This document shows, piece by piece, positions 1 to 64,000 of a stretch of 64,000 nt of DNA. The translations under genes and the position numbers were made by a program. The notes beneath the pieces are model-generated. The model did not search any database and was not told where the DNA came from. It worked only from the letters and a program-made list of their open reading frames with translations. Each line of letters starts with the position of its first letter. The first letter of the stretch is position 1. The stretch spans positions 47,997 through 111,996 of the forward strand of contig JOBE01000019.1 in the NCBI GenBank assembly GCA_000717735.1, read 5' to 3'. This DNA comes from Streptomyces griseoluteus. Lineage in GTDB: Bacteria > Actinomycetota > Actinomycetes > Streptomycetales > Streptomycetaceae.

Positions 1-1326
1 GAACTCCGCCACCTCGACCGTGCGCGGTTCGCCCGAGGTGCCACGGAGCCAGCCGACCACGTCCGGCAGGTCGTGGCTGAAGCGCGTCTCGGTCGAGCCG
101 CCGTACAGCTCGCCGAAGACTCCGCACCAGTACCAGCGGGCGAGCTTGTGCTGGGCGCCGGCGCTCTGCGCGTCCTCACCGGCGAGGGTCAGGATCGCGG
201 CGAGCGGGATGAGCTGGGTGCCGTACGGCAGGAACTTGGTGTCGAAGACGAACTGCTGGTGCAGGAACTTCGCCGCCCGCTTGAAACCCTGGACGACCAG
301 GGGCGCGAACCGCTCGTACTCGTCGAGCCGGAGCTCCAGCATGTCCTTGCGCTTGCAGCCGATGCGCGGCAGACGATCCTCCGCCACCCCCCGCGCGACG
401 GCGTCCTCACGCCGGGCGGCCGTGGCGAGCAGGGTCACCGACTGGAGGAAGTCCGTGTTCGACACGTCCTTGAGGATGCGGTACTCCGGCGCCCGCCAGG
501 CGGCCTTGACCTCCTTCTCCCAGTGCCGCCTGAGGTCGAACTCGTCCGCCGCGAAGGTGGCGGTGAGGAGTTCGAAGACGGTGAGGGAGACGCCACCCGT
601 GTTCACGTTCTCGAACACCTGGCAGACGGCCTGACGGGCCGTGTTCCTGCCGAGGGAGATGACGGGGACCTGGTAGTGGGCGAAAGGCTTGAGGAACGCG
701 TTCTCGAACGCCCTCCAGAGGAGCCGCTTCTCCTTGCCGAGGTCCCAGTACTCCTCGAAGTCCGACTCCCACTGGTCGGGGTCCAGGGCGCAGCTCAGCG
801 GGAAGAAGTGGGCCTCGCACTCCTTGTCCCGGGTGGAGAGGTCCCGGGTGATCTCGCCCCGGAAGGTGCGGACGATCCGGTCCTCGGGCAGGAAGTGGAT
901 CGCGTCCTCGCGATCGGTCTGCTCGTCCAGGACCGCACGCATGTCGACGTAGAACCAGCCCGACACCCGGTGCTTGCGCAGGTCCTGGGTGACCACCGGC
1001 TCGCCCAGCTTGATCGACTGGTAGAGCGAGGTGAGCCGCTGCTGGCCGTCGAGCACCAGCGTCTCCGGCTCGGTGCCCGGCGGCGGCGTCGCCCCCTCGA
1101 TCGGCCGGTGCTTGAACCGGACGTCCCCGCCGGACTGCAGCGTCATGACCGTGCCGACCGGGAATCCCTGCGACACGGACGCGAGCAGCGCGGTGATGTT
1201 CGGGTGGGGCCACACCCAGCCCCGCTGGAACTCGGGGAGCTGCGCCCTTCCCTCCTCGACCTGCCGGAGCAGATCGCGAAGCGGGCGCTTGTCGATGCTG
1301 AACGCTTCGTCCGTCAACGCGGCCAT
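1..1326 (-). CDS. DUF262 (GmrSD N-terminal-like) protein, C-terminus outside window
   Basis: The frame runs unbroken from an ATG at 1326 to the window edge (442 codons), so the C-terminus is missing. The N-terminus contains LPEFQRGWVW and, about 70 residues on, LVLDGQQRLTSLYQS. These are the two hallmark motifs of the DUF262/ParB-like nuclease fold found in GmrSD-type restriction enzymes and related proteins; the DGQQR motif is the putative NTP-binding or catalytic part. An in-frame TGA lies two codons upstream, which fixes the ATG as the start even though the AAGG just before it is too close to be a good ribosome site. Its role could be DNA defence or something else; without the C-terminus (DUF1524 HNH or other) this cannot be decided. 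It lies downstream of parC, separated from it by a strong palindrome. Confidence 0.85.
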   Translation of the reverse strand, partial: MAALTDEAFSIDKRPLRDLLRQVEEGRAQLPEFQRGWVWPHPNITALLASVSQGFPVGTVMTLQSGGDVRFKHRPIEGATPPPGTEPETLVLDGQQRLTSLYQSIKLGEPVVTQDLRKHRVSGWFYVDMRAVLDEQTDREDAIHFLPEDRIVRTFRGEITRDLSTRDKECEAHFFPLSCALDPDQWESDFEEYWDLGKEKRLLWRAFENAFLKPFAHYQVPVISLGRNTARQAVCQVFENVNTGGVSLTVFELLTATFAADEFDLRRHWEKEVKAAWRAPEYRILKDVSNTDFLQSVTLLATAARREDAVARGVAEDRLPRIGCKRKDMLELRLDEYERFAPLVVQGFKRAAKFLHQQFVFDTKFLPYGTQLIPLAAILTLAGEDAQSAGAQHKLARWYWCGVFGELYGGSTETRFSHDLPDVVGWLRGTSGEPRTVEVAEF

Positions 1327-1413
1327 CCTTCACTCGGGCGTCAGACGTGCCGGAGCAGCCCCCCGGCCGGTCACCGGCCCGAGGCTACCGGGCAGCTGCA
1401 GAGCCCGTCCCGT

Positions 1414-1506
1414 GGTCCCGCGAGACGAGACCCTGCCCGTCAGCGGTCCGTGACACGAGATCCGGCCCGTCCGGCGGTCCCGCGACACGAGACCCCGCCC
1501 GAAAGG
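1414..1506. repeat. 31-bp degenerate tandem repeat, three copies
   Basis: Three units begin at 1414, 1445 and 1476. Each follows the pattern GGTCC(c)G-GACACGAGA-CC-GCCCGT with a few substitutions, at an exact 31-bp period. The third unit runs into the left arm of the palindrome at 1488-1532. No credible gene covers it. Confidence 0.7.
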
Positions 1507-1532
1507 CGGTTCGCCTTTCGGGCGGGGTCTCG
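1488..1532 (-). terminator. Long perfect inverted repeat downstream of parC
   Basis: Arms of 21 nt (1488-1508 and 1512-1532) are perfectly complementary around a 3-nt loop and include GACCCCGCCCGAAAGGCG. It starts 18 bp beyond the parC stop, the position of a transcription terminator. There is no U-tract, which is common for Streptomyces terminators. The very long stem and tiny loop are unusual. Confidence 0.8.
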
Positions 1533-1549
1533 TGGCGTCGTCGGTCCGG

Positions 1550-4009
1550 TCAGGAAGCCGGGCTCGCCACCACGTCCACCGGCTGGGGGAGCGGTGTGCC
1601 CGAGCCGTCGCGGCGCGGGTCCACCTCCGGGAGCACCACCGGGGTGCCGTTCTTCTGGGCGGCACGAGCCGGGGTGGCGCCCGCCCAGGCCAGGATCAGG
1701 ACGTCCTCGCCCTTCAGGAAGCGCTGGCAGCGGACGCCGCCGGTCGCGCGGCCCTTGCGCGGGTACTGGTCGAAGGGCGTCAGCTTCGCCGACGTACCCG
1801 CCGAGGAGTCCAGGGTGCCCGTGGAGCCCGCGACGGTGAAGACCACGGCGTCGGCCGCCGGGTCGACGGCGGTGAACGAGATCACCTCGGCGCCCGCCGT
1901 CAGCTTGACGCCCGCCATGCCACCGGCAGGCCGGCCCTGGGGCCGCACCTGGGAGGCCTGGAAGCGGAGCAGCTGGGCGTCGGAGGTGATGAAGACCAGG
2001 TCCTCCTCACCTGTACGCAGCTCGGTCGCGCCGACGATCCGGTCGCCGTCCTTGAGGGTGATGACCTCCAGCTCGTCCTTGTTCGCCGGGTAGTCCGGGA
2101 CCACGCGCTTCACCACGCCCTGGAGCGTGCCGAGGGCGAGCCCCGGCGAGGACTCGTCGAGCGTGGTGAGGCAGACCACGGTCTCGTCGGCCTCCAGGGA
2201 CAGGAACTCGGACAGGGGTGCGCCCCCCGCGAGGTTCGGGGCGCTCGCGGTGTCGGGGAGCTGGGGCAGGTCGATCACAGCGATCCGCAGCAGGCGCCCG
2301 TCCGAGGTCACCGCGCCGATGTCGCCGCGCTGGGTGGCGGCCACCGACGACAGGATCACGTCGTGCTTGACGCGGGTCGCGTCCGGGTCGGCCTCGGGCA
2401 GTTCCGCCGTCGCGGTGCGGGCGAGCAGCCCGGTGGAGGACAGCAGGACCCGGCACGGGTCGTCCGCGACCTCCAGGGACACGGACGCGACGGGCGCGCC
2501 CGCCGACTCCAGCAGGACCGTCCGCCGGTCCGTGGCGAACTTCTTGGCGACCGCGGCCAGCTCCGAGGAGACCAGCTTGCGCAGCTCCGCGTCGGAGTCC
2601 AGGATCCCGGTCAGCTCGTCGATCTCGCCGTTGAGGCGGTCGCGCTCGCTCTCCAGTTCCATGCGGTCGAACCGGGTGAGGCGGCGCAGCGGGGTGTCCA
2701 GGATGTACTGCGTCTGGATCTCGCTCAGCGAGAAGCGCTCCATCAGGCGCTCCTTGGCCTGTGCGGAGTTGTCGCTCTCCCGGATGAGGCGGATGACCTC
2801 GTCGATGTCGAGCAGCGCGATGAGCAGGCCGAGCACCAGGTGGAGCCGGTCGCGCTTCTTGGTCCTGCGGAACTCGGAGCGGCGCCGGACCACCTCGAAG
2901 CGGTGGTCGAGGTAGACCTCCAGGAGCTCCTTGAGGCCGAGGGTGAGCGGCTGGCCGTCGACCAGTGCGACGTTGTTGATACCGAAGGACTCCTCCATCG
3001 GCGTCAGCTTGTAGAGCTGCTCCATGACCGCCTCGGGCACGAAGCCGTTCTTGATCTCGATGACCAGGCGCAGCCCGTGGTTGCGGTCGGTGAGGTCCTT
3101 GACGTCCGCGATGCCCTGGAGCTTCTTGGAGCCGACCAGGTCCTTGATCTTGGAGATGACCTTCTCGGGGCCGACCGTGAAGGGCAGCTCGGTCACGACG
3201 ATGCCCTTGCGGCGCGCCGTGACGGTCTCGACGCTCGTCGTGGCGCGGATCTTGAACGAGCCGCGGCCCGATTCGTACGCGTCCTTGATGCCGGAGAGGC
3301 CGACGATCCGGCCGCCGGTGGGCAGGTCGGGTCCCGGCACGAAACGCATCAGCGTCTCGAGGTCGGCGCCCGGGTGGCGGATGAGATGGCGGGCGGCGGC
3401 GATGACCTCGCCGAGGTTGTGCGGGGGCATGTTGGTCGCCATGCCGACCGCGATGCCGGACGCGCCGTTGACCAGCAGGTTCGGGTAGGCGGCGGGGAGT
3501 GCCACCGGCTCCCGCTCCTGGCCGTCGTAGTTCGGCGTGAAGTCGACCGTGTCCTCGTCGATGGACTCGGTCATGAGCAGCGCCGCCGGGGCCATCCGCG
3601 ACTCGGTGTACCGCATGGCGGCGGGCGGGTCGTCGTTGCCCAGGGAGCCGAAGTTCCCGTGGCCGTCGACGAGGGGGAGCCGCATGGAGAAGGGCTGTGC
3701 CATGCGGACCATGGCGTCGTAGATCGACGCGTCGCCGTGCGGGTGGAGCTTGCCCATCACCTCGCCGACGACACGGGCGCACTTGACGAAGCCGCGGTCG
3801 GGGCGCAGCCCCATCTCGCCCATCTGGTAGACGATGCGGCGCTGGACGGGCTTCATGCCGTCGCGGGCGTCGGGGAGGGCACGCGAGTAGATCACCGAGT
3901 ACGCGTACTCGAGGAAGGAGCCCTGCATCTCGTCGACGACGTCGATGTCGAGGATTCGCTCCTCGAACGCGTCGTCCGGCGGCGGTGTCTTCGTGCTGCG
4001 GCGGGCCAT
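1550..4009 (-). CDS. parC: DNA topoisomerase IV/gyrase-family subunit A (ParC)
   Basis: An 819-residue type IIA topoisomerase A subunit, which cuts and rejoins DNA in partnership with a ParE/GyrB-like subunit. The winged-helix breakage-reunion domain carries AAMRYTE with catalytic Tyr134. The quinolone region reads [10 protein letters not shown] (residues 89-98), with Ala at the position of E. coli GyrA Ser83. The C-terminal half is a beta-pinwheel of GyrA_C-type repeats. The start is the ATG at 4009 (MARRSTKTP), preceded by GAAGGAG at good spacing; an upstream in-frame ATG at 4105 has no ribosome site. The gene is divergent from the M16 peptidase operon. A second GyrA paralogue is expected elsewhere in the genome, and the divergent N-terminal tail together with this context favours ParC over GyrA. 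Confidence 0.93.
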
Positions 4010-4190
4010 CGCGGCTGCGGCTCCTTCACCAACAAGGTTGATCTGACGCGGACCATTGTGGACCGTGCCACCGACAACGCCGACCGCGACCCGGAAGAGG
4101 GACATCCGGAAGGGGCGGGAACTTCGCGAGGTGTCGGCGCGCTTGCATACAGTGGCAGGACTTTTTCACATCGCGATCGAAGGGACGTAC

Positions 4191-5546
4191 ATGCCCATGG
4201 GTCACACGGCCACGGCCGAGGCCGGCTCCGGCGGCCTCACAGCGACCGAGCACCGGCTGGCGAACGGCCTGCGTGTGGTGCTCTCGGAGGACCACCTGAC
4301 CCCGGTCGCCGCGGTCTGCCTCTGGTACGACGTCGGCTCGCGCCACGAGGTTCCGGGCCGCACGGGGCTCGCGCACCTCTTCGAGCACCTGATGTTCCAG
4401 GGCTCGAAGCAGGTCCACGGGAACGGGCACTTCGAGCTGGTGCAGGGTGCGGGCGGCTCGCTCAACGGCACGACGAGCTTCGAGCGCACCAACTACTTCG
4501 AGACCATGCCCACGCACCAGCTGGAGCTCGCGCTCTGGCTGGAGGCCGACCGCATGGGCTCGCTGCTGGCGGCCCTGGACGACGAGTCCATGGAGAACCA
4601 GCGGGACGTCGTCAAGAACGAGCGCCGCCAGCGCTACGACAACGTGCCGTACGGCACCGCCTTCGAGAAGCTGACCGCCCTCGCGTACCCGGAGGGCCAC
4701 CCGTACCACCACACGCCGATCGGCTCCATGGCCGACCTGGACGCGGCCACCCTGGAGGACGCGCGGAACTTCTTCCGCACGTACTACGCCCCGAACAACG
4801 CGGTCCTGTCGGTCGTCGGCGACATCGACCCGGAGCAGACCCTCGCCTGGGTCGAGAAGTACTTCGGCTCCATCCCCGGCCACGACGGCAAGCCCGAGCC
4901 GCGCCCCGGCGACCTTCCCGAGGTCATCGGCGAGCAGCTGCGCGAGGTCGTCGAGGAGGAGGTCCCGGCCCGCGCGCTGATGGCCGCCTACCGGCTGCCG
5001 CACGACGGCACGCGCGAGTGCGACGCCGCCGACCTGGCCCTGACGGTCCTCGGCGGCGGCGAGTCCTCCCGTCTGCACAACCGCCTGGTCCGCCGCGACC
5101 GCACGGCCGTCGCCGCCGGCTTCGGGCTGCTGCGGCTCGCCGGAGCGCCCTCGCTCGGCTGGCTGGACGTCAAGACCTCCGGCGGTGTCGAGGTCCCGCA
5201 GATCGAGGCGGCCGTCGACGAGGAGCTCGCCCGGTTCGCGGCCGACGGCCCCACGCCGGAGGAGATGGAGCGCGCGCAGGCCCAGTTGGAGCGCGAGTGG
5301 CTCGACCGTCTCGGCACCGTCGCGGGCCGCGCCGACGAACTGTGCCGGTTCGCCGTGCTGTTCGGCGACCCGCAGCTCGCCCTGTCGGCCGTCGACCGTG
5401 TGCTCGACATCACCGCCGACGAGGTGCGGGCGGCCGCCGCGGCCAGGCTGCGGCCCGACAACCGCGCGGTCCTCGTCTACGAGCCCCTGGCGACCGAGCA
5501 GAACGACAACGCCGACGGCGATGACGAAGAGGGAGCGGACCAGTGA
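4191..5546 (+). CDS. M16-family zinc metallopeptidase (catalytic subunit)
   Basis: A 451-residue member of the M16 (pitrilysin/mitochondrial processing peptidase) family. The inverted zinc motif HxxEH is seen as HLFEH, with His62 and His66 as ligands and Glu65 as the catalytic base. The distal ligand Glu lies in ENQRDVVKNERRQ about 76 residues later, the canonical spacing. There is no obvious signal peptide, so it is probably cytoplasmic. The start is the ATG at 4191 with GAAGGGA upstream; an in-frame ATG at 4056 lacks a ribosome site. The stop overlaps the GTG of the next gene, which encodes a non-catalytic M16 relative, so the two probably form a heterodimer like other split M16 enzymes. 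Confidence 0.92.
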   Translation: MPMGHTATAEAGSGGLTATEHRLANGLRVVLSEDHLTPVAAVCLWYDVGSRHEVPGRTGLAHLFEHLMFQGSKQVHGNGHFELVQGAGGSLNGTTSFERTNYFETMPTHQLELALWLEADRMGSLLAALDDESMENQRDVVKNERRQRYDNVPYGTAFEKLTALAYPEGHPYHHTPIGSMADLDAATLEDARNFFRTYYAPNNAVLSVVGDIDPEQTLAWVEKYFGSIPGHDGKPEPRPGDLPEVIGEQLREVVEEEVPARALMAAYRLPHDGTRECDAADLALTVLGGGESSRLHNRLVRRDRTAVAAGFGLLRLAGAPSLGWLDVKTSGGVEVPQIEAAVDEELARFAADGPTPEEMERAQAQLEREWLDRLGTVAGRADELCRFAVLFGDPQLALSAVDRVLDITADEVRAAAAARLRPDNRAVLVYEPLATEQNDNADGDDEEGADQ

Positions 5547-6940
5547 CCGACGCCGCCGTGTCTTTGACGAGCATGGACTTCCACCCGCAGCCGGAGCCGG
5601 GCCTCGCCAGGCCCTGGGCCTTCCCGGCCCCCGACCGCGGGAAGCTGGACAACGGCCTGACGCTGCTGACCAGTCACCGCCCCGGCCAGCAGGTCGTGGC
5701 CGTGGAGATCTTCCTGCCGGCCCCGCTGGACGCCGAGCCCGCCGGTCTCGACGGCGTCGCCACCATCATGGCCCGCGCGCTCTCGGAGGGCACGGACCAG
5801 CGCAGTGCCGAGGAGTTCGCGGCCGAGCTGGAGCGCTGCGGCGCCACGCTCGACGCGCACGCCGACCACCCGGGCGTACGGGTCTCCCTGGAGGTTCCGG
5901 TCTCCCGGCTGCCCAAGGCGCTCGGGCTGCTGTCCGAGGCCCTGATCGCCCCGGCGTTCCTCGAGACCGAGATCGAGCGGCTGGTGCGCAACCGGCTCGA
6001 CGAGATCCCGCACGAGACGGCCAACCCGGCCCGCCGCGCGGCCAAGCAGCTCTCCAAGGAGCTGTTCCCGGCCGAGGCGCGGATGTCCCGGCCGCGCCAG
6101 GGCACCGAGGCGACCGTCTCCGCGATCGACGCCGCCGCCGTCCGCGCCTTCTACGAGGCGTACGTCCGGCCCGCCACGGCGACCGCCGTGGTCGTCGGCG
6201 ACCTGACCGGCGTCGACCTCGACAAGGTCCTCGCCGAGACCCTCGGCGCCTGGACGGGCGAGCCGGCCGAGCCGCTCCCGATGCCGCCGATCACGGCCGA
6301 CGACACCGGACGGGTCGTCATCGTGGACCGGCCGGGCGCCGTTCAGACCCAGTTGCTGATCGGCCGGATCGGCGCCGACCGGCACGACCGCGTCTGGCCG
6401 GCCCAGGTCCTCGGCACGTACTGCCTCGGCGGCACCCTGACCTCGCGTCTGGACCGGGTCCTGCGCGAGGAGAAGGGCTACACCTACGGGGTGCGGGCCT
6501 TCGGGCAGGTGCTCCGCTCCGACGCCCAGGGGAACGGCGCCGCGATGCTCGCCATCAGCGGCTCCATCGACACCCCCAACACGGGTCCGGCTCTTGACGA
6601 CCTGTGGAAGGTGCTGCGCACCCTGGCCGCCGAGGGCCTGACGGACGCCGAGCGCGAGACCGCGGTGCAGAACCTGGTGGGGGTCGCGCCGCTCAAGTAC
6701 GAGACGGCCGCCTCCGTCGCCGGGACGCTCGCCGACCAGGTCGAGCAGCACCTTCCGGACGACTTCCAGGCCCAGTTGTACGCGCGGCTTGCCGAGACCG
6801 GCACGGTCGAGGCCACCGCGGCCGTGGTCAACGCCTTCCCGGTGGACCGGCTCGTCACCGTCCTGGTGGGCGACGCGGCGCAGATCGCGGACCCGGTGCG
6901 CGCGCTCGGCATCGGTGAAGTCACCGTCGTGACCGGCTGA
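5543..6940 (+). CDS. M16-family peptidase-like partner lacking the zinc motif
   Basis: A 465-residue M16-fold protein that starts at a GTG overlapping the previous stop (GTGA), so translation is coupled. Where the active subunit has HxxEH, this one reads GVATIMARALSEGT, so zinc binding is lost. It keeps the C-terminal R/Y substrate-binding motif, seen as LREEKGYTYGVRA. This active/inactive pairing is typical of heterodimeric M16 systems (processing-peptidase type), where the inactive chain supplies substrate binding. The gene is followed by a strong terminator at about 6963-7004, so the operon has two genes. The natural substrate cannot be inferred from the sequence. Confidence 0.9.
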   Translation: MTDAAVSLTSMDFHPQPEPGLARPWAFPAPDRGKLDNGLTLLTSHRPGQQVVAVEIFLPAPLDAEPAGLDGVATIMARALSEGTDQRSAEEFAAELERCGATLDAHADHPGVRVSLEVPVSRLPKALGLLSEALIAPAFLETEIERLVRNRLDEIPHETANPARRAAKQLSKELFPAEARMSRPRQGTEATVSAIDAAAVRAFYEAYVRPATATAVVVGDLTGVDLDKVLAETLGAWTGEPAEPLPMPPITADDTGRVVIVDRPGAVQTQLLIGRIGADRHDRVWPAQVLGTYCLGGTLTSRLDRVLREEKGYTYGVRAFGQVLRSDAQGNGAAMLAISGSIDTPNTGPALDDLWKVLRTLAAEGLTDAERETAVQNLVGVAPLKYETAASVAGTLADQVEQHLPDDFQAQLYARLAETGTVEATAAVVNAFPVDRLVTVLVGDAAQIADPVRALGIGEVTVVTG

Positions 6941-6962
6941 TTCCGGCTGCCGACCCGGCAGA

Positions 6963-7004
6963 GGGAGGGCTCTGACGACCTGTTTCGTCGGAGCCCTCCC
7001 TTTT
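6963..7004 (+). terminator. Rho-independent terminator of the M16 operon
   Basis: A GGGAGGGCTCTGACGA arm pairs with TCGTCGGAGCCCTCCC, apart from one bulged base, and is followed by TTTT. It begins about 23 bp after the stop codon. Confidence 0.9.
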
Positions 7005-7068
7005 GTCCTTATTCGTGGCTTGGGTGGCTCTATGCCCTGTGGCATGTCTTACAAACTGGCGAGTCCGG

Positions 7069-7098
7069 TTGGTGATTGAAAGACGATCCGCATAGCGT
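7069..7098 (+). promoter_or_regulatory. Candidate promoter for the riboswitch-M23 transcript
   Basis: TTGGTG (7069-7074) and TAGCGT (7093-7098) are separated by 18 bp, a plausible vegetative -35/-10 pair about 55 bp before the conserved riboswitch core. This is inference from spacing and motif only. Confidence 0.45.
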
Positions 7099-7152
7099 CG
7101 GTGCGTCTGTCCGGCAGTTGCACGTGCCGCACCCGCGGCATCCGGACAGTCA

Positions 7153-7301
7153 TCGCCGAGTCCCCGTCAGGCGCGAGCCTGGGGAGCCGGGGACCCATAC
7201 GTAGTCCCTGGGGTGAATCGGGCGCCTTCGTCTCGTACGGAGGGGCTCGTAGGAGACCTTCCTGCTCCGAACCCGTCAGCTAACCCGGTAGGCGAGAGGG
7301 A
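7153..7301 (+). ncRNA. ydaO/yuaA-type c-di-AMP riboswitch
   Basis: The leader of the M23 gene contains the hallmark blocks of the ydaO-yuaA class in order: a GCCGAGTCC start, GAGCCTGGGGAGCCGGGGA, CTGGGGTGAATCGGGC, GGAGACCTTCCTGCTCCGAACC and CGTCAGCTAACCCGGTAGGC. This class binds cyclic di-AMP and in Streptomyces controls cell-wall hydrolase genes such as rpfA, generally switching expression off when ligand is bound. Here it ends about 20 bp before the ATG of a secreted peptidoglycan peptidase. Exact borders are approximate. Confidence 0.9.
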
Positions 7302-7321
7302 AGGAAAGGATCAGCCACTAC

Positions 7322-8092
7322 ATGGCGTTCACCCGTGCCACCGGGAAGCATCGTGGTCCGAGCCGTATGGCGCGCCGCAGCGTAGGCATCGCCGGCGCCG
7401 CGACCCTCGCCACCACCGGCGTCATCGGCACCCTCGCCTCCCCGGCGCTCGCCGCCGAGACGGACAACCGCTCCGTCGAGGACACCGGCCTCACCAAGGT
7501 GATCACCGAGGACTCGCTCGCGGACCGGCTCAACGCCCAGGCCGCCGCGCAGGAGCGGGAGGCCTTCGAGGCCGCCGCCAAGGCGAAGGCCCAGGCCGAG
7601 GCGAAGCGCAAGGCCGAGGCCCGCGCCAAGGAGATCCGCGAGGCCGAGCAGCGCGCCGCCCGTGAGGCCGAGCGCCGCCGTCTGAACTCCTTCCAGCTCC
7701 CCGTCGCCGGCTCGTACGTGTCCACCGGCTACAAGACCGGTGGCTCGCTCTGGTCCTCCGGCAGCCACTCCGGCGTCGACTTCCACGCGGCCTACGGCAG
7801 CAGCGTCGTCTCCGTCGGCTCCGGCACCGTCGTCGAGGCCGGCTGGGGTGGCGCGTACGGCAACAACATCGTCATCCGGATGAACGACGGCACGTACACC
7901 CAGTACGGTCACCTCTCCTCCATCGGCGTCTACGTCGGCCAGACCGTCGAGCCCGGCGAGCGGATAGGCATCTCCGGCTCGACCGGCAACTCGACCGGCC
8001 CGCACCTCCACTTCGAGGCCCGGACGACCACCGAGTACGGCTCCGACATCAACCCGGTCGCCTACCTCCGCGCCCGCGGCGTCAACGTCTGA
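7322..8092 (+). CDS. Secreted M23 (LytM-type) peptidoglycan endopeptidase
   Basis: A 256-residue exported cell-wall hydrolase. Residues 1-45 form a long signal peptide (twin Arg region, hydrophobic stretch 21-40, ending ALA-AE). Residues about 75-120 are an Ala/Glu/Lys/Arg-rich coiled coil like those of NlpD/EnvC-type hydrolases. Residues 125-250 are the M23 domain with zinc ligands His149 and Asp153 (HSGVD), and His228 and His230 in the PHLHFE motif; His197 (QYGHLSS) is the third catalytic-site His. All key residues are present, so it should be active in cutting peptide crosslinks. The ATG at 7322 follows GGAAAGGA. Expression is probably controlled by the c-di-AMP riboswitch directly upstream. 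A strong terminator follows, so it is monocistronic. Confidence 0.93.
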   Translation: MAFTRATGKHRGPSRMARRSVGIAGAATLATTGVIGTLASPALAAETDNRSVEDTGLTKVITEDSLADRLNAQAAAQEREAFEAAAKAKAQAEAKRKAEARAKEIREAEQRAAREAERRRLNSFQLPVAGSYVSTGYKTGGSLWSSGSHSGVDFHAAYGSSVVSVGSGTVVEAGWGGAYGNNIVIRMNDGTYTQYGHLSSIGVYVGQTVEPGERIGISGSTGNSTGPHLHFEARTTTEYGSDINPVAYLRARGVNV

Positions 8093-8113
8093 CGCCTGCG
8101 CCCCGCGCATCGC

Positions 8114-8146
8114 AAAAGCCCCGGCTCGTCCTGAGCCGGGGCTTTT
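8114..8146 (+). terminator. Terminator after M23 peptidase gene
   Basis: Perfect 14-nt arms AAAAGCCCCGGCTC and GAGCCGGGGCTTTT enclose a 5-nt loop and end in a T-tract. It lies 21 bp downstream of the stop. Confidence 0.93.
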
Positions 8147-8275
8147 CGTCGGCCAAAAGACATCCATATTCCGCTGAGGCATCGGAAATTCCGGCGTGCT
8201 GCAATAGAGTCGCAGATCGGGCGCAGAACAGGCGCCGTAAGAATTGTCTCGCGCAGACCAAGGCGGAGGTCCGAC

Positions 8276-8959
8276 ATGCGTATTCCCGCGCACTCGGTAT
8301 GCACGGCGATCCGGGACGACATCGTCTCCGGCGTCTTCGAGCGGGGCAGCCGGCTGACCGAGGACCAGCTCGCCCGCCGCTACGGGGTCTCCCGTGTCCC
8401 GATCCGCGAGGCCCTGCGCACCCTGGAGTCCGAGGGCTTCGTCGTCACCCGCCGCCACGCGGGCGCGCATGTCGCCGAGCCCACCGAGCAGGAGGCGGCC
8501 GACCTGCTCGACATGCGGGCGCTGCTCGAACCGCTCGGCGCGGCGCGTGCGGCGCAGCGGCGCACAGAGGCCCATCTCAAGGTGCTGCGCGGCCTGGTCA
8601 GGCTGGGGCAGGAGCGGGCCAGGCGAGGTCAGGGCGAGGACCTGCGCTCGCTGGGCGGCTGGTTCCACGAAACGCTCGCGCAGGCCTCCGGCAGCCCGGC
8701 GCTGACGGCGCTGCTGACCCAGCTGCGGCACAAGATCGCCTGGATGTACGCGGTCGAGCAGCCTTCCCAGCCGGTGGAGGCGTGGGCGGAGCACGGCGCG
8801 ATCGTGGACGCCGTGGCGCGCGGTGACGCCGAGCGGGCGCGGGCGCTGACCGCGCTGCACGCGGAGCGCTCGCTCTCGCTGCACCGCCTCAAAAGACCGG
8901 AGCGCGGTCGTGTGAGGGTTTCGCAACATGTAGTCAACACGGCGAGTGCCCGGAATTAA
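8276..8959 (+). CDS. GntR-family transcriptional regulator (FCD domain)
   Basis: A 227-residue regulator. The N-terminal winged helix (residues about 5-70) shows the GntR signature LTEDQLARRYGVSRVPIREAL followed by LESEGFV, here quoted in shortened form around RYGVSRVPIREAL. The C-terminal part is an all-helical FCD effector domain of the FadR/VanR subgroup (RALLEPLGAARAAQ onward), which usually binds a carboxylic-acid ligand through a metal site. The ATG at 8276 has GGAGG at ideal spacing. It stands alone between two terminators, so it probably acts in trans or on itself; its target and ligand cannot be read from the sequence. Confidence 0.9.
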   Translation: MRIPAHSVCTAIRDDIVSGVFERGSRLTEDQLARRYGVSRVPIREALRTLESEGFVVTRRHAGAHVAEPTEQEAADLLDMRALLEPLGAARAAQRRTEAHLKVLRGLVRLGQERARRGQGEDLRSLGGWFHETLAQASGSPALTALLTQLRHKIAWMYAVEQPSQPVEAWAEHGAIVDAVARGDAERARALTALHAERSLSLHRLKRPERGRVRVSQHVVNTASARN

Positions 8960-9036
8960 CGCGAGCGCCGTATACAAAGAATAGGAATATAACGGGGGTG
9001 TGTTCCGTGCTGCCCGGAAAGCGGGCGGCGGAAATG

Positions 9037-9080
9037 CGAAAGACCGTGACCGCCGGAATTCCGGCAGCCACGGTCTTTCG
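9037..9080. terminator. Bidirectional terminator between gntR-type gene and ptsH
   Basis: Arms CGAAAGACCGTG (9037-9048) and CACGGTCTTTCG (9069-9080) are perfect complements, with an inner CCGGAATTCCGG palindrome. It sits between two convergent genes and can serve both. Confidence 0.88.
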
Positions 9081-9104
9081 TCGTTTCGGGAAGGTCGACC
9101 CGGA

Positions 9105-9386
9105 TCAGACGGTCTCGGGAAGCTCGTCGAGACCCTCGGCGACCAGCTTCGCCAGACGGTCCAGAGCGGCCTCGGCACCCTCGGCCTCCGAAGCGAGGAC
9201 GATCTCCTCGCCGCCCTGCGCGCCCAGGCCGAGCACCGCGAGCATGGAGGCGGCGTTCACCGGAGTGCCGTCGGACTTGGCGATCGTCACCGGAACGCCG
9301 GAAGCCGTGGCGGCACGGACGAAGATGGACGCGGGGCGGGCGTGGAGGCCCTCGGCCCAGCCGACGTTGACGCGGCGCTCAGCCAT
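9105..9386 (-). CDS. ptsH: HPr phosphocarrier protein of the PTS
   Basis: A 93-residue HPr, which carries phosphate from enzyme I (PtsI) to the EIIA sugar components of the phosphotransferase system in the cytoplasm. The active-site motif GLHARPAS gives phosphorylated His15, and the conserved helix region NAASMLAVLGLG contains Ser47, equivalent to the regulatory serine of low-GC HPr. The length is close to that of other Streptomyces HPr proteins. The start is the ATG at 9386 (MAERRVNVG) after GAAGGG; an in-frame ATG five codons upstream is poorly placed. The gene is divergent from the acetyltransferase gene, and three TGCACGG repeats lie in the shared upstream region. Confidence 0.96.
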   Translation of the reverse strand: MAERRVNVGWAEGLHARPASIFVRAATASGVPVTIAKSDGTPVNAASMLAVLGLGAQGGEEIVLASEAEGAEAALDRLAKLVAEGLDELPETV

Positions 9387-9518
9387 GGTGTTGCCCTTCA
9401 AGTCTTAAGCGGTTGTCTAGACCAGTCTCTCACGGGATGCTCCGTGCTCACGCCGACCTCCGGCCCGGATCGGACCGCCTTCCGGCCCTCACCCGCCACG
9501 GGCGGCGCGCTCCCCCTG

Positions 9519-9566
9519 TGCACGGGAGTGCCCCCGCGTTGCACGGGGTGCCCCTACCTTGCACGG
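9519..9566. repeat. Three direct TGCACGG repeats at about 21-bp spacing
   Basis: TGCACGG occurs at 9519, 9540 and 9560, the first two within longer copies (TGCACGGGaGTGCCCC and TGCACGGgGTGCCCC). The spacing is two helical turns and the site lies between the divergent ptsH and acetyltransferase genes, as expected for a regulator-binding array. The protein that would bind is unknown. Confidence 0.5.
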
Positions 9567-9610
9567 CGTACACCCGTCACGCGACCGGTGCCACCGTCGT
9601 GTCGCGGCCG

Positions 9611-9616
9611 TAGGCT
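9611..9616 (+). promoter_or_regulatory. Leaderless-type -10 element of the acetyltransferase gene
   Basis: TAGGCT lies 6 nt before the ATG and no Shine-Dalgarno sequence is present. This places transcription start at or within a base of the start codon, the usual pattern for leaderless actinobacterial mRNAs. Confidence 0.6.
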
Positions 9617-9622
9617 GGCCCC

Positions 9623-12600
9623 ATGCAGAGCGCGTCGGAGCAGTCGGGAGCGGCGGAACGACCGGCATCACCGGCCCGCCGGGAACCACGGGACCCTGAT
9701 CACCCCGACCACCCCGACTATCCCGACCACTGGGAAGCGGACGTGGTGCTCCGCGACGGCGGCACCGCGCGCATCAGGCCCATCACCGCCGACGACGCCG
9801 AGCGCCTCGTCAGCTTCTACGAGCAGGTCTCGGACGAGTCGAAGTACTACCGCTTCTTCGCCCCCTATCCCCGGCTCTCGGCGAAGGACGTCCACCGCTT
9901 CACCCACCACGACTTCGTGGACCGGGTCGGGCTCGCGGCGACCGTGGGCGGCGAGTTCATCGCCACCGTCCGCTACGACCGCATCGACGAACGCGGCCTG
10001 CCCGCCTCCGCCCCGGCCGACGAGGCCGAGGTCGCCTTCCTCGTCCAGGACGCCCACCAGGGGCGCGGAGTCGCGTCCGCCCTGCTCGAACACATCGCGG
10101 CGGTCGCGCGGGAACGGGACATCCGGCGCTTCGCCGCCGAGGTCCTCCCCGCCAACAACAAGATGATCAAGGTCTTCACCGACGCGGGCTACACCCAGAA
10201 GCGCAGCTTCGAGGACGGCTCCGTACGGCTCCACCTCGACCTCGAACCCACCGACCGCTCCCTCGCCGTCCAGCGCGCCCGGGAGCAGCGGGCCGAAGCC
10301 CGCTCCGTGCAACGCCTCCTCACCCCCCGGTCCGTCGCGGTCGTCGGGGCCGGGCGGGCACCGGGCGGCGTCGGCCGCACCGTCCTCCGCAACCTCCTCG
10401 GGGCCGGCTTCGCGGGCCCGGTGTACGCGGTCAACGCCGCGCTCCCCGCCGGCGAGGCGGCGGAGCTGGACGGCGTCCCCGCGTACCGCTCCGTCGGGGC
10501 CATCGGGGAACCAGTCGACCTCGCCGTCGTCGCCGTCCCCGCCGAGCGGGTCCCCGAAGCCGTCGCGGACTGCGGCGAACACGGGGTACGGGGTCTCGTC
10601 GTCCTCTCCGCCGGATACGCGGAGAGCGGAGCCGACGGCCGCGAGCGGCAGCGCCAGCTCGTCCGCCAGGCGCGCTCGTACGGGATGCGGATCATCGGCC
10701 CCAACGCCTTCGGGATCATCAACACCACCGACGACGTCCGGCTCAACGCCTCCCTCGCGCCGCAGATGCCGGCCGCCGGACGGATCGGGCTCTTCACCCA
10801 GTCCGGCGCGATCGGCATCGCCCTCCTCGCCGGGCTGCACCGGCGGGGCGCCGGGCTCTCCTCCTTCATCTCCGCCGGAAACCGCGCCGACGTCTCCGGC
10901 AACGACTTCCTCCAGCACTGGTACGACGACCCGGGGACCGACGTCGTCCTCCTCTACCTGGAGTCCATCGGCAACCCCCGGAAGTTCACCCGGCTGGCCC
11001 GCCGCACCGCCGCCGTCAAGCCGGTCGTCGTGGTCAAGGGCGCCCGCCACAGCGGCAGCGCCCCGCCCGGCCACCGCGTGCCGGTCACCCGCATCCCGCA
11101 CGCCACGGTGTCCGCGCTGCTGCGGCAGGCGGGGGTGATCCGGGTCGACACCGTCACCGAACTGGTCGACGCGGGACTGCTCCTGGCCGCCCAGCCCCTG
11201 CCCACGGGGCCCCGGGTCGCGATCCTGGGCAACTCCGAGTCGCTCGGCCTCCTCACGTACGACGCCTGCCTGACCGAAGGGCTGCGCCCGCTGCGGCCGC
11301 TCGACCTGACGACTGCGGCCGAGCCGGCGGACTTCCGGGACGCGCTGGCGGCGGCCCTCGCGGACGAGACGTCGGACGCGGTCGTCGTGACCGCGATCCC
11401 GTGGGTGGGCGAGAACGGCGCCACCGAGTTCGGCGACGGCGAGGTCCTCGCGGCCTCCCTGCGCGAGGCGGTCGCCGCCGCCCCCGCCCCCACGAAGCCG
11501 GTCGTCGTCGTCCACGTCGAGATGGGCGGCCTCGCGGAGGCCCTCGCGGTCGCGACGAGCACGCGCCCGGCGACCCGGGGGCGGGGCGCAGGGAGCGGTG
11601 CGCCGGCGAACGCACCTGCGACCGCACCTGCGACCGCGGGTGCCGGTGCCACTGCCGCGACCGAGTCCCGCCCCGGGGCGCCGACCCGGCCGAGCCCCGA
11701 CGGCCCGGCCGAGCCCACCGCGGCCGCGCCCTTCGCGCCCGCCATGCCCTTCGCGCCCGCCATGCCCTTCGCGCCCGGCACGTCCTTCGCGCCCGGCACG
11801 TCCGGGGACCAGGCGGACCCGGCGCAGGGTCCCAAGACCACCGGCAGCGCGCCGTCGGCGACCATCCCCGCCTACCCCGCCGCCGAGCGGGCCGTCCGCG
11901 CGCTGGCCGAGGCCGTGCGGTACGGGCAGTGGCGGCGCCAGGCCGCCGACCCCGGGCGGGTGCCCGAGTACGAGGACATCGACGAGGCCGGGGCCGCCGC
12001 GCTCATCGAGCGGGTGCTCGGCGGTGGCGACGAAGCCGACCCGCGCGGTGTGACCCTCGACACCGACCAGACCCAGGAGCTGCTCGCGCGGTACGGGATC
12101 GCCGTACTGCCGACCCTGCCCGCACCCACGCCCGGCGCCGCCGTCGCCGCCGCCGGCCGGCTCGGCTACCCGGTCGCCCTCAAGACGACCGCGCCCCACC
12201 TCCGCCACCGCCCCGACCTCGGCGGCGTACGGCTCGACCTGGCGACCGAGGAACAGCTGCGCACGGCGTACGCCGAGCTGACCGAGGTCCTCGGCACCCC
12301 GGAGGAACTCCAGCCGGTCGTGCAGGCCATGGTTCCCCGGGGCGTCGACACCGTCGTCCGCTCCGCCATCGACCCGGCCGTCGGTGCCGTCCTCTCCTTC
12401 GGCCTCGCGGGCGCCGCGTCCGAGCTGCTCGGCGACACGGCCCACCGACTGGTTCCGGCCACGGACCGGGACGTCGCGGAGCTGATCCGTTCCCTCCGCA
12501 CCGCCCCGCTGCTCTTCGGCTGGCGCGGCTCCGCCCCCGTCGACACCCCGGCCCTCGAGGAGGTCCTGCTCCGGGTCTCCCGGCTCGTCGACGACCACCC

Positions 12601-12742
12601 CGAGGTGGTCGCCGTCTCCCTGGAGCCCGTGGTCGTGGCACCACGCGGCCTCTCGGTCCTCGGCGCCACCGTCCGACTGGCCCCGCCACCGCCCCGAACC
12701 GACCTGGGCCCCCGCAGCCTGCCGAGCTACTCAAGGGCCTGA
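9623..12742 (+). CDS. GNAT-acyl-CoA synthetase (NDP-forming) fusion, Pat-type protein acetyltransferase
   Basis: A 1039-residue fusion. Residues about 30-210 are a GNAT acetyltransferase domain with the acetyl-CoA loop QGRGVAS. Residues about 225-650 are the CoA-binding and succinyl-CoA-ligase-like parts of an ADP-forming acyl-CoA synthetase. Residues about 650-750 are a low-complexity Ala/Pro linker. The remainder is an ATP-grasp-like domain (YPVALKTTAPHL, GVRLDL). In enteric Pat the GNAT domain is C-terminal; the N-terminal GNAT order seen here is that described for Streptomyces lividans Pat, which acetylates an acyl-CoA synthetase lysine. The likely job is control of acyl-CoA synthetases by lysine acetylation. 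It is probably translated from a leaderless message. Inside the linker an 18-bp DNA unit is repeated four times (11729-11800). Confidence 0.9.
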   Translation: MQSASEQSGAAERPASPARREPRDPDHPDHPDYPDHWEADVVLRDGGTARIRPITADDAERLVSFYEQVSDESKYYRFFAPYPRLSAKDVHRFTHHDFVDRVGLAATVGGEFIATVRYDRIDERGLPASAPADEAEVAFLVQDAHQGRGVASALLEHIAAVARERDIRRFAAEVLPANNKMIKVFTDAGYTQKRSFEDGSVRLHLDLEPTDRSLAVQRAREQRAEARSVQRLLTPRSVAVVGAGRAPGGVGRTVLRNLLGAGFAGPVYAVNAALPAGEAAELDGVPAYRSVGAIGEPVDLAVVAVPAERVPEAVADCGEHGVRGLVVLSAGYAESGADGRERQRQLVRQARSYGMRIIGPNAFGIINTTDDVRLNASLAPQMPAAGRIGLFTQSGAIGIALLAGLHRRGAGLSSFISAGNRADVSGNDFLQHWYDDPGTDVVLLYLESIGNPRKFTRLARRTAAVKPVVVVKGARHSGSAPPGHRVPVTRIPHATVSALLRQAGVIRVDTVTELVDAGLLLAAQPLPTGPRVAILGNSESLGLLTYDACLTEGLRPLRPLDLTTAAEPADFRDALAAALADETSDAVVVTAIPWVGENGATEFGDGEVLAASLREAVAAAPAPTKPVVVVHVEMGGLAEALAVATSTRPATRGRGAGSGAPANAPATAPATAGAGATAATESRPGAPTRPSPDGPAEPTAAAPFAPAMPFAPAMPFAPGTSFAPGTSGDQADPAQGPKTTGSAPSATIPAYPAAERAVRALAEAVRYGQWRRQAADPGRVPEYEDIDEAGAAALIERVLGGGDEADPRGVTLDTDQTQELLARYGIAVLPTLPAPTPGAAVAAAGRLGYPVALKTTAPHLRHRPDLGGVRLDLATEEQLRTAYAELTEVLGTPEELQPVVQAMVPRGVDTVVRSAIDPAVGAVLSFGLAGAASELLGDTAHRLVPATDRDVAELIRSLRTAPLLFGWRGSAPVDTPALEEVLLRVSRLVDDHPEVVAVSLEPVVVAPRGLSVLGATVRLAPPPPRTDLGPRSLPSYSRA
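11729..11800 (+). repeat. 18-bp in-frame tandem repeat in the Pat linker
   Basis: Four consecutive 18-bp units encode FAPAMP, FAPAMP, FAPGTS, FAPGTS in the linker between the CoA-ligase and ATP-grasp parts. The last two units share a variant third half, so the array grew by duplication more than once. Copy number is likely to vary between strains. Confidence 0.75.
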
Positions 12743-12760
12743 GTGGGCCCCACCGCCCCG

Positions 12761-12766
12761 TAGGAT
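12761..12766 (+). promoter_or_regulatory. Leaderless-type -10 element of the DUF5998 gene
   Basis: TAGGAT ends 7 nt before the ATG at 12774, the classic leaderless spacing. It argues for MAKTGTTTQG as the true N-terminus rather than the ATG at 12765, which overlaps the -10 itself. Confidence 0.6.
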
Positions 12767-12773
12767 GGAGTCC

Positions 12774-13370
12774 ATGGCGAAGACCGGTACGACGACCCAG
12801 GGGCTGCGCGCGGCGATCGAGCGCAGCGGCTACTACCCGGCCCTCGTGGCCGAGGCGGTGGAGGCCGCCGTCGGCGGCGAGGCCGTCGCGTCGTACGTGG
12901 TGCACCAGGAGACCACCTTCGACGCGAACGAGGTCCGGCGCCACGTCACCGTGCTCGTCCTGACCCCGCACCGCTTCATCGTCAGCCACACCGACGAGCA
13001 GGCCGCCGACACCAGCTCCCCGACGCCGTACGCCACGACGTCCACCGAGTCCGTGAAGCTCGACCGGATCTCGTCCGTCGTTGTCAGCCGCGTGGTCGCC
13101 AACCCGGAGTCGTACACCCCGGGCACGCTGCCCCGCGAGGTGGTCCTCACCATCGGCTGGGGCGCCGTCTCGCGGATCGACCTGGAGCCCGCCGCCTGCG
13201 GCGACTCCAACTGTGACGCCGACCACGGCTACACGGGCAACGCCACCGCCGACGACCTCAGCCTGCGGGTGAGCGAGGCCGGTGACGGACCGGACACCGT
13301 GCGGCAGACCCTGGTCTTCGCCCAGGCCCTCTCCGAAGCCATCGCGGCCACCGCCGCCCCCACCCGCTGA
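12774..13370 (+). CDS. DUF5998 family protein
   Basis: A 198-residue cytoplasmic protein beginning MAKTGTTTQGLRAAIERSGYYPALVAEAV, of which the first blocks match a family widespread and strongly conserved in Streptomyces (DUF5998). There are no signal peptide, membrane segments or catalytic motifs that I recognise. A Cys pair (AACGDSNCDADHGY) near residue 145 is conserved in type and could bind metal. The gene is probably leaderless, with TAGGAT 7 nt upstream. Its stop overlaps the ATG of the phosphodiesterase-like gene by one base, so the two are co-translated. The function is unknown. Confidence 0.85.
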   Translation: MAKTGTTTQGLRAAIERSGYYPALVAEAVEAAVGGEAVASYVVHQETTFDANEVRRHVTVLVLTPHRFIVSHTDEQAADTSSPTPYATTSTESVKLDRISSVVVSRVVANPESYTPGTLPREVVLTIGWGAVSRIDLEPAACGDSNCDADHGYTGNATADDLSLRVSEAGDGPDTVRQTLVFAQALSEAIAATAAPTR

Positions 13371-14575
13371 TGGTGCAGCCCGCCGCCGTGACCCATGGCT
13401 GGCCCGACGACCCGGTCCCGCTCGCGCCGGAGACCGCGCCGGTCCCCGAGTACACCTTCGGCTCCCTCGGCGACCTGCTGCCGACGCTCGTCGCCGGTCA
13501 GGGCGTGGCCGGTTTCACACCGCGCATCGCCGAGCTGGCCCCCGCCGACCGGAACTGCGTCTTCCTGATCGACGGGCTCGGCTGGGAGCAGATCGCGGCG
13601 CACCCCGAAGAGGCCCCCTACCTGACCTCGCTCCTCGGCTCCTCGCGGGGCGGTACGGGCCGCCCGGTCACCGCCGGCTTCCCCGCCACCACGGCGACGT
13701 CGCTCGCCTCCGTCGGCACCGGCCGCTACCCCGGTACGCACGGGCTGCCCGGCTACACCGTGCGCAACCCCGCGACCGGCGAGCTGATGAACCAGCTGCG
13801 CTGGAAGCCGTGGACCGCGCCGCACGTCTGGCAGCCGTACCCCACCGTCTTCCAGCTCGCGCACGACGCCGGGATCCACACCGCGCAGGTGTCCTCCCCG
13901 ATCTTCGAGCAGACCCCGCTCACCAAGGTCGCGCTCAGCGGCGGAACGTTCCACGGGCGGCTCTCCGGCGAGGAGCGCATGGACTTCGCCGCCGAGCAGC
14001 TCGCCGCCGGAGACCGCTCGCTGGTCTACACGTACTACAGCGAACTCGACGGCGCCGGACACCGCTTCGGCATCGACTCCGACGCCTGGCGCGGCCAGCT
14101 GATGTTCGTCGACCGGCTGGTGCAGCGGCTCGCCGAACAGCTGCCGCCCCGCTCCGCCCTGTACGTCACGGCGGACCACGGCATGGTCGACATCCCCTTC
14201 GACGAGCAGCACCGCATCGACTTCGACGAGGACTGGGAGCTGCGCGCCGGCGTCGCCCTCCTCGGCGGCGAGGGGCGGGCCCGCCACGTCTACGCCGTGC
14301 CGGGCGCCGAGGCGGACGTCCTCACCTGCTGGCGCGAGGTGATCGGCGAGCAGTTCTGGGTGGCGAGCCGCGACGAGGCCGTCTCCCTCGGCTGGTTCGG
14401 CGACGAGGTCGACGAGCGCGTGTACGGCCGGATCGGCGACGTCGTCGCCGCGGCCCACGACGACGTGGCGATCACCGCCTCCGTCAACGAGCCCCACGAG
14501 TCGGCGATGGTCGGCATGCACGGGTCGATGACCCCCGCGGAGCAGCTCGTCCCGCTGCTCGAAGTCCGTTCCTGA
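13370..14575 (+). CDS. Alkaline-phosphatase-superfamily nucleotide pyrophosphatase/phosphodiesterase
   Basis: A 401-residue enzyme of the type I phosphodiesterase/nucleotide pyrophosphatase group. Metal-site motifs are present in order: FLIDGLGW with Asp68, GFPATTATSLAS with the nucleophilic Thr at about 107, YSELDGAGHRFG, and YVTADHGMVD. These are the usual two-zinc ligands of the alkaline phosphatase fold, so it should hydrolyse phosphomonoesters or diesters. There is no signal peptide, unlike many relatives, so it probably acts in the cytoplasm. Its ATG overlaps the DUF5998 stop (TGATG), which implies a functional pair. The substrate is not evident. Confidence 0.9.
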   Translation: MVQPAAVTHGWPDDPVPLAPETAPVPEYTFGSLGDLLPTLVAGQGVAGFTPRIAELAPADRNCVFLIDGLGWEQIAAHPEEAPYLTSLLGSSRGGTGRPVTAGFPATTATSLASVGTGRYPGTHGLPGYTVRNPATGELMNQLRWKPWTAPHVWQPYPTVFQLAHDAGIHTAQVSSPIFEQTPLTKVALSGGTFHGRLSGEERMDFAAEQLAAGDRSLVYTYYSELDGAGHRFGIDSDAWRGQLMFVDRLVQRLAEQLPPRSALYVTADHGMVDIPFDEQHRIDFDEDWELRAGVALLGGEGRARHVYAVPGAEADVLTCWREVIGEQFWVASRDEAVSLGWFGDEVDERVYGRIGDVVAAAHDDVAITASVNEPHESAMVGMHGSMTPAEQLVPLLEVRS

Positions 14576-14624
14576 CCCCCTGCGTCGCACGCCCCCCCAC
14601 GACCTGAAAGGTCCCTGACCCGTC

Positions 14625-15275
14625 ATGCCCGAGCTGGTCTTCTTCTCCGGAACCATGGATTGCGGGAAGAGCACCCTGGCGCTCCAGATCGCCCACAACC
14701 GTGACGCGCGGGGGCTTCAGGGCGTGATCTTCACCCGTGACGACCGGGCGGGTGAGGGCAAGCTGTCCTCCCGGCTCGGGCTGGTGACGGAGGCGGTCGA
14801 GGCTCCGCAGGGCATGGACGTGTACGCGTACCTCGTGGCCCAGCTCTCGCAGGGCGGCAAGGCGGACTACGTGATCGTGGACGAGGCGCAGTTCCTCGCA
14901 CCGGAGCAGATCGACCAGCTCGCGCGGGTCGTGGACGACCTCGGTCTCGACGTCTTCGCCTTCGGGATCACCACGGACTTCCGTACGAAGCTGTTCCCCG
15001 GTTCGCAGCGGCTGATCGAGCTGGCGGACCGGATCGAGCAGCTCCAGGTCGAGGCGCTGTGCTGGTGCGGCGCGCGGGCCACGCACAACGCCCGAACGGT
15101 CGGCGGGGAGATGGTCGTCGAGGGCGAGCAGGTCGTCGTCGGCGACGTGAACCGGCCGGCCGAGGAGATCGGTTACGAGGTGCTCTGCCGCCGCCACCAC
15201 CGCAAGCGGATGACGTCGGCCTCCTCGCGGGCAGGCGCTCTTTCCCCGGACGTCCTCCCGGTCAACCACGCCTGA
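14625..15275 (+). CDS. tdk: Thymidine kinase (type II)
   Basis: A 216-residue type II thymidine kinase, which phosphorylates thymidine to dTMP in nucleotide salvage. The P-loop is GTMDCGKST (residues 9-17), followed by the Walker B-like VIVDEAQFL with the conserved DEAQF of the family. The lasso region and zinc site include CWCG (about residue 146) and VLCRRHH near the C-terminus, the latter having Cys plus His residues. The length is typical. The ATG at 14625 is preceded by GAAAGG at rather long spacing. It is the last conserved-type gene before the accessory block that starts at about 15.4 kb. Confidence 0.94.
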   Translation: MPELVFFSGTMDCGKSTLALQIAHNRDARGLQGVIFTRDDRAGEGKLSSRLGLVTEAVEAPQGMDVYAYLVAQLSQGGKADYVIVDEAQFLAPEQIDQLARVVDDLGLDVFAFGITTDFRTKLFPGSQRLIELADRIEQLQVEALCWCGARATHNARTVGGEMVVEGEQVVVGDVNRPAEEIGYEVLCRRHHRKRMTSASSRAGALSPDVLPVNHA

Positions 15276-15468
15276 CGGCTCCGGGACGCTTTCGTCCACG
15301 GGGCCGGCCCACCGGCGGTGGCAGGATCGTGCACGGTGCGGAGGCAGGAGCATGCCAACGGGGAGTCCTGCGGAGGAGGGGGTTCGCTGGGATGCTTCTG
15401 GTGTGGTCGGGGATATCGTCCCGGGCACCTCTGAGGCACGGCGCCGGGGCGCCGGGAGGGGAAGAACC

Positions 15469-15669
15469 ATGATGCGAACGGCCACCAGCAAGGCTGCCCG
15501 GGGGATCGCGGCGGCGGTGCTGACCGCGCTGGCGACGGCAGGGGCGTTCACCGCCCACGCGGGGAGCGCCACACCGGCGAGCGGTGACGCCGTCGTCGTG
15601 GCGGACGGCTGTCCCGACCCCCGGAACGCGTGTTGGGTCAACGGCTGGCAGGAGAAGCCGGGCACCTGA
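15469..15669 (+). CDS. Small secreted peptide, unrecognised
   Basis: A 66-residue ORF starting at ATG 15469 with GGAGGGGAAG as ribosome site. Residues 1-32 form a signal peptide (Lys/Arg start, hydrophobic AAAVLTALATAGAFTAHA, small residues at the cleavage site). The mature part is about 34 residues with two Cys (DGCPDPRNACWVNG), enough for one disulfide. I do not recognise a family. It precedes the TrmB-like gene by 114 bp on the same strand and might be a secreted signal or a remnant. It lies at the left edge of the lantibiotic region, but nothing links it to that pathway except position. Confidence 0.6.
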   Translation: MMRTATSKAARGIAAAVLTALATAGAFTAHAGSATPASGDAVVVADGCPDPRNACWVNGWQEKPGT

Positions 15670-15783
15670 TCCTGTGCGGTGAGCCCGCCACGGGGGTGGG
15701 TCCAGCGGTCCGGGTGCCGAGCACGACGCGCGGACCACCGCCTTTCCAGTCCCTCGTCACCGACCGACCGTGGAGCACCGCCG

Positions 15784-16593
15784 ATGCACCGCATGCAGAT
15801 CCTGGGAATCACCCCTGCGGAGGAGGAGACGTACCGCCACCTGTTGAGGCATCCGGGCAGCGGCGTCGGCGAGATCGTCGCCGCCCCGTGGCACCCGTCC
15901 GGGACCGGTGCGGCCGCCGTGGGGCGACTGAAGGCTCTGGGCGCCGTGGTCGAGCGCGACGGAGTGCTGTGGCCGGAGGAGCCGAAGGCGGTGGTGGCCC
16001 TGCTGGCCGAGCGGCTGCTGGCCGAGCTCCACACCATCACCCGCAGCCTTGCCCAGGTCTACACGGTGGTGCGCTCCCTGGAGGACGAGGCGGACGAGGC
16101 GGCCGTCGCCGCCGGCCGGCCCGAGGCTGGTGACACCCCTCCGCCGGACAGCCGGCTGGTGGAGCGGATCACCGATCCCACCGCGTTGCGGGCGAGGGTG
16201 GAGGCCCTTGCCCTGAGTACCCGCTCCGAGGTGCTGGCGGGTGGGCTCTGCGAGGAGGTCGACAGCCGGGTCCTTCGGCTGACCTTGCCGCTGGGCCTGC
16301 GGATGCTGGACCGCGGCGTCACCGTACGGCTCCTGGTGTGGCAGTCCATGCTCGCCGACCCGGCGGTCGTCGCCCATGTGCGCCAACTGGCCGACGCGGG
16401 CGCGCGGGTGCGGGTGCTGGCCTCCTCGGACAGCCCGATGGCGGTGTGCGACGGCGGGACCGCGCTGGTGCCGGTCGAGCCCTCGGACATCGCCAAGGGC
16501 GCGTTCGTGACGACCGAACCCGGCATGGTGAGCACGGTCGTCAACCACTTCGAGCGGCTCTGGGCGGACGCCCGGGAATTCGGGGACGGCTGA
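15784..16593 (+). CDS. TrmB-like regulator paralogue without the C-terminal LuxR HTH
   Basis: A 269-residue protein starting MHRMQILGITPAEEETYRHLL with GGAG upstream of ATG 15784; earlier in-frame codons lack a ribosome site. The N-terminal about 70 residues resemble the TrmB winged helix, followed by a helical linker and a PLD-like/ligand-type domain ending VVNHFERLWADAREF. It is a clear paralogue of the convergent gene at 16695-17690: VHHMAVLGLTAAEEELYRHLL, VVNNFERLWAGAEDF and the TLVPVDP/ALVPVEP block all align. It stops where the other protein continues into its LuxR-type helix-turn-helix. It may therefore dimerise with, or titrate, the full-length regulator, or bind DNA only through its N-terminus. 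Confidence 0.8.
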   Translation: MHRMQILGITPAEEETYRHLLRHPGSGVGEIVAAPWHPSGTGAAAVGRLKALGAVVERDGVLWPEEPKAVVALLAERLLAELHTITRSLAQVYTVVRSLEDEADEAAVAAGRPEAGDTPPPDSRLVERITDPTALRARVEALALSTRSEVLAGGLCEEVDSRVLRLTLPLGLRMLDRGVTVRLLVWQSMLADPAVVAHVRQLADAGARVRVLASSDSPMAVCDGGTALVPVEPSDIAKGAFVTTEPGMVSTVVNHFERLWADAREFGDG

Positions 16594-16604
16594 CGGCCGG
16601 GTCA

Positions 16605-16700
16605 CGCCCCGGCTGTCGCCCCACGGGCTGTCAGACCTCTTGACTGCCAGACCCACGGGCTGTCAGTCCCACCGACTGCCAGCCCCACCGGCTGTCAGAC
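16605..16700. repeat. 16-bp tandem repeat, six units, between convergent regulators
   Basis: Units begin at 16605, 16621, 16637, 16653, 16669 and 16685 with consensus CCACGGGCTGTCAGAC. The period is exactly 16 bp. The last unit runs over the stop codon of the minus-strand regulator (16695-16697), so that gene's final codons lie within the array. Confidence 0.8.
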
Positions 16701-17690
16701 CCATCCTCGTTCTCGGGCCAGCAACGCCGCATGCGCGCGGTTCTCCGCACCGAGGAGCCGCATCAGCTCCGATATGTGGCGGCGGTAGGTGCGCAGTGCG
16801 GTACCCACCTGGCGGGCGCCTGTCTCGTCCTTGCCGACCGTGCACATCGCCCGCAGCACCTGCACCTGCAGATCGGTCAGTTCGGGTTCGCCCGACGCGT
16901 CGTCCCCCTGTCCGACCAGGTCGGTGAAGTCCTCGGCCCCCGCCCACAGACGCTCGAAATTGTTGACGACGGTGGTGACGATCCCCTCCTCGCTCGAGCA
17001 GAGGGCGCCCTTGGAGGTGTTCTTCGGGTCCACCGGCACCAGCGTGGTGTGGTGGTCGTACACGATCATCAGCTCGCTCAGGTCCTCGACCACCCGGATC
17101 CGGGCCCCGGCGGCGGTCAGTTCCTGGAGGTAGGCCCGCGTGGTGTCGTCCGCCACCGCGGAGGCGCGGACCAGGCTGCGCAGGACGACGCCACGGCGCA
17201 GGCAGCGCAGGTCGAGCGGTCGGGAGTGCTTGATGTTCTCCGGGGTGAGCGCGTCGTAGGGCTCGGAGGCCAGAACCTCAGTACGAGCGAAGAATGCCAG
17301 TTCGTCCAGACGTTCGCGGATGGCTGATAACCCCATCAGCCGTTCCACCGGGGCGTGTTCGGAGTTCGGGCCCTGGTCGCGCGCGTCACGCGTCAGGGAG
17401 TCCACGATGGGTTTCAGGTCGGACAGCGTGCGGATGGTGCCGTAGAACTCCTCCAGGCGCTGCTGGGCCAGCCGGTTGACCACCAGGTCCGGCTTGTGAG
17501 GCCACGCCTTGCCGTCGTCCTCGCGGATGACGTGCAGGTCCCGCAGCCGACGCACCGCTGCGTCCAAGGTGAGGGGTTCCTGCCTCAACAGGACGTGCAC
17601 TTCGTCGAGTTCGACGCCGGGGTTGCGCAGCAGGTGCCGGTAGAGCTCCTCTTCCGCCGCAGTGAGACCGAGGACCGCCATGTGGTGCAC
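16695..17690 (-). CDS. TrmB-like/LuxR-type HTH transcriptional regulator
   Basis: A 331-residue regulator. The N-terminal winged-helix-like region (LGLTAAEEELYRHLLRNPG) and central sensor domain match the convergent paralogue at 15784-16593. After about residue 265 comes a C-terminal LuxR/GerE-like helix-turn-helix (ELTDLQVQVLRAMCTVGKDE, TALRTYRRHISELMRLLGAEN). The start is given as GTG 17690 because VHHMAVLGLT aligns with the MHRMQILGIT start of the paralogue; a TTG two codons upstream with GGGAG before it is the main alternative. This architecture is common beside natural-product clusters. It is divergent from the SARP gene across an intergenic region with inverted repeats, so it is a candidate regulator of the lantibiotic locus. 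Confidence 0.82.
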   Translation of the reverse strand: MHHMAVLGLTAAEEELYRHLLRNPGVELDEVHVLLRQEPLTLDAAVRRLRDLHVIREDDGKAWPHKPDLVVNRLAQQRLEEFYGTIRTLSDLKPIVDSLTRDARDQGPNSEHAPVERLMGLSAIRERLDELAFFARTEVLASEPYDALTPENIKHSRPLDLRCLRRGVVLRSLVRASAVADDTTRAYLQELTAAGARIRVVEDLSELMIVYDHHTTLVPVDPKNTSKGALCSSEEGIVTTVVNNFERLWAGAEDFTDLVGQGDDASGEPELTDLQVQVLRAMCTVGKDETGARQVGTALRTYRRHISELMRLLGAENRAHAALLARERGWV

Positions 17691-17726
17691 GAGCAAGAGG
17701 CACTCCCGTGGGAGGGGGCATCGGGA

Positions 17727-17879
17727 AGGATCCGGCCGGCGTGTGTTGCCGGAATTGTAGAAGGGAGGTGCCCGAAGGGTAAAGGTTTCGCCAGGAGCCC
17801 CTGGTGACTCGCCAGTAGGATTTTCGGTTCAAGAACGATCAGGCCGGATCCTGCATCGGGTTGGCCGTATCTGGCCAAC
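17727..17879. promoter_or_regulatory. Intergenic control region with spaced inverted repeats
   Basis: The 348-bp gap between the divergent LuxR-type and SARP genes has no gene. AGGATCCGGCC (17727-17737) and GGCCGGATCCT (17842-17852) are perfect inverted copies 104 bp apart. A separate perfect repeat GTTGGCC-6nt-GGCCAAC lies at 17860-17879. These are plausible operators for one of the flanking regulators. Confidence 0.5.
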
Positions 17880-18038
17880 AGGCCTTGTTCCTCCCCGTCG
17901 TGGGCGCTGCCATATTCGGTCGGGAGGGAGGCGTGGTGCTGACCGCACGACGCGAGGGGGACACGCCGCCGTCGGCGGCCCCTGTGGCCCGGGGCCGGTA
18001 CCTGCCTCAGCACTCCACACGAGAGGTGGCACAGCCAG

Positions 18039-18824
18039 ATGCTTTTCCGACTGCTGGGGCCTGTGAGAATCGCGGGCGGTGCCGAGATGCAGTCGGCGGC
18101 CCGCCGCGCGCTGCTCACCGCGCTGCTGCTGCGCCGGGGACAGTTCGTCGGCATGGGCGAGCTGACCGAGCTGTTGTGGGACGACCCGCCGAGCTCGGCG
18201 GTGGCCAACATCAGGAGCCACCTCACCGGGCTCCGCCGCGGCCTGGACTCCGCGCAGCCGGGACTGAGCGAGCGACTGACCACCAGCCGCGGCGCGGAGA
18301 CCGGGTACGCCCTCAGCGTCGACGCGGACGAACTCGATCTGTCCTGCTTCCTGAAGCTCGCCCGGCAGGGCAGGGAACTGCTCGCCGCGGGCGACCACCG
18401 GGCCGCGGTCGGCCACCTCGACGAGGCCCTCGCGCTCTGGCGCGGCCCGTTCGGCCAACGGCTCCCGGCCACCCGGTGGTTCCATGCGCACACCGTGGGC
18501 CTCAGCAACACCCGCTTCGAGGCCTGCCAGGACTTCTTCACCGCCTGTCTGCTCACCCATCGGACCGAGATGCTGTCGTACCGCATCGAGACCGTGCTGG
18601 CCGAGGCCCCCTACCGGCAGCGGCTGTGGCAGTTGCTCGCCGCCACCTACTGCACGCAGGGCGACGTGGCCGGCGCCCTGGGCGTGATCGAGCGATGTCG
18701 GACCGTCTTCGCCGACGAACTGGGCCTGGACGTCCCTCCCGGCGTCGAGGCCATCCGGGCCGCCGCGCTCACCTGGGACACAGCGCGGGCGCACCGCCTG
18801 GTGGCCGAGATGGCGCGCCAGTGA
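18039..18824 (+). CDS. SARP-family (AfsR/BTAD) pathway regulator
   Basis: A 261-residue Streptomyces antibiotic regulatory protein. Residues about 1-95 form the OmpR-like winged helix (FRLLGPVRIAGGAE, ARRALLTALLLRRGQFV, ELTELLWDDPPSSAVANIRS). Residues about 100-250 form the bacterial transcriptional activation domain (ELDLSCFLKLARQG, YRQRLWQLLAATYCTQGDVAGAL). The small size with no NB-ARC or TPR extension matches cluster-situated activators such as ActII-ORF4. The ATG at 18039 follows GAGAGGTGG. It reads away from the lantibiotic genes but is the closest activator to their 3' end. The stop overlaps the next gene's GTG. Confidence 0.9.
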   Translation: MLFRLLGPVRIAGGAEMQSAARRALLTALLLRRGQFVGMGELTELLWDDPPSSAVANIRSHLTGLRRGLDSAQPGLSERLTTSRGAETGYALSVDADELDLSCFLKLARQGRELLAAGDHRAAVGHLDEALALWRGPFGQRLPATRWFHAHTVGLSNTRFEACQDFFTACLLTHRTEMLSYRIETVLAEAPYRQRLWQLLAATYCTQGDVAGALGVIERCRTVFADELGLDVPPGVEAIRAAALTWDTARAHRLVAEMARQ

Positions 18825-19366
18825 CGGCGGGCATCCGGCCGGCCGGGGCTCGGCTCCGACGGCGACTCCGGTCGCTCGCGGTGGGGGAACTGGTCAACGT
18901 CCCGTTGCAGACGGCCGTCTGGTTCGGCGTGGTCGGCGTGCCGGCCACTGCCGCGAACCTCCTCGGGTTCGCCCTGGTCACGCTGCTCCTGCTGGAGGGC
19001 GCCGCGTACTGGACGGTCAAGCTCCGTGCCCTGTCCGCCGGCAGCGGCGCGCCGCTGCCCGGGGCGGCGGTGTTCGCCGCCGCCCGGGTGGTCAACCTGG
19101 TGCTGCTGGGGCTCGGCGTGCCGCTCACCGTTCTCGCGGTGATCGACGACCCCGGGACCGGGAGCATCCCGGGCCTGCTCTTCACGCTCTTCGCCGTCCT
19201 GGAGCACGTCAACTACTTCCACACCCAGCTGATGTACGACACCCCCGAGGACCGGCGCAGCCGGCGCAGGAACGGGCGGCGCCGGGCACATCTGGCCCGT
19301 GACCTGGAGCGGGCCCGGAAGCTCGGGACCGGGCAACCATCCGCCGATGAGACCAGTCGCTCCTGA
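18821..19366 (+). CDS. Small integral membrane protein coupled to the SARP gene
   Basis: A 181-residue protein starting at GTG 18821 inside the SARP stop (GTGA overlap). Three or four hydrophobic segments are visible (about residues 24-62, with ANLLGFALVTLLLLEGAAYW; 83-112; 118-140), and the last about 40 residues are very basic (RRSRRRNGRRRAHLARD). I do not recognise the family. The translational coupling to a SARP regulator suggests it works with the local pathway, for example in sensing or self-protection, but that is inference. It is convergent with the LLM oxidoreductase gene, separated by a GTGACCGG palindrome. Confidence 0.75.
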   Translation: MTAGIRPAGARLRRRLRSLAVGELVNVPLQTAVWFGVVGVPATAANLLGFALVTLLLLEGAAYWTVKLRALSAGSGAPLPGAAVFAAARVVNLVLLGLGVPLTVLAVIDDPGTGSIPGLLFTLFAVLEHVNYFHTQLMYDTPEDRRSRRRNGRRRAHLARDLERARKLGTGQPSADETSRS

Positions 19367-19381
19367 CGTCCCGGACGAACG

Positions 19382-19398
19382 GTGACCGGCCCGGTCAC
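19382..19398. terminator. Palindrome between convergent genes
   Basis: GTGACCGG, one base, CCGGTCAC. It overlaps the stop codon of the LLM oxidoreductase (19395-19397) and lies 15 bp after the membrane-protein stop. A loop of one base is too small for a simple hairpin tip, so it may act as a longer-loop hairpin or as a protein site. Confidence 0.4.
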
Positions 19399-20351
19399 GG
19401 CGCGGCCTTCAGGATCTCGTAGAGGTCGGACGCGGCGGCCCGGGGTCCGTGCACCGCGCCGACCCCGGTGACGTTGAGGACCACCTCGTCCACGCCGAGC
19501 GCCCGGTAGGCGTCAAGGCGCTGGTGGATCTCCTCGGCCGTCCCGTAGAGGAAGATCCCGCCGTCCACCAGGGCGCGGACGTCGTCGGGCCCGCCGTCGC
19601 CGGTGACCTGGATCCCGGCCCGCCGCAGGACGGCCTGGTAGTGGGGGAACTGGATGTGCCCGCCGCAGGTCGCCCGCAGCAGTTTCGCCATGTCCCGGTC
19701 GGGGCCGGCCAGGGCCACCGGGACATAGGCGGTGACTTTGACCGGCTGCTCCGGACGCCGCTCCTTCGCGCTCCGCAGAGCCGGGATCAGGAACTCCTCC
19801 AGGTACGCCGCCGAGGCCATCCAGGTGATGGCCACATCGGCGAGTTCTCCGGCGAGTTCGGCCATCCGCTCCCGCAGGACGCCCAGGCCCAGCGACACCT
19901 CCGGCTTGTGGAACGGCATGAGCTGCGCCTTGGCGGAGAAGATCTCCCCCTCGCGGTCGCTGATCCCGCCGTCCAGCAGGTCCCGGACGATGGTGACGTA
20001 CTCCCGGCAGGCGGTGAGCTGACTGGGGTACGGACGTCCCATGGCGCAGGTCTGCGCGGCGAGCGAGCCCGGACCGTAGCCGGCCACCACCTCGTGCCCG
20101 GTGGCCAGCGCCGCGGACCGGGCCTCGATCGCCGCGTTGTACGGCGAGCGGTAGGGCATCAGCGACACCCCGAACCCGGCGGGCACCCTGATTCCGGAGC
20201 CGGCCAACCAGCTCACGATCTGATGGCTGTCCAGAACGAGGCCCTGGCCCTGCCACAGCCGGGCCGCGCCACCCCATTTGACGAGATTGGCGAAGGGGAT
20301 CACCTGCTCGGGGCGGGTGGCGTTGACGGGGAGGAGGATCGAGTGCCGCAT
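19395..20351 (-). CDS. LLM-class (luciferase-like, probably F420-dependent) oxidoreductase; candidate lanthipeptide Dha/Dhb reductase
   Basis: A 318-residue TIM-barrel flavin/F420 oxidoreductase: MRHSILLPVNATRPEQ start, GHEVVAGYGPGSLAAQ, REYVTIVRDLLDG, and the C-terminal YGTAEEIHQRLDAYRALGVD-like region, all typical of the luciferase-like superfamily. The ATG at 20351 follows GAAAGGG. It lies 47 bp after the beta-side LanM gene and ends the minus-strand lantibiotic run. F420H2-dependent LLM enzymes of class V lanthipeptide clusters (LxmJ of lexapeptide; LanJC group) reduce dehydroalanine to D-Ala, and lacticin 3147, to which these peptides are related, carries D-Ala. I therefore infer a Dha or Dhb reductase. 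A different tailoring role is possible; family membership is firm, the reaction is not. Confidence 0.75.
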   Translation of the reverse strand: MRHSILLPVNATRPEQVIPFANLVKWGGAARLWQGQGLVLDSHQIVSWLAGSGIRVPAGFGVSLMPYRSPYNAAIEARSAALATGHEVVAGYGPGSLAAQTCAMGRPYPSQLTACREYVTIVRDLLDGGISDREGEIFSAKAQLMPFHKPEVSLGLGVLRERMAELAGELADVAITWMASAAYLEEFLIPALRSAKERRPEQPVKVTAYVPVALAGPDRDMAKLLRATCGGHIQFPHYQAVLRRAGIQVTGDGGPDDVRALVDGGIFLYGTAEEIHQRLDAYRALGVDEVVLNVTGVGAVHGPRAAASDLYEILKAAP

Positions 20352-20398
20352 CCCGGCAGCCCTTTCGACGAGTGGTGGAGCGGAGGACAGGCGGGCGG

Positions 20399-23218
20399 TC
20401 AGCTCGGGGAAGGCGCGGACAGTTCCAGGGGGAGGCGCAGACCTGCCGGGTCCGCGCCGCTGAGCAGGGCATCGACCATCAGGTCGGTGTCGCCCACGCC
20501 GGCCCAGCCGAGCATGTAGCCGATCAGTGAGGTCCGGCCGGCCGCGCCGGTGAAGTAGCCGTCCTCGCGGATCCGGTCGAGGACCTCGGTCTGATGGACG
20601 GCGGCCCGCTCGAACAGGTCCGCGCGTCCCAGGGTGCGGCCCGCGCCGATCAGGCACTGGACGACGCCGCTGCTGCCGTGGCAGACGGAGAGGTCCACCG
20701 CGCGGCCGGGCGCCAGGGCGGTCGCCCGGCCGACCAGACCGGCGAGCCGGGACTCGGTCAGCCAGTCCTCCCGGCCCGCCGCGACGAGGATCTCCGAGCC
20801 GGCCAGCAGGAGACCGGCGGCGCCCTTGCACCAGCCGTGCTCCGCCGGGACGCCGTCCCGCTCCCAGCGGCCGATCAGCCAGTCCGCCGCCTCCTTGGCG
20901 GTGCGCTCGAGGCCCAGAACGGATCCGGTCCGGGCGGCCGCCCAGCGCAGTCCCAGTTCGCCGTGGGCCAGGTCCGACCAGTGGGTGTCCCGCTCCCTGC
21001 CCAGGTGGGACAGGGCCAGGTCGGTGAGCCGCTCGACCGTCGTGGCGTCGGCGGGGAAGGAGGAGCCGTCGCGGCGGAGACGGTCGAGCAGGACCATCAG
21101 CAGCCCGGCCGGGCCGTTGGAGAGGTCGGTCTCGAGGACGCCTTCCGTCGCGCGGTCCTGGAGGGCCTGGAGCAGCCCGGCCAGCCGGGCGGACGCGGTG
21201 GTCGGCTCCTCGGGGCGGACCAGCAGAAGCGAGGCGGCCCCCGTGAACACCGACTCGGGGCGCTGCAGCAGCGCCTCGCCGTACTCGGCGAGCAGGGTGG
21301 TGAGCCCCCGGTCGGCGCTGCCGGCCGGACCGGCCAGGCTGTCGTCGCGGGCGGCGGCGCGGTTGAGGAAGGAGACCACGCCGGCCGAGTCGTGGAAGGA
21401 GACGAAGTTGCCCGGGGTGATGGTGGAGGCGTCGCGGTCCGGGCCGATGCCGCCGACCCATCCGCACTCCTCCTGACCGCCGGGAGCGGTGACCGGCACC
21501 CGCACCTCGGCGATCCGCCCGGCGATCGCCCGCCACCAGTCGCCGGGGCGGGCCCCGGCCAGCAGGTGCCCGCCGAAGACCCCGGAGGCCGAGAGCCCGC
21601 CGGGCGTGTCCTCGCCGCACAGCTCGCCGAAGCACTCCTCGAGCAGGAAGTGGTGGTAGGCGTCGGTGCGGGCCGCGTTGTGGGCGACGCCGCGCCGGGC
21701 GAAGTCCAGCGCGGTCGCCGAATACACCCCGGGCGTCGACCCGTTGACCGTGCCGAGCGCGTCGGAGTCGCCCCGGGTGACGAAGTACGGCACGTTGCCG
21801 CCGTGCAGCGAGGCGCGCTCCGCGTCCCCCGCGAAGCGCTCCGCCTCGGGGGACAGGTAGTCCTGGTGCATCTTCAGGAGTCCGAACAGCCGCTCGGCCT
21901 CCTTGGGATCCACCAGGTACTTCGGGTGGGTGGAGGCGTCGATGAAGCGACCGTAGATCATGGTGGAGCGCAGCAGCAGCCGCACCGGCACGCCGGGGTG
22001 AGCCTCCAGGACGCGGGTGACGGCGCCGTCCCGCAGGGCCGTCAGGGCCGCACGGCAGCCGGCCAGGATGGCGTCGAACCACTCGGTGGCGATCAGGTGC
22101 GTCTCGCCCAGCCGGGGCACGTTGTCGCCCTGCCGGTAGTTGAAAGGTTCCCGTGACACCGCGATGGCGTCCGTTCCCGGGTCGCGGATCACGGCGCTGG
22201 TCATGGACGACGGCTGGTCGCCCGCCACCCCGACGCCCGCCATGATGAAGTCGACCGGCGAGGTCGGGTTCACCATCGGCACCAGCATCGTGGAGGCGAC
22301 GGACAGCTTGGTGTGGTTCATCAGCGCGTCGGGGAGCGAGTCGTCGCCCACCCCGGCGTCCGGCCGGAGCATGGTCTCCGTGTCGATGACGCACGGGTGC
22401 TCGCCACAGGCCAGCAGGTTCTCGTCGTGCAGGTCGGTGGCACCGATGGAGCCGAACAGCAGCGCCAGCGCGCCGATCCGGTAGAAGTAGCGGCCGGGCT
22501 GGTCCGCCCGCTCCATGGCGGCCGGCACGGTGAACTCCTGCCAGCCGTGCGTGCCCACGGTGAACGACCGGGGGACGCAGCGGGACAGCGGGTGCTCCAG
22601 GTACGGGTCGACCGCCCGGTACAGGTCGCGGACGAAGTCGTCCGCGGTGAGCGGACGCGGCTTGAACACCAGCCGGGTTCCGTTGGCCAGGTGGAGGATG
22701 TGTACCTGACGGTTGTCGTTGTGCAGGTCGGAGCCGCTGGGGGAGATCGCGGACAGCAACCGGCCGTCGTCGCCCGGCTCGCCGAGCAGTCCGGCCTCCG
22801 CAAGGAGCGGGTGGTCGTCGGCGAAGGCGGTGAGGAACTCGCGGTAGGCGTCCAGGGAGTGGGACAGCATCGAGGCCAGCCGCAGCCGCAGCACCGGGTA
22901 CTTCTCGAGGAGGGCGTCCGGGACGCCGGGCTCCTCCAGACGGGCCGTGAAGCGGCGCAGGGCGGTGTCTCCGCCCGACTCCATCGGCAGGCCCAGCTGC
23001 TCGCGGAAGGCGTGGAACTCGCCGATGAGTATCCGGTAGGACTGCGTCTCCACCGTTTTCAGCAGGGCCTCGTGGGCCTGGTCCAGCACGCTGTCGAGGC
23101 GGTCGGGGGCGGCAGCCCGCAGCAGCGGCTCGCGCAGCTCCTTCTCGACCGCGGACCGGGGGACCACTTGGGAGTAGAAGGGGAGGAAGGCCTCGACGGC
23201 CACCATGCTCTCGCTCAT
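20399..23218 (-). CDS. lanM: Class II lanthipeptide synthetase LanM (beta-peptide side)
   Basis: A 939-residue bifunctional LanM that dehydrates Ser/Thr and cyclises with Cys. The dehydratase half has the kinase-like lipid-fold motifs: LVFKPRPL with Lys186, TDLHDENLL with His264 and Asn267, and VIDTETML with Asp279. The LanC-like half has zinc ligands Cys797 (HGWCKGAAG), Cys846 and His847 (SVCHGSSG); the Lys after Cys797 replaces the usual His of WCHG but the ligands are intact. Its ATG overlaps the stop of the LanT gene upstream (ATGA), and that gene follows the beta precursor gene, so this enzyme most likely modifies the beta peptide. All catalytic residues are present. Confidence 0.94.
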   Translation of the reverse strand: MSESMVAVEAFLPFYSQVVPRSAVEKELREPLLRAAAPDRLDSVLDQAHEALLKTVETQSYRILIGEFHAFREQLGLPMESGGDTALRRFTARLEEPGVPDALLEKYPVLRLRLASMLSHSLDAYREFLTAFADDHPLLAEAGLLGEPGDDGRLLSAISPSGSDLHNDNRQVHILHLANGTRLVFKPRPLTADDFVRDLYRAVDPYLEHPLSRCVPRSFTVGTHGWQEFTVPAAMERADQPGRYFYRIGALALLFGSIGATDLHDENLLACGEHPCVIDTETMLRPDAGVGDDSLPDALMNHTKLSVASTMLVPMVNPTSPVDFIMAGVGVAGDQPSSMTSAVIRDPGTDAIAVSREPFNYRQGDNVPRLGETHLIATEWFDAILAGCRAALTALRDGAVTRVLEAHPGVPVRLLLRSTMIYGRFIDASTHPKYLVDPKEAERLFGLLKMHQDYLSPEAERFAGDAERASLHGGNVPYFVTRGDSDALGTVNGSTPGVYSATALDFARRGVAHNAARTDAYHHFLLEECFGELCGEDTPGGLSASGVFGGHLLAGARPGDWWRAIAGRIAEVRVPVTAPGGQEECGWVGGIGPDRDASTITPGNFVSFHDSAGVVSFLNRAAARDDSLAGPAGSADRGLTTLLAEYGEALLQRPESVFTGAASLLLVRPEEPTTASARLAGLLQALQDRATEGVLETDLSNGPAGLLMVLLDRLRRDGSSFPADATTVERLTDLALSHLGRERDTHWSDLAHGELGLRWAAARTGSVLGLERTAKEAADWLIGRWERDGVPAEHGWCKGAAGLLLAGSEILVAAGREDWLTESRLAGLVGRATALAPGRAVDLSVCHGSSGVVQCLIGAGRTLGRADLFERAAVHQTEVLDRIREDGYFTGAAGRTSLIGYMLGWAGVGDTDLMVDALLSGADPAGLRLPLELSAPSPS

Positions 23219-25419
23219 GCCCCGGCACCTTCCACCAGCAGTTCGGCCGTCCGGCCGGCCCCATCGGCTGTCGCCGCGTACAGGTCCCGGTACACGCTGC
23301 CTCCGTCCATGAGTTCTGAGTGTGTTCCTTGCTCGACGATCCGTCCCTGGTCGAACACGTAGATGAGGTCGGCGGACTCGATCGTCGACAGGCGGTGCGC
23401 GATGACGATCTGGGTGGCGCCGATTCCCTCGATCAGCCGGGTCACCCGGCGTTCGTTGACCGTGTCCAGGGAGGCAGTGGCCTCGTCCATGACGAGGATG
23501 GACGGCCGCTGCAGGAGGGTGCGCACGATGGCGAGCCGCTGCCGCTGCCCCCCGGAGAAGTTGGAGCCCATCTCGGCGACCAGGGTCTGCAGGCCCATCG
23601 GCAGGTCGTCGAGGAAGTCCAGGATGCCGGCCTCGCGGCAGAACTCCCGGACGGTCTCCTCGGGGATGTCCTGGCCCAGGGTGAGGTTCTCCAGGATCGA
23701 CCGGTTGTGCAGGTGGACCTCCTGCGGGATGTAGCCGATCACCCGGCGCAGGGAGTCCCGGTCGTACTCGCCGGCGTCCCGGCCGCCGAAGCGGACCGCG
23801 CCGGAGGTGGGTTCGTGCAGGCCGCAGACGATCCGGGCCAGGGTGCTCTTGCCCGACCCGGAGGCGCCCACCAGGGCGACCCGGGCGCCCGCCGGGATGT
23901 CCATGGAGACGTCGCGGACCACCGGTTCGCTGTGCCGGGTGTAGCGGAAGGACACCTGGTCCAGTTGGACGGAGGCGGACGCCAGCTCCTTGCGGTCACC
24001 GCCGGGGCCCTCGGGCTCGGTGCGGGTGATGTCGCTCAGGCGCGACATGTAGCGGCTGGTCTCGGTGAACTCCGCGTACGCCTGGAACACCGAGGTGGAG
24101 ATCGCGAAGTAGGTGGCGGCGACGGTCTGCACCGCGATCGCCCCGCCGATGCTGATGGTTCCCCGGCCGACGAAGTAGAGGCTGGCGAGCAGCAGCAGCA
24201 GCGGCCCGAACATCTGGATGGTGGCCGCCACACCGGTCACCCGGCCCTGCTGCAGCCGCATCCGCGCCTTCATCGCGTCGAGGGAGGCGGCGTAGGTCTC
24301 GCGCCAGGTGTCCAGGTACTGCTCGGCGTAGCCGCCCATCTTGATGGTCGGGATGGAGACGATGGCGTCCAGCTGCAGCGACTGGCTCCTGCCCAGGTGG
24401 GTGATCTCCATGTCGACCGCCTCGAGCACCCGCAGGCGGGTGGCGGCCAGATAGCCGGCGTTGGCGAGGACCAGGGCGAGCGCCATCAGCCCCAGCCGCC
24501 ATTCCACGTGCAGCAGGTAGCCGCTGACGCAGACCATGGTGCCGACGTCCAGCACGCCCTGGGCGACCCGGGAGGAGAGCATGTCGCGGACGGCGTTGAC
24601 GCTGCCGAGCCGGAAGAGCAGCTCGCCGGGCTGACGGGTGGTGAAGAACCGGTACGGCAGCAACAACAGCCGGGTGAAGGCGTGGTCCATCAGATGCCGT
24701 CCGAGCACCGACACCAGCGAGGACAGCAGCAGGATCCTCAGGAGATGCAGCAGGTAGTAGCCGACGGCGGCGCCGACCACCATGCCGATGACCCACAGAT
24801 GGTCGCCGAGCTCCGTCCAGCCGGAGAACCGGTCCACGGACCACTCGGTGAGCAGCGGGATTCCCAGGACAGCGGCGTAGGCGGCCAGCGACAGCGCGCC
24901 GACACCGGCCATCCGGCGCCCCGCGCCCTCGGGCAGCAGGGGCATCGTCCGCCAGTCGGCGAAGGGCCTGCGGCGCAGCCGGCGGAACTCGGGGCCGGGC
25001 TCGGCGGTGAGGACCACGCCGCTGAAGTGCCGGGCGAGTTCGTCCGAGGTCATCCGTCGGCGGCCGACGGCCGGGTCCATGACGACGGCCTGATCGCCGT
25101 CGAAGCTCTCCAGGACCACGAAGTGGTGATCGTCCCAGAAAAGGATCACGGGCGAGTCGAACCGGGTGAGCGCTGCGACGCTCCGGGCGCTCAGCAGCCG
25201 GCTCCGCATGCCGCGGGACTCCAGGAACCGCGCGAGCTGCCGGGCGCTCAGGCCGTCCCGTCCCGCGTCCATGTCCTCGCGGACCTCGGAGAGGCCTTCG
25301 TCCCGCCCGTAGTAGCGGAGCAGGGACACGCAGCAGCACAGACCGCACTCGGTCTGGGCGACCTGGGTGACGGCCGGCACGCGTCGCGCGGTCCGACGTG
25401 ATTCCGGGCGAGCGCCCAT
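23215..25419 (-). CDS. lanT: Peptidase-containing ABC exporter LanT (beta-peptide side)
   Basis: A 734-residue AMS/PCAT-type exporter that removes the leader and exports the modified peptide. The N-terminal C39 peptidase has Cys25 (QTECGLCC), His99 (WDDHHFVVLE) and Asp115 (VMDPAVGRR). Six membrane segments follow, then the ATPase with GASGSGKST, FSGGQRQRLAI, ILVMDEATASLD and IVIAHRLST. The start is ATG 25419 (MGARPESRR), with GGAGGTG at ideal spacing; an in-frame ATG 12 codons earlier has no ribosome site. It lies 192 bp downstream of the beta precursor gene, past a strong hairpin, and its stop overlaps the lanM start. It is about 45 percent alike in reading with the second LanT of the locus, judged by eye. 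Confidence 0.94.
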   Translation of the reverse strand: MGARPESRRTARRVPAVTQVAQTECGLCCCVSLLRYYGRDEGLSEVREDMDAGRDGLSARQLARFLESRGMRSRLLSARSVAALTRFDSPVILFWDDHHFVVLESFDGDQAVVMDPAVGRRRMTSDELARHFSGVVLTAEPGPEFRRLRRRPFADWRTMPLLPEGAGRRMAGVGALSLAAYAAVLGIPLLTEWSVDRFSGWTELGDHLWVIGMVVGAAVGYYLLHLLRILLLSSLVSVLGRHLMDHAFTRLLLLPYRFFTTRQPGELLFRLGSVNAVRDMLSSRVAQGVLDVGTMVCVSGYLLHVEWRLGLMALALVLANAGYLAATRLRVLEAVDMEITHLGRSQSLQLDAIVSIPTIKMGGYAEQYLDTWRETYAASLDAMKARMRLQQGRVTGVAATIQMFGPLLLLLASLYFVGRGTISIGGAIAVQTVAATYFAISTSVFQAYAEFTETSRYMSRLSDITRTEPEGPGGDRKELASASVQLDQVSFRYTRHSEPVVRDVSMDIPAGARVALVGASGSGKSTLARIVCGLHEPTSGAVRFGGRDAGEYDRDSLRRVIGYIPQEVHLHNRSILENLTLGQDIPEETVREFCREAGILDFLDDLPMGLQTLVAEMGSNFSGGQRQRLAIVRTLLQRPSILVMDEATASLDTVNERRVTRLIEGIGATQIVIAHRLSTIESADLIYVFDQGRIVEQGTHSELMDGGSVYRDLYAATADGAGRTAELLVEGAGA

Positions 25420-25483
25420 GGCTACCGCACCTCCGGGTTGTGGGACGTCGGGCAAGGAGTGGGACGTGCATCGACGGGGCGTC

Positions 25484-25551
25484 GGACGGGGCGGGAGGCC
25501 GGGAAGTCCGGCGCGGGCCGGACCTCGGTCCGGCCCACCCCCGCCCCGTCC
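25484..25551 (-). terminator. Nested hairpin after the beta precursor gene (possible attenuator)
   Basis: An outer repeat GGACGGGGCGGG (25484-25495)/CCCGCCCCGTCC (25540-25551) encloses an inner GGGCCGGACC-2nt-GGTCCGGCCC stem (25515-25536). It lies 61-128 bp after the lanA stop and before lanT. Bacteriocin operons often carry such a stem so that the structural gene is made in excess over its processing genes. Confidence 0.7.
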
Positions 25552-25611
25552 GTCGTGACCGACGCGGCGGTCCGGTTCAGCGGGCCGCGCGTATCAGAGC
25601 CGTCAAGGGCT

Positions 25612-25785
25612 TCAGCACTGGCTGGTGCACTTGGTGGTCGGGCAGGCGGAGGCGGACACCAGGGTCGCCACGGCGGTGACGATGGCGCAGCTCCAGGTGG
25701 TACCGCCGTACACGTCCGCCTCGCCCATCTCGACGAGCTCGAACTCGTCGTAGCCGCCGAGGACGTCGGCCTGCATCTTCTCCAT
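25612..25785 (-). CDS. lanA2: Two-component lantibiotic beta precursor peptide
   Basis: A 57-residue precursor. ATG 25785 follows AAAAGGAGAAGACC, a near-perfect ribosome site. The acidic leader (residues 1-28, rich in Glu/Asp) ends in VYGG, a double-glycine site for a C39 peptidase. The 29-residue core begins TTWSCAIVTAVA and ends CPTTKCTSQC, with Cys at core positions 5, 20, 25 and 29 and many Ser/Thr. Haloduracin beta starts TTWPCATVG and ends CPTTKCTSQC, and lacticin 3147 A2 ends CPTTKCTRAC, so the C-terminal two-ring block is the conserved beta-peptide signature. In those systems the beta peptide forms pores once the alpha peptide has bound lipid II. A second internal GG at residues 10-11 is unlikely to be cut. 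Confidence 0.95.
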   Translation of the reverse strand: MEKMQADVLGGYDEFELVEMGEADVYGGTTWSCAIVTAVATLVSASACPTTKCTSQC

Positions 25786-25948
25786 GGTCTTCTCCTTTTC
25801 GATTTTCTCCCGACACGCGCCCGGATATCGTCCGGCGAAATACGGAACGCGTATCCCCCGTCTTCGGAGGACGCCTCCCAGTCTGTCCGCCCTCAATTCG
25901 CCGAACGCATAGACCTGACGCCCTTGCACGCACACGCTGAAATGCGCC
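25786..25948 (-). promoter_or_regulatory. Upstream region of the beta precursor gene
   Basis: About 160 bp, less GC-rich than its surroundings, lies between the terminator-like stem after the LanE gene and the lanA2 start. It must hold the lanA2 promoter if the stem terminates transcription. I could not pick a convincing -35/-10 pair. Confidence 0.45.
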
Positions 25949-25976
25949 GGGCCCCCACACATTCGCGTGGGGGCCC
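25949..25976 (-). terminator. Terminator after the LanE gene
   Basis: GGGCCCCCAC (25949-25958) and GTGGGGGCCC (25967-25976) pair perfectly over an 8-nt loop, 22 bp beyond the LanE stop. It separates the alpha-side/immunity transcript from the beta precursor gene. Confidence 0.8.
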
Positions 25977-25998
25977 ATTCGCGGGGTTCGTCGACCGA

Positions 25999-26736
25999 TC
26001 AGACATCCCGCCGCACAGTCATCCAATGTCCGAGTGCCACCGAGCCCACCGTCCACGCGGTGAGCACGCCCAGCCCGGACCACGCTCCCAGTACCTCGTC
26101 GCTCCCAGAGCCGCGCAGCACCAGGCCCCCGGCCACATCCGGCAGGAACCGTGCCACCTCCCCGACCCCCGGTATGTTGCTGAGGATCGTGGAGAGCATG
26201 AAGAACAGCGGAAGCAGAACGGACAGCGCCGCCGCCCCCGACCGCAGCAGCGTCGCCACTCCCATGGAGAACGCCACCAGCAGCATCGTGTAGAGCACCG
26301 CCCCCGCCACATGCCCCGCCGTGGCGAGTCCCGTCGGCGCCCGGTGCTCCCCGACGCCGCTCTGCACGATCAGGAAGGCCGGCACCACGCCCGCCACCGC
26401 CAGCCCCCCGCTGACCAGGCTGACAAGACCCACCTTGGCGTAGTAGAAGCGGGCCCGGTCGGGGACGGCCAGCAGACTGCTCCTGATCGACCCCGACGCG
26501 TACTCGCCCGTCACCGCGAGAATCCCCATGATCACCAGGACGATCATCCCGAGCGGTACGGCCGACAGGCCGAGCCCGATCGGGTCGAACCCGGGCGCCG
26601 TCAGCTGCCTTTCGCCGGGAACCAACCCGTAGACGAAGGCAAGGCCGATCATCAGGACGAGATAGACCGCGGAGGACCATTTCGGAGACCGCAGCGTCGT
26701 CAATTTGACCCATTCCGCGGCCACGGCGTGCTTCAT
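25999..26736 (-). CDS. lanE: LanE-type ABC-2 permease (self-immunity)
   Basis: A 245-residue ABC-2 family permease with about six hydrophobic segments (for example AVYLVLMIGLAFVYGLV, AVPLGMIVLVIMGILAV, SVLLPLFFMLSTILSNI) and the cytoplasmic EYASGSIRSSLLAVPDRARFY loop typical of BcrB/LanE permeases. Its ATG overlaps the stop of the ATPase gene (TGATG). Together they should form a LanFE exporter that removes the lantibiotic from the membrane of the producer. No second permease (LanG) or LanI lipoprotein is present next to it, so the permease would act as a homodimer. The 3' end is followed by a terminator stem. Confidence 0.85.
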   Translation of the reverse strand: MKHAVAAEWVKLTTLRSPKWSSAVYLVLMIGLAFVYGLVPGERQLTAPGFDPIGLGLSAVPLGMIVLVIMGILAVTGEYASGSIRSSLLAVPDRARFYYAKVGLVSLVSGGLAVAGVVPAFLIVQSGVGEHRAPTGLATAGHVAGAVLYTMLLVAFSMGVATLLRSGAAALSVLLPLFFMLSTILSNIPGVGEVARFLPDVAGGLVLRGSGSDEVLGAWSGLGVLTAWTVGSVALGHWMTVRRDV

Positions 26737-27650
26737 CAGAACCCTCCCGTCGAAGCCCGGTATTCAGCGTGTTCCTGCGTCAGCTTCATAAAGGCCTCCT
26801 CGAGCGAACCCGCGGAAGCGGTCAGCTCGAAAACCGCGATGTTCTCCGCGCTCGCGACGAGCCCGACCTTTTCAACGGACGCCCCGCTCACCGCCAGCGT
26901 CGCCGCGTCCTGCCGCACGGACTCGATGCCCCGCTCCCGCAGCGCCCGCCGCATCCCCTCCGGATCGGCCACCCGGGCCAGCACGGTCCTGTCCGAGTGC
27001 GCGGCGATGAACGCGTCCACGGGGGTGTCCGCGAGCAGCCGGCCCCGGGCCACGACCACCAGATGGTCGGCGGTCACCGCCATCTCGTTCATCAGGTGGG
27101 AGGAGACCAGCACCGTCCGCCCCTCCGCGGCCAGCCCCCGCATCAGCTCCCGGATCCACCGGACACCCTCGGGGTCGAGCCCGTTGACCGGCTCGTCGAA
27201 CAGCAACACCTCGGGGTCGCCGAGCAGCGCCGCCGCGACGCCGAGCCGCTGCCCCATGCCGAGGGAGAACCCGCGCACCCTCTGCCGGGCCACCGCGAGC
27301 AGGCCGACCCGGTCAAGGACCTCGTCGGCCCGGGTGGCGGGCAGGCCGTGCGAGGCGGCAAGCACCCGCAGGTGGTCCCGGGCACTGCGGCCCGGGTGCA
27401 CGGCCCTCGTGTCGAGCAGCGCTCCCACCCGGGTCAGCGGGCGCGCCAGGCTCCGGTAGGGGACGCCGAAGACGGTGGCCCGGCCGGCGGTGGGCTCGTC
27501 CAGACCGAGGATCACGCGCAGGGTGGTGGACTTGCCGGCGCCGTTGGGGCCGAGGAATCCGGTGACCCTCCCCGGCGTCACGGAGAACGACAGACCGTCC
27601 ACGGCGACCTTCGCGCCGTACCGTTTGGTGAGGTTCTCGACCTCGATCAT
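26736..27650 (-). CDS. lanF: LanF-type ABC transporter ATPase (self-immunity)
   Basis: A 304-residue ATPase of the bacitracin/lantibiotic-resistance type. Walker A GPNGAGKST (about residues 34-42), signature FSLGMGQRLGV, Walker B VLLFDEPVNGLDP and the H-loop SSHLMNEM are all intact. The variable C-terminal about 90 residues end with FMKLTQEHAEYR, as in BcrA-like proteins. ATG 27650 is given as the start because GAGAGG is 7 nt upstream; an adjacent GTG at 27653 is equally in frame. It lies 55 bp downstream of the alpha-side LanT gene and is coupled to the permease gene, which supports an immunity role. Confidence 0.88.
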   Translation of the reverse strand: MIEVENLTKRYGAKVAVDGLSFSVTPGRVTGFLGPNGAGKSTTLRVILGLDEPTAGRATVFGVPYRSLARPLTRVGALLDTRAVHPGRSARDHLRVLAASHGLPATRADEVLDRVGLLAVARQRVRGFSLGMGQRLGVAAALLGDPEVLLFDEPVNGLDPEGVRWIRELMRGLAAEGRTVLVSSHLMNEMAVTADHLVVVARGRLLADTPVDAFIAAHSDRTVLARVADPEGMRRALRERGIESVRQDAATLAVSGASVEKVGLVASAENIAVFELTASAGSLEEAFMKLTQEHAEYRASTGGF

Positions 27651-27705
27651 CACAGCACCTCTCGTCCATGAACAGTCGTGACCGGACGGCCCTGCCCGTC
27701 CGCCC

Positions 27706-29847
27706 TCATACGGCCCCCGCCACCGGCTCCGCGTACAGCCCCGCGTACACCCCGCCCAGGGCCAGCAACTCCTCGTGCGTCCCCCGCTCCACGATCCGGC
27801 CGCGGTCCAGGACGTGGATCAGGTCCGCGTCCTGGATCGTCGCCAGCCGGTGCGCGATGACGATCTGCGTGGCGCCGGTCTCCGCGATGATCCGGGAGAC
27901 CCGCCGCTCGTTGGCGGTGTCCAGCGAGGCGGTCGCCTCGTCCAGGACGATGACCCGCGGTCGTTGCAGCAGTGTCCGCACGATGGCCAGCCGCTGCCGC
28001 TGCCCGCCGGAGAAGTTGGAGCCCATCTCGGACACCAGGGTCCGCAGCCCCATCGGCAGTTCCTCGACGAAGTCGAGGATCCCCACGGCCGCGCAGTACT
28101 CCCGGACCGTGGCCTCGTCGATGTCCTGGCCCAGGGTCAGGTTCTCGAGGATGGTCCGGTTGTGCAGGTGCACCTCCTGCGGGACGTACCCGATCTGCCC
28201 GCGCAGGAAGTCGGTCCGGTACGCGCTCATGGGGCGGCCGCAGAACTCCACCGCCCCTCCGGTCGGCTGGTGGAGTCCGCAGACGACGCGCCCGACGGTG
28301 GACTTGCCCGAACCCGACGCCCCGACGAACGCCACCTTCGCGCCTGCCGGGATCTCCAGCGACACGTCCTCCAGCACCGGTCTGCTGTGCCGGGTGTAGC
28401 GGAACGACACCTCCCTCAGCCGTATCGAGGTGTCGTGGAGTTCCGTGAGGGGCCCGCCCTCCGGCTCGCTCTCGTGCGCCGTGATGTCGCTCAGCCGGCT
28501 CACGTAGCGGGAGGTCTCGGTGATCTCCGTCAGCATCTGGAAGACGGAGGTGCTCAGGGCGAAGAAGGTGCCTGCCACGGCCTGCACGGCGATGGCCGAG
28601 CCGATGGTCACCGTCCCCCGCGACACGAAGTGCAGGCCGGCGAGGAGCAGCGCCAGCGGGCCGAACATCTGCGTGGTGGCGGCGATTCCGGAGATCCAGC
28701 CCTGCTGGATCCGCATCCGGGTGCGCATCGCGTCCAGCGAGGCGCCGTAGGTCGCCTCCCATTCGTCGGCGAACCGGCCGGCGTAGCCGCCCATCTTGAT
28801 GGTGGGGACGGACACGATGGCGTCGAGCTGCGTGGACTGGGAGCGGGAGAGCAGTGCGAGCTCGGTGTCCGTCACCTCCTTCACCCGGTGCCGGCTCAGC
28901 CACAGGAAGGTGCCGTTCAGCAGGAACAGCGCGAGTGCCAGCAAGCCGATGCGCCACTCGGTGACGAACAGGTAGACGCCGATGCAGGCCAGGGTCCCCA
29001 CGTCCAGGACCCCCTGGGCGATCCGCGAGGAGAGCAGGTCCCGGACGCTGTTGACGGTGTTCAGGCGGAACAGCAGCTCGCCGGGCTGCCGGGTGGCGAA
29101 GAACTTGAACGGCAGGGAGAGCAGTCTCCTGAAGACATGGCTCATCAGGTGATGGCCCGTCACGGCGATGAGCCCCGCGAGCGCGGCGGTGCGCAGCATC
29201 CACAGCAGCAGGTAGCCGATCGCGGCCCCCGCCACCGCCCCCGCGATCAGCCCCGTCTGGGACAGGTCGCTCCAGGCGTCGTCCCGGTCGACGGCCCACT
29301 TCGTCAGCGCCGGTATGCCCAGCACCGCCGCGTAGGAGCCCAGCGACAGCAGGGCGACCAGGGCGATCCGGCGGCCTGCCCGGGCAGGGACCAGCGGCAG
29401 CGACCGCCAGTGCCGGAAGGCGGGGAGGGACTGCCGGACGAAGTCCGGGCCGGGGGAGGCCGCGATCACCACCTGGGAGAAGCCGGCCTCCAGCTCGTCG
29501 CGGGTGAGGCGCTTGCGGCCCACGGCCGGGTCCATCACCCAGGCCGTCGTGCCGTCGAAGCGCTCCAGTACCAGGAAGTGGTAGTCCTCCCAGAAGAGGA
29601 TCACGGGCTCGGTGAAGCCCCGCAGGGCCTCCACGCTCCGGGCCCGGAACGCCTTGACCTCCATGCCGCGCGAGCGCAGGAAGTCCGCGAGCTGCTTGGC
29701 GCCGAGACCGTCCCGGCCGGCCTCCAGGTCCTCCCGTACGGTGCGGAAGTCCTCGGTGCGGCCGTGGTACCCCATCACCGCGACGCAGCAGCACAGCCCG
29801 CACTCCGTCTGGGTGACCTGGGTGACGGAGGGAACCCGGAGGCCCAT
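27706..29847 (-). CDS. lanT2: Peptidase-containing ABC exporter LanT (alpha-peptide side)
   Basis: A 713-residue leader peptidase/exporter. The C39 domain carries Cys16 (QTECGLCC), His90 (YHFLVLE) and Asp106 (VMDPAVG). The membrane domain and ATPase follow with GASGSGKST, FSGGQRQRLAI, VIVLDEATASLD and IVIAHRLAT. Its ATG overlaps the stop of the alpha-side lanM (TGATG). It is strongly similar along its whole length to the LanT at 23215-25419, which indicates duplication of an ancestral exporter. Having one exporter per peptide differs from haloduracin and lacticin 3147, where a single LanT serves both. Confidence 0.94.
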   Translation of the reverse strand: MGLRVPSVTQVTQTECGLCCCVAVMGYHGRTEDFRTVREDLEAGRDGLGAKQLADFLRSRGMEVKAFRARSVEALRGFTEPVILFWEDYHFLVLERFDGTTAWVMDPAVGRKRLTRDELEAGFSQVVIAASPGPDFVRQSLPAFRHWRSLPLVPARAGRRIALVALLSLGSYAAVLGIPALTKWAVDRDDAWSDLSQTGLIAGAVAGAAIGYLLLWMLRTAALAGLIAVTGHHLMSHVFRRLLSLPFKFFATRQPGELLFRLNTVNSVRDLLSSRIAQGVLDVGTLACIGVYLFVTEWRIGLLALALFLLNGTFLWLSRHRVKEVTDTELALLSRSQSTQLDAIVSVPTIKMGGYAGRFADEWEATYGASLDAMRTRMRIQQGWISGIAATTQMFGPLALLLAGLHFVSRGTVTIGSAIAVQAVAGTFFALSTSVFQMLTEITETSRYVSRLSDITAHESEPEGGPLTELHDTSIRLREVSFRYTRHSRPVLEDVSLEIPAGAKVAFVGASGSGKSTVGRVVCGLHQPTGGAVEFCGRPMSAYRTDFLRGQIGYVPQEVHLHNRTILENLTLGQDIDEATVREYCAAVGILDFVEELPMGLRTLVSEMGSNFSGGQRQRLAIVRTLLQRPRVIVLDEATASLDTANERRVSRIIAETGATQIVIAHRLATIQDADLIHVLDRGRIVERGTHEELLALGGVYAGLYAEPVAGAV

Positions 29848-32810
29848 CAGAGGGCCCCGTGCCAGATCGGTGACACCCGGGGCCGCGCGTCGTCGAGGCG
29901 GCCGAGGAGGTGCAGCAGCACACCCGAGGAGCCCACCATGGCGCTGTCGGTGTGCGCGTAGCGGGAGCCGGTGTCGGCGAGCTTCTCCGCGACCACGTCA
30001 GGACCCAGTCGGCGCGCCTCGACGGCGGCGGCCCGCTCCAGCAGCTTCCGGTCGTCGCCGGCGATCCGGCGGACCACGTCGATGTTGCCGAGGTCGCCGT
30101 GACACCAGGTGAGGTTGCGTCCGAAGCCCTGCCGGAAGGTGTTGTCCAGGGCCGCCTCCAGGCGCTCGGCGGTCCGTTCGTCCGCTGTCCGGGCGGTCAC
30201 GGCGGACAGCGCCATGGCGATGCCGGCGGCGCCGTGGCACCAGCCGGTGGAGAACCGGCCAGGGAAGGCGGAGTTGGTGGACCAGTTCCGCTCCTGGGGC
30301 ACGTAGAAGGACTCCAGACGGTCCGTCAGGACGCCGATGGCGGCGTCGACGCGGTGTCCGGTGTGGTGATCGGTGTGGTGACCTGTGTGGTCGGGCAGCG
30401 TGGCGAGGGCGTGCAGGACTCCCGCGACGCCGTGCGCGAAGCCCGACTGCTCCCACCAGGAGCCCGACGGCTCCTCCACATGGCGCAGCAGCCGGCCGGT
30501 GAGCCCGTCCAGGGCCTTGAGGCTGTGGTCGCCGCCGATCGAGGCGATCATCGTGGCGATGCCGGAGATCCCGGAGATCACCTCCGGGGTGTTCTCGGGG
30601 CCGAGCTGCTCCACGACCAGCGGCACGGCGTCCTGTGCCGCCTTGACCCAGCCCGGCTCCCGCAGGATTCGCCCGGCCTCGCACAGGGCGAACAGCAGGC
30701 CGGTGGTTCCGGTGTAGGCGCCGGCACCGCTCTGCCGGATGCTGCGCAGCTCGTAGACGCCGTCGGTGAGGATGCCGGCGCTGCGCTCGAAGACCTGGCG
30801 TGCCACCCGCTCGTAGCGTTCGTCGCCGAAGTGGGCCGCGGCCGCGGCCAGGGCAAGGGCGGGGCCGGTGCGTCCGGTGTACAGGTCGTACCCCAGCACG
30901 CCGGAGGGCCAGGGCCGGGCGGCCTGCGCGGAGGCGAGCGGGCCGATCCAGGTGGCGGGAAGATGACCGTACTGGTCGGGGAGGCTGCCCGCGGTCAGGG
31001 CGTCGGCCAGCGACCGGGCGAGCCGTTCCAGGCCGGTGCGCTCTCCGGTGGAGGCCTGTCCGTTCCAGGCGGTGCCGCCGGAGAGGTGGTTGTCGGGGAA
31101 GCGGGAGCAGAAGGCCGAGTGGAGCAGCCGCAGCTGCCGCCGCACCGCCTGCTCGTCGAGCGCCCCGGCTTTGGCCAGCGCCCGGGAGAGGGGTGTGCGG
31201 TCGAGCCGTACGCCGGTGTCCTCGCCGTCGCAGTCGTGGACGGTGGTGCCGGTGGCGGGCACGGTGAAGTAGGGGACGTCGCGTTCGGCCATCTGCCGCA
31301 GCTCCGAGCCGACCAGCCTGCGGTCGGAGAACCGGGAGGGGATGGCGATCCTGTGGAGCAGGGCCTGGGCGAGCGCCGGGTCGGCCATCGCTGCGGCGGA
31401 GGCCGCCATCCGCAGGATCTGCGCGTACTGCGACGTCGGGTTGTGGATGTAGCGGAGGCGCATGGCCGGAGCGAGCTCCTCAAGGAGGGTGGTCCACCAG
31501 GAGGGCCGGCGCATCACCGCCTCGCAGACCTGCCGGAACCCGTCGGCCATCTGTCCGGCGAGCCCGTGGATCTCCTGTTCGGTGCTCTCCCGGACCACGG
31601 TGGAGCGCTGCTCGGACGGGCGGGCCTGGAGGTGCACCCGGATCCGGTCGGTGAAGGGGTGCTCGAAGACCATGGTCTTGAAGGGGGAGACGCCCTGGTT
31701 GTCGCCGCCGAGGAAACCGAGGTCGACGTAGCCGGAGTCCTCGTTCTTGCCGGCCAGGACCAACGGGAGGATCCCGATGCCGTAGACGCTGCGGCCGATC
31801 TCGTCGTACGCGTTGCCCTCGGCCTCCGGGGTGGGGCCGGCGTGCACCCGGGAGGGGTGCAGCAGCGTCTCGAGATCGATGGCCACCGGGCCCAGGCGGG
31901 TGGGCAGGATGTTCTCGAAGTGCATGTCCCGCGCGTCCAGCAGGTAGAACACGGCGGCCAGTTGGCCGCAGGCCCGCATGAACGGCACGCTGAGTCCGCC
32001 GATGTCCTCCTGCTCGACGTACTCGACGTACCCGTACCCGTCGCGCACCAGGGTGCGGGCGGCGGGCAGTGCGCAGTCGGCCTCCGCGTTGACGCGCTCG
32101 ACGACGGTCTCGAAGGCCGCCTCGCAGGAGACGTCCCGGGGCTTGTAGACCAGGCGGGCCCCCGAGGCGAACGCCAGGATGCTCACCGCCCTGCCGTGGG
32201 CGTGCGAGTCGCCGTCGGCCCCGCCGATGGACAGCAGCGGGTCGCCGGGGGCGATGCCGGAGAACCGGAAGACCTCGTCCCGGTCGGCGTGGAGGCGCCG
32301 GACCAGTTCGCGCGCGGCCTCACGGGCGTTGCGCACCACATGGCCGGCCGCGGAGCGGAGCACCGGGAACGGTTCCAGGGCGTCGCTCCACGCCCGGGCG
32401 ACGAAGTCCTGGTAGCGCTCGTGCGGGGCCGCCCCCCGCAGCAGCCCTTCGGTGGAGGCCTTGTTGACCGCGGCGACCAAGGTACGGGTCGCCACGTCGC
32501 GGAGCCGGGCCTCGGCCCGGCCGAGTACCTGGAGCGTGAAGGCGTCCAGGTCGGCGACGGCCTCCGTGAGGTCCTCGGGGAGGAGCCTGTCGGCCGCCGG
32601 CAGTGCCAGCCGCCGGATCACGCGCTGGAACGGATACTCCTCCGGCTCCAGCGACCAGGCGAGTGCGGCCGGAGAGGGGGCCTCTGGAGCGACGTCGGAC
32701 GGAGCCGAGAGCTTGACGTGGACGGCGGGCGCGAAAGCGGCGAGGGGCTCGATGGTTTCGCGGATTTCGACGCTGTCGAGTTCTGGGTAAAGATTCGCGG
32801 GCGAGATCAA
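29847..32810 (-). CDS. lanM2: Class II lanthipeptide synthetase LanM (alpha-peptide side)
   Basis: A 987-residue LanM starting at TTG 32810 (LISPANLYPE), with GGGAGCCGG upstream; longer in-frame readings run back through the precursor gene and the hairpin and are rejected. Dehydratase motifs: RLVYKPRDV with Lys223, RDMHFENIL with His297 and Asn300, AIDLETLL with Asp312. LanC-like zinc site: Cys858 (TGWCHGAAG), Cys903 and His904 (LTWCHGDLG). All key residues are intact. It lies directly after the alpha precursor gene, separated by a strong hairpin, so it most likely modifies the alpha peptide. It is diverged from the other LanM, as expected if each enzyme is specific for one peptide. Confidence 0.94.
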   Translation of the reverse strand: MISPANLYPELDSVEIRETIEPLAAFAPAVHVKLSAPSDVAPEAPSPAALAWSLEPEEYPFQRVIRRLALPAADRLLPEDLTEAVADLDAFTLQVLGRAEARLRDVATRTLVAAVNKASTEGLLRGAAPHERYQDFVARAWSDALEPFPVLRSAAGHVVRNAREAARELVRRLHADRDEVFRFSGIAPGDPLLSIGGADGDSHAHGRAVSILAFASGARLVYKPRDVSCEAAFETVVERVNAEADCALPAARTLVRDGYGYVEYVEQEDIGGLSVPFMRACGQLAAVFYLLDARDMHFENILPTRLGPVAIDLETLLHPSRVHAGPTPEAEGNAYDEIGRSVYGIGILPLVLAGKNEDSGYVDLGFLGGDNQGVSPFKTMVFEHPFTDRIRVHLQARPSEQRSTVVRESTEQEIHGLAGQMADGFRQVCEAVMRRPSWWTTLLEELAPAMRLRYIHNPTSQYAQILRMAASAAAMADPALAQALLHRIAIPSRFSDRRLVGSELRQMAERDVPYFTVPATGTTVHDCDGEDTGVRLDRTPLSRALAKAGALDEQAVRRQLRLLHSAFCSRFPDNHLSGGTAWNGQASTGERTGLERLARSLADALTAGSLPDQYGHLPATWIGPLASAQAARPWPSGVLGYDLYTGRTGPALALAAAAAHFGDERYERVARQVFERSAGILTDGVYELRSIRQSGAGAYTGTTGLLFALCEAGRILREPGWVKAAQDAVPLVVEQLGPENTPEVISGISGIATMIASIGGDHSLKALDGLTGRLLRHVEEPSGSWWEQSGFAHGVAGVLHALATLPDHTGHHTDHHTGHRVDAAIGVLTDRLESFYVPQERNWSTNSAFPGRFSTGWCHGAAGIAMALSAVTARTADERTAERLEAALDNTFRQGFGRNLTWCHGDLGNIDVVRRIAGDDRKLLERAAAVEARRLGPDVVAEKLADTGSRYAHTDSAMVGSSGVLLHLLGRLDDARPRVSPIWHGAL

Positions 32811-32854
32811 TGCTCCGGCTCCCTGCGCGGACGATGATAGATTGCCACGTTGCG

Positions 32855-32891
32855 CCGGGGGCGGGGAGCATGAGCCGCTCCCCGCCCCCGG
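32855..32891 (-). terminator. Hairpin between the alpha precursor gene and its lanM (attenuator)
   Basis: Perfect 15-nt arms CCGGGGGCGGGGAGC (32855-32869) and GCTCCCCGCCCCCGG (32877-32891) enclose a 7-nt loop, 21 bp after the lanA1 stop. No T-tract follows. It should stop most transcripts after the precursor gene and stabilise its message, with read-through feeding lanM and lanT. Confidence 0.85.
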
Positions 32892-32911
32892 TCCGTGCCC
32901 AGCTTTCGGGC

Positions 32912-33082
32912 TCAGTTGCAGTTGGGCTGGCACTCCTTGGTCAGCGTGCACCAGCCGCCCTGGTTGCCGAGGAAGTCGGAAAGCGAGAACGTGTTGGTCG
33001 AGCACGCGCCGTAGGCGACGCCGTCGAAGTCCTGCTCCGCGATCTCCTCGATGAGCGAGATGTCACCGTCGAAGTTGTTCAT
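32912..33082 (-). CDS. lanA1: Two-component lantibiotic alpha precursor peptide
   Basis: A 56-residue precursor starting at ATG 33082. The leader is short (26 residues, acidic, MNNFDGDISL start) and ends VAYGA, a GA-type site for a C39 peptidase. The 30-residue core starts CSTNTFSLSDFLGNQG and then reads GWCTLTKECQPNC plus Asn. Lacticin 3147 A1 has the same length and starts CSTNTFSLSDYWGNNG, followed by CTLTHEC, so the two align without gaps. CTLTxEC is the lipid II-binding ring motif of mersacidin and of alpha peptides. Cys lie at core positions 1, 19, 25 and 29, with Thr20 and Thr22 as the expected ring partners of Cys25 and Cys29. The gene heads the minus-strand lantibiotic run, and no longer ORF predicts it well. 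Confidence 0.96.
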   Translation of the reverse strand: MNNFDGDISLIEEIAEQDFDGVAYGACSTNTFSLSDFLGNQGGWCTLTKECQPNCN

Positions 33083-33518
33083 GTGAATTCACATCCAATC
33101 CGGCCGCATATATCCGATAGGCCATTCTGCGGAAAACCTTCGGCCCATGGCTCGTCGCCCGGCTGAGCGACGTTGGAAAGCTATGCGCGCCGATAGCCAG
33201 TCCACAACCCACCGGTTGCAGGCCGGCTCACTGAAATGTGTTTCCTGAGATGCTGCGGGAACCCCCGGTGGCGCCGCTGACCTGCGGCTTCGATGTCACA
33301 TGGCCGAATCCTGCCAGGGTGCTGGCAACTTGGTGCAGTTCATTTCCCAGCGGATTCGTGCGCGGTCGTATGCGCGACCGGATGCACTGGATATGCGCGG
33401 CGAATAGGGGGCCGAATGCGATCGGCCAATTTCCGCTCGCAATAGTTTCCTAGCCGGAGCGGCGCTCCTCGCGCAGGGGATCGCGGGCAGCCCGCTGCGC
33501 CCCTTCGCCGTCCCGAGG
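33083..33518. other. Intergenic region upstream of the alpha precursor gene
   Basis: 436 bp without a gene, between the PucR-type gene stop and lanA1. It is distinctly poorer in GC than the rest of the window (for example GCATATATCCGATAGGCC and CAATTTCCGCTCGCAATAG), as expected for the promoter region of a strongly expressed precursor gene. A short GCGGGC-1nt-GCCCGC palindrome at 33483-33495 may end the pucR-type transcript. Confidence 0.6.
33178..33207 (-). promoter_or_regulatory. Candidate promoter of the alpha precursor gene
   Basis: On the minus strand TTGTGG (33207-33202) and TAGCTT (33183-33178) are 18 bp apart, which would give an mRNA start near 33171 and a leader of about 90 nt. It is the best -35/-10 match in the gap but is inferred by eye only. 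Confidence 0.35.
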
Positions 33519-34781
33519 TCAGTCGGGCGGCGGGGCGAGATCTCCGCGCAGCCGTCGGGTGCGGAGCGCCAGCTCCAGCTCGAAGCGGCGGTCCGGGTCG
33601 TCCAGGTCGTCGCCCCACAACTCACGGAGCTGCCTCAGGCGGTAGCGCACGGTCTGCGGGTGGACTCCGAGCCGGGTGGCCACCTCGGGAGCACCGCCCC
33701 GCGTCTCCAGCCAGGCCAGCAGTGTTTCGGCGAGTCGTTGGGCGTGCGCCGGGCCGCCGGCCTCGTCCAGCTGCGCAAGCCGCCGCCGTGCCAGATCGTC
33801 GATCAGTTCACCCGCGGGCAGCAGCACCAGGGCTTCGACGTGCTCGCCGCAGTGCAGGAGCCGCCCGCGTGGCAGCAGACCCTGCTCGATCATCCCGACC
33901 GCGGCCTCCGCCCAGCGCAGTGACGTGGCGGCCTCCGCCAGGGGGACCGACGGGCCGATCGCCCCGGACCAGCCGGTCACCGCCCGGTCCAGCAGCTCCG
34001 CGCGTCCGGGGGCGTCCGGGTCCGGTACGACCAGACGCGGCTGCGTGCCCTCCATGTCGAGCAGCATCTCGTCGCCCACGGCCGGGGCGACGGCCTCCTG
34101 GGCGGGGCGGAGCAGCACCGCCACCGCCACCTTCCCGGGCAGCTGCCAGCCCAGGTCGGCCGCGCGGTCGGCGAGCAGGGCGGTCGGGTCCGTGCGGTGT
34201 TCGCTGAGCAGGAGATCGACGAGCAGCCGTTGCAGGCGCAGGCGCTCCCCGGCCTGGCGGGCGACGGCTTCGGCGTAGCCGCGTACCGACTGGGCCACCA
34301 TGACGTCGAGATACTCGAACGCCGACTCGGCGAGTTCGTACATGGCCGAAGGCGGGATGTCGACCTGCTGGCCGACCTCCGCCATGCGCCGCCAGGAGAG
34401 GCGGACGCCCAGCCGGTAGATCCCCTGCAAGGAGTCCAGGCTGCGCCCTTGGGAGACCTCGCCGCGCCCGAAGTCCCTGAACAGCTCAGGGAGGGCGCGC
34501 GGCCGGTCCGACCCCGTGGTCATCTGTTCCACGAAGAGCTCGAGGGCGTGCCGGATGGCCACCAGGGCCTTCGGTTCTCCGGACTCGTCGGGAAGGAGCA
34601 CCAGGCCCGGATACTCCCGCCGGATCTCGGCGAGGATGTCCTGGGCCAGTTCGGGGACCTGCTCCAAGGCACGGTCGGCGAACTGCTGAATCCGCTCTCG
34701 TGGCACGTCGTGCCACGCTGACGACGTTTCCACCACACCACTCCAGGGCCGGTCCGTACACGCTCGGTCTGCGGGCCGCAT
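33519..34781 (-). CDS. PucR/CdaR-type helix-turn-helix regulator
   Basis: A 420-residue regulator. The N-terminal about 150 residues are helical (ERIQQFADRALEQVPELAQDILAEI), resembling the RsbT/CdaR-like sensor region of these proteins. The middle is a GGDEF-like CdaR domain, and the C-terminus is the PucR HTH (TLLAWLETRGGAPEVATRLG, HPQTVRYRLRQLREL). ATG 34781 is chosen because an upstream extension would overlap the small gene at 34790-34972; GTG codons about 18 residues further in, with GGAG before them, are an alternative. The gene reads toward lanA1 and lies 436 bp upstream of it on the same strand, so it may be a cluster regulator or belong to the neighbouring glycan operon. Confidence 0.85.
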   Translation of the reverse strand: MRPADRACTDRPWSGVVETSSAWHDVPRERIQQFADRALEQVPELAQDILAEIRREYPGLVLLPDESGEPKALVAIRHALELFVEQMTTGSDRPRALPELFRDFGRGEVSQGRSLDSLQGIYRLGVRLSWRRMAEVGQQVDIPPSAMYELAESAFEYLDVMVAQSVRGYAEAVARQAGERLRLQRLLVDLLLSEHRTDPTALLADRAADLGWQLPGKVAVAVLLRPAQEAVAPAVGDEMLLDMEGTQPRLVVPDPDAPGRAELLDRAVTGWSGAIGPSVPLAEAATSLRWAEAAVGMIEQGLLPRGRLLHCGEHVEALVLLPAGELIDDLARRRLAQLDEAGGPAHAQRLAETLLAWLETRGGAPEVATRLGVHPQTVRYRLRQLRELWGDDLDDPDRRFELELALRTRRLRGDLAPPPD

Positions 34782-34789
34782 GTTCCAAC

Positions 34790-34972
34790 CTAGCCCGCGC
34801 CGGAGCCGGCCGTGCTGGATGCGGCGCCCGTGGGCGGTTCGGGGAACGTGACGAGCGGCACATTCTGCTGCTCGGGGGTGGCGTCGAGAGCGGTGACGAT
34901 TCCGAAGGCGGCGCCCGCGGCCAGGAGGGCGGCGGCGACGCAGGTCAGGAAGGCGGCAAGCAGTCTGGGCAT
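34790..34972 (-). CDS. Small single-pass membrane protein
   Basis: A 60-residue protein starting MPRLLAAFLTCVAAALLAAG: one membrane helix or uncleaved signal (residues 3-32) followed by a Pro/Ser/Thr-rich extracytoplasmic tail. Size and layout resemble DUF2613-type actinobacterial proteins. ATG 34972 has GAGAGG 12 nt upstream; an ATG eight codons earlier (34996) is the alternative. It ends 8 bp before the PucR-type regulator start, so the two are probably co-transcribed. The function is unknown. Confidence 0.6.
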   Translation of the reverse strand: MPRLLAAFLTCVAAALLAAGAAFGIVTALDATPEQQNVPLVTFPEPPTGAASSTAGSGAG

Positions 34973-35209
34973 GGGGATGATCGGCCTCTCGGTCATCGAG
35001 GTCTGTCACCCAGCGCGCCGGCCCGGTCCGGCGCCGCCAGTATGAGAGGCGCATTGACAGGTGGTCAAGAGCCGCCTAATTTCGCCGCCACAGGACTGTT
35101 ACTCCCGGGTACGCATTCTCGCCCCGGTCAGGCTGCACCCCGTGTGTGCGCCTCCTTCCCACACGGCCCACGAGCCCCTCGCACGTCGCGCCCGTATTGG
35201 AGTACCCGT

Positions 35210-36166
35210 ATGCGTCGTTCAATATCACCTTTGTCCCTGATTCTGCTGGGTGTCGGAGTCTTCCTGCTGGTGCTCACCCAGCTGCTTGTCTGGTACGTGG
35301 AGCCACGCGCCAAGCGCACACCGACCGATGTGAACTCCACGACGGTCTTCAGCGGTCGGGGCAGCTACTTTGACACCGGCTCCGTCTCCGAGGTGGACGG
35401 CCAGACGCTCACGATCACCCGCCGTGTCCTGGGGGACGTCGCCGCAGGCGAGCGCAGCGGAAACGCGATCTGGGACGTGTCGACGCAGATCGACTCGCCG
35501 AAGACGCTCGCGCTGCGCGACCCGCGCAAATCCCTGCAGTGGACCACCGAACGCTGGGTGACCGACCGCAAGACGAACCTGCCGGTGCGCTGCTGCGAGG
35601 AGAAGCCCGAGTTCGAGGGCGAGGCCTATCTGAAGTTCCCGTTCGACGTCGAGAAGCGCGCCTACTCCTGGTGGGACAGCACCCTGGGCGCCACCGTGCC
35701 GCTGGAGTTCGAGAAGGTCGGAGAGGTCAACGGGCGCGAGGGCTACCGCTTCGTCGGCAAGGTCGAGGCCACCCCGACCGGCACCCGTCTGGTGCCCGGC
35801 GTGCTGGTGGGCAGCAAGAAGGGGGGCCAGATCCTGGCGGAGGAGTGGTACTCCAACGCGAGGATCGAGCTGACCGTGGACCAGCGCACGGGCCGGATCA
35901 TGAACGCGCTGATCGCGCCGAAGAAGACGCTGCGGGCCCCGGGTTCGCAGAAGGACGCGGTCACCCTGCTGGCCAGTGACGGGCTGGAGTTCACGGACGC
36001 GACCCGGCGCGAGCAGGTCGCGCTGGCCTCCGACGACAGCAGCCGGCTGAAGCTGCTCGGCGAGACCGCGCCGCTCGTGGGCGGCGTGGCGGGCGGTCTG
36101 CTGGCCGTCGCAGGCGCCGTGCTGCTGATCCGCGGTCCCCGGCGGGGCGAACACTCAACAGAGTGA
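35210..36166 (+). CDS. DUF3068 (porin PorA-like) membrane protein
   Basis: A 318-residue protein with an N-terminal membrane helix (LSLILLGVGVFLLVLTQLLVWYV), a large extracytoplasmic domain of about 240 residues and a C-terminal helix (GGVAGGLLAVAGAVLLI) ending in a basic tail. This two-helix, DUF3068 layout is shared by a family of actinobacterial surface proteins. A vicinal Cys pair (VRCCEEKPEFEG) sits in the external domain. ATG 35210 follows TTGGAG. It stands at the head of a plus-strand set of glycosyltransferase, methyltransferase and AftD-like genes, so a role in surface glycan assembly is likely but unproven. Confidence 0.85.
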   Translation: MRRSISPLSLILLGVGVFLLVLTQLLVWYVEPRAKRTPTDVNSTTVFSGRGSYFDTGSVSEVDGQTLTITRRVLGDVAAGERSGNAIWDVSTQIDSPKTLALRDPRKSLQWTTERWVTDRKTNLPVRCCEEKPEFEGEAYLKFPFDVEKRAYSWWDSTLGATVPLEFEKVGEVNGREGYRFVGKVEATPTGTRLVPGVLVGSKKGGQILAEEWYSNARIELTVDQRTGRIMNALIAPKKTLRAPGSQKDAVTLLASDGLEFTDATRREQVALASDDSSRLKLLGETAPLVGGVAGGLLAVAGAVLLIRGPRRGEHSTE

Positions 36167-36316
36167 GTAAAACGGGCCCGCCCAAAGTCCCGAAATTGTC
36201 ATCGGCGTGAGTAGCCGGAACGAATGCTTGAACGAACACTGATGTTACCCCGCGGTAAGGCCAACGTTTCCGGTTGAACCGGCCGCCACCCCCGGCTGCC
36301 TGCCACCGCGGGATCC

Positions 36317-36365
36317 GCAGTACCCGTGCCCGCAGTACCCGTACCTGCAGTACCCGTACCCGCAG
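36317..36365. repeat. 15-bp tandem repeat upstream of the GT4 gene
   Basis: GCAGTACCCGTACCC is repeated at 36317, 36332 and 36347, with a partial fourth copy, at an exact 15-bp period with one or two changes. It lies in the 304-bp gap between the DUF3068 and GT4 genes, about 105 bp before the GT4 start. I saw no other feature in this gap. Confidence 0.75.
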
Positions 36366-36470
36366 CAATCCGTACGAGCCAGCCCAGCGCTTCATCCCCG
36401 GAAGCCCGGCACACCCTCATGCGTATCCCCATGCGCATCCCACCCGCAGCCGCCGAGTTGGAGCACCTCT

Positions 36471-37697
36471 ATGCCCCAGCGCTCGTCCGCTCTGGCCCCC
36501 GGCCAGAAGGACTCCCGTTCCGTCCCCGCTCAAGCACGCACCGGCAGCCACGTCACCGACTCGCTCGCCCTCGACCCGCACACCGGGTCCCCCGGGACGC
36601 CCGTGCCGCGTCGGATCACCTTCCTCGCCCGCCGCGACCTGGCCAACCGGGCCGCCGGCGGATCGGAACTGCTCATCGACCGGATAGCCGACGGTCTGAC
36701 CGCCGACGGCCACGACGTCACGCTCGTGTGCGGCGGCCCGGCCGCCGCACGCGACTACCGGGTGGTCTCCGCGGGAGGCGACGCGAGTCACTTCCTGCAC
36801 GCCAGGTCGACCTTCGCCCGCGAGGTCGGCAACTGCGACCTGCTGGTCGAAGTGTGCAACGGCATGCCGTACCTGGCGCCGCTCTGGCACCGGGGGCCCA
36901 CGTTGTGCCTGGTCAACCACGTACACACCGATCTCTGGCAGATGCGTTACCCGGGCCCGGCGGCACGGCTCGGACGCAGGCTGGAGCACTGGGCACTGGC
37001 CGGCACCCATCGCGACAACCTGATGGTGGCCGTCTCCGAGTCGACCGCCGCCGAGCTGCGCGCCATCGGCGTGGCTCCGGACCGCATCCGGATCGTCAAC
37101 AACGGCGTCGAAGAGCCCGCCCCCCTGCTGCCCGAGGCGAAGGAACCGCTGTTCCTGGCCGTCGGCCGGCTGGTGGAGTACAAGCGCGTCGACCTGCTCC
37201 TGCGGCTGTGGGAGCGGGTGCGCCCCGTCACCGGCGGCCGGCTCGTCATCGTGGGGGACGGCCCGGAACGGGAGCGGCTCGAAGCCATGGCCGGCCCCTC
37301 CGTGACGTTCGCCGGCCGGGTGTCGGAAGCCGAGAAGCACAGGCTGATGTGCGAGGCGTGGCTGCTGCTGCACCCCTCCCTCGTCGAGGGCTGGGGCCTG
37401 GTCGTCACCGAGGCGGCCGCGCGGGCCACCCCCGCGATCGGCTTCGACATACCCGGCCTGCGCGACTCCATCGAGGACGGGGAGACCGGGGTGCTCGCCC
37501 GGGGCGAGAGCTCGTTCGCCGCCGCGTGGTGCGCCCTGTCCCTCAGTGCCGACCGGCGCGCGGCCATGGGGCGTGCCGCGGTGCTGCGCGCCAAGCGCTT
37601 CCGCTGGAGCGCGACGGTCCGTCAGTTCCAGGCGGTCGCCGCCGAGGCCGTGGCCCGCACCGCGTCCGCGGGACGCGGCAGGAGCGTCCATGGCTGA
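36471..37697 (+). CDS. GT4-family glycosyltransferase
   Basis: A 408-residue GT-B fold glycosyltransferase. After a poorly ordered N-terminal stretch of about 45 residues comes the N-terminal domain (RRITFLARRDLANRAAGGSEL, shortened here to NRAAGGSELLIDRIADGL), and then the nucleotide-sugar half with LFLAVGRLVEYKRVDLLLR, IVGDGPERERLE and the EX7E-type motif HPSLVEGWGLVVTEAAA. The family normally transfers a hexose from a nucleotide sugar with retention. No membrane helix is seen. GGAGCACC precedes ATG 36471. It overlaps the next methyltransferase gene by 8 nt, so they are co-translated in the glycan operon. Confidence 0.9.
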   Translation: MPQRSSALAPGQKDSRSVPAQARTGSHVTDSLALDPHTGSPGTPVPRRITFLARRDLANRAAGGSELLIDRIADGLTADGHDVTLVCGGPAAARDYRVVSAGGDASHFLHARSTFAREVGNCDLLVEVCNGMPYLAPLWHRGPTLCLVNHVHTDLWQMRYPGPAARLGRRLEHWALAGTHRDNLMVAVSESTAAELRAIGVAPDRIRIVNNGVEEPAPLLPEAKEPLFLAVGRLVEYKRVDLLLRLWERVRPVTGGRLVIVGDGPERERLEAMAGPSVTFAGRVSEAEKHRLMCEAWLLLHPSLVEGWGLVVTEAAARATPAIGFDIPGLRDSIEDGETGVLARGESSFAAAWCALSLSADRRAAMGRAAVLRAKRFRWSATVRQFQAVAAEAVARTASAGRGRSVHG

Positions 37698-38547
37698 GAC
37701 CACCGAGCGCGAGCCCAGGGCCCCATCGGCCGACGACGCCGCACACGGCTTCGAGGACCCGTCGGCCGGCACCACCGCACACGGCTTCGAGGACCCGTCG
37801 GCCGGCACCACCGCACACGGCTTCAAGGACCCGTCGTTGAGGCGGTCGGCCGCCCTCTTCCGGGCGTTCATGCGCGAACCCAGCGACCCCGAGCGGTGCT
37901 ACACCCTGCTCGCCCGTGACTCGGTCGCCCAGGTGGCACGCCATGTCGACCTGGCCGGCAAGATCGTCGTCGACGTCGGCGGCGGCAGCGGCCACTTCAC
38001 CGAGGAGTTCCGCCGCCGCGGCGCACAGAGCTACCTCTTCGAGCCCGACCCGCGGGAGCTGAACGCCCGCGGCCGTACCACCGAGGACGCGGTCCTCGCC
38101 GACGGATACCTGCTGCCCCTCGCCGACGGCGTCGCGGACGTGTGCTTCTCGTCCAACGTGCTCGAGCACGTGGCGGACCCGCAGACGTTCATCAGCGAGA
38201 TGGCGCGGGTCACCCGCCCCGGCGGGCTGATCTACCTGTCGTTCACCAACTGGCTCTCGCCCTGGGGAGGTCACGAGACCGCGCCGTGGCACTACCTCGG
38301 GGCGGAGCGGGCCCGCGCGCGCTACGAACGCCGCACCGGCCACGCGGCCAAGCACACGCTCGGGGAGAACCTCTTCCCCGTCCACATCGGTTCCACCCTG
38401 CGGCACGTCCGCGGTCGCGACGACGTGCAGGTCGTGACAGCGCGGTCACGCTACTGGCCGTTCCTCGCGAGCACGATCACCCGGGTGCCGGGACTCCGCG
38501 AGATCGCCACCTGGAATCTGCTGCTGATTCTCAGGCGAAGCCCATGA
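37690..38547 (+). CDS. SAM-dependent class I methyltransferase
   Basis: A 285-residue methyltransferase. Residues about 15-50 contain two and a half copies of the repeat AHGFEDPSAGTT. The Rossmann core follows: IVVDVGGGSGHFTEEF (motif I), LFEPDPRE (acidic loop), ADGVADVCFSSNVLEHV (motif post-II) and MARVTRPGGLIYLSFTNW. The ATG at 37690 overlaps the glycosyltransferase stop. Given its neighbours it probably methylates a sugar or lipid-linked glycan intermediate. The repeats look like a recent expansion and are not part of the catalytic fold. Confidence 0.88.
   Translation: MAETTEREPRAPSADDAAHGFEDPSAGTTAHGFEDPSAGTTAHGFKDPSLRRSAALFRAFMREPSDPERCYTLLARDSVAQVARHVDLAGKIVVDVGGGSGHFTEEFRRRGAQSYLFEPDPRELNARGRTTEDAVLADGYLLPLADGVADVCFSSNVLEHVADPQTFISEMARVTRPGGLIYLSFTNWLSPWGGHETAPWHYLGAERARARYERRTGHAAKHTLGENLFPVHIGSTLRHVRGRDDVQVVTARSRYWPFLASTITRVPGLREIATWNLLLILRRSP
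37741..37836 (+). repeat. 36-bp in-frame repeat at the methyltransferase N-terminus
   Basis: Two identical 36-bp units (37741-37776, 37777-37812) and a partial third (37813-37836) encode AHGFEDPSAGTT. The identity at DNA level, including third positions, points to recent duplication. Confidence 0.85.
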
Positions 38548-38569
38548 GCATGCGAAGCGAGGAACGGTC

Positions 38570-41500
38570 ATGACCACTACGGTCCAGGCACCCACCTGGG
38601 TGCCGCAGCCAGGCCCGACGCCGGCCGAGGCGTCCGGCGAACCGCGCGGACGCCGCCTGCTGTTCGCTTTCTGGGCCCTCGTCCTGGTGGCGTTCCTCGC
38701 GGTGTCACCCGGGAAGATGACGTTCGAGACCAAACTCGGCGTCGCCCTCGACCCCTGGCGCTTCCTCGGCGACCTGGGGTCGCTGTGGAACGGGAACGTC
38801 GGCCTCGGCGGCATAGCCAACCAGTACGTCGGCTACGCCTTCCCGGCACTCCCTTACTACGGGCTCATGGACCTGCTCCAGGTGCCGGTCTGGCTGGCCG
38901 AACGGCTCTGGCTCTCGATCATCGTGACCGCCGCCTTCTGGGGCGCGCTCCGGCTCGCCGAGCGGCTGCGCGTGGGGACGCCCGCGACCCGGGTCCTCGG
39001 CGCCGTGGCCTACGCGCTGTGGCCCACCTTCACGATCGTCATCGGCTCGACCTCCGCCGCCGCGCTGCCCGGTGCCCTGCTGCCCTGGGTGCTGCTGCCG
39101 CTCACCTCCGCGGCGTACAGCCCCCGGAAGGCCGCCGCACGGTCGGCCCTGCTGATCCCCTTCATGGGTGGCGTGAACGCCGCCTCGACACTGGCCGCGC
39201 TGCTGCCCGTGGGCCTGTACCTCCTCAGCCGCCCGCCCGGCAGGCGCCGGCGCGCGCTGCTCGGCTGGTGGATCCCGGGCGTCTTCCTCGCCACCGTGTG
39301 GTGGGTGGTGCCGCTGCTCCTGCTCGGCGCGTACGGCGAGAACTTCATGCCGTACGTCGAGCAGGCCGACACCACCACCGCCACCATGTCCGCGACCGAG
39401 CTGCTGCGCGGCGCCGGCAACTGGGTGGCCTATCTGAACTTCGGTGAGGCGTGGCTGCCCGCCGGCTGGACCGTCGCGACCTCCGTCGTCACCGTCCTCG
39501 GCTCGGCGTTCGCCGCGGCGCTCGGCCTCGCCGGCCTGGCACGGCGGGACCTGCCGGAGCGCCGCTGGCTGCTCCTGACCGTCCTGGCCGTCGTCCTGAT
39601 CGCGCTCGCCGGGTACGCCGGATCCTTCGGCGGTCCCTTCCACGGCGCCGTCCAGGACTGGCTGAACGGGCCGCTGAAGCCGTTCCGCAACATCTACAAG
39701 TTCCAGCCGGGACTGGCCCTCGCGCTCGTCCTCGGACTCGTCCATCTGACGGCCGTGCTGTCCGAGAGCAGAGGCTCCCGCGCGCTCCGCGGTCGCCGCT
39801 GGGTGCCCGCGACCGCGGCCGTGCTCGTCCTGCCCGGTCTGGCGCTCCCGTACGTCAACGGCTCGATCCTCCAGCCCGGGGCGTTCACCAAGCTGCCCAC
39901 CCACTGGGAGAAGGCCGCAGGCTGGCTCAAGGACAACGCCCGGGACAGCAGGGCCCTGGTCGTCCCCGCGACGGCGCACGGCATCTACACCTGGGGTTCC
40001 CCCATCGACCAGCCGTTCGACGTGCTGGCCGAGACCCCCTGGGCACAGCGCGACTTCGTCCCCTTCGGCACCCCCGGAGCACGCCGCATGACGGACGCCG
40101 TCGAGCAGGCGCTGCTGTCCGGCGCCGAGGTCCCGGGCCTCCGGGCGTACCTCGCACGGGCCGGCATGCACGAGGTGGTCGTCCGCAACGACCTCGACCC
40201 CGACCAGATCGGCTACGTCCCGCCGCAGACGGTGAAGCGGACCCTGGAGTCGTCCGGCTACCGCAAGGTCACCGGATTCGGTCCGCTGATGACCGGCGGA
40301 CGCATCTCCGCCGGCACCCCGCTCCAGGTCCAGGGGCTCTACCCGCGGCTCCAGGCCGTGGAGATCTACCAGCCGCAGGACGCCGGGCGGCCCGGCAGGG
40401 TCGGCGTCTCGGCCGTGGCCGACACGGCCGTGGTCAGTGGCGGACCCGAGTCGCTGCTCCAGCTGTCCGCAGATCCCTCGATGACCGGCCGTCCGGCCGT
40501 ACTGGCAGGGGACACGCTTCCCAAGGGCGTCGTCGCACCGGTGAAGGCGGTCGCGGACGGGCTGCGCCGGGCCGACACCCGGTTCGGCCTGGTCAACAAC
40601 AACACCTCGTACACCTACACCGCGGACGAGCGCAATCACTCCGGCAGCCTGCAGAACCCCGGCGAGAAGCCCAAGCAGATCCTGCCGTCGGAGGGCACCG
40701 GTCACCAGACGACGGCGGTGCTGCGCGGCGCCCAGGCCGTGACGGCCTCCAGCAGCGGCAACTGGCTGTTCCACCTGCCGCAGTACGACCCGGTGAACGC
40801 CTTCGACGGCAACCCGGACACCGCGTGGGCCGAGGGCAGCCCCGGCGAGCCGGTCGGACAGTGGCTCCGGGTGGACTTCTCCCGGCCGACCGGCATCCCG
40901 GCCTCGATCCAGCTGACGCCCCTGCCGGGTGACGCCATGCGCGCGGCGCCCACCCAGGTGCGGATCGAGACCGACCGCGGCTCGGCCGACAGCCCCCTGC
41001 GGACGGACGGCCTGCCGCAGACCGTCAAGGCCCCCGCCGGCGAGGCCTCCTGGATGAAGATCACCGTCCTTGCCGCGCAGCAGGCGCGCCCGGGACTCTC
41101 CGGCGCCGGATTCTCCGAGGTGTCGATCCCGGACGTGCAGGTGACCCGCCTGCTGGAGCTGCCCGCCGACGCGGAGAACACCGACGCGGAGGCGACCGTG
41201 TACTCCCTGCACCGCGGCACCGACGCGGGCGGCCTGTCGCCCTCGTCGGTCGAGGTGGGACTGCACCGGCAGTTCAGCACCAAGGAGTCGGGCGAGTACG
41301 AGGTGTCGGCGCGAGCCGTCGCCGTAACCGGCGGCGCGCTGGACCGACTGCTCGACCGCTCGGCCCCCGGATCGAAGAACCGGCTGACCGCCGCCGTGGA
41401 CTCCACCAGCCGCAACGGCACCTCGCTCGGCGCCCGCAACCTGGTCGACGGCGATCTGACGACCGCCTGGATCGCGGGCGACCGGCCGGTCGTCCACCTG

Positions 41501-42904
41501 AGCTGGCCCGCGGTGGAGAAGATCGACGAGATCATCCTCGCGCCGGCGGGCGGGGTGTCCACCCGGCCCGAGCAGGTGATGATCAGCTCCCCGCACGGCG
41601 CCGCGGTGGCCGACGTGGACGAGAACGGGCGGGTCCGCTTCCCGGCGATCGAGACGAACCGGCTCGACATCACCATCACCAGGGTCGCGCCGCTCACCGT
41701 CCACAACCCGGTGGCGGACGCCCAGCTGCAACTGCCCGTCGGGCTGAGCGAGGTGCACGTTCCCGCCCTTGCCGACCTGCGGGTGCCGCGGCCGAAGTCG
41801 TCCGCCCGCTTCTCGCTGCCGTGCGGTGAGGGTCCTGACCTCGCCGTGGGCGGTGTCCTGCACAAGACGAAGGCCTCCGGACTCGTCCGGGACCTCACCG
41901 AGCGGCGCCCCGTCACCGTCACCCTCTGCGCGGGCGAGGAGAAGGACGGCACCCTGGAGCTCCCGTCCGGCGACCACGAGGTGGAGGCGAGTGACGCGGG
42001 CCCGCTGGCGATCACCGACGTCACGCTGACCCGCGGCACCCCGCGGGCCATGGACGGAGCGGCGGGCCGCGAGGCCACCGTCACCAGGTGGGCCGACGAC
42101 AGCCGGACCGTCTCGGTGTCGGCGGGCGCGGGCGAGGCCGCCTACCTGCGGACCTACGAGAACGCCAACGACGGCTGGAAGGCCACCCTGGACGGCACGG
42201 AGCTCGAGCCGGTGCGCCTCGACGGCTGGCAGCAGGCCTGGGTGATCCCGGCCGGCGCCTCCGGCACGGTGACCATGGAGTTCGAGCCCTCCGGTTCGTA
42301 CCGGACGGCCCTGGCCGGCGGTGCGCTCGCGCTCGTCGCCCTGGCCGCCCTGGCCTTCGTGGGCCGTCGGCGCGACGACGGTGGCACCGACGAGAAGCTG
42401 CCCGAACCGGCGGCCCCGGGGATGCTGCTCGGAACGCTGGTGCTGACCGCGGTCGTCGCGGTGGCGGCGGGGCCGCTTGCCCTGGTCGTGCCCGTGCTCG
42501 CCGTGGCGGCGCGGTTCCGGCCGGGTGCGCTGGTCCCGACAGCGGCGGTGGCGATGGGCGGCGCCGGACTCGTCGCGGCCCTGGGCGCCGGGGATCCGGT
42601 CGCCGAAGGGACGGGTGCGTTCAGTGGCCTGGCGCAGGTGCTCACGCTGGTGGCCGTGTCCGCCGCGCTGGTGACGGCGGTGCGGCCGACGGCCGCGGCC
42701 GCCGGGCGCGGGGACGACGACGGGCACGGAGGCGACGACGGATGGGCGGACGGCGACGGGCATGACGGTGACGGGCGTGAAGGTGACGGTGGTTCCGCCG
42801 CGCCGGAAGCCGGACCGGTGGTCACGGCCAGGCCGCGAAGCACCGGCGACGGGCACCGGCCCGAGCAGCCCCTCTGGCGGCCGGAGGGCGGTGGCCCCTC
42901 GTGA
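38570..42904 (+). CDS. AftD-like alpha-(1->3)-arabinofuranosyltransferase family protein (DUF3367)
   Basis: A 1444-residue membrane glycosyltransferase-like protein. The N-terminal about 420 residues contain roughly ten membrane helices of GT-C type (for example RLLFAFWALVLVAFLAV, LLLTVLAVVLIALAGYAG), with the early acidic motif region FETKLGVALDPWRFLG that holds the expected catalytic Asp. A large external part follows with two F5/8-type (discoidin/CBM-like) regions, marked by NAFDGNPDTAWAEGS and NLVDGDLTTAWIAG. About three more helices and an Asp/Gly/His-rich tail close it. Mycobacterial AftD, of similar size and layout, adds arabinofuranose to arabinan using decaprenyl-phosphoarabinose. 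Streptomyces lacks arabinogalactan, so the sugar and acceptor here are uncertain. ATG 38570 follows GAGGAA. Confidence 0.85.
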   Translation: MTTTVQAPTWVPQPGPTPAEASGEPRGRRLLFAFWALVLVAFLAVSPGKMTFETKLGVALDPWRFLGDLGSLWNGNVGLGGIANQYVGYAFPALPYYGLMDLLQVPVWLAERLWLSIIVTAAFWGALRLAERLRVGTPATRVLGAVAYALWPTFTIVIGSTSAAALPGALLPWVLLPLTSAAYSPRKAAARSALLIPFMGGVNAASTLAALLPVGLYLLSRPPGRRRRALLGWWIPGVFLATVWWVVPLLLLGAYGENFMPYVEQADTTTATMSATELLRGAGNWVAYLNFGEAWLPAGWTVATSVVTVLGSAFAAALGLAGLARRDLPERRWLLLTVLAVVLIALAGYAGSFGGPFHGAVQDWLNGPLKPFRNIYKFQPGLALALVLGLVHLTAVLSESRGSRALRGRRWVPATAAVLVLPGLALPYVNGSILQPGAFTKLPTHWEKAAGWLKDNARDSRALVVPATAHGIYTWGSPIDQPFDVLAETPWAQRDFVPFGTPGARRMTDAVEQALLSGAEVPGLRAYLARAGMHEVVVRNDLDPDQIGYVPPQTVKRTLESSGYRKVTGFGPLMTGGRISAGTPLQVQGLYPRLQAVEIYQPQDAGRPGRVGVSAVADTAVVSGGPESLLQLSADPSMTGRPAVLAGDTLPKGVVAPVKAVADGLRRADTRFGLVNNNTSYTYTADERNHSGSLQNPGEKPKQILPSEGTGHQTTAVLRGAQAVTASSSGNWLFHLPQYDPVNAFDGNPDTAWAEGSPGEPVGQWLRVDFSRPTGIPASIQLTPLPGDAMRAAPTQVRIETDRGSADSPLRTDGLPQTVKAPAGEASWMKITVLAAQQARPGLSGAGFSEVSIPDVQVTRLLELPADAENTDAEATVYSLHRGTDAGGLSPSSVEVGLHRQFSTKESGEYEVSARAVAVTGGALDRLLDRSAPGSKNRLTAAVDSTSRNGTSLGARNLVDGDLTTAWIAGDRPVVHLSWPAVEKIDEIILAPAGGVSTRPEQVMISSPHGAAVADVDENGRVRFPAIETNRLDITITRVAPLTVHNPVADAQLQLPVGLSEVHVPALADLRVPRPKSSARFSLPCGEGPDLAVGGVLHKTKASGLVRDLTERRPVTVTLCAGEEKDGTLELPSGDHEVEASDAGPLAITDVTLTRGTPRAMDGAAGREATVTRWADDSRTVSVSAGAGEAAYLRTYENANDGWKATLDGTELEPVRLDGWQQAWVIPAGASGTVTMEFEPSGSYRTALAGGALALVALAALAFVGRRRDDGGTDEKLPEPAAPGMLLGTLVLTAVVAVAAGPLALVVPVLAVAARFRPGALVPTAAVAMGGAGLVAALGAGDPVAEGTGAFSGLAQVLTLVAVSAALVTAVRPTAAAAGRGDDDGHGGDDGWADGDGHDGDGREGDGGSAAPEAGPVVTARPRSTGDGHRPEQPLWRPEGGGPS

Positions 42905-44424
42905 CCGAGCCGTGGACCGCGACCGGTAGGGGGACCGCCCCCGAGCAGGAGACCGCCCCCGCGCAGGGAACCACCCCCCAGCAGGGGACCGCCGCCGGGA
43001 GGGGGACCGCCACCCCTCCCGGGCGGGTCCGGATTCCCTTTCCGACCGTCGACGAGGTGTCGCGGCACTGCCTCAGTGACGACGAACCGGAGAGCGTACA
43101 CATCGAGGTCCATCTGCCCGGCAGGCTGGACCCGGTACGGCTGCGGGACGCGTTCCGGCGGGCGCTGCTCACCCACCCCCGGGTGCTGGCACGAGAAGTG
43201 CCCGGGCGTGGGCACCGGCGGACCTTCGCGTGGGAGCTGACCGGCCGGCCGGACGGCGATCCGGTGAGTTTCCCGGGGCCGGGACCTGACGCCTTGGCGC
43301 AGGCCCGGGCCCGCGCCCTGACGGATTGCCCGCCGCTCACCATGGTGCCGCCGATGCGCCTGGAAGTCGTCCAGAGGGAAGAGGGCGGGACCGTACTGCT
43401 GCTGACGTTGCATCACACCGCCCTCGACGCCCCGTCGGGGCTACGGGTGCTCGCCACGACCGCCGAACAGTACGGCGGAACGGCAGCCCTCCCGGTTCCC
43501 GGGCGGGTCCGGCCGGAGCGCTCGGGTCCGGCTCCGGGCGGGACCGGTGCCACCGGCCGCACCGTACGGGTGCGGCCCGTACGGGTCGCGCCGGACTCCC
43601 GCACCGGGCCGGTACGCGCGCGTGCCGTGGGCAACGGCATGGTCCAGGCGGACCTGCCCGTTCCGCGGCGTGCGGCGGGGAACGGAGACCTCCCGCCCTG
43701 GACCGTCAACGACCAACTCCTCGTCGCCACCGCACTGATGGTGGGTCGCTGGAACGTCTCGCGGGGCCGGCCGGCGGGTCCGGTACGGCTCACCATGCCC
43801 GTGGACGACCGTACGCTCGGCACGGACATGCCGATGGGCAACGGAACCCGGCTCGTCGAGGTGGCCATGACCTCCGAGGACCCGCGCGACACGGAGCTGC
43901 TGCTCGGCGAGCGGCCGGACCCGGAGGCCGTGGCCCGGCTGCTGCGCACCACCGCCCGGCGCACCCGCGCGCTGAAGTCGGCCGACGGCGCCCCCATGGG
44001 CGCGGGGGCGAGCCTGCTGACCGCACCGCTGCTCCCGGTCGGCGTCCGGGGCGTGCTCACCCGTGGCGCACGGCGGGCGGCGGCGTCCTGGACGTCGACG
44101 GCGCTGGTCACCAACATCGGACGCGTGCCGTACGCACTGGACTTCGGCGACGCGGGACGGGCGACGGCCGTGTGGTTCTCCGCGCCGGCGCGGATGCCGC
44201 GCGGGCTGAGCGTGGCGGCGGCTTCCACCGGCGGGCGCCTGCATGTGACGTTGCGCTGGTCGCGGGCGCTGCTCGGTGACGCGGCGGGCGCGGAACTGGC
44301 CGACCTGTTCGCGGAGTCGCTGTCGACGACGTCTCTCGCTCCGGCGGGGGACGACACACCACGTCCGGACCCGACACCGGTGGGAACCCGCTCCACCCAG
44401 GACAACCACAAGAGGCCGTCATGA
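42901..44424 (+). CDS. PapA/condensation-domain-like acyltransferase
   Basis: A 507-residue protein of the CoA-dependent/condensation acyltransferase superfamily. The HHxxxD catalytic motif is seen as LHHTALDAPSG with His171, His172 and Asp176. A second conserved region resembles the DFG-like loop (DFGDAGRATAVWFSAP), and NGTRLVEVAM lies before it. There is no membrane helix. The first 40 residues are a Gly/Thr/Gln-rich repetitive stretch. It starts at a GTG overlapping the AftD-like stop and its stop overlaps the next ATG. Esterification of a glycan or lipid, as done by PapA proteins of mycobacteria, fits the neighbourhood; the exact substrate is not known. Confidence 0.82.
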   Translation: MTEPWTATGRGTAPEQETAPAQGTTPQQGTAAGRGTATPPGRVRIPFPTVDEVSRHCLSDDEPESVHIEVHLPGRLDPVRLRDAFRRALLTHPRVLAREVPGRGHRRTFAWELTGRPDGDPVSFPGPGPDALAQARARALTDCPPLTMVPPMRLEVVQREEGGTVLLLTLHHTALDAPSGLRVLATTAEQYGGTAALPVPGRVRPERSGPAPGGTGATGRTVRVRPVRVAPDSRTGPVRARAVGNGMVQADLPVPRRAAGNGDLPPWTVNDQLLVATALMVGRWNVSRGRPAGPVRLTMPVDDRTLGTDMPMGNGTRLVEVAMTSEDPRDTELLLGERPDPEAVARLLRTTARRTRALKSADGAPMGAGASLLTAPLLPVGVRGVLTRGARRAAASWTSTALVTNIGRVPYALDFGDAGRATAVWFSAPARMPRGLSVAAASTGGRLHVTLRWSRALLGDAAGAELADLFAESLSTTSLAPAGDDTPRPDPTPVGTRSTQDNHKRPS

Positions 44425-45242
44425 CCACCTCAGCCGAAGCGGCAGCCACCGACGCAGCGGCCACCGGCTCGGAAGCAACCGGTAAGTCGCCCGGGACGGA
44501 CGCGACTTCGCCTGCCCCCCGCACCCCCGAGCTGCGGGACTTCTACGAGAACCCCACCGTTCCCGTCGCCTCCGGGGAGGCCCGGACACTGCGGCAGGCC
44601 CGGATGCTGGCCGACGCGCTCGGCCCCGTGGGGCCCGGCCGCCCGGCCGCGACCGTGCTCGACGTGGGCTGCGGGGACGGCTCGGCGGGCGCGATCGCGG
44701 CCCGCGTACTCCGCGGGCACCGCGTCGTGGGGATCGACTGGTCGCAGGACGCCCTGCGCCGGGCGGCCCCGCGCCTGAGCCAGGTCGTCCGCGGCGAGCT
44801 GACCGGCAGCGGGCTGCCGTTCGCCTCCGACAGTGCCGACGCCGTCCTGTTCAGCGAGGTCGTCGAGCACCTGGTCGACCCCGACAGCGCCCTCGACGAA
44901 CTGCGCAGGGTCCTGCGGCCCGGCGGGCATCTCATGCTCTCCACGCCGAACCTCGGCGCCTGGTACAACCGCGCGCTGCTGCTCGCCGGAGTCCAGCCGG
45001 TGTTCTCCGAGGTGAGCCTGCGGCGCATCCACGGCCGTCCGGGCAGCGAGGTCGTGGGCCATCTGCGGCTGTACACGGCACGCGCGTTGCGCGAGTTCGT
45101 GGCGGCGTCCGGGTTCGAGGTGGTGAAGCTCGCCGGCGCGCCGTTCCACGGAGTCCCGCGCCCGCTGCGGCCGCTGGACCGGCTGGCCTGCGGGGCGCCG
45201 TCGCTCGCGTCCATCCTCCTCGTGCATGCGAGAAAGGTGTAG
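44421..45242 (+). CDS. SAM-dependent class I methyltransferase
   Basis: A 273-residue methyltransferase with motif I TVLDVGCGDGSAGAIAA (about residues 75-90), acidic VVGIDWSQDAL, DAVLFSEVVEHLVDPDSAL and LRPGGHLMLSTPN, all intact. The first 40 residues are a low-complexity Ala/Thr/Ser stretch. The ATG overlaps the preceding acyltransferase stop (ATGA). Its sequence differs enough from the methyltransferase at 37690 that the two probably act at different positions of the same product. Confidence 0.88.
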   Translation: MTTSAEAAATDAAATGSEATGKSPGTDATSPAPRTPELRDFYENPTVPVASGEARTLRQARMLADALGPVGPGRPAATVLDVGCGDGSAGAIAARVLRGHRVVGIDWSQDALRRAAPRLSQVVRGELTGSGLPFASDSADAVLFSEVVEHLVDPDSALDELRRVLRPGGHLMLSTPNLGAWYNRALLLAGVQPVFSEVSLRRIHGRPGSEVVGHLRLYTARALREFVAASGFEVVKLAGAPFHGVPRPLRPLDRLACGAPSLASILLVHARKV

Positions 45243-45245
45243 CCC

Positions 45246-46151
45246 GTGGTGTGGGGTGTGGTCGCCGCGCTGGTGGCGAACGTCCTGTACAGCACCGGCT
45301 TCGTCCTGGAGAAGCGGGCGCTGGCCGGCATGCCGCCGTTGAGCGCCGCACAGCCGGGCCGGGCCCTCCTGCTGCTGGCCGGCCGGCCCCTGTGGATCTG
45401 CGGGGCCGTGGCGCTCGCCCTGGGCTTCGCCGCGCAGCTGGCCGTCTACCGCACCCTGCCGATCGCCGCCGCCCAGGGTCTGTTCCTGTCCGGTCTCGTC
45501 CTCCTGCTCGTGCTCTCGTCGGTGGTGCTCGGCGAGCGGCCCTCCGGCCGCGAGCGGCGTGCGGTGGCCGTCATCGGTCTGGCGCTCGTGATGGTGGTGG
45601 CCTCGCTGTACGAGACCAGCGAGGAGGTCAGCCGTACCGCTCCCACCGGCATCCTGCTGGCCCTGTGCCTGCCGACCCTCGCGGCAGGTCTCGTGCTCTA
45701 CGCGGCCGCGGAGCGGCGCGCCCGCCGACGGCACCGGCAGCCGACCACCGGAGTGGCCTACGCGGTCGCGGTCGGTCTGATCTACGGCGTCAGCTCGCTC
45801 GCGATCAAGGGCGTCTCCGGGCACCTGGACACCGAGGACCTCCTGGGCTCGGTGCCCGCCGTGCTCGCCTCCCCGTACCCGTACCTCCTGCTGCTGACAG
45901 GGGTCAGCGGACTGGTGCTGTCGCAGACCGCCCTGCAGCGCTGCCGGGCGTCCCTGATCGTCCCGGTGTGCTCGACGGTGAGCTGCGTGTTCTCCATCGT
46001 GAGCGGCACGATCGCGTTCGACGAGCCGCTGCCCGACGACCCGTTGCGGCTCTTACTGCGTGTCGGCGGCACCGTACTGGCGCTGACGGTCCTGCTCACC
46101 CTGCCGCGCCACGAGGCGAACACCCCCACTCCCGAAGGAACCCGGTCATGA
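45246..46151 (+). CDS. DMT/EamA-like integral membrane protein
   Basis: A 301-residue protein with about nine or ten membrane helices arranged as two similar halves (start VVWGVVAALVANVLYSTGFVL; second half AYAVAVGLIYGVSSLAIKG), as in drug/metabolite transporters and small sugar-lipid flippases. It starts at GTG 45246, 3 bp after the methyltransferase stop, and its own stop overlaps the next ATG. The context suggests translocation of a lipid-linked sugar or a metabolite; the sequence alone does not show the substrate. Confidence 0.82.
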   Translation: MVWGVVAALVANVLYSTGFVLEKRALAGMPPLSAAQPGRALLLLAGRPLWICGAVALALGFAAQLAVYRTLPIAAAQGLFLSGLVLLLVLSSVVLGERPSGRERRAVAVIGLALVMVVASLYETSEEVSRTAPTGILLALCLPTLAAGLVLYAAAERRARRRHRQPTTGVAYAVAVGLIYGVSSLAIKGVSGHLDTEDLLGSVPAVLASPYPYLLLLTGVSGLVLSQTALQRCRASLIVPVCSTVSCVFSIVSGTIAFDEPLPDDPLRLLLRVGGTVLALTVLLTLPRHEANTPTPEGTRS

Positions 46152-46354
46152 AGTCCGACAGCCCGCTGCTGAAGATTCTCGCCTGCCCGCTCGACAAGGG
46201 GCCGTTGATCCTGGACGAGATCGGGGGCGCGCTCTACAACCCGCGCCTGCGCCGGAGCTATCCGATCGTCGACGGCGTCCCGCAGCTGCTGCCTTCCTCG
46301 GGTGTGCCGACCGTCGCCGAGGAGCCCGCGGTCGAGAGCGAACGCGACGTGTGA
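46148..46354 (+). CDS. Trm112-like small protein
   Basis: A 68-residue protein starting MKSDSPLLKILACPLDKGPL and continuing with ALYNPRLRRSYPIVDGVPQLLP, which matches the UPF0434/Trm112 family. Trm112 proteins activate methyltransferases by forming a complex. Only one Cys (LACP) of the zinc-ribbon set is present, which is common in bacterial members. The ATG overlaps the stop of the membrane-protein gene. It could be a partner for one of the two methyltransferases of the operon; that is inference from position. Confidence 0.85.
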   Translation: MKSDSPLLKILACPLDKGPLILDEIGGALYNPRLRRSYPIVDGVPQLLPSSGVPTVAEEPAVESERDV

Positions 46355-46492
46355 GGTTCTCCCGGCCCGATGCGCGACAACCCGATGCGCGCGGGTGCCC
46401 GGGATCGTTGTCCGGCTGCCGGGAACACCGGCGCGTCGGTGCCTTCCGCGTGGGGAGGGCGGGCCGCGCGCCGCCCTTACGGAAGGCGGAGA

Positions 46493-47665
46493 ATGACCAC
46501 ACGCAGAAGCTTCCTCGGCCGCACCACCGCGGCCGGTGTCATGGCGGGCCTCGCGGCCTCACCGGCGGGGGCCGCGGACGGGACCGGGAGCGGGGCACTC
46601 GCCGGTGACCCGGCCGTTCGGCGCGGCCGGGCCCGCGACGCGATCGTGGCGGTCAACAGCGGCATGCGGGCGCACTACGCCGCGCTCAAGTCGGATCTGA
46701 TCGCGCGGCTCGGTCCCGTCCTCGTCGTCCAGAACGACGCCAGGGGCGGAAGGTTCACCCTCGTCCACGACGGCACGCAGGAGTCGCTGCATCCCGTCGG
46801 GGAGGTGTTCGAGCTGGCGAAGTCCGTCAGCCATGTGCCGCTCGGCGTCTTCTCGATCATCGCGCCCCACCTGAGCGACAGGGTTCCGAACCTCCCCGGC
46901 GCGGACCGCATCGATCCGCACGACCTCCGGATGGTCGCGTTCAAGGGCGCCGCGACCACCGACTGGATCGTGCCGCTCCGGGAGTACGCCGACACGCTGA
47001 CGGCGGCCAGGCAGCAGCTCGACCAGGCCGGCATCCCACCGGAGATGGTGGTCTCGTGCGCGCGGGTGCTCGACGGCGCACTCGCGTTCATCGAGGTCTC
47101 CACCGCGGCCGGGTCCTTCGACATCAGGTCGTTCGAGGACTTCTCCCACGGCGTGTACGCGGGCATCCGGACCAACATGAGGTACGCGGCCGAGGCCCAG
47201 ATCGCGGGTGTGCAGGGCGTCCTGCGGAAGTGGCGGGCCCGGATCGGCGAGGAGGCGTGGCGGGACCTGTACACGGTCGTGCTGTCCCAGTGGGCCACGT
47301 CCGAACTGAACCAGAACTCGATCATCATCAGGCCGTGCATGAACCCGGCGAAGGTGGCCACCCATCTGATCGACCTGCCGGCCGCCGAGCCGCTCTCGGA
47401 CCCGGTCTTCGTGGCCCTGGACAACCTCGCCCGGATCGTGCAGGACAACATCGCGGCGGAGTTGGTCTTCCCTTCGGACCGGGCGGCCGCCGACGCGCTC
47501 AAGGGCCCGCAGGACCTGCTGGCCGACGAGATCCTGGACCAGCTCGGTGCGGCGACGCCGGGCGCGGCGGCGTACTCCGCACCTGCCGGGACCGGGAGGG
47601 GCGCCTGCCCCGTCACCCGACGGGGCGCGGCTTCTCGGCAGGGCGGTACGGCGCACGACCTCTGA
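46493..47665 (+). CDS. Tat-exported protein of unknown function
   Basis: A 390-residue protein with a twin-arginine signal (TTRRSFLGRTTAAG, hydrophobic AGVMAGLAA, cleavage near AGA-AD). The mature part is mostly alpha-helical (RARDAIVAVNSGMRAHYAALK onward) and I recognise no family. The last about 45 residues are low-complexity (Gly/Ala/Thr/Arg). ATG 46493 follows GGAAGGCGGAGA. It follows the Trm112-like gene by 138 bp, reading the same way, and is convergent with the TetR gene only 6 bp away. Export by Tat suggests it folds or binds a cofactor in the cytoplasm. Confidence 0.8.
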   Translation: MTTRRSFLGRTTAAGVMAGLAASPAGAADGTGSGALAGDPAVRRGRARDAIVAVNSGMRAHYAALKSDLIARLGPVLVVQNDARGGRFTLVHDGTQESLHPVGEVFELAKSVSHVPLGVFSIIAPHLSDRVPNLPGADRIDPHDLRMVAFKGAATTDWIVPLREYADTLTAARQQLDQAGIPPEMVVSCARVLDGALAFIEVSTAAGSFDIRSFEDFSHGVYAGIRTNMRYAAEAQIAGVQGVLRKWRARIGEEAWRDLYTVVLSQWATSELNQNSIIIRPCMNPAKVATHLIDLPAAEPLSDPVFVALDNLARIVQDNIAAELVFPSDRAAADALKGPQDLLADEILDQLGAATPGAAAYSAPAGTGRGACPVTRRGAASRQGGTAHDL

Positions 47666-47671
47666 GGCCGG

Positions 47672-48391
47672 TCACGCCTCCGGTTGCGCCCCCGAGTCCG
47701 CCCCCGGCGGTCGCAGCGCGCGAGTCAGCCGGTCGAGGTCGCCGGCGCTCGTCGGTGCCGTCCCCGTGAGGGTGTCGACGAGCGCCTGGGCGAGCACGGT
47801 CGCCGTGCCGATCCGGGTGTCCTCCCGCTCGTCCCCGGTGACCTTCCCGATCACCGCGTCACGTACCGCCGGAGAGGTCTCGGAGTCCCCGAACAGGTCG
47901 GGGAACGAGAGCGCCATCATGCACACGCCCACGTTGGCGGAGAGGATCGACCGGCCCGCGAGCTCCAGGGACATCCGCAGGCGGCCGGCGTCGCGGCAGC
48001 GCTCCACGGCCTTCAGGAGGATCGCCTGCGCCTCCGTGATGGCCTGCGGCTTGGCCTCGCCCGTCGGCGTGAACATCAGTCGGTAGAGGTACGGGTTGCG
48101 GAGCGCGAAGCCGACGTGGCTGTCCCAGGCCGTCCGCAGGTCCGCCACCGGATCGTCGGTGAGGGGGTTGCGCCGCTTGTCGGTGAGGAAGCGCTCGAAG
48201 CCGATGTCGGCGACCGCCGTGAGCAGCCCCTGCTTGTCGCCGAACTGGCGGTAGATCTCGGGCATGCCGACCTTGGCCCGGTCGCAGATGGCGCGGGTGG
48301 AGATCGCGAGCGCGTCCTTGTCGGCGAGGAGTTCCTCGGTGGCCCGCAGGATGCGCTCTCGCGCCGTCGAGGTGAATTCGGTGCCGCCCAT
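47672..48391 (-). CDS. TetR-family transcriptional regulator
   Basis: A 239-residue repressor-type protein. The HTH is in the N-terminal region (ARERILRATEELL, ISTRAICDRAKVGMPEIYRQFGDKQGLL), which is the TetR signature, followed by a helical ligand domain. ATG 48391 follows GGAGG; a GTG 12 codons earlier lacks a ribosome site. It is divergent from the isochorismatase-family gene with a short AT-rich region between, the standard TetR arrangement, so it probably represses that gene and itself. Confidence 0.9.
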   Translation of the reverse strand: MGGTEFTSTARERILRATEELLADKDALAISTRAICDRAKVGMPEIYRQFGDKQGLLTAVADIGFERFLTDKRRNPLTDDPVADLRTAWDSHVGFALRNPYLYRLMFTPTGEAKPQAITEAQAILLKAVERCRDAGRLRMSLELAGRSILSANVGVCMMALSFPDLFGDSETSPAVRDAVIGKVTGDEREDTRIGTATVLAQALVDTLTGTAPTSAGDLDRLTRALRPPGADSGAQPEA

Positions 48392-48458
48392 GCCCGCCTT
48401 GCCTCCGCTGCCGCCCTTGCCTCTCACGGTAGCAGCGCTGACACTCTCGATCCTTCGC

Positions 48459-48475
48459 CGTTATCATCGATTACG
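48459..48475. promoter_or_regulatory. Candidate TetR operator
   Basis: CGTTATCATCGATTACG is an imperfect palindrome (six of eight pairs match) in the divergent region between the TetR and isochorismatase genes. It stands out because it is AT-rich in this genome. Confidence 0.4.
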
Positions 48476-48543
48476 AACTGTGTTAGCGTTGAAAACATCC
48501 CGGGGGTCGGACCACCTCCGGTCCCTTCCGCGAAAGGAATGCC

Positions 48544-49161
48544 ATGACCGCGTCCACGACCCTGCGCGATGTGATCGGACTGCCCCAGGAGCTTCCCCGC
48601 CTGGGCGAGTCGGCACTGATCATGATCGACTTCCAGAACACCTACCGCACCGGCGTGATGCGGCTCGACGGGGCCGAGAAGGCCGTCGCCGCCGGCGCGC
48701 GTCTGCTCGCCGCCGCTCGCGCCGCGGGCGCCCCCGTCGTCCACGTCGTCAACGACGGCGGTGAGGGCACGCCGTACGACATCCGGGCGGAGATCGGCGC
48801 GATCAGCCCGGAAGTCGCCCCGGTCGAGGGGGAGAAGGTGGTCGTGAAGCAGTTCCCCGACGCCTTCCACGCCACCGACCTCGCCGACGTCCTGAAGGAC
48901 CTCGGCCTCGGCGGAGACCTGGTCATCGTCGGCTTCATGACGCACATGTGCGTCCTCTTCACCGCACAGGGAGCCTTCAACCGCGGCTACCGCCCGACCG
49001 TGGTCGCCGAGGCCACCGCGACCCGCCCCCTCGCGGCGCCGGACGGCTCCGTCCTCCCGTCGGACGTACTGCGGGACGCGAGCCTGACGACGGTCTCCGA
49101 CCTGTTCGGAACGGTCGCCCGCACGGTCGACGAGCTCGTCGCCGCGACGCCGGTGAGCTGA
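48544..49161 (+). CDS. Isochorismatase-family cysteine hydrolase
   Basis: A 205-residue hydrolase. The catalytic triad is intact: Asp29 (LIMIDFQNTY), Lys102 (VVVKQFPDAF) and Cys136 (FMTHMCVLFT), with the conserved cis-peptide neighbourhood before Cys. The family includes nicotinamidases, N-carbamoyl amidases and isochorismatases; the presence of the triad Cys favours an amidase rather than a true isochorismatase. ATG 48544 follows GCGAAAGGAATGCC. It is controlled in all likelihood by the divergent TetR gene. Confidence 0.9.
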   Translation: MTASTTLRDVIGLPQELPRLGESALIMIDFQNTYRTGVMRLDGAEKAVAAGARLLAAARAAGAPVVHVVNDGGEGTPYDIRAEIGAISPEVAPVEGEKVVVKQFPDAFHATDLADVLKDLGLGGDLVIVGFMTHMCVLFTAQGAFNRGYRPTVVAEATATRPLAAPDGSVLPSDVLRDASLTTVSDLFGTVARTVDELVAATPVS

Positions 49162-49339
49162 CTGCCGACTGCGCCCGGGCGCGGGGGCGTTCCGTCCGGC
49201 CCGCGACACCGGGAGTTCACCCGAGGTGTGCCCCAAGACCCTCTGACGATCGGTTGCGGGTCGCCCTGCTCGGCGGTAATGGCGGTCGGCCCGTGACATC
49301 AGCCCGGGCGTTCCCGTACGTGCGCCCCCTGGAGGACGT

Positions 49340-51865
49340 GTGCCACCCGCCGCCGAGACCGTGCGCGACGAGGTCGACGGCGAGGCGGCGACGGACGGCG
49401 CCCCGGCCGCTCCGGGCGCCCCGCGCCGTCCGACCGTCGTCGGTCCGCTCTCCGCCGCCCTTCTCGGCGCGGTTCTGTTCTGCCTCGCGACCCGGCTCTC
49501 CGGGAGCCACCCCTTCGGGCCGATGACCAGGAACGTCGTCGACCTCGGCCAGCAGTACCTGCCGTACCACGCCTACTGGCGCTCCTTCCTCCTCGGCGAG
49601 ACGCGCGGAGACGCCTTCCTCAACTGGAACTCCGGCTTCGGCGCCAACTTCCTCGGTGACATCGGCACGTATCTGAGCAGCCCGTTCAGTCTGCTCGTCG
49701 TGCTCTTCCCCGCGGACCGGATCGAGCTCGCCCTGTACGTCGTGACCGCCGTCAAGATCGCCGCGGCCGCGGCGGCCATGGCGCTGCTGCTCCTGCGGCT
49801 GAGGCCCGGTCCCTGGCCCGTCGCCGCCGTGCTCGGCACCGCGTACGCCCTCTCCGGCTGGACCTTCGGCTCCGGCGCCGACGTCCCGATGTGGCTCGAC
49901 GGGCTCGTCGCCTTCCCCCTGCTCTGCCTGGTCGGGGAGTGGGCCCGCGCCGGACGCCGCCCCGTCCTCGGGCCCCTCGTCGTCGCGCTCGCCTGGACCG
50001 CCAACTTCTACACGGCGTACATGGCCACCGTCGGCGCCGCCGTCGTCCTCGCCGTACGGCTCCTGACCGCCGACGAGACGGCCGGGGCCCGGCAGCGCCT
50101 CGTCGGGGCGCTGCGCGCCGCCCGTGCCGTCCTCATCGGCGTCGGGCTCGCCGCACCGCTCGTCGTGGTCGTCTTCCTCGCCACCCGCGTCGCCGACCCC
50201 ACCCCGGAGACCGCGTTCGCGCCCGCCGCCTGGACGGACCTCCTCGCCCGGCTCCTCCCCGCCACCGAGAGCGTGGACAGCCCCGCCCTGTTCATCGGTA
50301 CGCCCGCGCTCGCCCTCGCCCTCACCCTGCCGTTCCACCGCGCGGTCCCCCCGCGCGTCCGGGCCGGCTGGACGGCCGCGGTCGTCCTGGTGGCGCTGTC
50401 ACTCCAGTGGGAGCCGACCCATCTCCTCTGGCACGCCGGAGCCTCGCCCAACGGCAATCCGTACCGTCAGGCCTTCGTCCTGTGCGGCCTGCTGCTGATC
50501 GCGGCCTGGTTCTCCGCGGCGCCGGGCGTGCCCCGCCCGGCCGCGCTCCTCGCGGGCGGCGCGCTGCTCGGACTCCTGGCCCGGGCGGCCCAGGGGAGTC
50601 CCGACATCGACGGGTGGACCTACCCCGTCCTCGCCGTGTCGGCGGTCCTGGCGCTCGCCGCCGCCGTCCTCCTCACGCTGCCGGACGGTCGCCGGATCCC
50701 CGCGCGCGTACTGCCGGTTCTGGCCGTGACCCTGCTCGTCGTCGCCCAGGCGGGCGAGACGGCCGTCACCGGGAAGCGGATCGAGGAACAACAGCGCGAG
50801 AAGCTCGCCTGGTCCCCGCGGGTCGGCCCCTGGCACACGGCCGTGGCCGACGCGGTGAACCGCGCGGACGGCTGGCCCCGGCACCGCACGGAGCCGGGAG
50901 AGGTCCCCGGCGGCAACGACGTGCTCCTCGTCGGAGGCCAGGGGGCCGACTACTACAGCAGCCTCACCTCCGAGGTCACCGCCGGCACCCTGGCCTCCCT
51001 CGGCTTCGGGTACTACGCCAAGGGCCGGCACCCGGTCACCCTCGACAACCCGGTGACCGACGCGCTGTTCTCCATCGGAACCCGCGTCCGCTCGCGGCCC
51101 ACGGAGCCGGTACGGCGGGACGCCGCGCCCCGCGCCACGGTCTCCGTCACCACCACCCCCGTACCGCCGCTGGTCACCGTCCGTGCCCCGGACCGGCGGG
51201 GCACGCGCCCCGGGGACTCGGCCTTCGCGGAGCAGGAACGCCTCCTCGGCGCCGAGGTGTACGAGCTGCCGCCCGTCGTCCGTACCGGACGCACCCTCAC
51301 CGCCCGCTGCCCGGCGGGCTCCCGGGTCTGGTTCTGGGCGCCCGAGTACAAGGGCGCGGCGGCGCTCCTGGGGGAGTGGTCGGTGGACTTCGACGGCAGG
51401 CCGCCCGCCGTCCGCGCCCCCATGCAGGCCCTCGGCACCGTGCCCGCCTCCGGGGACGTGCGGGTGGAGCTGACCCCGGAGGCCAGGCCGCGGCTGCCCC
51501 GCCGACCGGTCGGCTGTCTGCTCCAGGACCGGCTCGACTCCGCCGTACGGCAGTTGACCGCCACCGGCGCCACCCGCGTACACGCCACCGGACACACCGT
51601 CACGGCCGAACTGCCCCCGGGCAGCAAGGGCTTCGCCGTGCTCGCCGTACCCCGCGTCTCCGGCTGGCGCTGCGCAGCCGGTGCGGCGGAGCCACGGCCC
51701 GCGCGCGCGTACGAGGGGCTCATCGCCGTTCCGCTCGACGGCCGGGCGAACACGGTCACGTGCTCCTTCCAGCCCCCGGGGCTGCGCCTCGGCGGCGCCG
51801 TCGGCCTGGCCGCGCTCCTGGCCCTGGCGGCGACGGGAGTCCTGCACCGGCGGTCCCGTCGGTGA
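49340..51865 (+). CDS. YfhO-like polytopic membrane protein
   Basis: An 841-residue protein with about twelve membrane helices in the first 500 residues and a last helix at the C-terminus (GAVGLAALLALAATGVLHRR), between which lies an external domain of about 300 residues. The motif NVVDLGQQYLPYHAYW near residue 65, and WNSGFGANFLGDIGTYLSSP shortly after (here shortened), are typical of YfhO proteins, GT-C-fold enzymes linked to glycosylation of lipoteichoic acid in Firmicutes. GTG 49340 follows GGAGG. It is followed on the same strand by two glycosyltransferase genes, which supports a role in cell-envelope glycan decoration. Confidence 0.88.
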   Translation: MPPAAETVRDEVDGEAATDGAPAAPGAPRRPTVVGPLSAALLGAVLFCLATRLSGSHPFGPMTRNVVDLGQQYLPYHAYWRSFLLGETRGDAFLNWNSGFGANFLGDIGTYLSSPFSLLVVLFPADRIELALYVVTAVKIAAAAAAMALLLLRLRPGPWPVAAVLGTAYALSGWTFGSGADVPMWLDGLVAFPLLCLVGEWARAGRRPVLGPLVVALAWTANFYTAYMATVGAAVVLAVRLLTADETAGARQRLVGALRAARAVLIGVGLAAPLVVVVFLATRVADPTPETAFAPAAWTDLLARLLPATESVDSPALFIGTPALALALTLPFHRAVPPRVRAGWTAAVVLVALSLQWEPTHLLWHAGASPNGNPYRQAFVLCGLLLIAAWFSAAPGVPRPAALLAGGALLGLLARAAQGSPDIDGWTYPVLAVSAVLALAAAVLLTLPDGRRIPARVLPVLAVTLLVVAQAGETAVTGKRIEEQQREKLAWSPRVGPWHTAVADAVNRADGWPRHRTEPGEVPGGNDVLLVGGQGADYYSSLTSEVTAGTLASLGFGYYAKGRHPVTLDNPVTDALFSIGTRVRSRPTEPVRRDAAPRATVSVTTTPVPPLVTVRAPDRRGTRPGDSAFAEQERLLGAEVYELPPVVRTGRTLTARCPAGSRVWFWAPEYKGAAALLGEWSVDFDGRPPAVRAPMQALGTVPASGDVRVELTPEARPRLPRRPVGCLLQDRLDSAVRQLTATGATRVHATGHTVTAELPPGSKGFAVLAVPRVSGWRCAAGAAEPRPARAYEGLIAVPLDGRANTVTCSFQPPGLRLGGAVGLAALLALAATGVLHRRSRR

Positions 51866-52008
51866 CGCGGCCCTCCCCACGGACTTTCCGCAGGGGACGA
51901 CAAGAGTTCACCCGGAGTGCACGCGCGGATCGTTCGCCCGGAAAGGGCGAGCGTTACTGTGCCCGCCGTAGCGACGTTTAATTGTTCGATTCAGTATGGG
52001 GATTCCGA

Positions 52009-52974
52009 GTGCCGAAACTGTCCGTCGTCGTACCGTTCCACAATGTCGGGCCGTACGCGCCCGACACCCTGCGCAGTCTCGCGAACAACGCGGATCCGGA
52101 ATTCGAGTTCCTGCTGATCGACGACTGTTCGACGGACGACACCCCGGAAATCCTCGACCGCTGGCGCGACCGTCTGCCGAACGCCACCGTCATCCGGCAC
52201 GAGACGAATCTCGGCGTCGCCCAGGCACGCAACACGGGCATGGACGCGGCGCGCGGCGACTACCTCACCTTCCTCGACGGCGACGACTGGTACGCGCCCG
52301 GCCACCTCGCCGCCACGGTCGCCGGGATCGAACGGCTTGGCTGCGATTTCGCCCGCACCGACCACGTCCTCTCGGAGGGCCGGAAACGGCAGATCCGCTA
52401 CGCCCCCGCCGCGCGCCGCGACACGGTGATGGACCCCAGGGACGGAATCTCGCCCGCCAGCATGGTGACGATGGTGGACTACCCGTTCGTTCCTTTCGGC
52501 ATTTACAGCGCCCGGCTCTTCGAGAACGGCGCGTCGCGTTTCGAGACCTCCCTGAGAACGGCCGAGGACCGACTCTGGATCTGGCGGCTCCACCTCAAGG
52601 CACGCACCTTCGCGGCGCTTTCCCTGCACGGCGTCTTCTACCGGCGGGGCGTCACCACCTCGCTCACCCAGATCACCGACAACCGGCAGCTCGACTTCAT
52701 TCCGTCGTACGACACCCTGCTCGACGACGTGGCCCGGGACGCGGAGGCGGACCGATTCCTTCCGAAGGCGGTCCGCACGTACTGCGCGATGATCGCCTTC
52801 CACATGGGCAAGGTCGGCACGTACGAACCCGCCGTCGCCACCCGGCTCCGGGCCGACGTCGCCGACGCGCTGCACCGGATGCCGCAGCAGGTCCTCGACG
52901 AGACCCTGGCCACCATGGACACCGCCCGCAGCACCCTCCTCCGGAGCCTGCGCGACACCGGAAGGACCGCCTGA
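52009..52974 (+). CDS. GT2-family glycosyltransferase
   Basis: A 321-residue GT-A fold enzyme starting at GTG 52009 (VPKLSVVVPFHNVGPYAPDT) with GGGGA upstream; an in-frame TTG nine codons earlier is rejected. The nucleotide-sugar motif FLLIDDCSTDDTPEIL and the DxD motif FLDGDDWYAPG are intact, as is the catalytic region around EDRLWIWR. The C-terminal part resembles TagF/WbbL-like extensions. It lies 3 bp before the polysialyltransferase-like gene, so both are probably translated together. Confidence 0.9.
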   Translation: MPKLSVVVPFHNVGPYAPDTLRSLANNADPEFEFLLIDDCSTDDTPEILDRWRDRLPNATVIRHETNLGVAQARNTGMDAARGDYLTFLDGDDWYAPGHLAATVAGIERLGCDFARTDHVLSEGRKRQIRYAPAARRDTVMDPRDGISPASMVTMVDYPFVPFGIYSARLFENGASRFETSLRTAEDRLWIWRLHLKARTFAALSLHGVFYRRGVTTSLTQITDNRQLDFIPSYDTLLDDVARDAEADRFLPKAVRTYCAMIAFHMGKVGTYEPAVATRLRADVADALHRMPQQVLDETLATMDTARSTLLRSLRDTGRTA

Positions 52975-52977
52975 CCC

Positions 52978-54417
52978 ATGGCCCCCGACAAGGCCCCCGC
53001 GCCCGCCGCCCAGGCCTCCGCGCCCGCCGCCCAGGCCTCCGCGCCCGCCGCCCAGGCCCCCGACCCGACGGTCCCCGACCTCCGGCCGGTCCAGATCTTC
53101 CAGGTGTCCACCCTGTACGGCGCGGCCACCCTCGCCGCCTCCCTGGACGCAGGGCAGTTCGGCCCGCGCGCGGACGTCCGCCGCTTCCTGCTGATCTCAC
53201 GCAACGCCGAGATCCCGGAGACGGCGCTGCGCCTGGAGACCATGACCGGGTACGAGCGGATCGCCGCCCGCTTCGACGGGACCCTCGACTGGAACGAGAC
53301 CATCCACCCGTACCACCCCGCCGCCTGGGCCCCCCGCCCCGAGGAGGCACCCCTCTGGCAGCGCGTGCTGCGCACGGCCTGGGACCTGGGCACCGCCCCG
53401 GTGGAGCTGATCGTCGAATCCATCCAGGTCAACCCCGCCAAGGCGCTGGCCGGCACCTTCCCCGAGAGCGCCGTGCACGTCTACGCGGACGGCCTCATGA
53501 GCTACGGCCCGACCCGCTCCGACCTCGCCCAGTCGATCGCCTGCCGCGTCCGGCGCGTCCTCCACCTCGACCTGGTGCCCGGCCTGCGGCCCCTCCTCCT
53601 GAGCGAGTACGGCGTCGAGCCCGAACTCGTCCCCGACAGCGCCTTCCGCGCGGTCCTGGCCGAGATCGCCGAGGAGGCGGCCGACGACCCGGACATCGCG
53701 CGGGCGGCGGCCGCCGAACCCACGGCACTGCTCCTCGGCCAGTACCTCGCCGCCCTCAACCTGCTCACCGCGGAGGAGGAAGAGGAGCTCCACGTGCGGA
53801 TGCTGCGCGGGGCGGCGGCGGCCGGACACCGCTCGGTCGTCTTCAAGCCGCACCCCAGCGCCCCGGCGAGCTACTCCCAGATCCTCCACGAGGAGGCGGA
53901 ACGGTCCGGCGTACGGCTCACCGTCCTCGACGGACCGCTGCTCGCCGAGACCTTCTACGAGCGGTGCGGGCCCCGGCTCGTCGTCGGCTGCTTCTCCACG
54001 GCGATGTTCACCGCCGCCGTCTACTACGGCATCCCCACCGCGCGCGTGGGCACCGCCGAGGTCCTCGCACGGCTGACCCCCTTCGAGAACAGCAACCGGA
54101 TCCCGCTCACCGTCGTCGACCACCTGGTCGCGGACCTCGAAGGCGGTGAGGAGCCCGCCGTCCCCGGACCGGCACCCGACTCCCTCACGCCCCTGGTCCG
54201 CGCCGTCGGCTACTGCATGCGGCACAAGAGCCACCCGGGACTGCGCGAGGAGGCCACCCGCTACCTGGACGCGCACCACGCCGATCCCGCCGTCGCCCAC
54301 CACTTCACCGCCGAACGGCTGACCCGGCTCGGCCTTCCGGGCGGGACGGCGGCCCCGGCGCCGGCCGCCACGTCGTTCCGGCTCCGCCGGAGCCTCGTAC
54401 GCTCCCGGCGGGGCTGA
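52978..54417 (+). CDS. Polysialyltransferase-like glycosyltransferase
   Basis: A 479-residue protein resembling the alpha-2,8-polysialyltransferase family (PF07388 type), with the C-terminal nucleotide-binding features VFKPHPSAP and VVGCFSTAMFTAAVYYGIPTAR, here shortened, that mark such enzymes. In Streptomyces such proteins have been linked to sialic-acid-like (Kdn/teichulosonic acid) wall polymers. N-terminal residues 8-28 are three copies of APAAQAS encoded by a 21-bp repeat. ATG 52978 has no clear ribosome site and probably relies on coupling to the GT2 gene. The substrate is uncertain. Confidence 0.8.
   Translation: MAPDKAPAPAAQASAPAAQASAPAAQAPDPTVPDLRPVQIFQVSTLYGAATLAASLDAGQFGPRADVRRFLLISRNAEIPETALRLETMTGYERIAARFDGTLDWNETIHPYHPAAWAPRPEEAPLWQRVLRTAWDLGTAPVELIVESIQVNPAKALAGTFPESAVHVYADGLMSYGPTRSDLAQSIACRVRRVLHLDLVPGLRPLLLSEYGVEPELVPDSAFRAVLAEIAEEAADDPDIARAAAAEPTALLLGQYLAALNLLTAEEEEELHVRMLRGAAAAGHRSVVFKPHPSAPASYSQILHEEAERSGVRLTVLDGPLLAETFYERCGPRLVVGCFSTAMFTAAVYYGIPTARVGTAEVLARLTPFENSNRIPLTVVDHLVADLEGGEEPAVPGPAPDSLTPLVRAVGYCMRHKSHPGLREEATRYLDAHHADPAVAHHFTAERLTRLGLPGGTAAPAPAATSFRLRRSLVRSRRG
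52999..53061 (+). repeat. 21-bp in-frame repeat in the polysialyltransferase-like gene
   Basis: Three copies of the 21-bp unit GCGCCCGCCGCCCAGGCCTC plus one base (52999-53019, 53020-53040, 53041-53061) encode APAAQAS. The third copy differs only at its last bases. Confidence 0.8.
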
Positions 54418-54437
54418 GCGGCCCCCGCCCACCCCGG

Positions 54438-55232
54438 TCAGTCCGGCTGCGCCTCCGCGGCGCGGCCGGCGGACCTGACGAGGGTGAAGACCGCGCCCTC
54501 CGCGTCCGTCACCAGGGCGAGCCGCCCCGCCGTTCCGTCGCGCGGCGGGCGCAGCACATGGCCGCCGAGCTTCACGACGAGCTGTGCGGCCGCGTCCGTG
54601 TCGGCGACCTCGAAGTACGTCATCCAGTGCGGGCCCCGGTCCCGGGGCACCGCGTTCCCGACGCCGTGCACGGAGGCCACCGGGAGTCCTTCCACATGGA
54701 GCGTCGCGTAGTCCGGCGGGTCGACGGACTCCACCGGCTCCAGCTCGTAGCCGAAGACCGACCGGTAGAACTTGCCGATCGACGTCTCGTACGTGATGAG
54801 CTCGTTCCACACCGGGGTCCCGGGCGATCCCGCCGTGGCCGTGCCGTGGTGCGCCTCCGCCTGCCAGACGCCGAAGACCGCGCCCGCGGGGTCGGAGCAG
54901 ATCGCGAGGCGGCCGGCCTCGCCCGCGTCCAGCGGGCCCACCGCCACCGTGCCGCCGCAGCCGCGGATGCTCTCGGCGGTCTCGTCGGCGTCGGCGGTGG
55001 CCAGGTAGGGGGTCCAGGCGATGCGCAGGTGCCGGTCGGGCGGCAGCCGGCCGATGCCCGCCACCTCCTTGCCGTCGAGCAGCGCGCGCACGTACGGACC
55101 GAGCTGCTGCGGACCGGGTACGAAGTCCCAGCCGAAGAGCGCGTTGTAGAACTCAAGCGTGGCGTCAAGCCCGTGCACCATCAGGCTCACCCAACAAGGC
55201 GTGCCGGGTGTGCGCCGAGTCGCCTCGGTCAT
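54438..55232 (-). CDS. VOC-superfamily (glyoxalase/bleomycin-resistance-like) protein
   Basis: A 264-residue protein made of two VOC modules: residues about 10-125 (TPCWVSLMVHGLDATLEFYN) and about 140-255 (GTPVWNELITYETSIGKFYRS). This double-module layout matches hydrolase/dioxygenase-like VOC proteins of Streptomyces. Metal ligands are not obvious. ATG 55232 is preceded by GGAGAGAG; longer in-frame readings lack a ribosome site. It is divergent from the sulfurtransferase gene. The substrate is unknown. Confidence 0.88.
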   Translation of the reverse strand: MTEATRRTPGTPCWVSLMVHGLDATLEFYNALFGWDFVPGPQQLGPYVRALLDGKEVAGIGRLPPDRHLRIAWTPYLATADADETAESIRGCGGTVAVGPLDAGEAGRLAICSDPAGAVFGVWQAEAHHGTATAGSPGTPVWNELITYETSIGKFYRSVFGYELEPVESVDPPDYATLHVEGLPVASVHGVGNAVPRDRGPHWMTYFEVADTDAAAQLVVKLGGHVLRPPRDGTAGRLALVTDAEGAVFTLVRSAGRAAEAQPD

Positions 55233-55405
55233 CGTGACTCTCTCCTCGGACCGTCGTCGTGCCCGTGCCCCCGTCCGATGGTGACACCGAAGGGGCCGTG
55301 GCGCGCCCCGGTCGCACCAACGAGTGGCGCGATCCCGCGGAGGTGACGCGGGGAGGACGCCGGGTTCGTCCTCCGCGGCCGTGCGGCTGCGCGAGGATGG
55401 CACCC

Positions 55406-56233
55406 ATGAAGCCCATCATCTCCGCAAGCGAACTGCTGAGCGAGTCGGCCGGGGCCCGGCCGCCGGTCCTCCTGGACGTCCGCTGGACGCTGGGCGGCCC
55501 GCCCGGACGGCCCGCGTACGAGGCGGGGCACCTCCCCGGCGCGGTCTACGTCGACCTGGACACGGAACTGGCGGGACCGGCGGGCGGCGGCGGGCGCCAC
55601 CCGCTGCCCGACCCGGAGGCCTTCGGGGCCGCGATGCGCCGTGCGGGCGTCTCGGCGGACACCCCGGTCGTCGTCTACGACGGCGGTCTCGGCTGGGGCG
55701 CGGCCCGCGCCTGGTGGCTGCTCCGCTGGGCCGGCCACCCGGACGTACGGGTCCTGGACGGCGGCCTCGCGGCCTGGCCGGGGGAGCTCACGGAGAAGGT
55801 CGTCGTGCCGGAGCCGGGCGACTTCCGGCCGGAGCCGGGGGCGCTCGGACTGCTGGACGCCGACGGGGCGGCGGCGCACGCGCGCGCGGGGCTGCTCCTG
55901 GACGCCCGGGCGGCCGAGCGCTACCGGGGCGACGTGGAGCCGATCGACCGGGTCGGCGGCCACATCCCGGGCGCGGTGTCGGCGCCGACCACGGAGAACG
56001 TGGACGCGGAGGGACGCTTCCTGGACGCCGGCGCTCTGCGGGACCGTTTCACCGCCCTGGGCGCGGCCGAGGGGACCCCGGTGGCGGTCTACTGCGGCTC
56101 GGGTGTCTCCGGCGCCCACGAGGTCCTGGCCCTGGAGGTCGCGGGCATCCCCGCGGCCCTCTACGCGGGCTCCTGGTCGGAGTGGTCCGCCGACCCCGGC
56201 CGCCCGGTGGCCACGGGCCCGGATCCGCAGTAA
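55406..56233 (+). CDS. sseA: Rhodanese-type sulfurtransferase
   Basis: A 275-residue tandem rhodanese protein. The N-terminal rhodanese domain (PVLLDVRWTLGG, YEAGHLPGAVYVDLD) is structural; the C-terminal one carries the active-site loop VYCGSGVSGAHE with Cys230. It transfers sulfane sulfur from thiosulfate or mercaptopyruvate to thiol acceptors. The loop length suits a thiosulfate or 3-mercaptopyruvate sulfurtransferase; the exact donor is not clear. GAGG lies 8 nt before ATG 55406, and GAGGAT could instead be the -10 of a leaderless message. It is convergent with sepH across a terminator hairpin. Confidence 0.88.
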   Translation: MKPIISASELLSESAGARPPVLLDVRWTLGGPPGRPAYEAGHLPGAVYVDLDTELAGPAGGGGRHPLPDPEAFGAAMRRAGVSADTPVVVYDGGLGWGAARAWWLLRWAGHPDVRVLDGGLAAWPGELTEKVVVPEPGDFRPEPGALGLLDADGAAAHARAGLLLDARAAERYRGDVEPIDRVGGHIPGAVSAPTTENVDAEGRFLDAGALRDRFTALGAAEGTPVAVYCGSGVSGAHEVLALEVAGIPAALYAGSWSEWSADPGRPVATGPDPQ

Positions 56234-56241
56234 CGGAACGG

Positions 56242-56274
56242 ACGGGGCCCGCACCGATCCGGCGCGGGCCCCGT
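56242..56274. terminator. Terminator between sseA and sepH
   Basis: ACGGGGCCCGC (56242-56252) and GCGGGCCCCGT (56264-56274) pair over an 11-nt loop, placed between convergent genes. A direct repeat CGTACGGCTGTC occurs twice just to the right. Confidence 0.82.
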
Positions 56275-56320
56275 TCGCGTACGGCTGTCGCTTCCCGTAC
56301 GGCTGTCCTTGCGGCAGGCG

Positions 56321-57361
56321 TCAGTCCTGCTTCTTCCTTCGCGTGCCGAAGACGATCTCGTCCCAGCTCGGCACCGCCGCGCGACGGCCCGGACGGACGC
56401 CGTCCGCCTCCGCCTGGCGGTCGGTCGTGCCGGTGAGCCGGTCGCGGTGACCCGAGACCGCGCGCGGCATCAGGACGTCGGCGTACGCGGATCCCGCACC
56501 CGCCGAGGCGGCCGGGGCCGGCGGCTCCTCCGCCTCGACCTCTTCCGAGGGCTCGGAGTCCGGCTGGGCGGGCACGATCATGTCGCCGCGGAAGCTCGGC
56601 ACGGCCTCCAGGAGGCTGGTCAGCGAGTCCCGCTCGTCCTCCGGCTCGACGGGCGCGTGCGCCCGCTCCAGCTGGCGGTCCGGCCGGTCGATCTGGCGGT
56701 CCAGGGCGCGGTCGAGCGGCCTGTCCCGGGGGAGCCGGGCGATGCGCGGCACGAAGGGGAAGCTCGGTTCCGGAGCGGCGGCGATCGTGTCGTCCGTCTC
56801 GCCGATCAGGGCACGCGCCTCGTCGTCCACGGCCTGGACGAGCCGCCGGGGCGGGTCGTACGTCCAGCTGGCCGTGTGGACCTCGCCCGCGACGCGGTAG
56901 ACGAGCAGCACCTCCCAGGTGCCGTCGTCGCGCCGCCAGGAGTCCCACTGCGTGGTGTCCTTCTCGGCGCCGCGCAGCAGCAGCCGCTCCTGCACCGCCT
57001 CGCCGAGCTGCGGGCCGCTGTTCTCGCCGGGCCTGCGGACCGGGGTCTTGCGGGCCCGCTCGGCCATGAAGGCGCGCTCCGCGAGCACGGGGCCCTCGAA
57101 GCGGCGTACGCGGTCGACGGGGATGCCGGCGAGCTGGGCGACCTCCTCGGCGGAGGCACCGGCTCGTATCCGCGCCTGGATGTCGCGGGGGCGGAGGTGG
57201 CTCTCCACCTCGATCTCGATCTGGCCGAGGCGCGCGCGGTCGTTGCGCACGGCCGCGCGGAGCCGCTCGTCGATCGGAAGTGTGTACTCCGTGCTGTCAG
57301 CAGCCTTCAGCACCAGTCGTGTGCCGTCGTTGGAGACGGCCACGACACGCAGTTCGGGCAT
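56321..57361 (-). CDS. sepH: Cell-division protein SepH
   Basis: A 346-residue DUF3071 protein. The N-terminal domain (MPELRVVAVSNDGTRLVL) is followed by a helix-turn-helix-like region (AGASAEEVAQLAGIPVDRVRR) and the conserved DTTQWDSWRRDDGTWEVLLVY block. A disordered middle contains Asp/Arg/Gln repeats (RPLDRALDRQIDRPDRQLER), and the C-terminus is the conserved PSWDEIVFGTRRKKQD. SepH binds FtsZ and stimulates its assembly at division sites in Streptomyces and other actinobacteria. ATG 57361 follows GGGAGG. It is monocistronic and separated from the next plus-strand gene by 486 bp. Confidence 0.93.
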   Translation of the reverse strand: MPELRVVAVSNDGTRLVLKAADSTEYTLPIDERLRAAVRNDRARLGQIEIEVESHLRPRDIQARIRAGASAEEVAQLAGIPVDRVRRFEGPVLAERAFMAERARKTPVRRPGENSGPQLGEAVQERLLLRGAEKDTTQWDSWRRDDGTWEVLLVYRVAGEVHTASWTYDPPRRLVQAVDDEARALIGETDDTIAAAPEPSFPFVPRIARLPRDRPLDRALDRQIDRPDRQLERAHAPVEPEDERDSLTSLLEAVPSFRGDMIVPAQPDSEPSEEVEAEEPPAPAASAGAGSAYADVLMPRAVSGHRDRLTGTTDRQAEADGVRPGRRAAVPSWDEIVFGTRRKKQD

Positions 57362-57525
57362 GGGGACCTCCCGGGTGGTGCCTGCCGACGTCACGTGCGT
57401 CGCTGCTTCCGCTAGTCGAGTGTGGCCTGCCCGGGTGCAGCCTGCCACTACCTTGCCGAGTTGCCCGGCGTGTCGGGCGTGGACCCTGGAACGCCGTTAT
57501 GACACGGTGACCTGTTGGCTACTCC

Positions 57526-57544
57526 GAGTGACAGGCGGTCACTC
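57526..57544. promoter_or_regulatory. GAGTGAC inverted repeat upstream of the membrane-protein gene
   Basis: GAGTGAC (57526-57532), 5 nt, GTCACTC (57538-57544): a perfect 7-bp inverted repeat in the 486-bp divergent region between sepH and the 57848 gene. It is a plausible operator. The rest of this gap shows no gene that I can support. Confidence 0.45.
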
Positions 57545-57847
57545 TGTGCAGTCGGTACCCGTGCGTTGCCGCGGCGCCGCCGGTTCGAGCGCCGTGTCCG
57601 GCCCCCTCCCCTTGATCCCGGGCACCCGTGAAGGCGTCCGGACCCAGGGTTCGTCAATGTACTCCATTCGGGCCACTGGGGTGGACCGGCGCGCCGCCCA
57701 ACTTCTCGGGCGGTACGGGAGTTGAGTCTCCGTGATCTTCCCCCATACGTGGTGCTCTTCACAGAACCGCCAGAAACGGAACTATTCGCTTCGCCCATAT
57801 GTCCCTTCTGGGTGCAAGGCGAACGGATAAGTCGTCAGGGGCTGGAG

Positions 57848-58726
57848 ATGCGCCACAGGCCGGAAACCGACACGGACGAGCCGGAGGAGAAGGAGGGCGG
57901 CAGGAGAAGGATCGACCTGAGTGTGGCTCAGGTCTCGGGCAGCGCGCTCGCCGCGGTCATCGCCGCCAAACTCGCCTCCACCCTCGGTGTGTACGGCACG
58001 ATCGTCGGCGCCGGTGTGATCAGCGTCATCGCGACCTGCGGCGGCCCGCTCTTCCAGCACCTCTTCCGGCGCACCGGCGAGCAGGTGCGCGACGCGACCT
58101 CCGCCGCCCGGCCGAGGGCCCGTCAGGTGCCCGTCACCGCCGGATCGGGGGACGACCGCACCCTGATGCTCGGCACGGTCCCGGACCCGCTCCCGTACGA
58201 CGAGGACTTCGGCGCGGCGACCACCCACGGCACCCGTGTCCGGGGCTGGAAGCGCCCGGCGATCGCCGCCGCCCTGGTCTTCGGCGTCACGATGGGCGGC
58301 ATCACCGCCTACGAACTCGTCTCGGGGCAGGACTTCAGCGGTACGCGGGGGACCACCACCTTCGGCTCCGTCGTCAGCGGCAGCGGCAGCACGGGGCGGG
58401 ACGCGCCGGTGGAGGACGAGGACCCCGCGCCCGCGCCGACCGGATCCGCCGAGGGCACCGGGCGGCCGGAGGACGGCGCCGGCAGTCCCTCGACGGGCGC
58501 CACCCCGTCCCAGGGCGAGCAGGGCACCGGGCAGAACGGCACCGCGCCCCCCTCGCCCGAGCCGACCCCCTCCGGCTCCACCGGCGGCGAGTCGACTCCC
58601 ACCCCGACCCCGGCACCGACCGACCCGACGACGGACCCGACGGCCCCGGCCCCGCCGCCGCCCACGGAATCCGGCGCACCGGAGCCCCCGCCGCCGACGC
58701 CGCCGGCCGACACCGGAACCGAGTGA
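57848..58726 (+). CDS. Membrane protein with proline-rich tail
   Basis: A 292-residue protein. The cytoplasmic N-terminus is charged, then two helices occupy about residues 30-75 (VSGSALAAVIAAKLASTLGVYG, GTIVGAGVISVIATCGGPLF), a basic linker follows, and a third helix (RPAIAAALVFGVTMGGITAY) precedes a long Gly/Ser/Pro/Thr-rich tail of about 120 residues ending PPPTPPADTGTE. ATG 57848 has a GGGG/GGAG stretch upstream; longer readings are unsupported. The tail would lie outside the membrane, perhaps spanning the wall. The family is common next to sepH in Streptomyces as I recall, but its role is unknown. Confidence 0.8.
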   Translation: MRHRPETDTDEPEEKEGGRRRIDLSVAQVSGSALAAVIAAKLASTLGVYGTIVGAGVISVIATCGGPLFQHLFRRTGEQVRDATSAARPRARQVPVTAGSGDDRTLMLGTVPDPLPYDEDFGAATTHGTRVRGWKRPAIAAALVFGVTMGGITAYELVSGQDFSGTRGTTTFGSVVSGSGSTGRDAPVEDEDPAPAPTGSAEGTGRPEDGAGSPSTGATPSQGEQGTGQNGTAPPSPEPTPSGSTGGESTPTPTPAPTDPTTDPTAPAPPPPTESGAPEPPPPTPPADTGTE

Positions 58727-58752
58727 CCGTCGGTCCCGGAGCCGAGTGGCCG

Positions 58753-60090
58753 TCAGTCGCCCAGTACGCGGCGGAGGTAGTCGTTGGCGAACAGGCGGTC
58801 AGGGTCGAGCCGGTCGCGCAGCGCCGTGAACTCGGCGAAGCGCGGGTAGACCTCCGAGAAGTAGGCGGCGTCGCGGGTGTGGATCTTGCCCCAGTGGGGG
58901 CGGCCCCCGTGCGCCGTCATGATGCGCTCCACCGCCGTGAAGTACGCGCGGTGGGGCGTTCCCCTGTAGAGGTGCACGGCGATGTACGCGGTCTCGCGTC
59001 CCGAGGCCGTCGACAGCGTGATGTCGTCCGCCGGAGCCGTCCGCACCTCCACGGGGAAGCTCACCTTGAGCGGCGACCGTTCGACCATCGCCTTGACCTC
59101 GCGCAGTGCCGTGACCGCCGCCTCGCGCGGAAGGGCGTACTCCATCTCCATGAAGCGCACCCGGCGCGGCGAGGTGAAGACCTTGTACGGGATGTCGGTG
59201 TACGTACGGGCCGACAGGGCCCGGCTGGAGATCCTGGCGATCGAGGGGATGACCGGCGGCACCGCCCTGCCCAGCGAGCAGGCCACCTGGAAGAGCCCGT
59301 TGGAGAGGAGTTCGTCCTCGATCCAGCCGCTGACCCGGCCGGCGGGGGCGGCGGGCCCCGCGCTGCGGTTGTTGCGCTTGGTGTTGCAGTTGTCCGTGTG
59401 GGGGAACCAGTAGAACTCGAAGTGCTCGTTCTCCGCGTGCAGCGCGTCGAACTCGGAGGTGACCCGGTCGAAGGTCATCGGCTCCTCGCGCGCGGTGAGC
59501 AGGAAGACCGGTTCCACCGCGAAGGTGATCGCCGTGATCACGCCGAGGGCGCCGAGCCCGATCCTGGCCGCCGCGAAGACCTCGGGATTCTCCTTCTCCG
59601 AACAGGTGACGAGCTCGCCCGAGGCCGTCACCAGCTCGATTCCGCGGATCTGCGCGGCGATCGAGGCCGACTCGCGGCCCGTACCGTGCGTGCCCGTGGA
59701 GACGGCCCCGGCCACGGTCTGCTCCATGATGTCGCCCATGTTCGTGAGCGACAGGCCCTCCCGGGCCAGCGCCACGTTGAGCCGCTTCAGCGGGGTGCCC
59801 GCCTCGGCCGTCACGGTCATCGAGGCGCGGTCGATCCGCCGGATCCCGGTCAGCAGGCCCGGCCGGACGAGGACGCCGTCGGTGGCCGCGATCGAGGTGA
59901 ACGAGTGACCGGCGCCGACCGTCTTCACCCGCAGGCCGTCCTCGGCCGCCCGGCGCACCGCCTCGGCGAGCTCCTCGGCCGAGGCCGGGCTCACCTCCCG
60001 TACGGGGCGGGAGGTGACGTTCCCCGCCCAGTTACGCCACGGGCTGTCCGCCGTCCTGGTGCTCCCCGATCCCGCTGTCGTCCTGCTCAC
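58753..60090 (-). CDS. FAD-linked aldonolactone oxidase (ALO) family protein
   Basis: A 445-residue VAO-fold flavoprotein. NWAGN near the start, the FAD-binding region VKTVGAGHSFTSIAATDG, GTHGTGRESASIAAQ and the C-terminal HWGKIHTRDAAYFSEVYPRF are hallmarks of D-arabinono-1,4-lactone/L-gulono-lactone oxidases. It would oxidise an aldonolactone or a related polyol. GTG 60090 is preceded by GGGAGG. The start lies 59 bp inside the MFS transporter gene, so the two genes overlap and are probably co-expressed. The substrate is not determined. Confidence 0.88.
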   Translation of the reverse strand: MSRTTAGSGSTRTADSPWRNWAGNVTSRPVREVSPASAEELAEAVRRAAEDGLRVKTVGAGHSFTSIAATDGVLVRPGLLTGIRRIDRASMTVTAEAGTPLKRLNVALAREGLSLTNMGDIMEQTVAGAVSTGTHGTGRESASIAAQIRGIELVTASGELVTCSEKENPEVFAAARIGLGALGVITAITFAVEPVFLLTAREEPMTFDRVTSEFDALHAENEHFEFYWFPHTDNCNTKRNNRSAGPAAPAGRVSGWIEDELLSNGLFQVACSLGRAVPPVIPSIARISSRALSARTYTDIPYKVFTSPRRVRFMEMEYALPREAAVTALREVKAMVERSPLKVSFPVEVRTAPADDITLSTASGRETAYIAVHLYRGTPHRAYFTAVERIMTAHGGRPHWGKIHTRDAAYFSEVYPRFAEFTALRDRLDPDRLFANDYLRRVLGD

Positions 60091-61294
60091 GCTGCCCCTC
60101 CCGGTTCGGCGCCGGCCTGCGGAGCCGGCGGTGTCCGAGGAGACCCACCGCGACCGCGAGCGCACCCGAGACGACGGGCACCACGTACCCCGCCTCGGCC
60201 CCCGACGCGTCGACCACCCAGCCGGCGGCCGAAGAGCCGAGCGCCACGCCGATCGCGAGCCCGGTACCCGTCCAGGTCATGCCCTCGGTCAGCTTGGTGC
60301 GCGGTACGTGCGCTTCGACGAGGGCCATGGTGGTCACCATCGTCGGTGCGATGGACAGGCCCGCGACAAAGAGCGCCACGGCCAGCAACGGCAAGTTCCC
60401 GGCCAGTAGGAGGGGGATCATACTCACGGCCATCGCGCAGACGCCCAGGAGCCAGCGGTGGGACGGCTCGCCCTTGAGGTGCATCAGCCCGAAGACGGCG
60501 CCCGCGAGGCAGGAACCCAGCGCGTAGACGGCCAGGACGAGGCTGGCGGCGGCCTTGTGCCCCTGCTCCTCCGCGAAGGCCACGGTCACCACGTCCACCG
60601 AGCCGAAGATGGCGCCGGTGGCGACGAAGGCGAGGGTCAGGACCTGGAGGCCGGGGGAGCGGAGCACGGAGCCGCTCCGGTCGTCGGCCTGCCGGGGGTG
60701 CGGTCGCGGCTCGGTGGCGCGCTGGGAGGTCAGCCAGAAGACGCCGATGGCCAGGAACACCCCGGCGAACAGCGGGCCCGCCTCGGGGAACCAGGTCGTC
60801 GACAGGCCGATCGAGATGATCGGGCCGAAGATGAAGCAGACCTCGTCGACGATCGACTCCCACGAGTACGCCGTGTGCAGCGGCCGCTCCTCGCCCCGGT
60901 AGATCTCCGCCCAGCGGGCCCGGGTCATGGCGCCGACGCTCGGCACGCAGCCGATCACGGCCGTGAACGCGAAGAGCGTCCAGTCGGGGGCCTCCTGCTG
61001 GACGCAGAGGAGGAGCCCCGCGGCCGCCACGAGCGAGACCAGGGTCACCGGGCGGAGCACCCGGCGCTGGCCGTGCCGGTCGACCAGGCGCGAGACCAGG
61101 GGGCCGAGGGCCGCGGCGGACATCGCGAGCGTCGCCGCGAGCGCGCCTGCGAGCCCGTAGCGGCCGGTGACCTGCGAAATCATGGTCACGATGCCGATGC
61201 CCATCATGGACAGGGGCATCCGGCCGAAGAACCCGGCGACGGAGAACAGGACTGTGCCGGGCGCCTTGAAGATCGCGCGGTAGGGACTGGGCAA
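60032..61294 (-). CDS. MFS transporter
   Basis: A 420-residue major facilitator protein with twelve membrane segments. The loop 2-3 motif reads GPLVSRLVDRHGQRRVLRP, a conserved MFS motif A variant. The C-terminal tail is charged and ends in the overlap with the ALO gene. It starts at TTG 61294 with AAGGA upstream. The type (mycobacterial-like efflux or small-molecule exporter) and substrate cannot be told from sequence. It is divergent from ferrochelatase. Confidence 0.88.
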   Translation of the reverse strand: MPSPYRAIFKAPGTVLFSVAGFFGRMPLSMMGIGIVTMISQVTGRYGLAGALAATLAMSAAALGPLVSRLVDRHGQRRVLRPVTLVSLVAAAGLLLCVQQEAPDWTLFAFTAVIGCVPSVGAMTRARWAEIYRGEERPLHTAYSWESIVDEVCFIFGPIISIGLSTTWFPEAGPLFAGVFLAIGVFWLTSQRATEPRPHPRQADDRSGSVLRSPGLQVLTLAFVATGAIFGSVDVVTVAFAEEQGHKAAASLVLAVYALGSCLAGAVFGLMHLKGEPSHRWLLGVCAMAVSMIPLLLAGNLPLLAVALFVAGLSIAPTMVTTMALVEAHVPRTKLTEGMTWTGTGLAIGVALGSSAAGWVVDASGAEAGYVVPVVSGALAVAVGLLGHRRLRRPAPNREGQREQDDSGIGEHQDGGQPVA

Positions 61295-61444
61295 GAGGCG
61301 TCCTTGGTCAACACGTGTAATTAACTACTAAAGCCTACGGTGTTGAACTCGATCGGTCATCCCCGTTTCCGTCACCTTTCGGACGACCCGGCCACGGACG
61401 GGCCGCGCCCGCCGCTGTCAGGGGCGGGTGGGAGGATCGGTGCC

Positions 61445-62572
61445 ATGTCCGATCAGCACGATCCCGCCCCGTACGACGCCCTGCTGCTGCTCTCGTTCGG
61501 CGGCCCCGAGGGCCCGGACGACGTGGTCCCGTTCCTGGAGAACGTGACGCGCGGCCGAGGCATCCCGAAGGAACGGCTCAAGGAAGTGGGGCAGCACTAC
61601 TTCCTCTTCGGCGGTGTCTCGCCGATCAACGACCAGAACCGCGCGCTGCTCGACGCGCTGCGGACGGACTTCGCCGACGCCGGTCCGAGGCTGCCCGTCT
61701 ACTGGGGAAACCGGAACTGGGCGCCGTACCTCACCGACACCCTCCGCGAGATGATCACCGACGGCCGTCGCCACATCGCCGTCCTCACCACCAGCGCGTA
61801 CGCCTCCTACTCCGGCTGCCGCCAGTACCGCGAGAACCTCGCCGACGCGCTCGCCACCCTGGAGGCGGAGGGCCTCCCGCTGCCCCGGGTCGACAAGCTC
61901 CGGCACTACTTCAACCACCCCGGCTTCGTCGAGCCCATGGTCGAGGGCGTCCTCGCCTCCCTCGCCGAGCTCGACCCCTCCGTACGGGACGGGGCCCACC
62001 TGGCCTTCACCACCCACTCCATCCCCGAGTCCGCCGCCGACTCCTCGGGACCGGTCACCGAGCACGGCGAGGGCGGGGCGTACGTCCGGCAGCACCTCGA
62101 CGTGGCACGGGTGATCGCCGACGCGGTCCGCGAGGCCACCGGGACCGACCATCCCTGGCAGCTCGTCTACCAGTCCCGCAGCGGCGCCCCGCACATCCCG
62201 TGGCTGGAGCCGGACATCTGCGACCACCTGGAGACGCTGCACGGCGCGGGGGCGCCCGCGGTCGTCATGGTCCCGATCGGCTTCGTCTCCGACCACATGG
62301 AGGTCCTCTACGACCTCGACACCGAGGCCACGGCCAAGGCGGCCGAACTCGGACTGCCCGTCCGGCGCTCGGCGACCGTGGGCGCCGACCCCCGGTTCGC
62401 CGCCGCCGTCCGCGAGCTCCTCCTGGAGCGGGCCGCGCGCGAGCGGGGGACCCGGGTCGAGCGGTGCGCCCTGGGGGCGCTCGGGCCCTCCCACGACCTG
62501 TGCCCGATCGGCTGCTGCCCGGCCAGGGCGGAGCGCCCCGCCGCGGCCGGCGCCGACAGCCCGTACGCCTGA
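61445..62572 (+). CDS. hemH: Coproporphyrin III/protoheme ferrochelatase
   Basis: A 375-residue ferrochelatase, which inserts iron into coproporphyrin III (CpfC) in the actinobacterial heme route. The active His is in [10 protein letters not shown], and the substrate loop is at YWGNRNW. Cys125 (SGCRQYRE) and the C-terminal Cys341, Cys353 and Cys357/358 ([18 protein letters not shown]) are positioned to bind the [2Fe-2S] cluster found in actinobacterial members. ATG 61445 ([10 protein letters not shown]) is chosen over upstream codons because GGAGGA precedes it. It is followed 36 bp later by the inositol-phosphatase-family gene. Confidence 0.93.
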
Positions 62573-62608
62573 CCCGTACGTACGTCCCCGTACGCCCAAG
62601 GAGACCCT

Positions 62609-63409
62609 GTGACGGACCCGCTTCTCACCGAACTGCTCGACCTCGCCCTGGAGGCCGCACGGCGGGCCGGAGCGCTGCTGCGCGACGGCAGGCCGGACGA
62701 CCTGACCGTGGCGATGACCAAGTCGAGCCCCATCGACGTGGTCACCGAGATGGACATCGCCGCCGAGAAGCTGATCACCGGCTTCCTCGCCGAGCACCGC
62801 CCCCACGACGGCTTCCTCGGCGAGGAGGGCGCCTCCAGCCCCGGCACGAGCGGAGTCCGCTGGGTCATCGACCCGCTCGACGGCACCGTGAACTACCTCT
62901 ACGGGCTGCCCACCTGGGCCGTCTCGATCGCCGCCGAACGGGACGGCGAGACCGTGGTCGGCGTCGTCGAGGCACCGATGCGCGGCGAGACGTACCGTGC
63001 CGTCCTCGGCGGCGGAGCCCACGAGGGGGACCGGCGCCTCGCCGTCCGGCCCTCGCCCTCCCTCGACCAGGCCCTCCTCGGTACGGGCTTCGGCTACGTG
63101 CAGTCCCGGCGGGCCCACCAGGCGGACGTCGCCCAGCGGGTGATCCCGCGGGTCCGCGACATCCGCCGCGGCGGCTCGGCCGCCATCGACCTCTGCGACG
63201 TCGCCGCCGGCCGCCTCGACGCGTACTACGAGCGCGGTCTCAACCCCTGGGACCTCGCGGCGGGCGCCCTGGTCGCCCGCGAGGCCGGCGGGCTCACCGG
63301 GGGCCGCCCCGGGGAGCCGGAGTCGGGTGAACTGACCCTGGCGGCCTCTCCGGGCCTCTTCGGGCCCCTCCAGGAGCTCCTGGAGGACCTGGGCGCCTGG
63401 CACGACTGA
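62609..63409 (+). CDS. Inositol monophosphatase family phosphatase
   Basis: A 266-residue Mg-dependent phosphatase. Metal ligands: Glu72/Glu73 region FLGEEGAS, Asp88 and Asp91 in WVIDPLDGTVNYLYG, and WDLAAGALVAREAGG near the C-terminus. All family motifs are intact, so it should act on inositol-1-phosphate or a related sugar phosphate such as histidinol phosphate or fructose bisphosphate. GTG 62609 follows AAGGAGACCC. It lies 36 bp after hemH and may be co-transcribed; a strong terminator follows. Confidence 0.9.
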   Translation: MTDPLLTELLDLALEAARRAGALLRDGRPDDLTVAMTKSSPIDVVTEMDIAAEKLITGFLAEHRPHDGFLGEEGASSPGTSGVRWVIDPLDGTVNYLYGLPTWAVSIAAERDGETVVGVVEAPMRGETYRAVLGGGAHEGDRRLAVRPSPSLDQALLGTGFGYVQSRRAHQADVAQRVIPRVRDIRRGGSAAIDLCDVAAGRLDAYYERGLNPWDLAAGALVAREAGGLTGGRPGEPESGELTLAASPGLFGPLQELLEDLGAWHD

Positions 63410-63423
63410 CGGGCCCGGACATG

Positions 63424-63460
63424 CGAGGGCCCCGGTGCCGGGACGGCGCCGGGGCCCTCG
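63424..63460 (+). terminator. Terminator after the inositol-phosphatase gene
   Basis: CGAGGGCCCCGGTGCC (63424-63439) and GGCGCCGGGGCCCTCG (63445-63460) pair with one G-T mismatch over a 5-nt loop, 15 bp past the stop. A run of degenerate GTCGTACGGG-like repeats follows to about 63575. Confidence 0.82.
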
Positions 63461-63581
63461 TACGTGTACGGGTCGGTCGGTCGGACGGGCGGGCGGGGTG
63501 GTGCGTGTCGTACGGGCCGTGCAGGTCGTGCCGGTCGTACGGGTCGGGCAGATCGTGCGGGTCGTACGCGGTCGGGACGGG

Positions 63582-63755
63582 TCAGACGCCCTGCGCGGCG
63601 ACCTCCACGCCGTGCTCGGCGGCCAGCCGGTGCAGGTCCTCCAGCTCCGCCTGCTCGACCTCCGCCAGGTAGTCGTCGCCGGTCTCACGAGCCCGCGTGA
63701 GGTCCGTCTGCGTGGTCCTGATGCGGTGCAGCAGGCCGGCGGTGAAAGCGTCCAT
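63582..63755 (-). CDS. Small conserved-type actinobacterial protein
   Basis: A 57-residue acidic, helical protein starting MDAFTAGLLHRIRTTQTDL and ending HGVEVAAQGV. It has no membrane helix, Cys or catalytic motif. ATG 63755 follows GAGGGGG; an ATG six codons earlier is less likely. I do not recognise its function. The 245 bp from here to the window end hold no feature that I can support. Confidence 0.7.
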   Translation of the reverse strand: MDAFTAGLLHRIRTTQTDLTRARETGDDYLAEVEQAELEDLHRLAAEHGVEVAAQGV

Positions 63756-64000
63756 CGTGCGCCCCCTCGTCATGGGTCCGGTGGCACGGGGGTGTGCCGA
63801 GGGTGGGTGGATCACGCACTGCGGTCTCCCGGAGACGGAGAGCGGTAGGTGGCGCGCCACATACAGGGCGTGATCACGGGGTGTGCAGTCGTCCTCCCCA
63901 GCCCTTTCCTCACAGAAACCTCAACTGGCCCGTGAATCCGGTGAATTCTTCGGCTCCGGCCCCGCGCCCCGCCCCGAGCCCCCGGCTCACCACCCGCCCG

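What the first reader, a model, noticed from the sequence alone, without database searches (positions are those of the whole stretch)
19395..33082. Streptomyces two-component lantibiotic locus with two precursors, two LanM, two LanT and LanFE
Seen directly: an alpha-type core (CSTNTFSLSD, CTLTKEC) at 32912-33082, a beta-type core (TTWSCA, CPTTKCTSQC) at 25612-25785, two LanM with intact Lys/His/Asn/Asp and Cys/Cys/His sites, two C39-ABC exporters and a LanF/LanE pair, all on one strand. Known: alpha/beta systems (lacticin 3147, haloduracin, lichenicidin) act together on lipid II and the membrane, and are mostly from Firmicutes; as I recall, roseocin is a reported actinomycete case with one LanM. 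The split, fully duplicated layout here may be new.
Basis: partly seen in the sequence, partly recalled or inferred. Interest (0 to 1): 0.95.

Follow-up and report, generated by a model that had tools for sequence, protein, structure and literature searches.

The report
Merged-cluster two-peptide antibiotic locus
This Streptomyces gene cluster is predicted to make a two-peptide antibiotic of a known kind (lacticin 3147/birimositide type), but it is laid out as two half-clusters, each with one peptide gene, one modifying-enzyme gene and one exporter gene, and gene trees suggest that the halves likely came from two different ancestral clusters.

Summary
In detail: on the minus strand lie an alpha precursor, LanM1, LanT1, LanF, LanE, a beta precursor, LanT2 and LanM2, motifs intact. 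The product class is known: lacticin 3147-type two-peptide lantibiotics, already shown in Streptomyces as birimositide, with LanJC. Two LanMs are normal there; a LanT beside each precursor is not: 27 of 27 comparison loci of other layouts showed one LanT, while the split layout recurs in 9 distinct loci. T1 and T2 are not sisters (AU p 1e-15). M1, T1 and E are sister to a compact cluster on a Streptomyces megaplasmid, J to the S. regalis cluster; M2 and T2 are rejected as sisters of the megaplasmid genes but not firmly placed. Best reading: two homologous clusters merged and lost complementary genes, leaving one line per peptide. In 36 of 36 loci the reductase and the alpha FSxS motif are both present (31) or both absent (5). 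New variant of a known kind; production, modification, exporter specificity and transcription are untested.

The parts
32912..33082 (-). lanA1, alpha precursor, 56 aa; leader ends GA, predicted core CSTNTFSLSDFLGNQGGWCTLTKECQPNCN (30 aa)
   Evidence: 21 of 30 core residues identical to the lacticin 3147 alpha precursor of pMRC01 (alignment)
32856..32890 (-). GC-rich 15-pair hairpin between lanA1 and lanM1, candidate attenuator; resembles the hairpin that follows lanA2 in the X-type cluster
   Evidence: z -3.2 for the spacer; 21 of 25 bases of the stem-loop core identical to L075 (alignment); seen in 5 of 5 split loci folded
29847..32810 (-). lanM1, class II lanthipeptide synthetase, predicted to modify alpha; TTG start predicted
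   Evidence: TIGR03897 489.6 bits; 28% to LtnM1 against 20% to LtnM2; sister to L068 M1
27706..29847 (-). lanT1, C39 peptidase-ABC exporter, predicted to serve alpha
   Evidence: sister to L068 LanT (95/100)
26736..27653 (-). lanF, ABC ATPase, predicted immunity
   Evidence: lantibiotic protection model best but below cut-off; best match L068 69%
25999..26736 (-). lanE, ABC-2 permease, predicted immunity partner
   Evidence: 28.2 bits, cut-off 27.2; sister to L068 LanE (100/98)
25949..25976 (-). 12-pair GC-rich hairpin after lanE, candidate end of the alpha half
   Evidence: z -3.0 for the stretch; a like hairpin in 5 of 5 split loci folded, and also after lanE in the compact loci L065 and L019
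25896..25909 (-). motif TGCGTTCGGCGAAT, 124 bases before lanA2; the only exact match to TGCGnnnGSCGAAT in the window
25612..25785 (-). lanA2, beta precursor, 57 aa; leader ends GG, predicted core TTWSCAIVTAVATLVSASACPTTKCTSQC (29 aa)
25483..25552 (-). large hairpin between lanA2 and lanT2, candidate attenuator
   Evidence: z -4.6 for the spacer; seen in 5 of 5 split loci folded
23215..25419 (-). lanT2, C39 peptidase-ABC exporter, predicted to serve beta (ATG at 25419; scans used 25422)
   Evidence: not sister to T1
20399..23218 (-). lanM2, class II lanthipeptide synthetase, predicted to modify beta
   Evidence: TIGR03897 310.3 bits; best lacticin 3147 match LtnM2
   Evidence: Bac_luciferase 4.3e-23; best NCBIfam matches are F420-dependent LLM families, below cut-off; present with the alpha FSxS motif in 31 of 36 loci, both absent in the other 5
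18039..18824 (+). SARP-type regulator (Trans_reg_C + BTAD), convergent with lanJC; candidate cluster regulator
   Evidence: relatives of 58-64% identity at 12 of 19 Y-type loci (two only partial), none found in the stretches held of the 3 X-type loci

Best explanation
The locus is a lacticin 3147/birimositide-type two-peptide lantibiotic cluster that is split into two half-clusters, each predicted to be one peptide's own production line, and it likely arose when two homologous compact clusters merged and lost complementary genes. Alpha half: A1, hairpin, M1, T1, F, E, hairpin. Beta half: A2, hairpin, T2, M2, JC. Predicted working: M1 dehydrates and cyclises alpha, M2 beta; the reductase turns dehydroalanine (alpha Ser7, and probably a Ser of beta) into D-Ala; T1 and T2 each cut the double-glycine-type leader and export one peptide; alpha binds lipid II and beta then makes the pore; LanFE protects the producer. 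Shown here: genes, motifs, layout, homology, gene-tree conflict, joint presence of reductase and FSxS. Inferred: merger, transcription as two units, exporter specificity. Not tested: any chemistry or activity.
For: Family hits and motifs. M1 and M2 match LtnM1 and LtnM2. Order A1-A2-M1-T-M2-J in lacticin 3147 and in the compact actinobacterial clusters. Split + L068 sister: M1 100/100, T1 95/100, E 100/98. J sister to S. regalis 100/99, split + X rejected p 5e-36. Also rejected: T1+T2 one clade p 1.4e-15; M2 with L068 p 1e-37, T2 with L068 p 1e-9, T2 with X p 8e-12, T1 with S. regalis p 5e-110; M1 with S. regalis p 9e-42. Best precursor matches: A1 to X-type (87-91%), A2 to Y-type (64%; X 53-58%). 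The hairpin after A1 resembles the X-type hairpin that follows A2. Two promoter-region motifs: GTTGTG before 9 of 9 split lanA1, TGCGnnnGSCGAAT (up to one mismatch) before 9 of 9 split lanA2. SARP gene as at 12 of 19 Y-type loci. Reductase and FSxS together in 31 of 36 loci, both absent in 5. CofD, an F420 biosynthesis enzyme, in the same genome. Birimositide was produced and synergistic, with a LanJC (PMC7268733 section 10).
Against: LanF is not placed with L068 in its tree, though that is not rejected (split + X p 0.115; split + L068 p 0.33). The clade T1 + all X is unstarred (81/76). The Y origin of M2 and T2 is weak: with S. regalis 70/98 and 52/96, unstarred, and M2 split + X (p 0.27) and T2+T1+X (p 0.20) are not rejected. 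Most clades were named after similarities or quick trees had been seen. GTTGTG also precedes lanA1 in 4 of 19 Y loci, S. regalis has neither motif, and both motifs were picked by eye. A hairpin after lanE also occurs in two compact loci. No convincing remnants of lost genes in the spacers. X and Y genes are mixed in other loci too (L065, L047), so piecemeal exchange could mimic one merger. The birimositide authors call the reductase flavin-dependent; F420 use here is not shown. No transcript, mass or activity data.
Confidence: 0.7

Rival explanations
1. Ordinary birimositide-type cluster in which lanT was duplicated locally and the genes were then reshuffled; the layout has no functional meaning and either exporter handles both peptides.
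For: T1 and T2 are 65% identical over 709 residues and both keep their motifs; one LanT evidently suffices in the compact clusters.
Against: T1 and T2 as one clade are rejected (p 0.0016; p 1.4e-15); T1, M1 and E share one outside sister, J has another. Interchangeable exporters are not excluded.
Confidence: 0.15
2. Two single-peptide lantibiotics encoded side by side rather than one synergistic pair: an alpha-only product and a beta-only product under separate control.
For: Two precursor-synthetase-exporter sets with different promoter-region motifs and hairpins at their borders.
Against: The cores are of the alpha and beta kinds of lacticin 3147 and both are kept in 9 of 9 split loci; only one LanFE and one LanJC were found for both; birimositide with the same kinds of peptide is synergistic.
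Confidence: 0.05
3. Piecemeal exchange: a Y-type cluster took over the alpha-side genes (A1, M1, T, F, E) from an X-type cluster by recombination in one or several steps while keeping its own T, rather than a tandem merger with complementary loss.
For: Other mosaics exist: L065 has X-type M1 and T but F and E among the Y-type ones; L047 carries a second, X-like J beside its own.
Against: The alpha half keeps the order A1, hairpin, M1, T, F, E of L068 as a block, with only A2 and M2-J missing.
Confidence: 0.1

Closest known systems
Birimositide (brt), Streptomyces rimosus WC3908 (PMC7268733; section 10 and passages read)
   Same: Actinomycete two-peptide lantibiotic, lacticin-like alpha, luciferase-like LanJC; the beta precursor here matches the family model LchA2/BrtA2
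   Different: Its gene order is drawn in a figure that is not held, so whether it is compact or split was not tested; its peptides were seen and tested, these were not
Lacticin 3147 (pMRC01, NC_001949.1, fetched)
   Same: A1, A2, M1, T, M2, J content; alpha core 21 of 30 identical; M1/M2 correspond
   Different: Compact order, one LanT, and its J is a medium-chain dehydrogenase (LanJA), not LanJC
Compact lacticin-type clusters of Streptomyces, e.g. S. regalis NRRL 3151 (L021/L048), Streptomyces sp. NBC_01431 megaplasmid (L068/L075) and S. viridochromogenes DSM 40736 (L047; listed as a putative two-component cluster in PMC3951391, passages)
   Same: Same gene families, LanJC included
   Different: One LanT; precursors adjacent; in the 7 compact loci folded the long hairpin follows lanA2
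Roseocin family (PMC10027976, passages)
   Same: Two-peptide lantibiotics of actinomycetes
   Different: Different alpha motif and usually one promiscuous LanM, as the passages say; not compared directly here
Paralichenicidin, Bacillus paralicheniformis (PMC6458615, passages)
   Same: Two-peptide cluster annotated with LanT1-LanT3; the same passages give two putative LanTs for a pneumococcal cluster
   Different: Bacillota, lichenicidin-like; not described in those passages as one transporter per precursor block

Membership tests
Class II lanthipeptide cluster | LanM with DUF4135 dehydratase and LanC-like cyclase domains, and a precursor gene | tested here: met
   motifs
Lacticin 3147-type two-component lantibiotics | alpha precursor with the CTxT/SxEC lipid II motif | tested here: met
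   CTLTKEC; motif as given in PMC11519912 passages
Lacticin 3147-type two-component lantibiotics | beta precursor of the kind ending in CPTTKCT plus a last Cys | tested here: met
Lacticin 3147-type two-component lantibiotics | two dedicated LanMs of low mutual identity | tested here: met
   25%; best matches LtnM1 and LtnM2; that each serves one peptide is inferred
Lacticin 3147-type two-component lantibiotics | one LanT for both precursors, compact order A1-A2-M1-T-M2-J (typical, not defining) | tested here: not met
   two LanTs, split order
Lacticin 3147-type two-component lantibiotics | synergy of two peptides, lipid II binding | not testable with these tools
   needs purified peptides
LanJC (luciferase-like dehydroamino acid reductase) | PF00296 protein encoded in a lanthipeptide cluster | tested here: met
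   a relative lies in the compact clusters too
LanJC (luciferase-like dehydroamino acid reductase) | reduction of dehydroalanine to D-Ala (F420H2-dependent in the enzymes described in print) | not testable with these tools
   F420 subfamilies are the best NCBIfam matches but below cut-off; CofD in the genome; co-occurrence with FSxS
Roseocin family | roseocin-like precursors with a RosM-type LanM | not tested
   the precursors match lacticin-type models instead; no direct comparison with RosM was made

The most novel reading that the evidence does not exclude
Two homologous antibiotic clusters fused and shed complementary genes, turning a shared assembly line into two autonomous ones in which each peptide of a synergistic pair has its own promoter, attenuator, synthetase and exporter, so the cell can set the alpha:beta ratio.
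Probability: 0.35. Interest if true: 0.65.

Novelty: new variant of a known kind. Interest (0 to 1): 0.5.

Why it matters
It widens the lacticin 3147/birimositide kind in Streptomyces with a recurring layout (9 distinct loci), and offers a natural experiment on exporter-precursor matching and on how two-peptide dosage is set. The joint presence of LanJC and the alpha FSxS motif in 31 of 36 loci, and joint absence in 5, makes the site of D-Ala formation directly testable. The gene-tree conflict is a readable case of biosynthetic clusters recombined into a new architecture.

Tried and rejected
Local duplication of lanT: rejected by AU tests. Relics of lost genes in the spacers: 14 short hits with E 0.001-0.048, treated as chance. 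Sigma-70 promoters and T-tailed terminators: 0 and 1 found against 0.2 and 2.4 expected; uninformative. The flank comparisons labelled 'pucR' used an out-of-frame slice and were dropped; the gene itself was confirmed in frame.

What the counts leave out. Trees left out five split loci (L018, L028, L030, L031, L033) as near-duplicates, and the J tree had only the window's J from the split group; replace them. Those hold 28 of the 36 distinct loci (5 of 9 split, 3 of 3 X, 18 of 19 Y, 2 Nocardioides); genes covering under half of the query, and LanF/LanE hits under 41%, were dropped first, so L034 is missing from the J tree. The M1 tree also took in a third, unrelated LanM from each Nocardioides locus. 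The distant loci L025-L027 were in the quick T and M1 trees, L025 also in M2, not in later trees nor. Of 26 genomes with an alpha match (14, 18, 6 shared) the regions of 4 (G512, G666, G668, G671; 41-43% identity) were not fetched. S. rimosus's own cluster was not identified; the birimositide figure and supplement were not readable.

Print check: the listings and the passages I read showed no report of this split layout with one LanT per precursor. The library holds only open-licence papers and no figures, and most hits were seen as listings, so this is not proof of absence.

Full report
What is there. Pfam or NCBIfam support each gene; lanE only just passes its Pfam cut-off, and the best NCBIfam model for lanF, lantibiotic protection, is below its cut-off. 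The expected active-site motifs are there.

Known class. The alpha core shares 21 of 30 residues with lacticin 3147 alpha, and the beta core has the CPTTKCT end. M1 and M2 are best matched by LtnM1 and LtnM2 respectively. Actinomycete members are known: birimositide of S. rimosus was produced and synergistic, and led its authors to name luciferase-like reductases LanJC (PMC7268733, section 10). Two LanMs are usual in this family (PMC10027976 passages). LanJC enzymes are described as F420H2-dependent (PMC13348032 passages; PMC10373908 passages), while the birimositide paper speaks of a flavin-dependent oxidoreductase; the cofactor here is open. The genome holds a CofD match over the curated cut-off (427 bits).

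How common. An alpha match was found in 14 of 392 sampled genomes of the genus and in 18 of 394 of the family: 26 different genomes, of which I inspected the regions of 22, the window included: 7 split, 2 X-type compact, 10 Y-type compact, 3 distant. A named scan gave 25 loci: 7 split (S. exfoliatus, S. flavochromogenes, S. wedmorensis, S. termitum, strains Root431, NBC_00572, R302), 1 X, 15 Y, 2 Nocardioides. All 9 split loci have two LanTs; the other 27 show one that covers over half of the query. Actinoplanes L049 has a further 44% LanT match on the other strand that did not reach that coverage.

Two sources. X and Y are my labels for two kinds of compact cluster. Against L068 (linear megaplasmid of Streptomyces sp. 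NBC_01431) the window's M1, T1, F and E are 64, 80, 69 and 64% identical, M2 and J only 47 and 51%; against S. regalis, T2, M2 and J are 72, 58 and 72% (by score M2 is as near to L046). Trees: M1 with L068 100/100, T1 with L068 95/100, E with L068 100/98, J with S. regalis 100/99. AU tests reject T1+T2 (1.4e-15), J with X (5e-36), M1 with S. regalis (9e-42), T1 with S. regalis (5e-110), M2 with L068 (1e-37) and T2 with L068 (1e-9). Against a clean picture: F is not placed with L068 (not rejected), M2 and T2 are not firmly placed, and grouping them with the whole X side is not rejected (0.27 and 0.20). Most clades were named after similarities or quick trees had been seen.

Anatomy of the join. 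Lacticin 3147 and the compact clusters share the order A1-A2-M1-T-M2-J; F and E follow J in L068 and L052. The window reads like A1-(A2 gone)-M1-T1-(M2, J gone)-F-E, then (A1 gone)-A2-(M1 gone)-T2-M2-J. In the 7 compact loci folded a long stem follows A2 and none like it A1; in the 5 split loci folded a long stem follows A1, lanE and A2 (energies without shuffles; z -3.2, -3.0 and -4.6 in the window). Two of the compact loci (L065, L019) also have a stem after lanE. The stem-loop after the window's A1 matches the one after A2 in L068 in 21 of 25 core bases, as expected if A2 was lost from between. GTTGTG lies 125-126 bases before lanA1 in 9 of 9 split loci, and before lanA1 in 3 of 3 X and 4 of 19 Y loci; TGCGnnnGSCGAAT (up to one mismatch) lies 123-130 bases before lanA2 in 9 of 9 split loci, and before lanA1 in 6 of 19 Y, 0 of 3 X and 0 of 9 split loci. 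These motifs were picked by eye; one Y locus (L043) had only 95 bases upstream. The SARP gene next to J has relatives at 12 of 19 Y loci (two only partial) and none in the stretches held of the 3 X loci, which end a few kb beyond the cluster.

The reductase. In 36 of 36 loci the reductase and the alpha motif F[ST]xS[DNG] are both present (31) or both absent (5). The motif was defined after I had seen the alphas. The 5 without are 3 distant relatives and 2 Y-type loci (L045, L072), so independent losses are few. Residue 7 is the Ser reduced in rodencin alpha (PMC11519912 passages), and the birimositide alpha was judged to match lacticin 3147 in the place of its D-Ala. This supports, but does not prove, Ser7 as the site here.

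Verdict. A real, complete-looking, recurring cluster; the product class and LanJC are known, the split architecture with a LanT beside each precursor and its likely composite origin are the new part. Production, modification pattern, exporter specificity and transcription are predictions.

Noticed in passing
L047 (S. viridochromogenes DSM 40736): A second LanJC-like gene upstream on the other strand groups loosely with the X-type reductases while the cluster is Y-type: perhaps another trace of X-Y exchange.
   Followed up: partly
L065 (G536, another genus of the family): X-type M1 and T but F and E that fall among Y-type ones, with FE in front of lanA1: a further mosaic.
   Followed up: partly
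L038, L039, L042, L070: Two beta precursor copies in tandem beside one alpha.
   Followed up: no
L050, L051 (Nocardioides): A third LanM-like gene on the other strand near a lacticin-type cluster.
   Followed up: no
window 15679-16593 (+) and 16695-17696 (-): Two flanking proteins with only a sub-threshold DUF7436 match, conserved beside the split cluster in 6 other split loci.
   Followed up: no
window 33519-35054 (-): PucR-type regulator upstream of lanA1.
   Followed up: no
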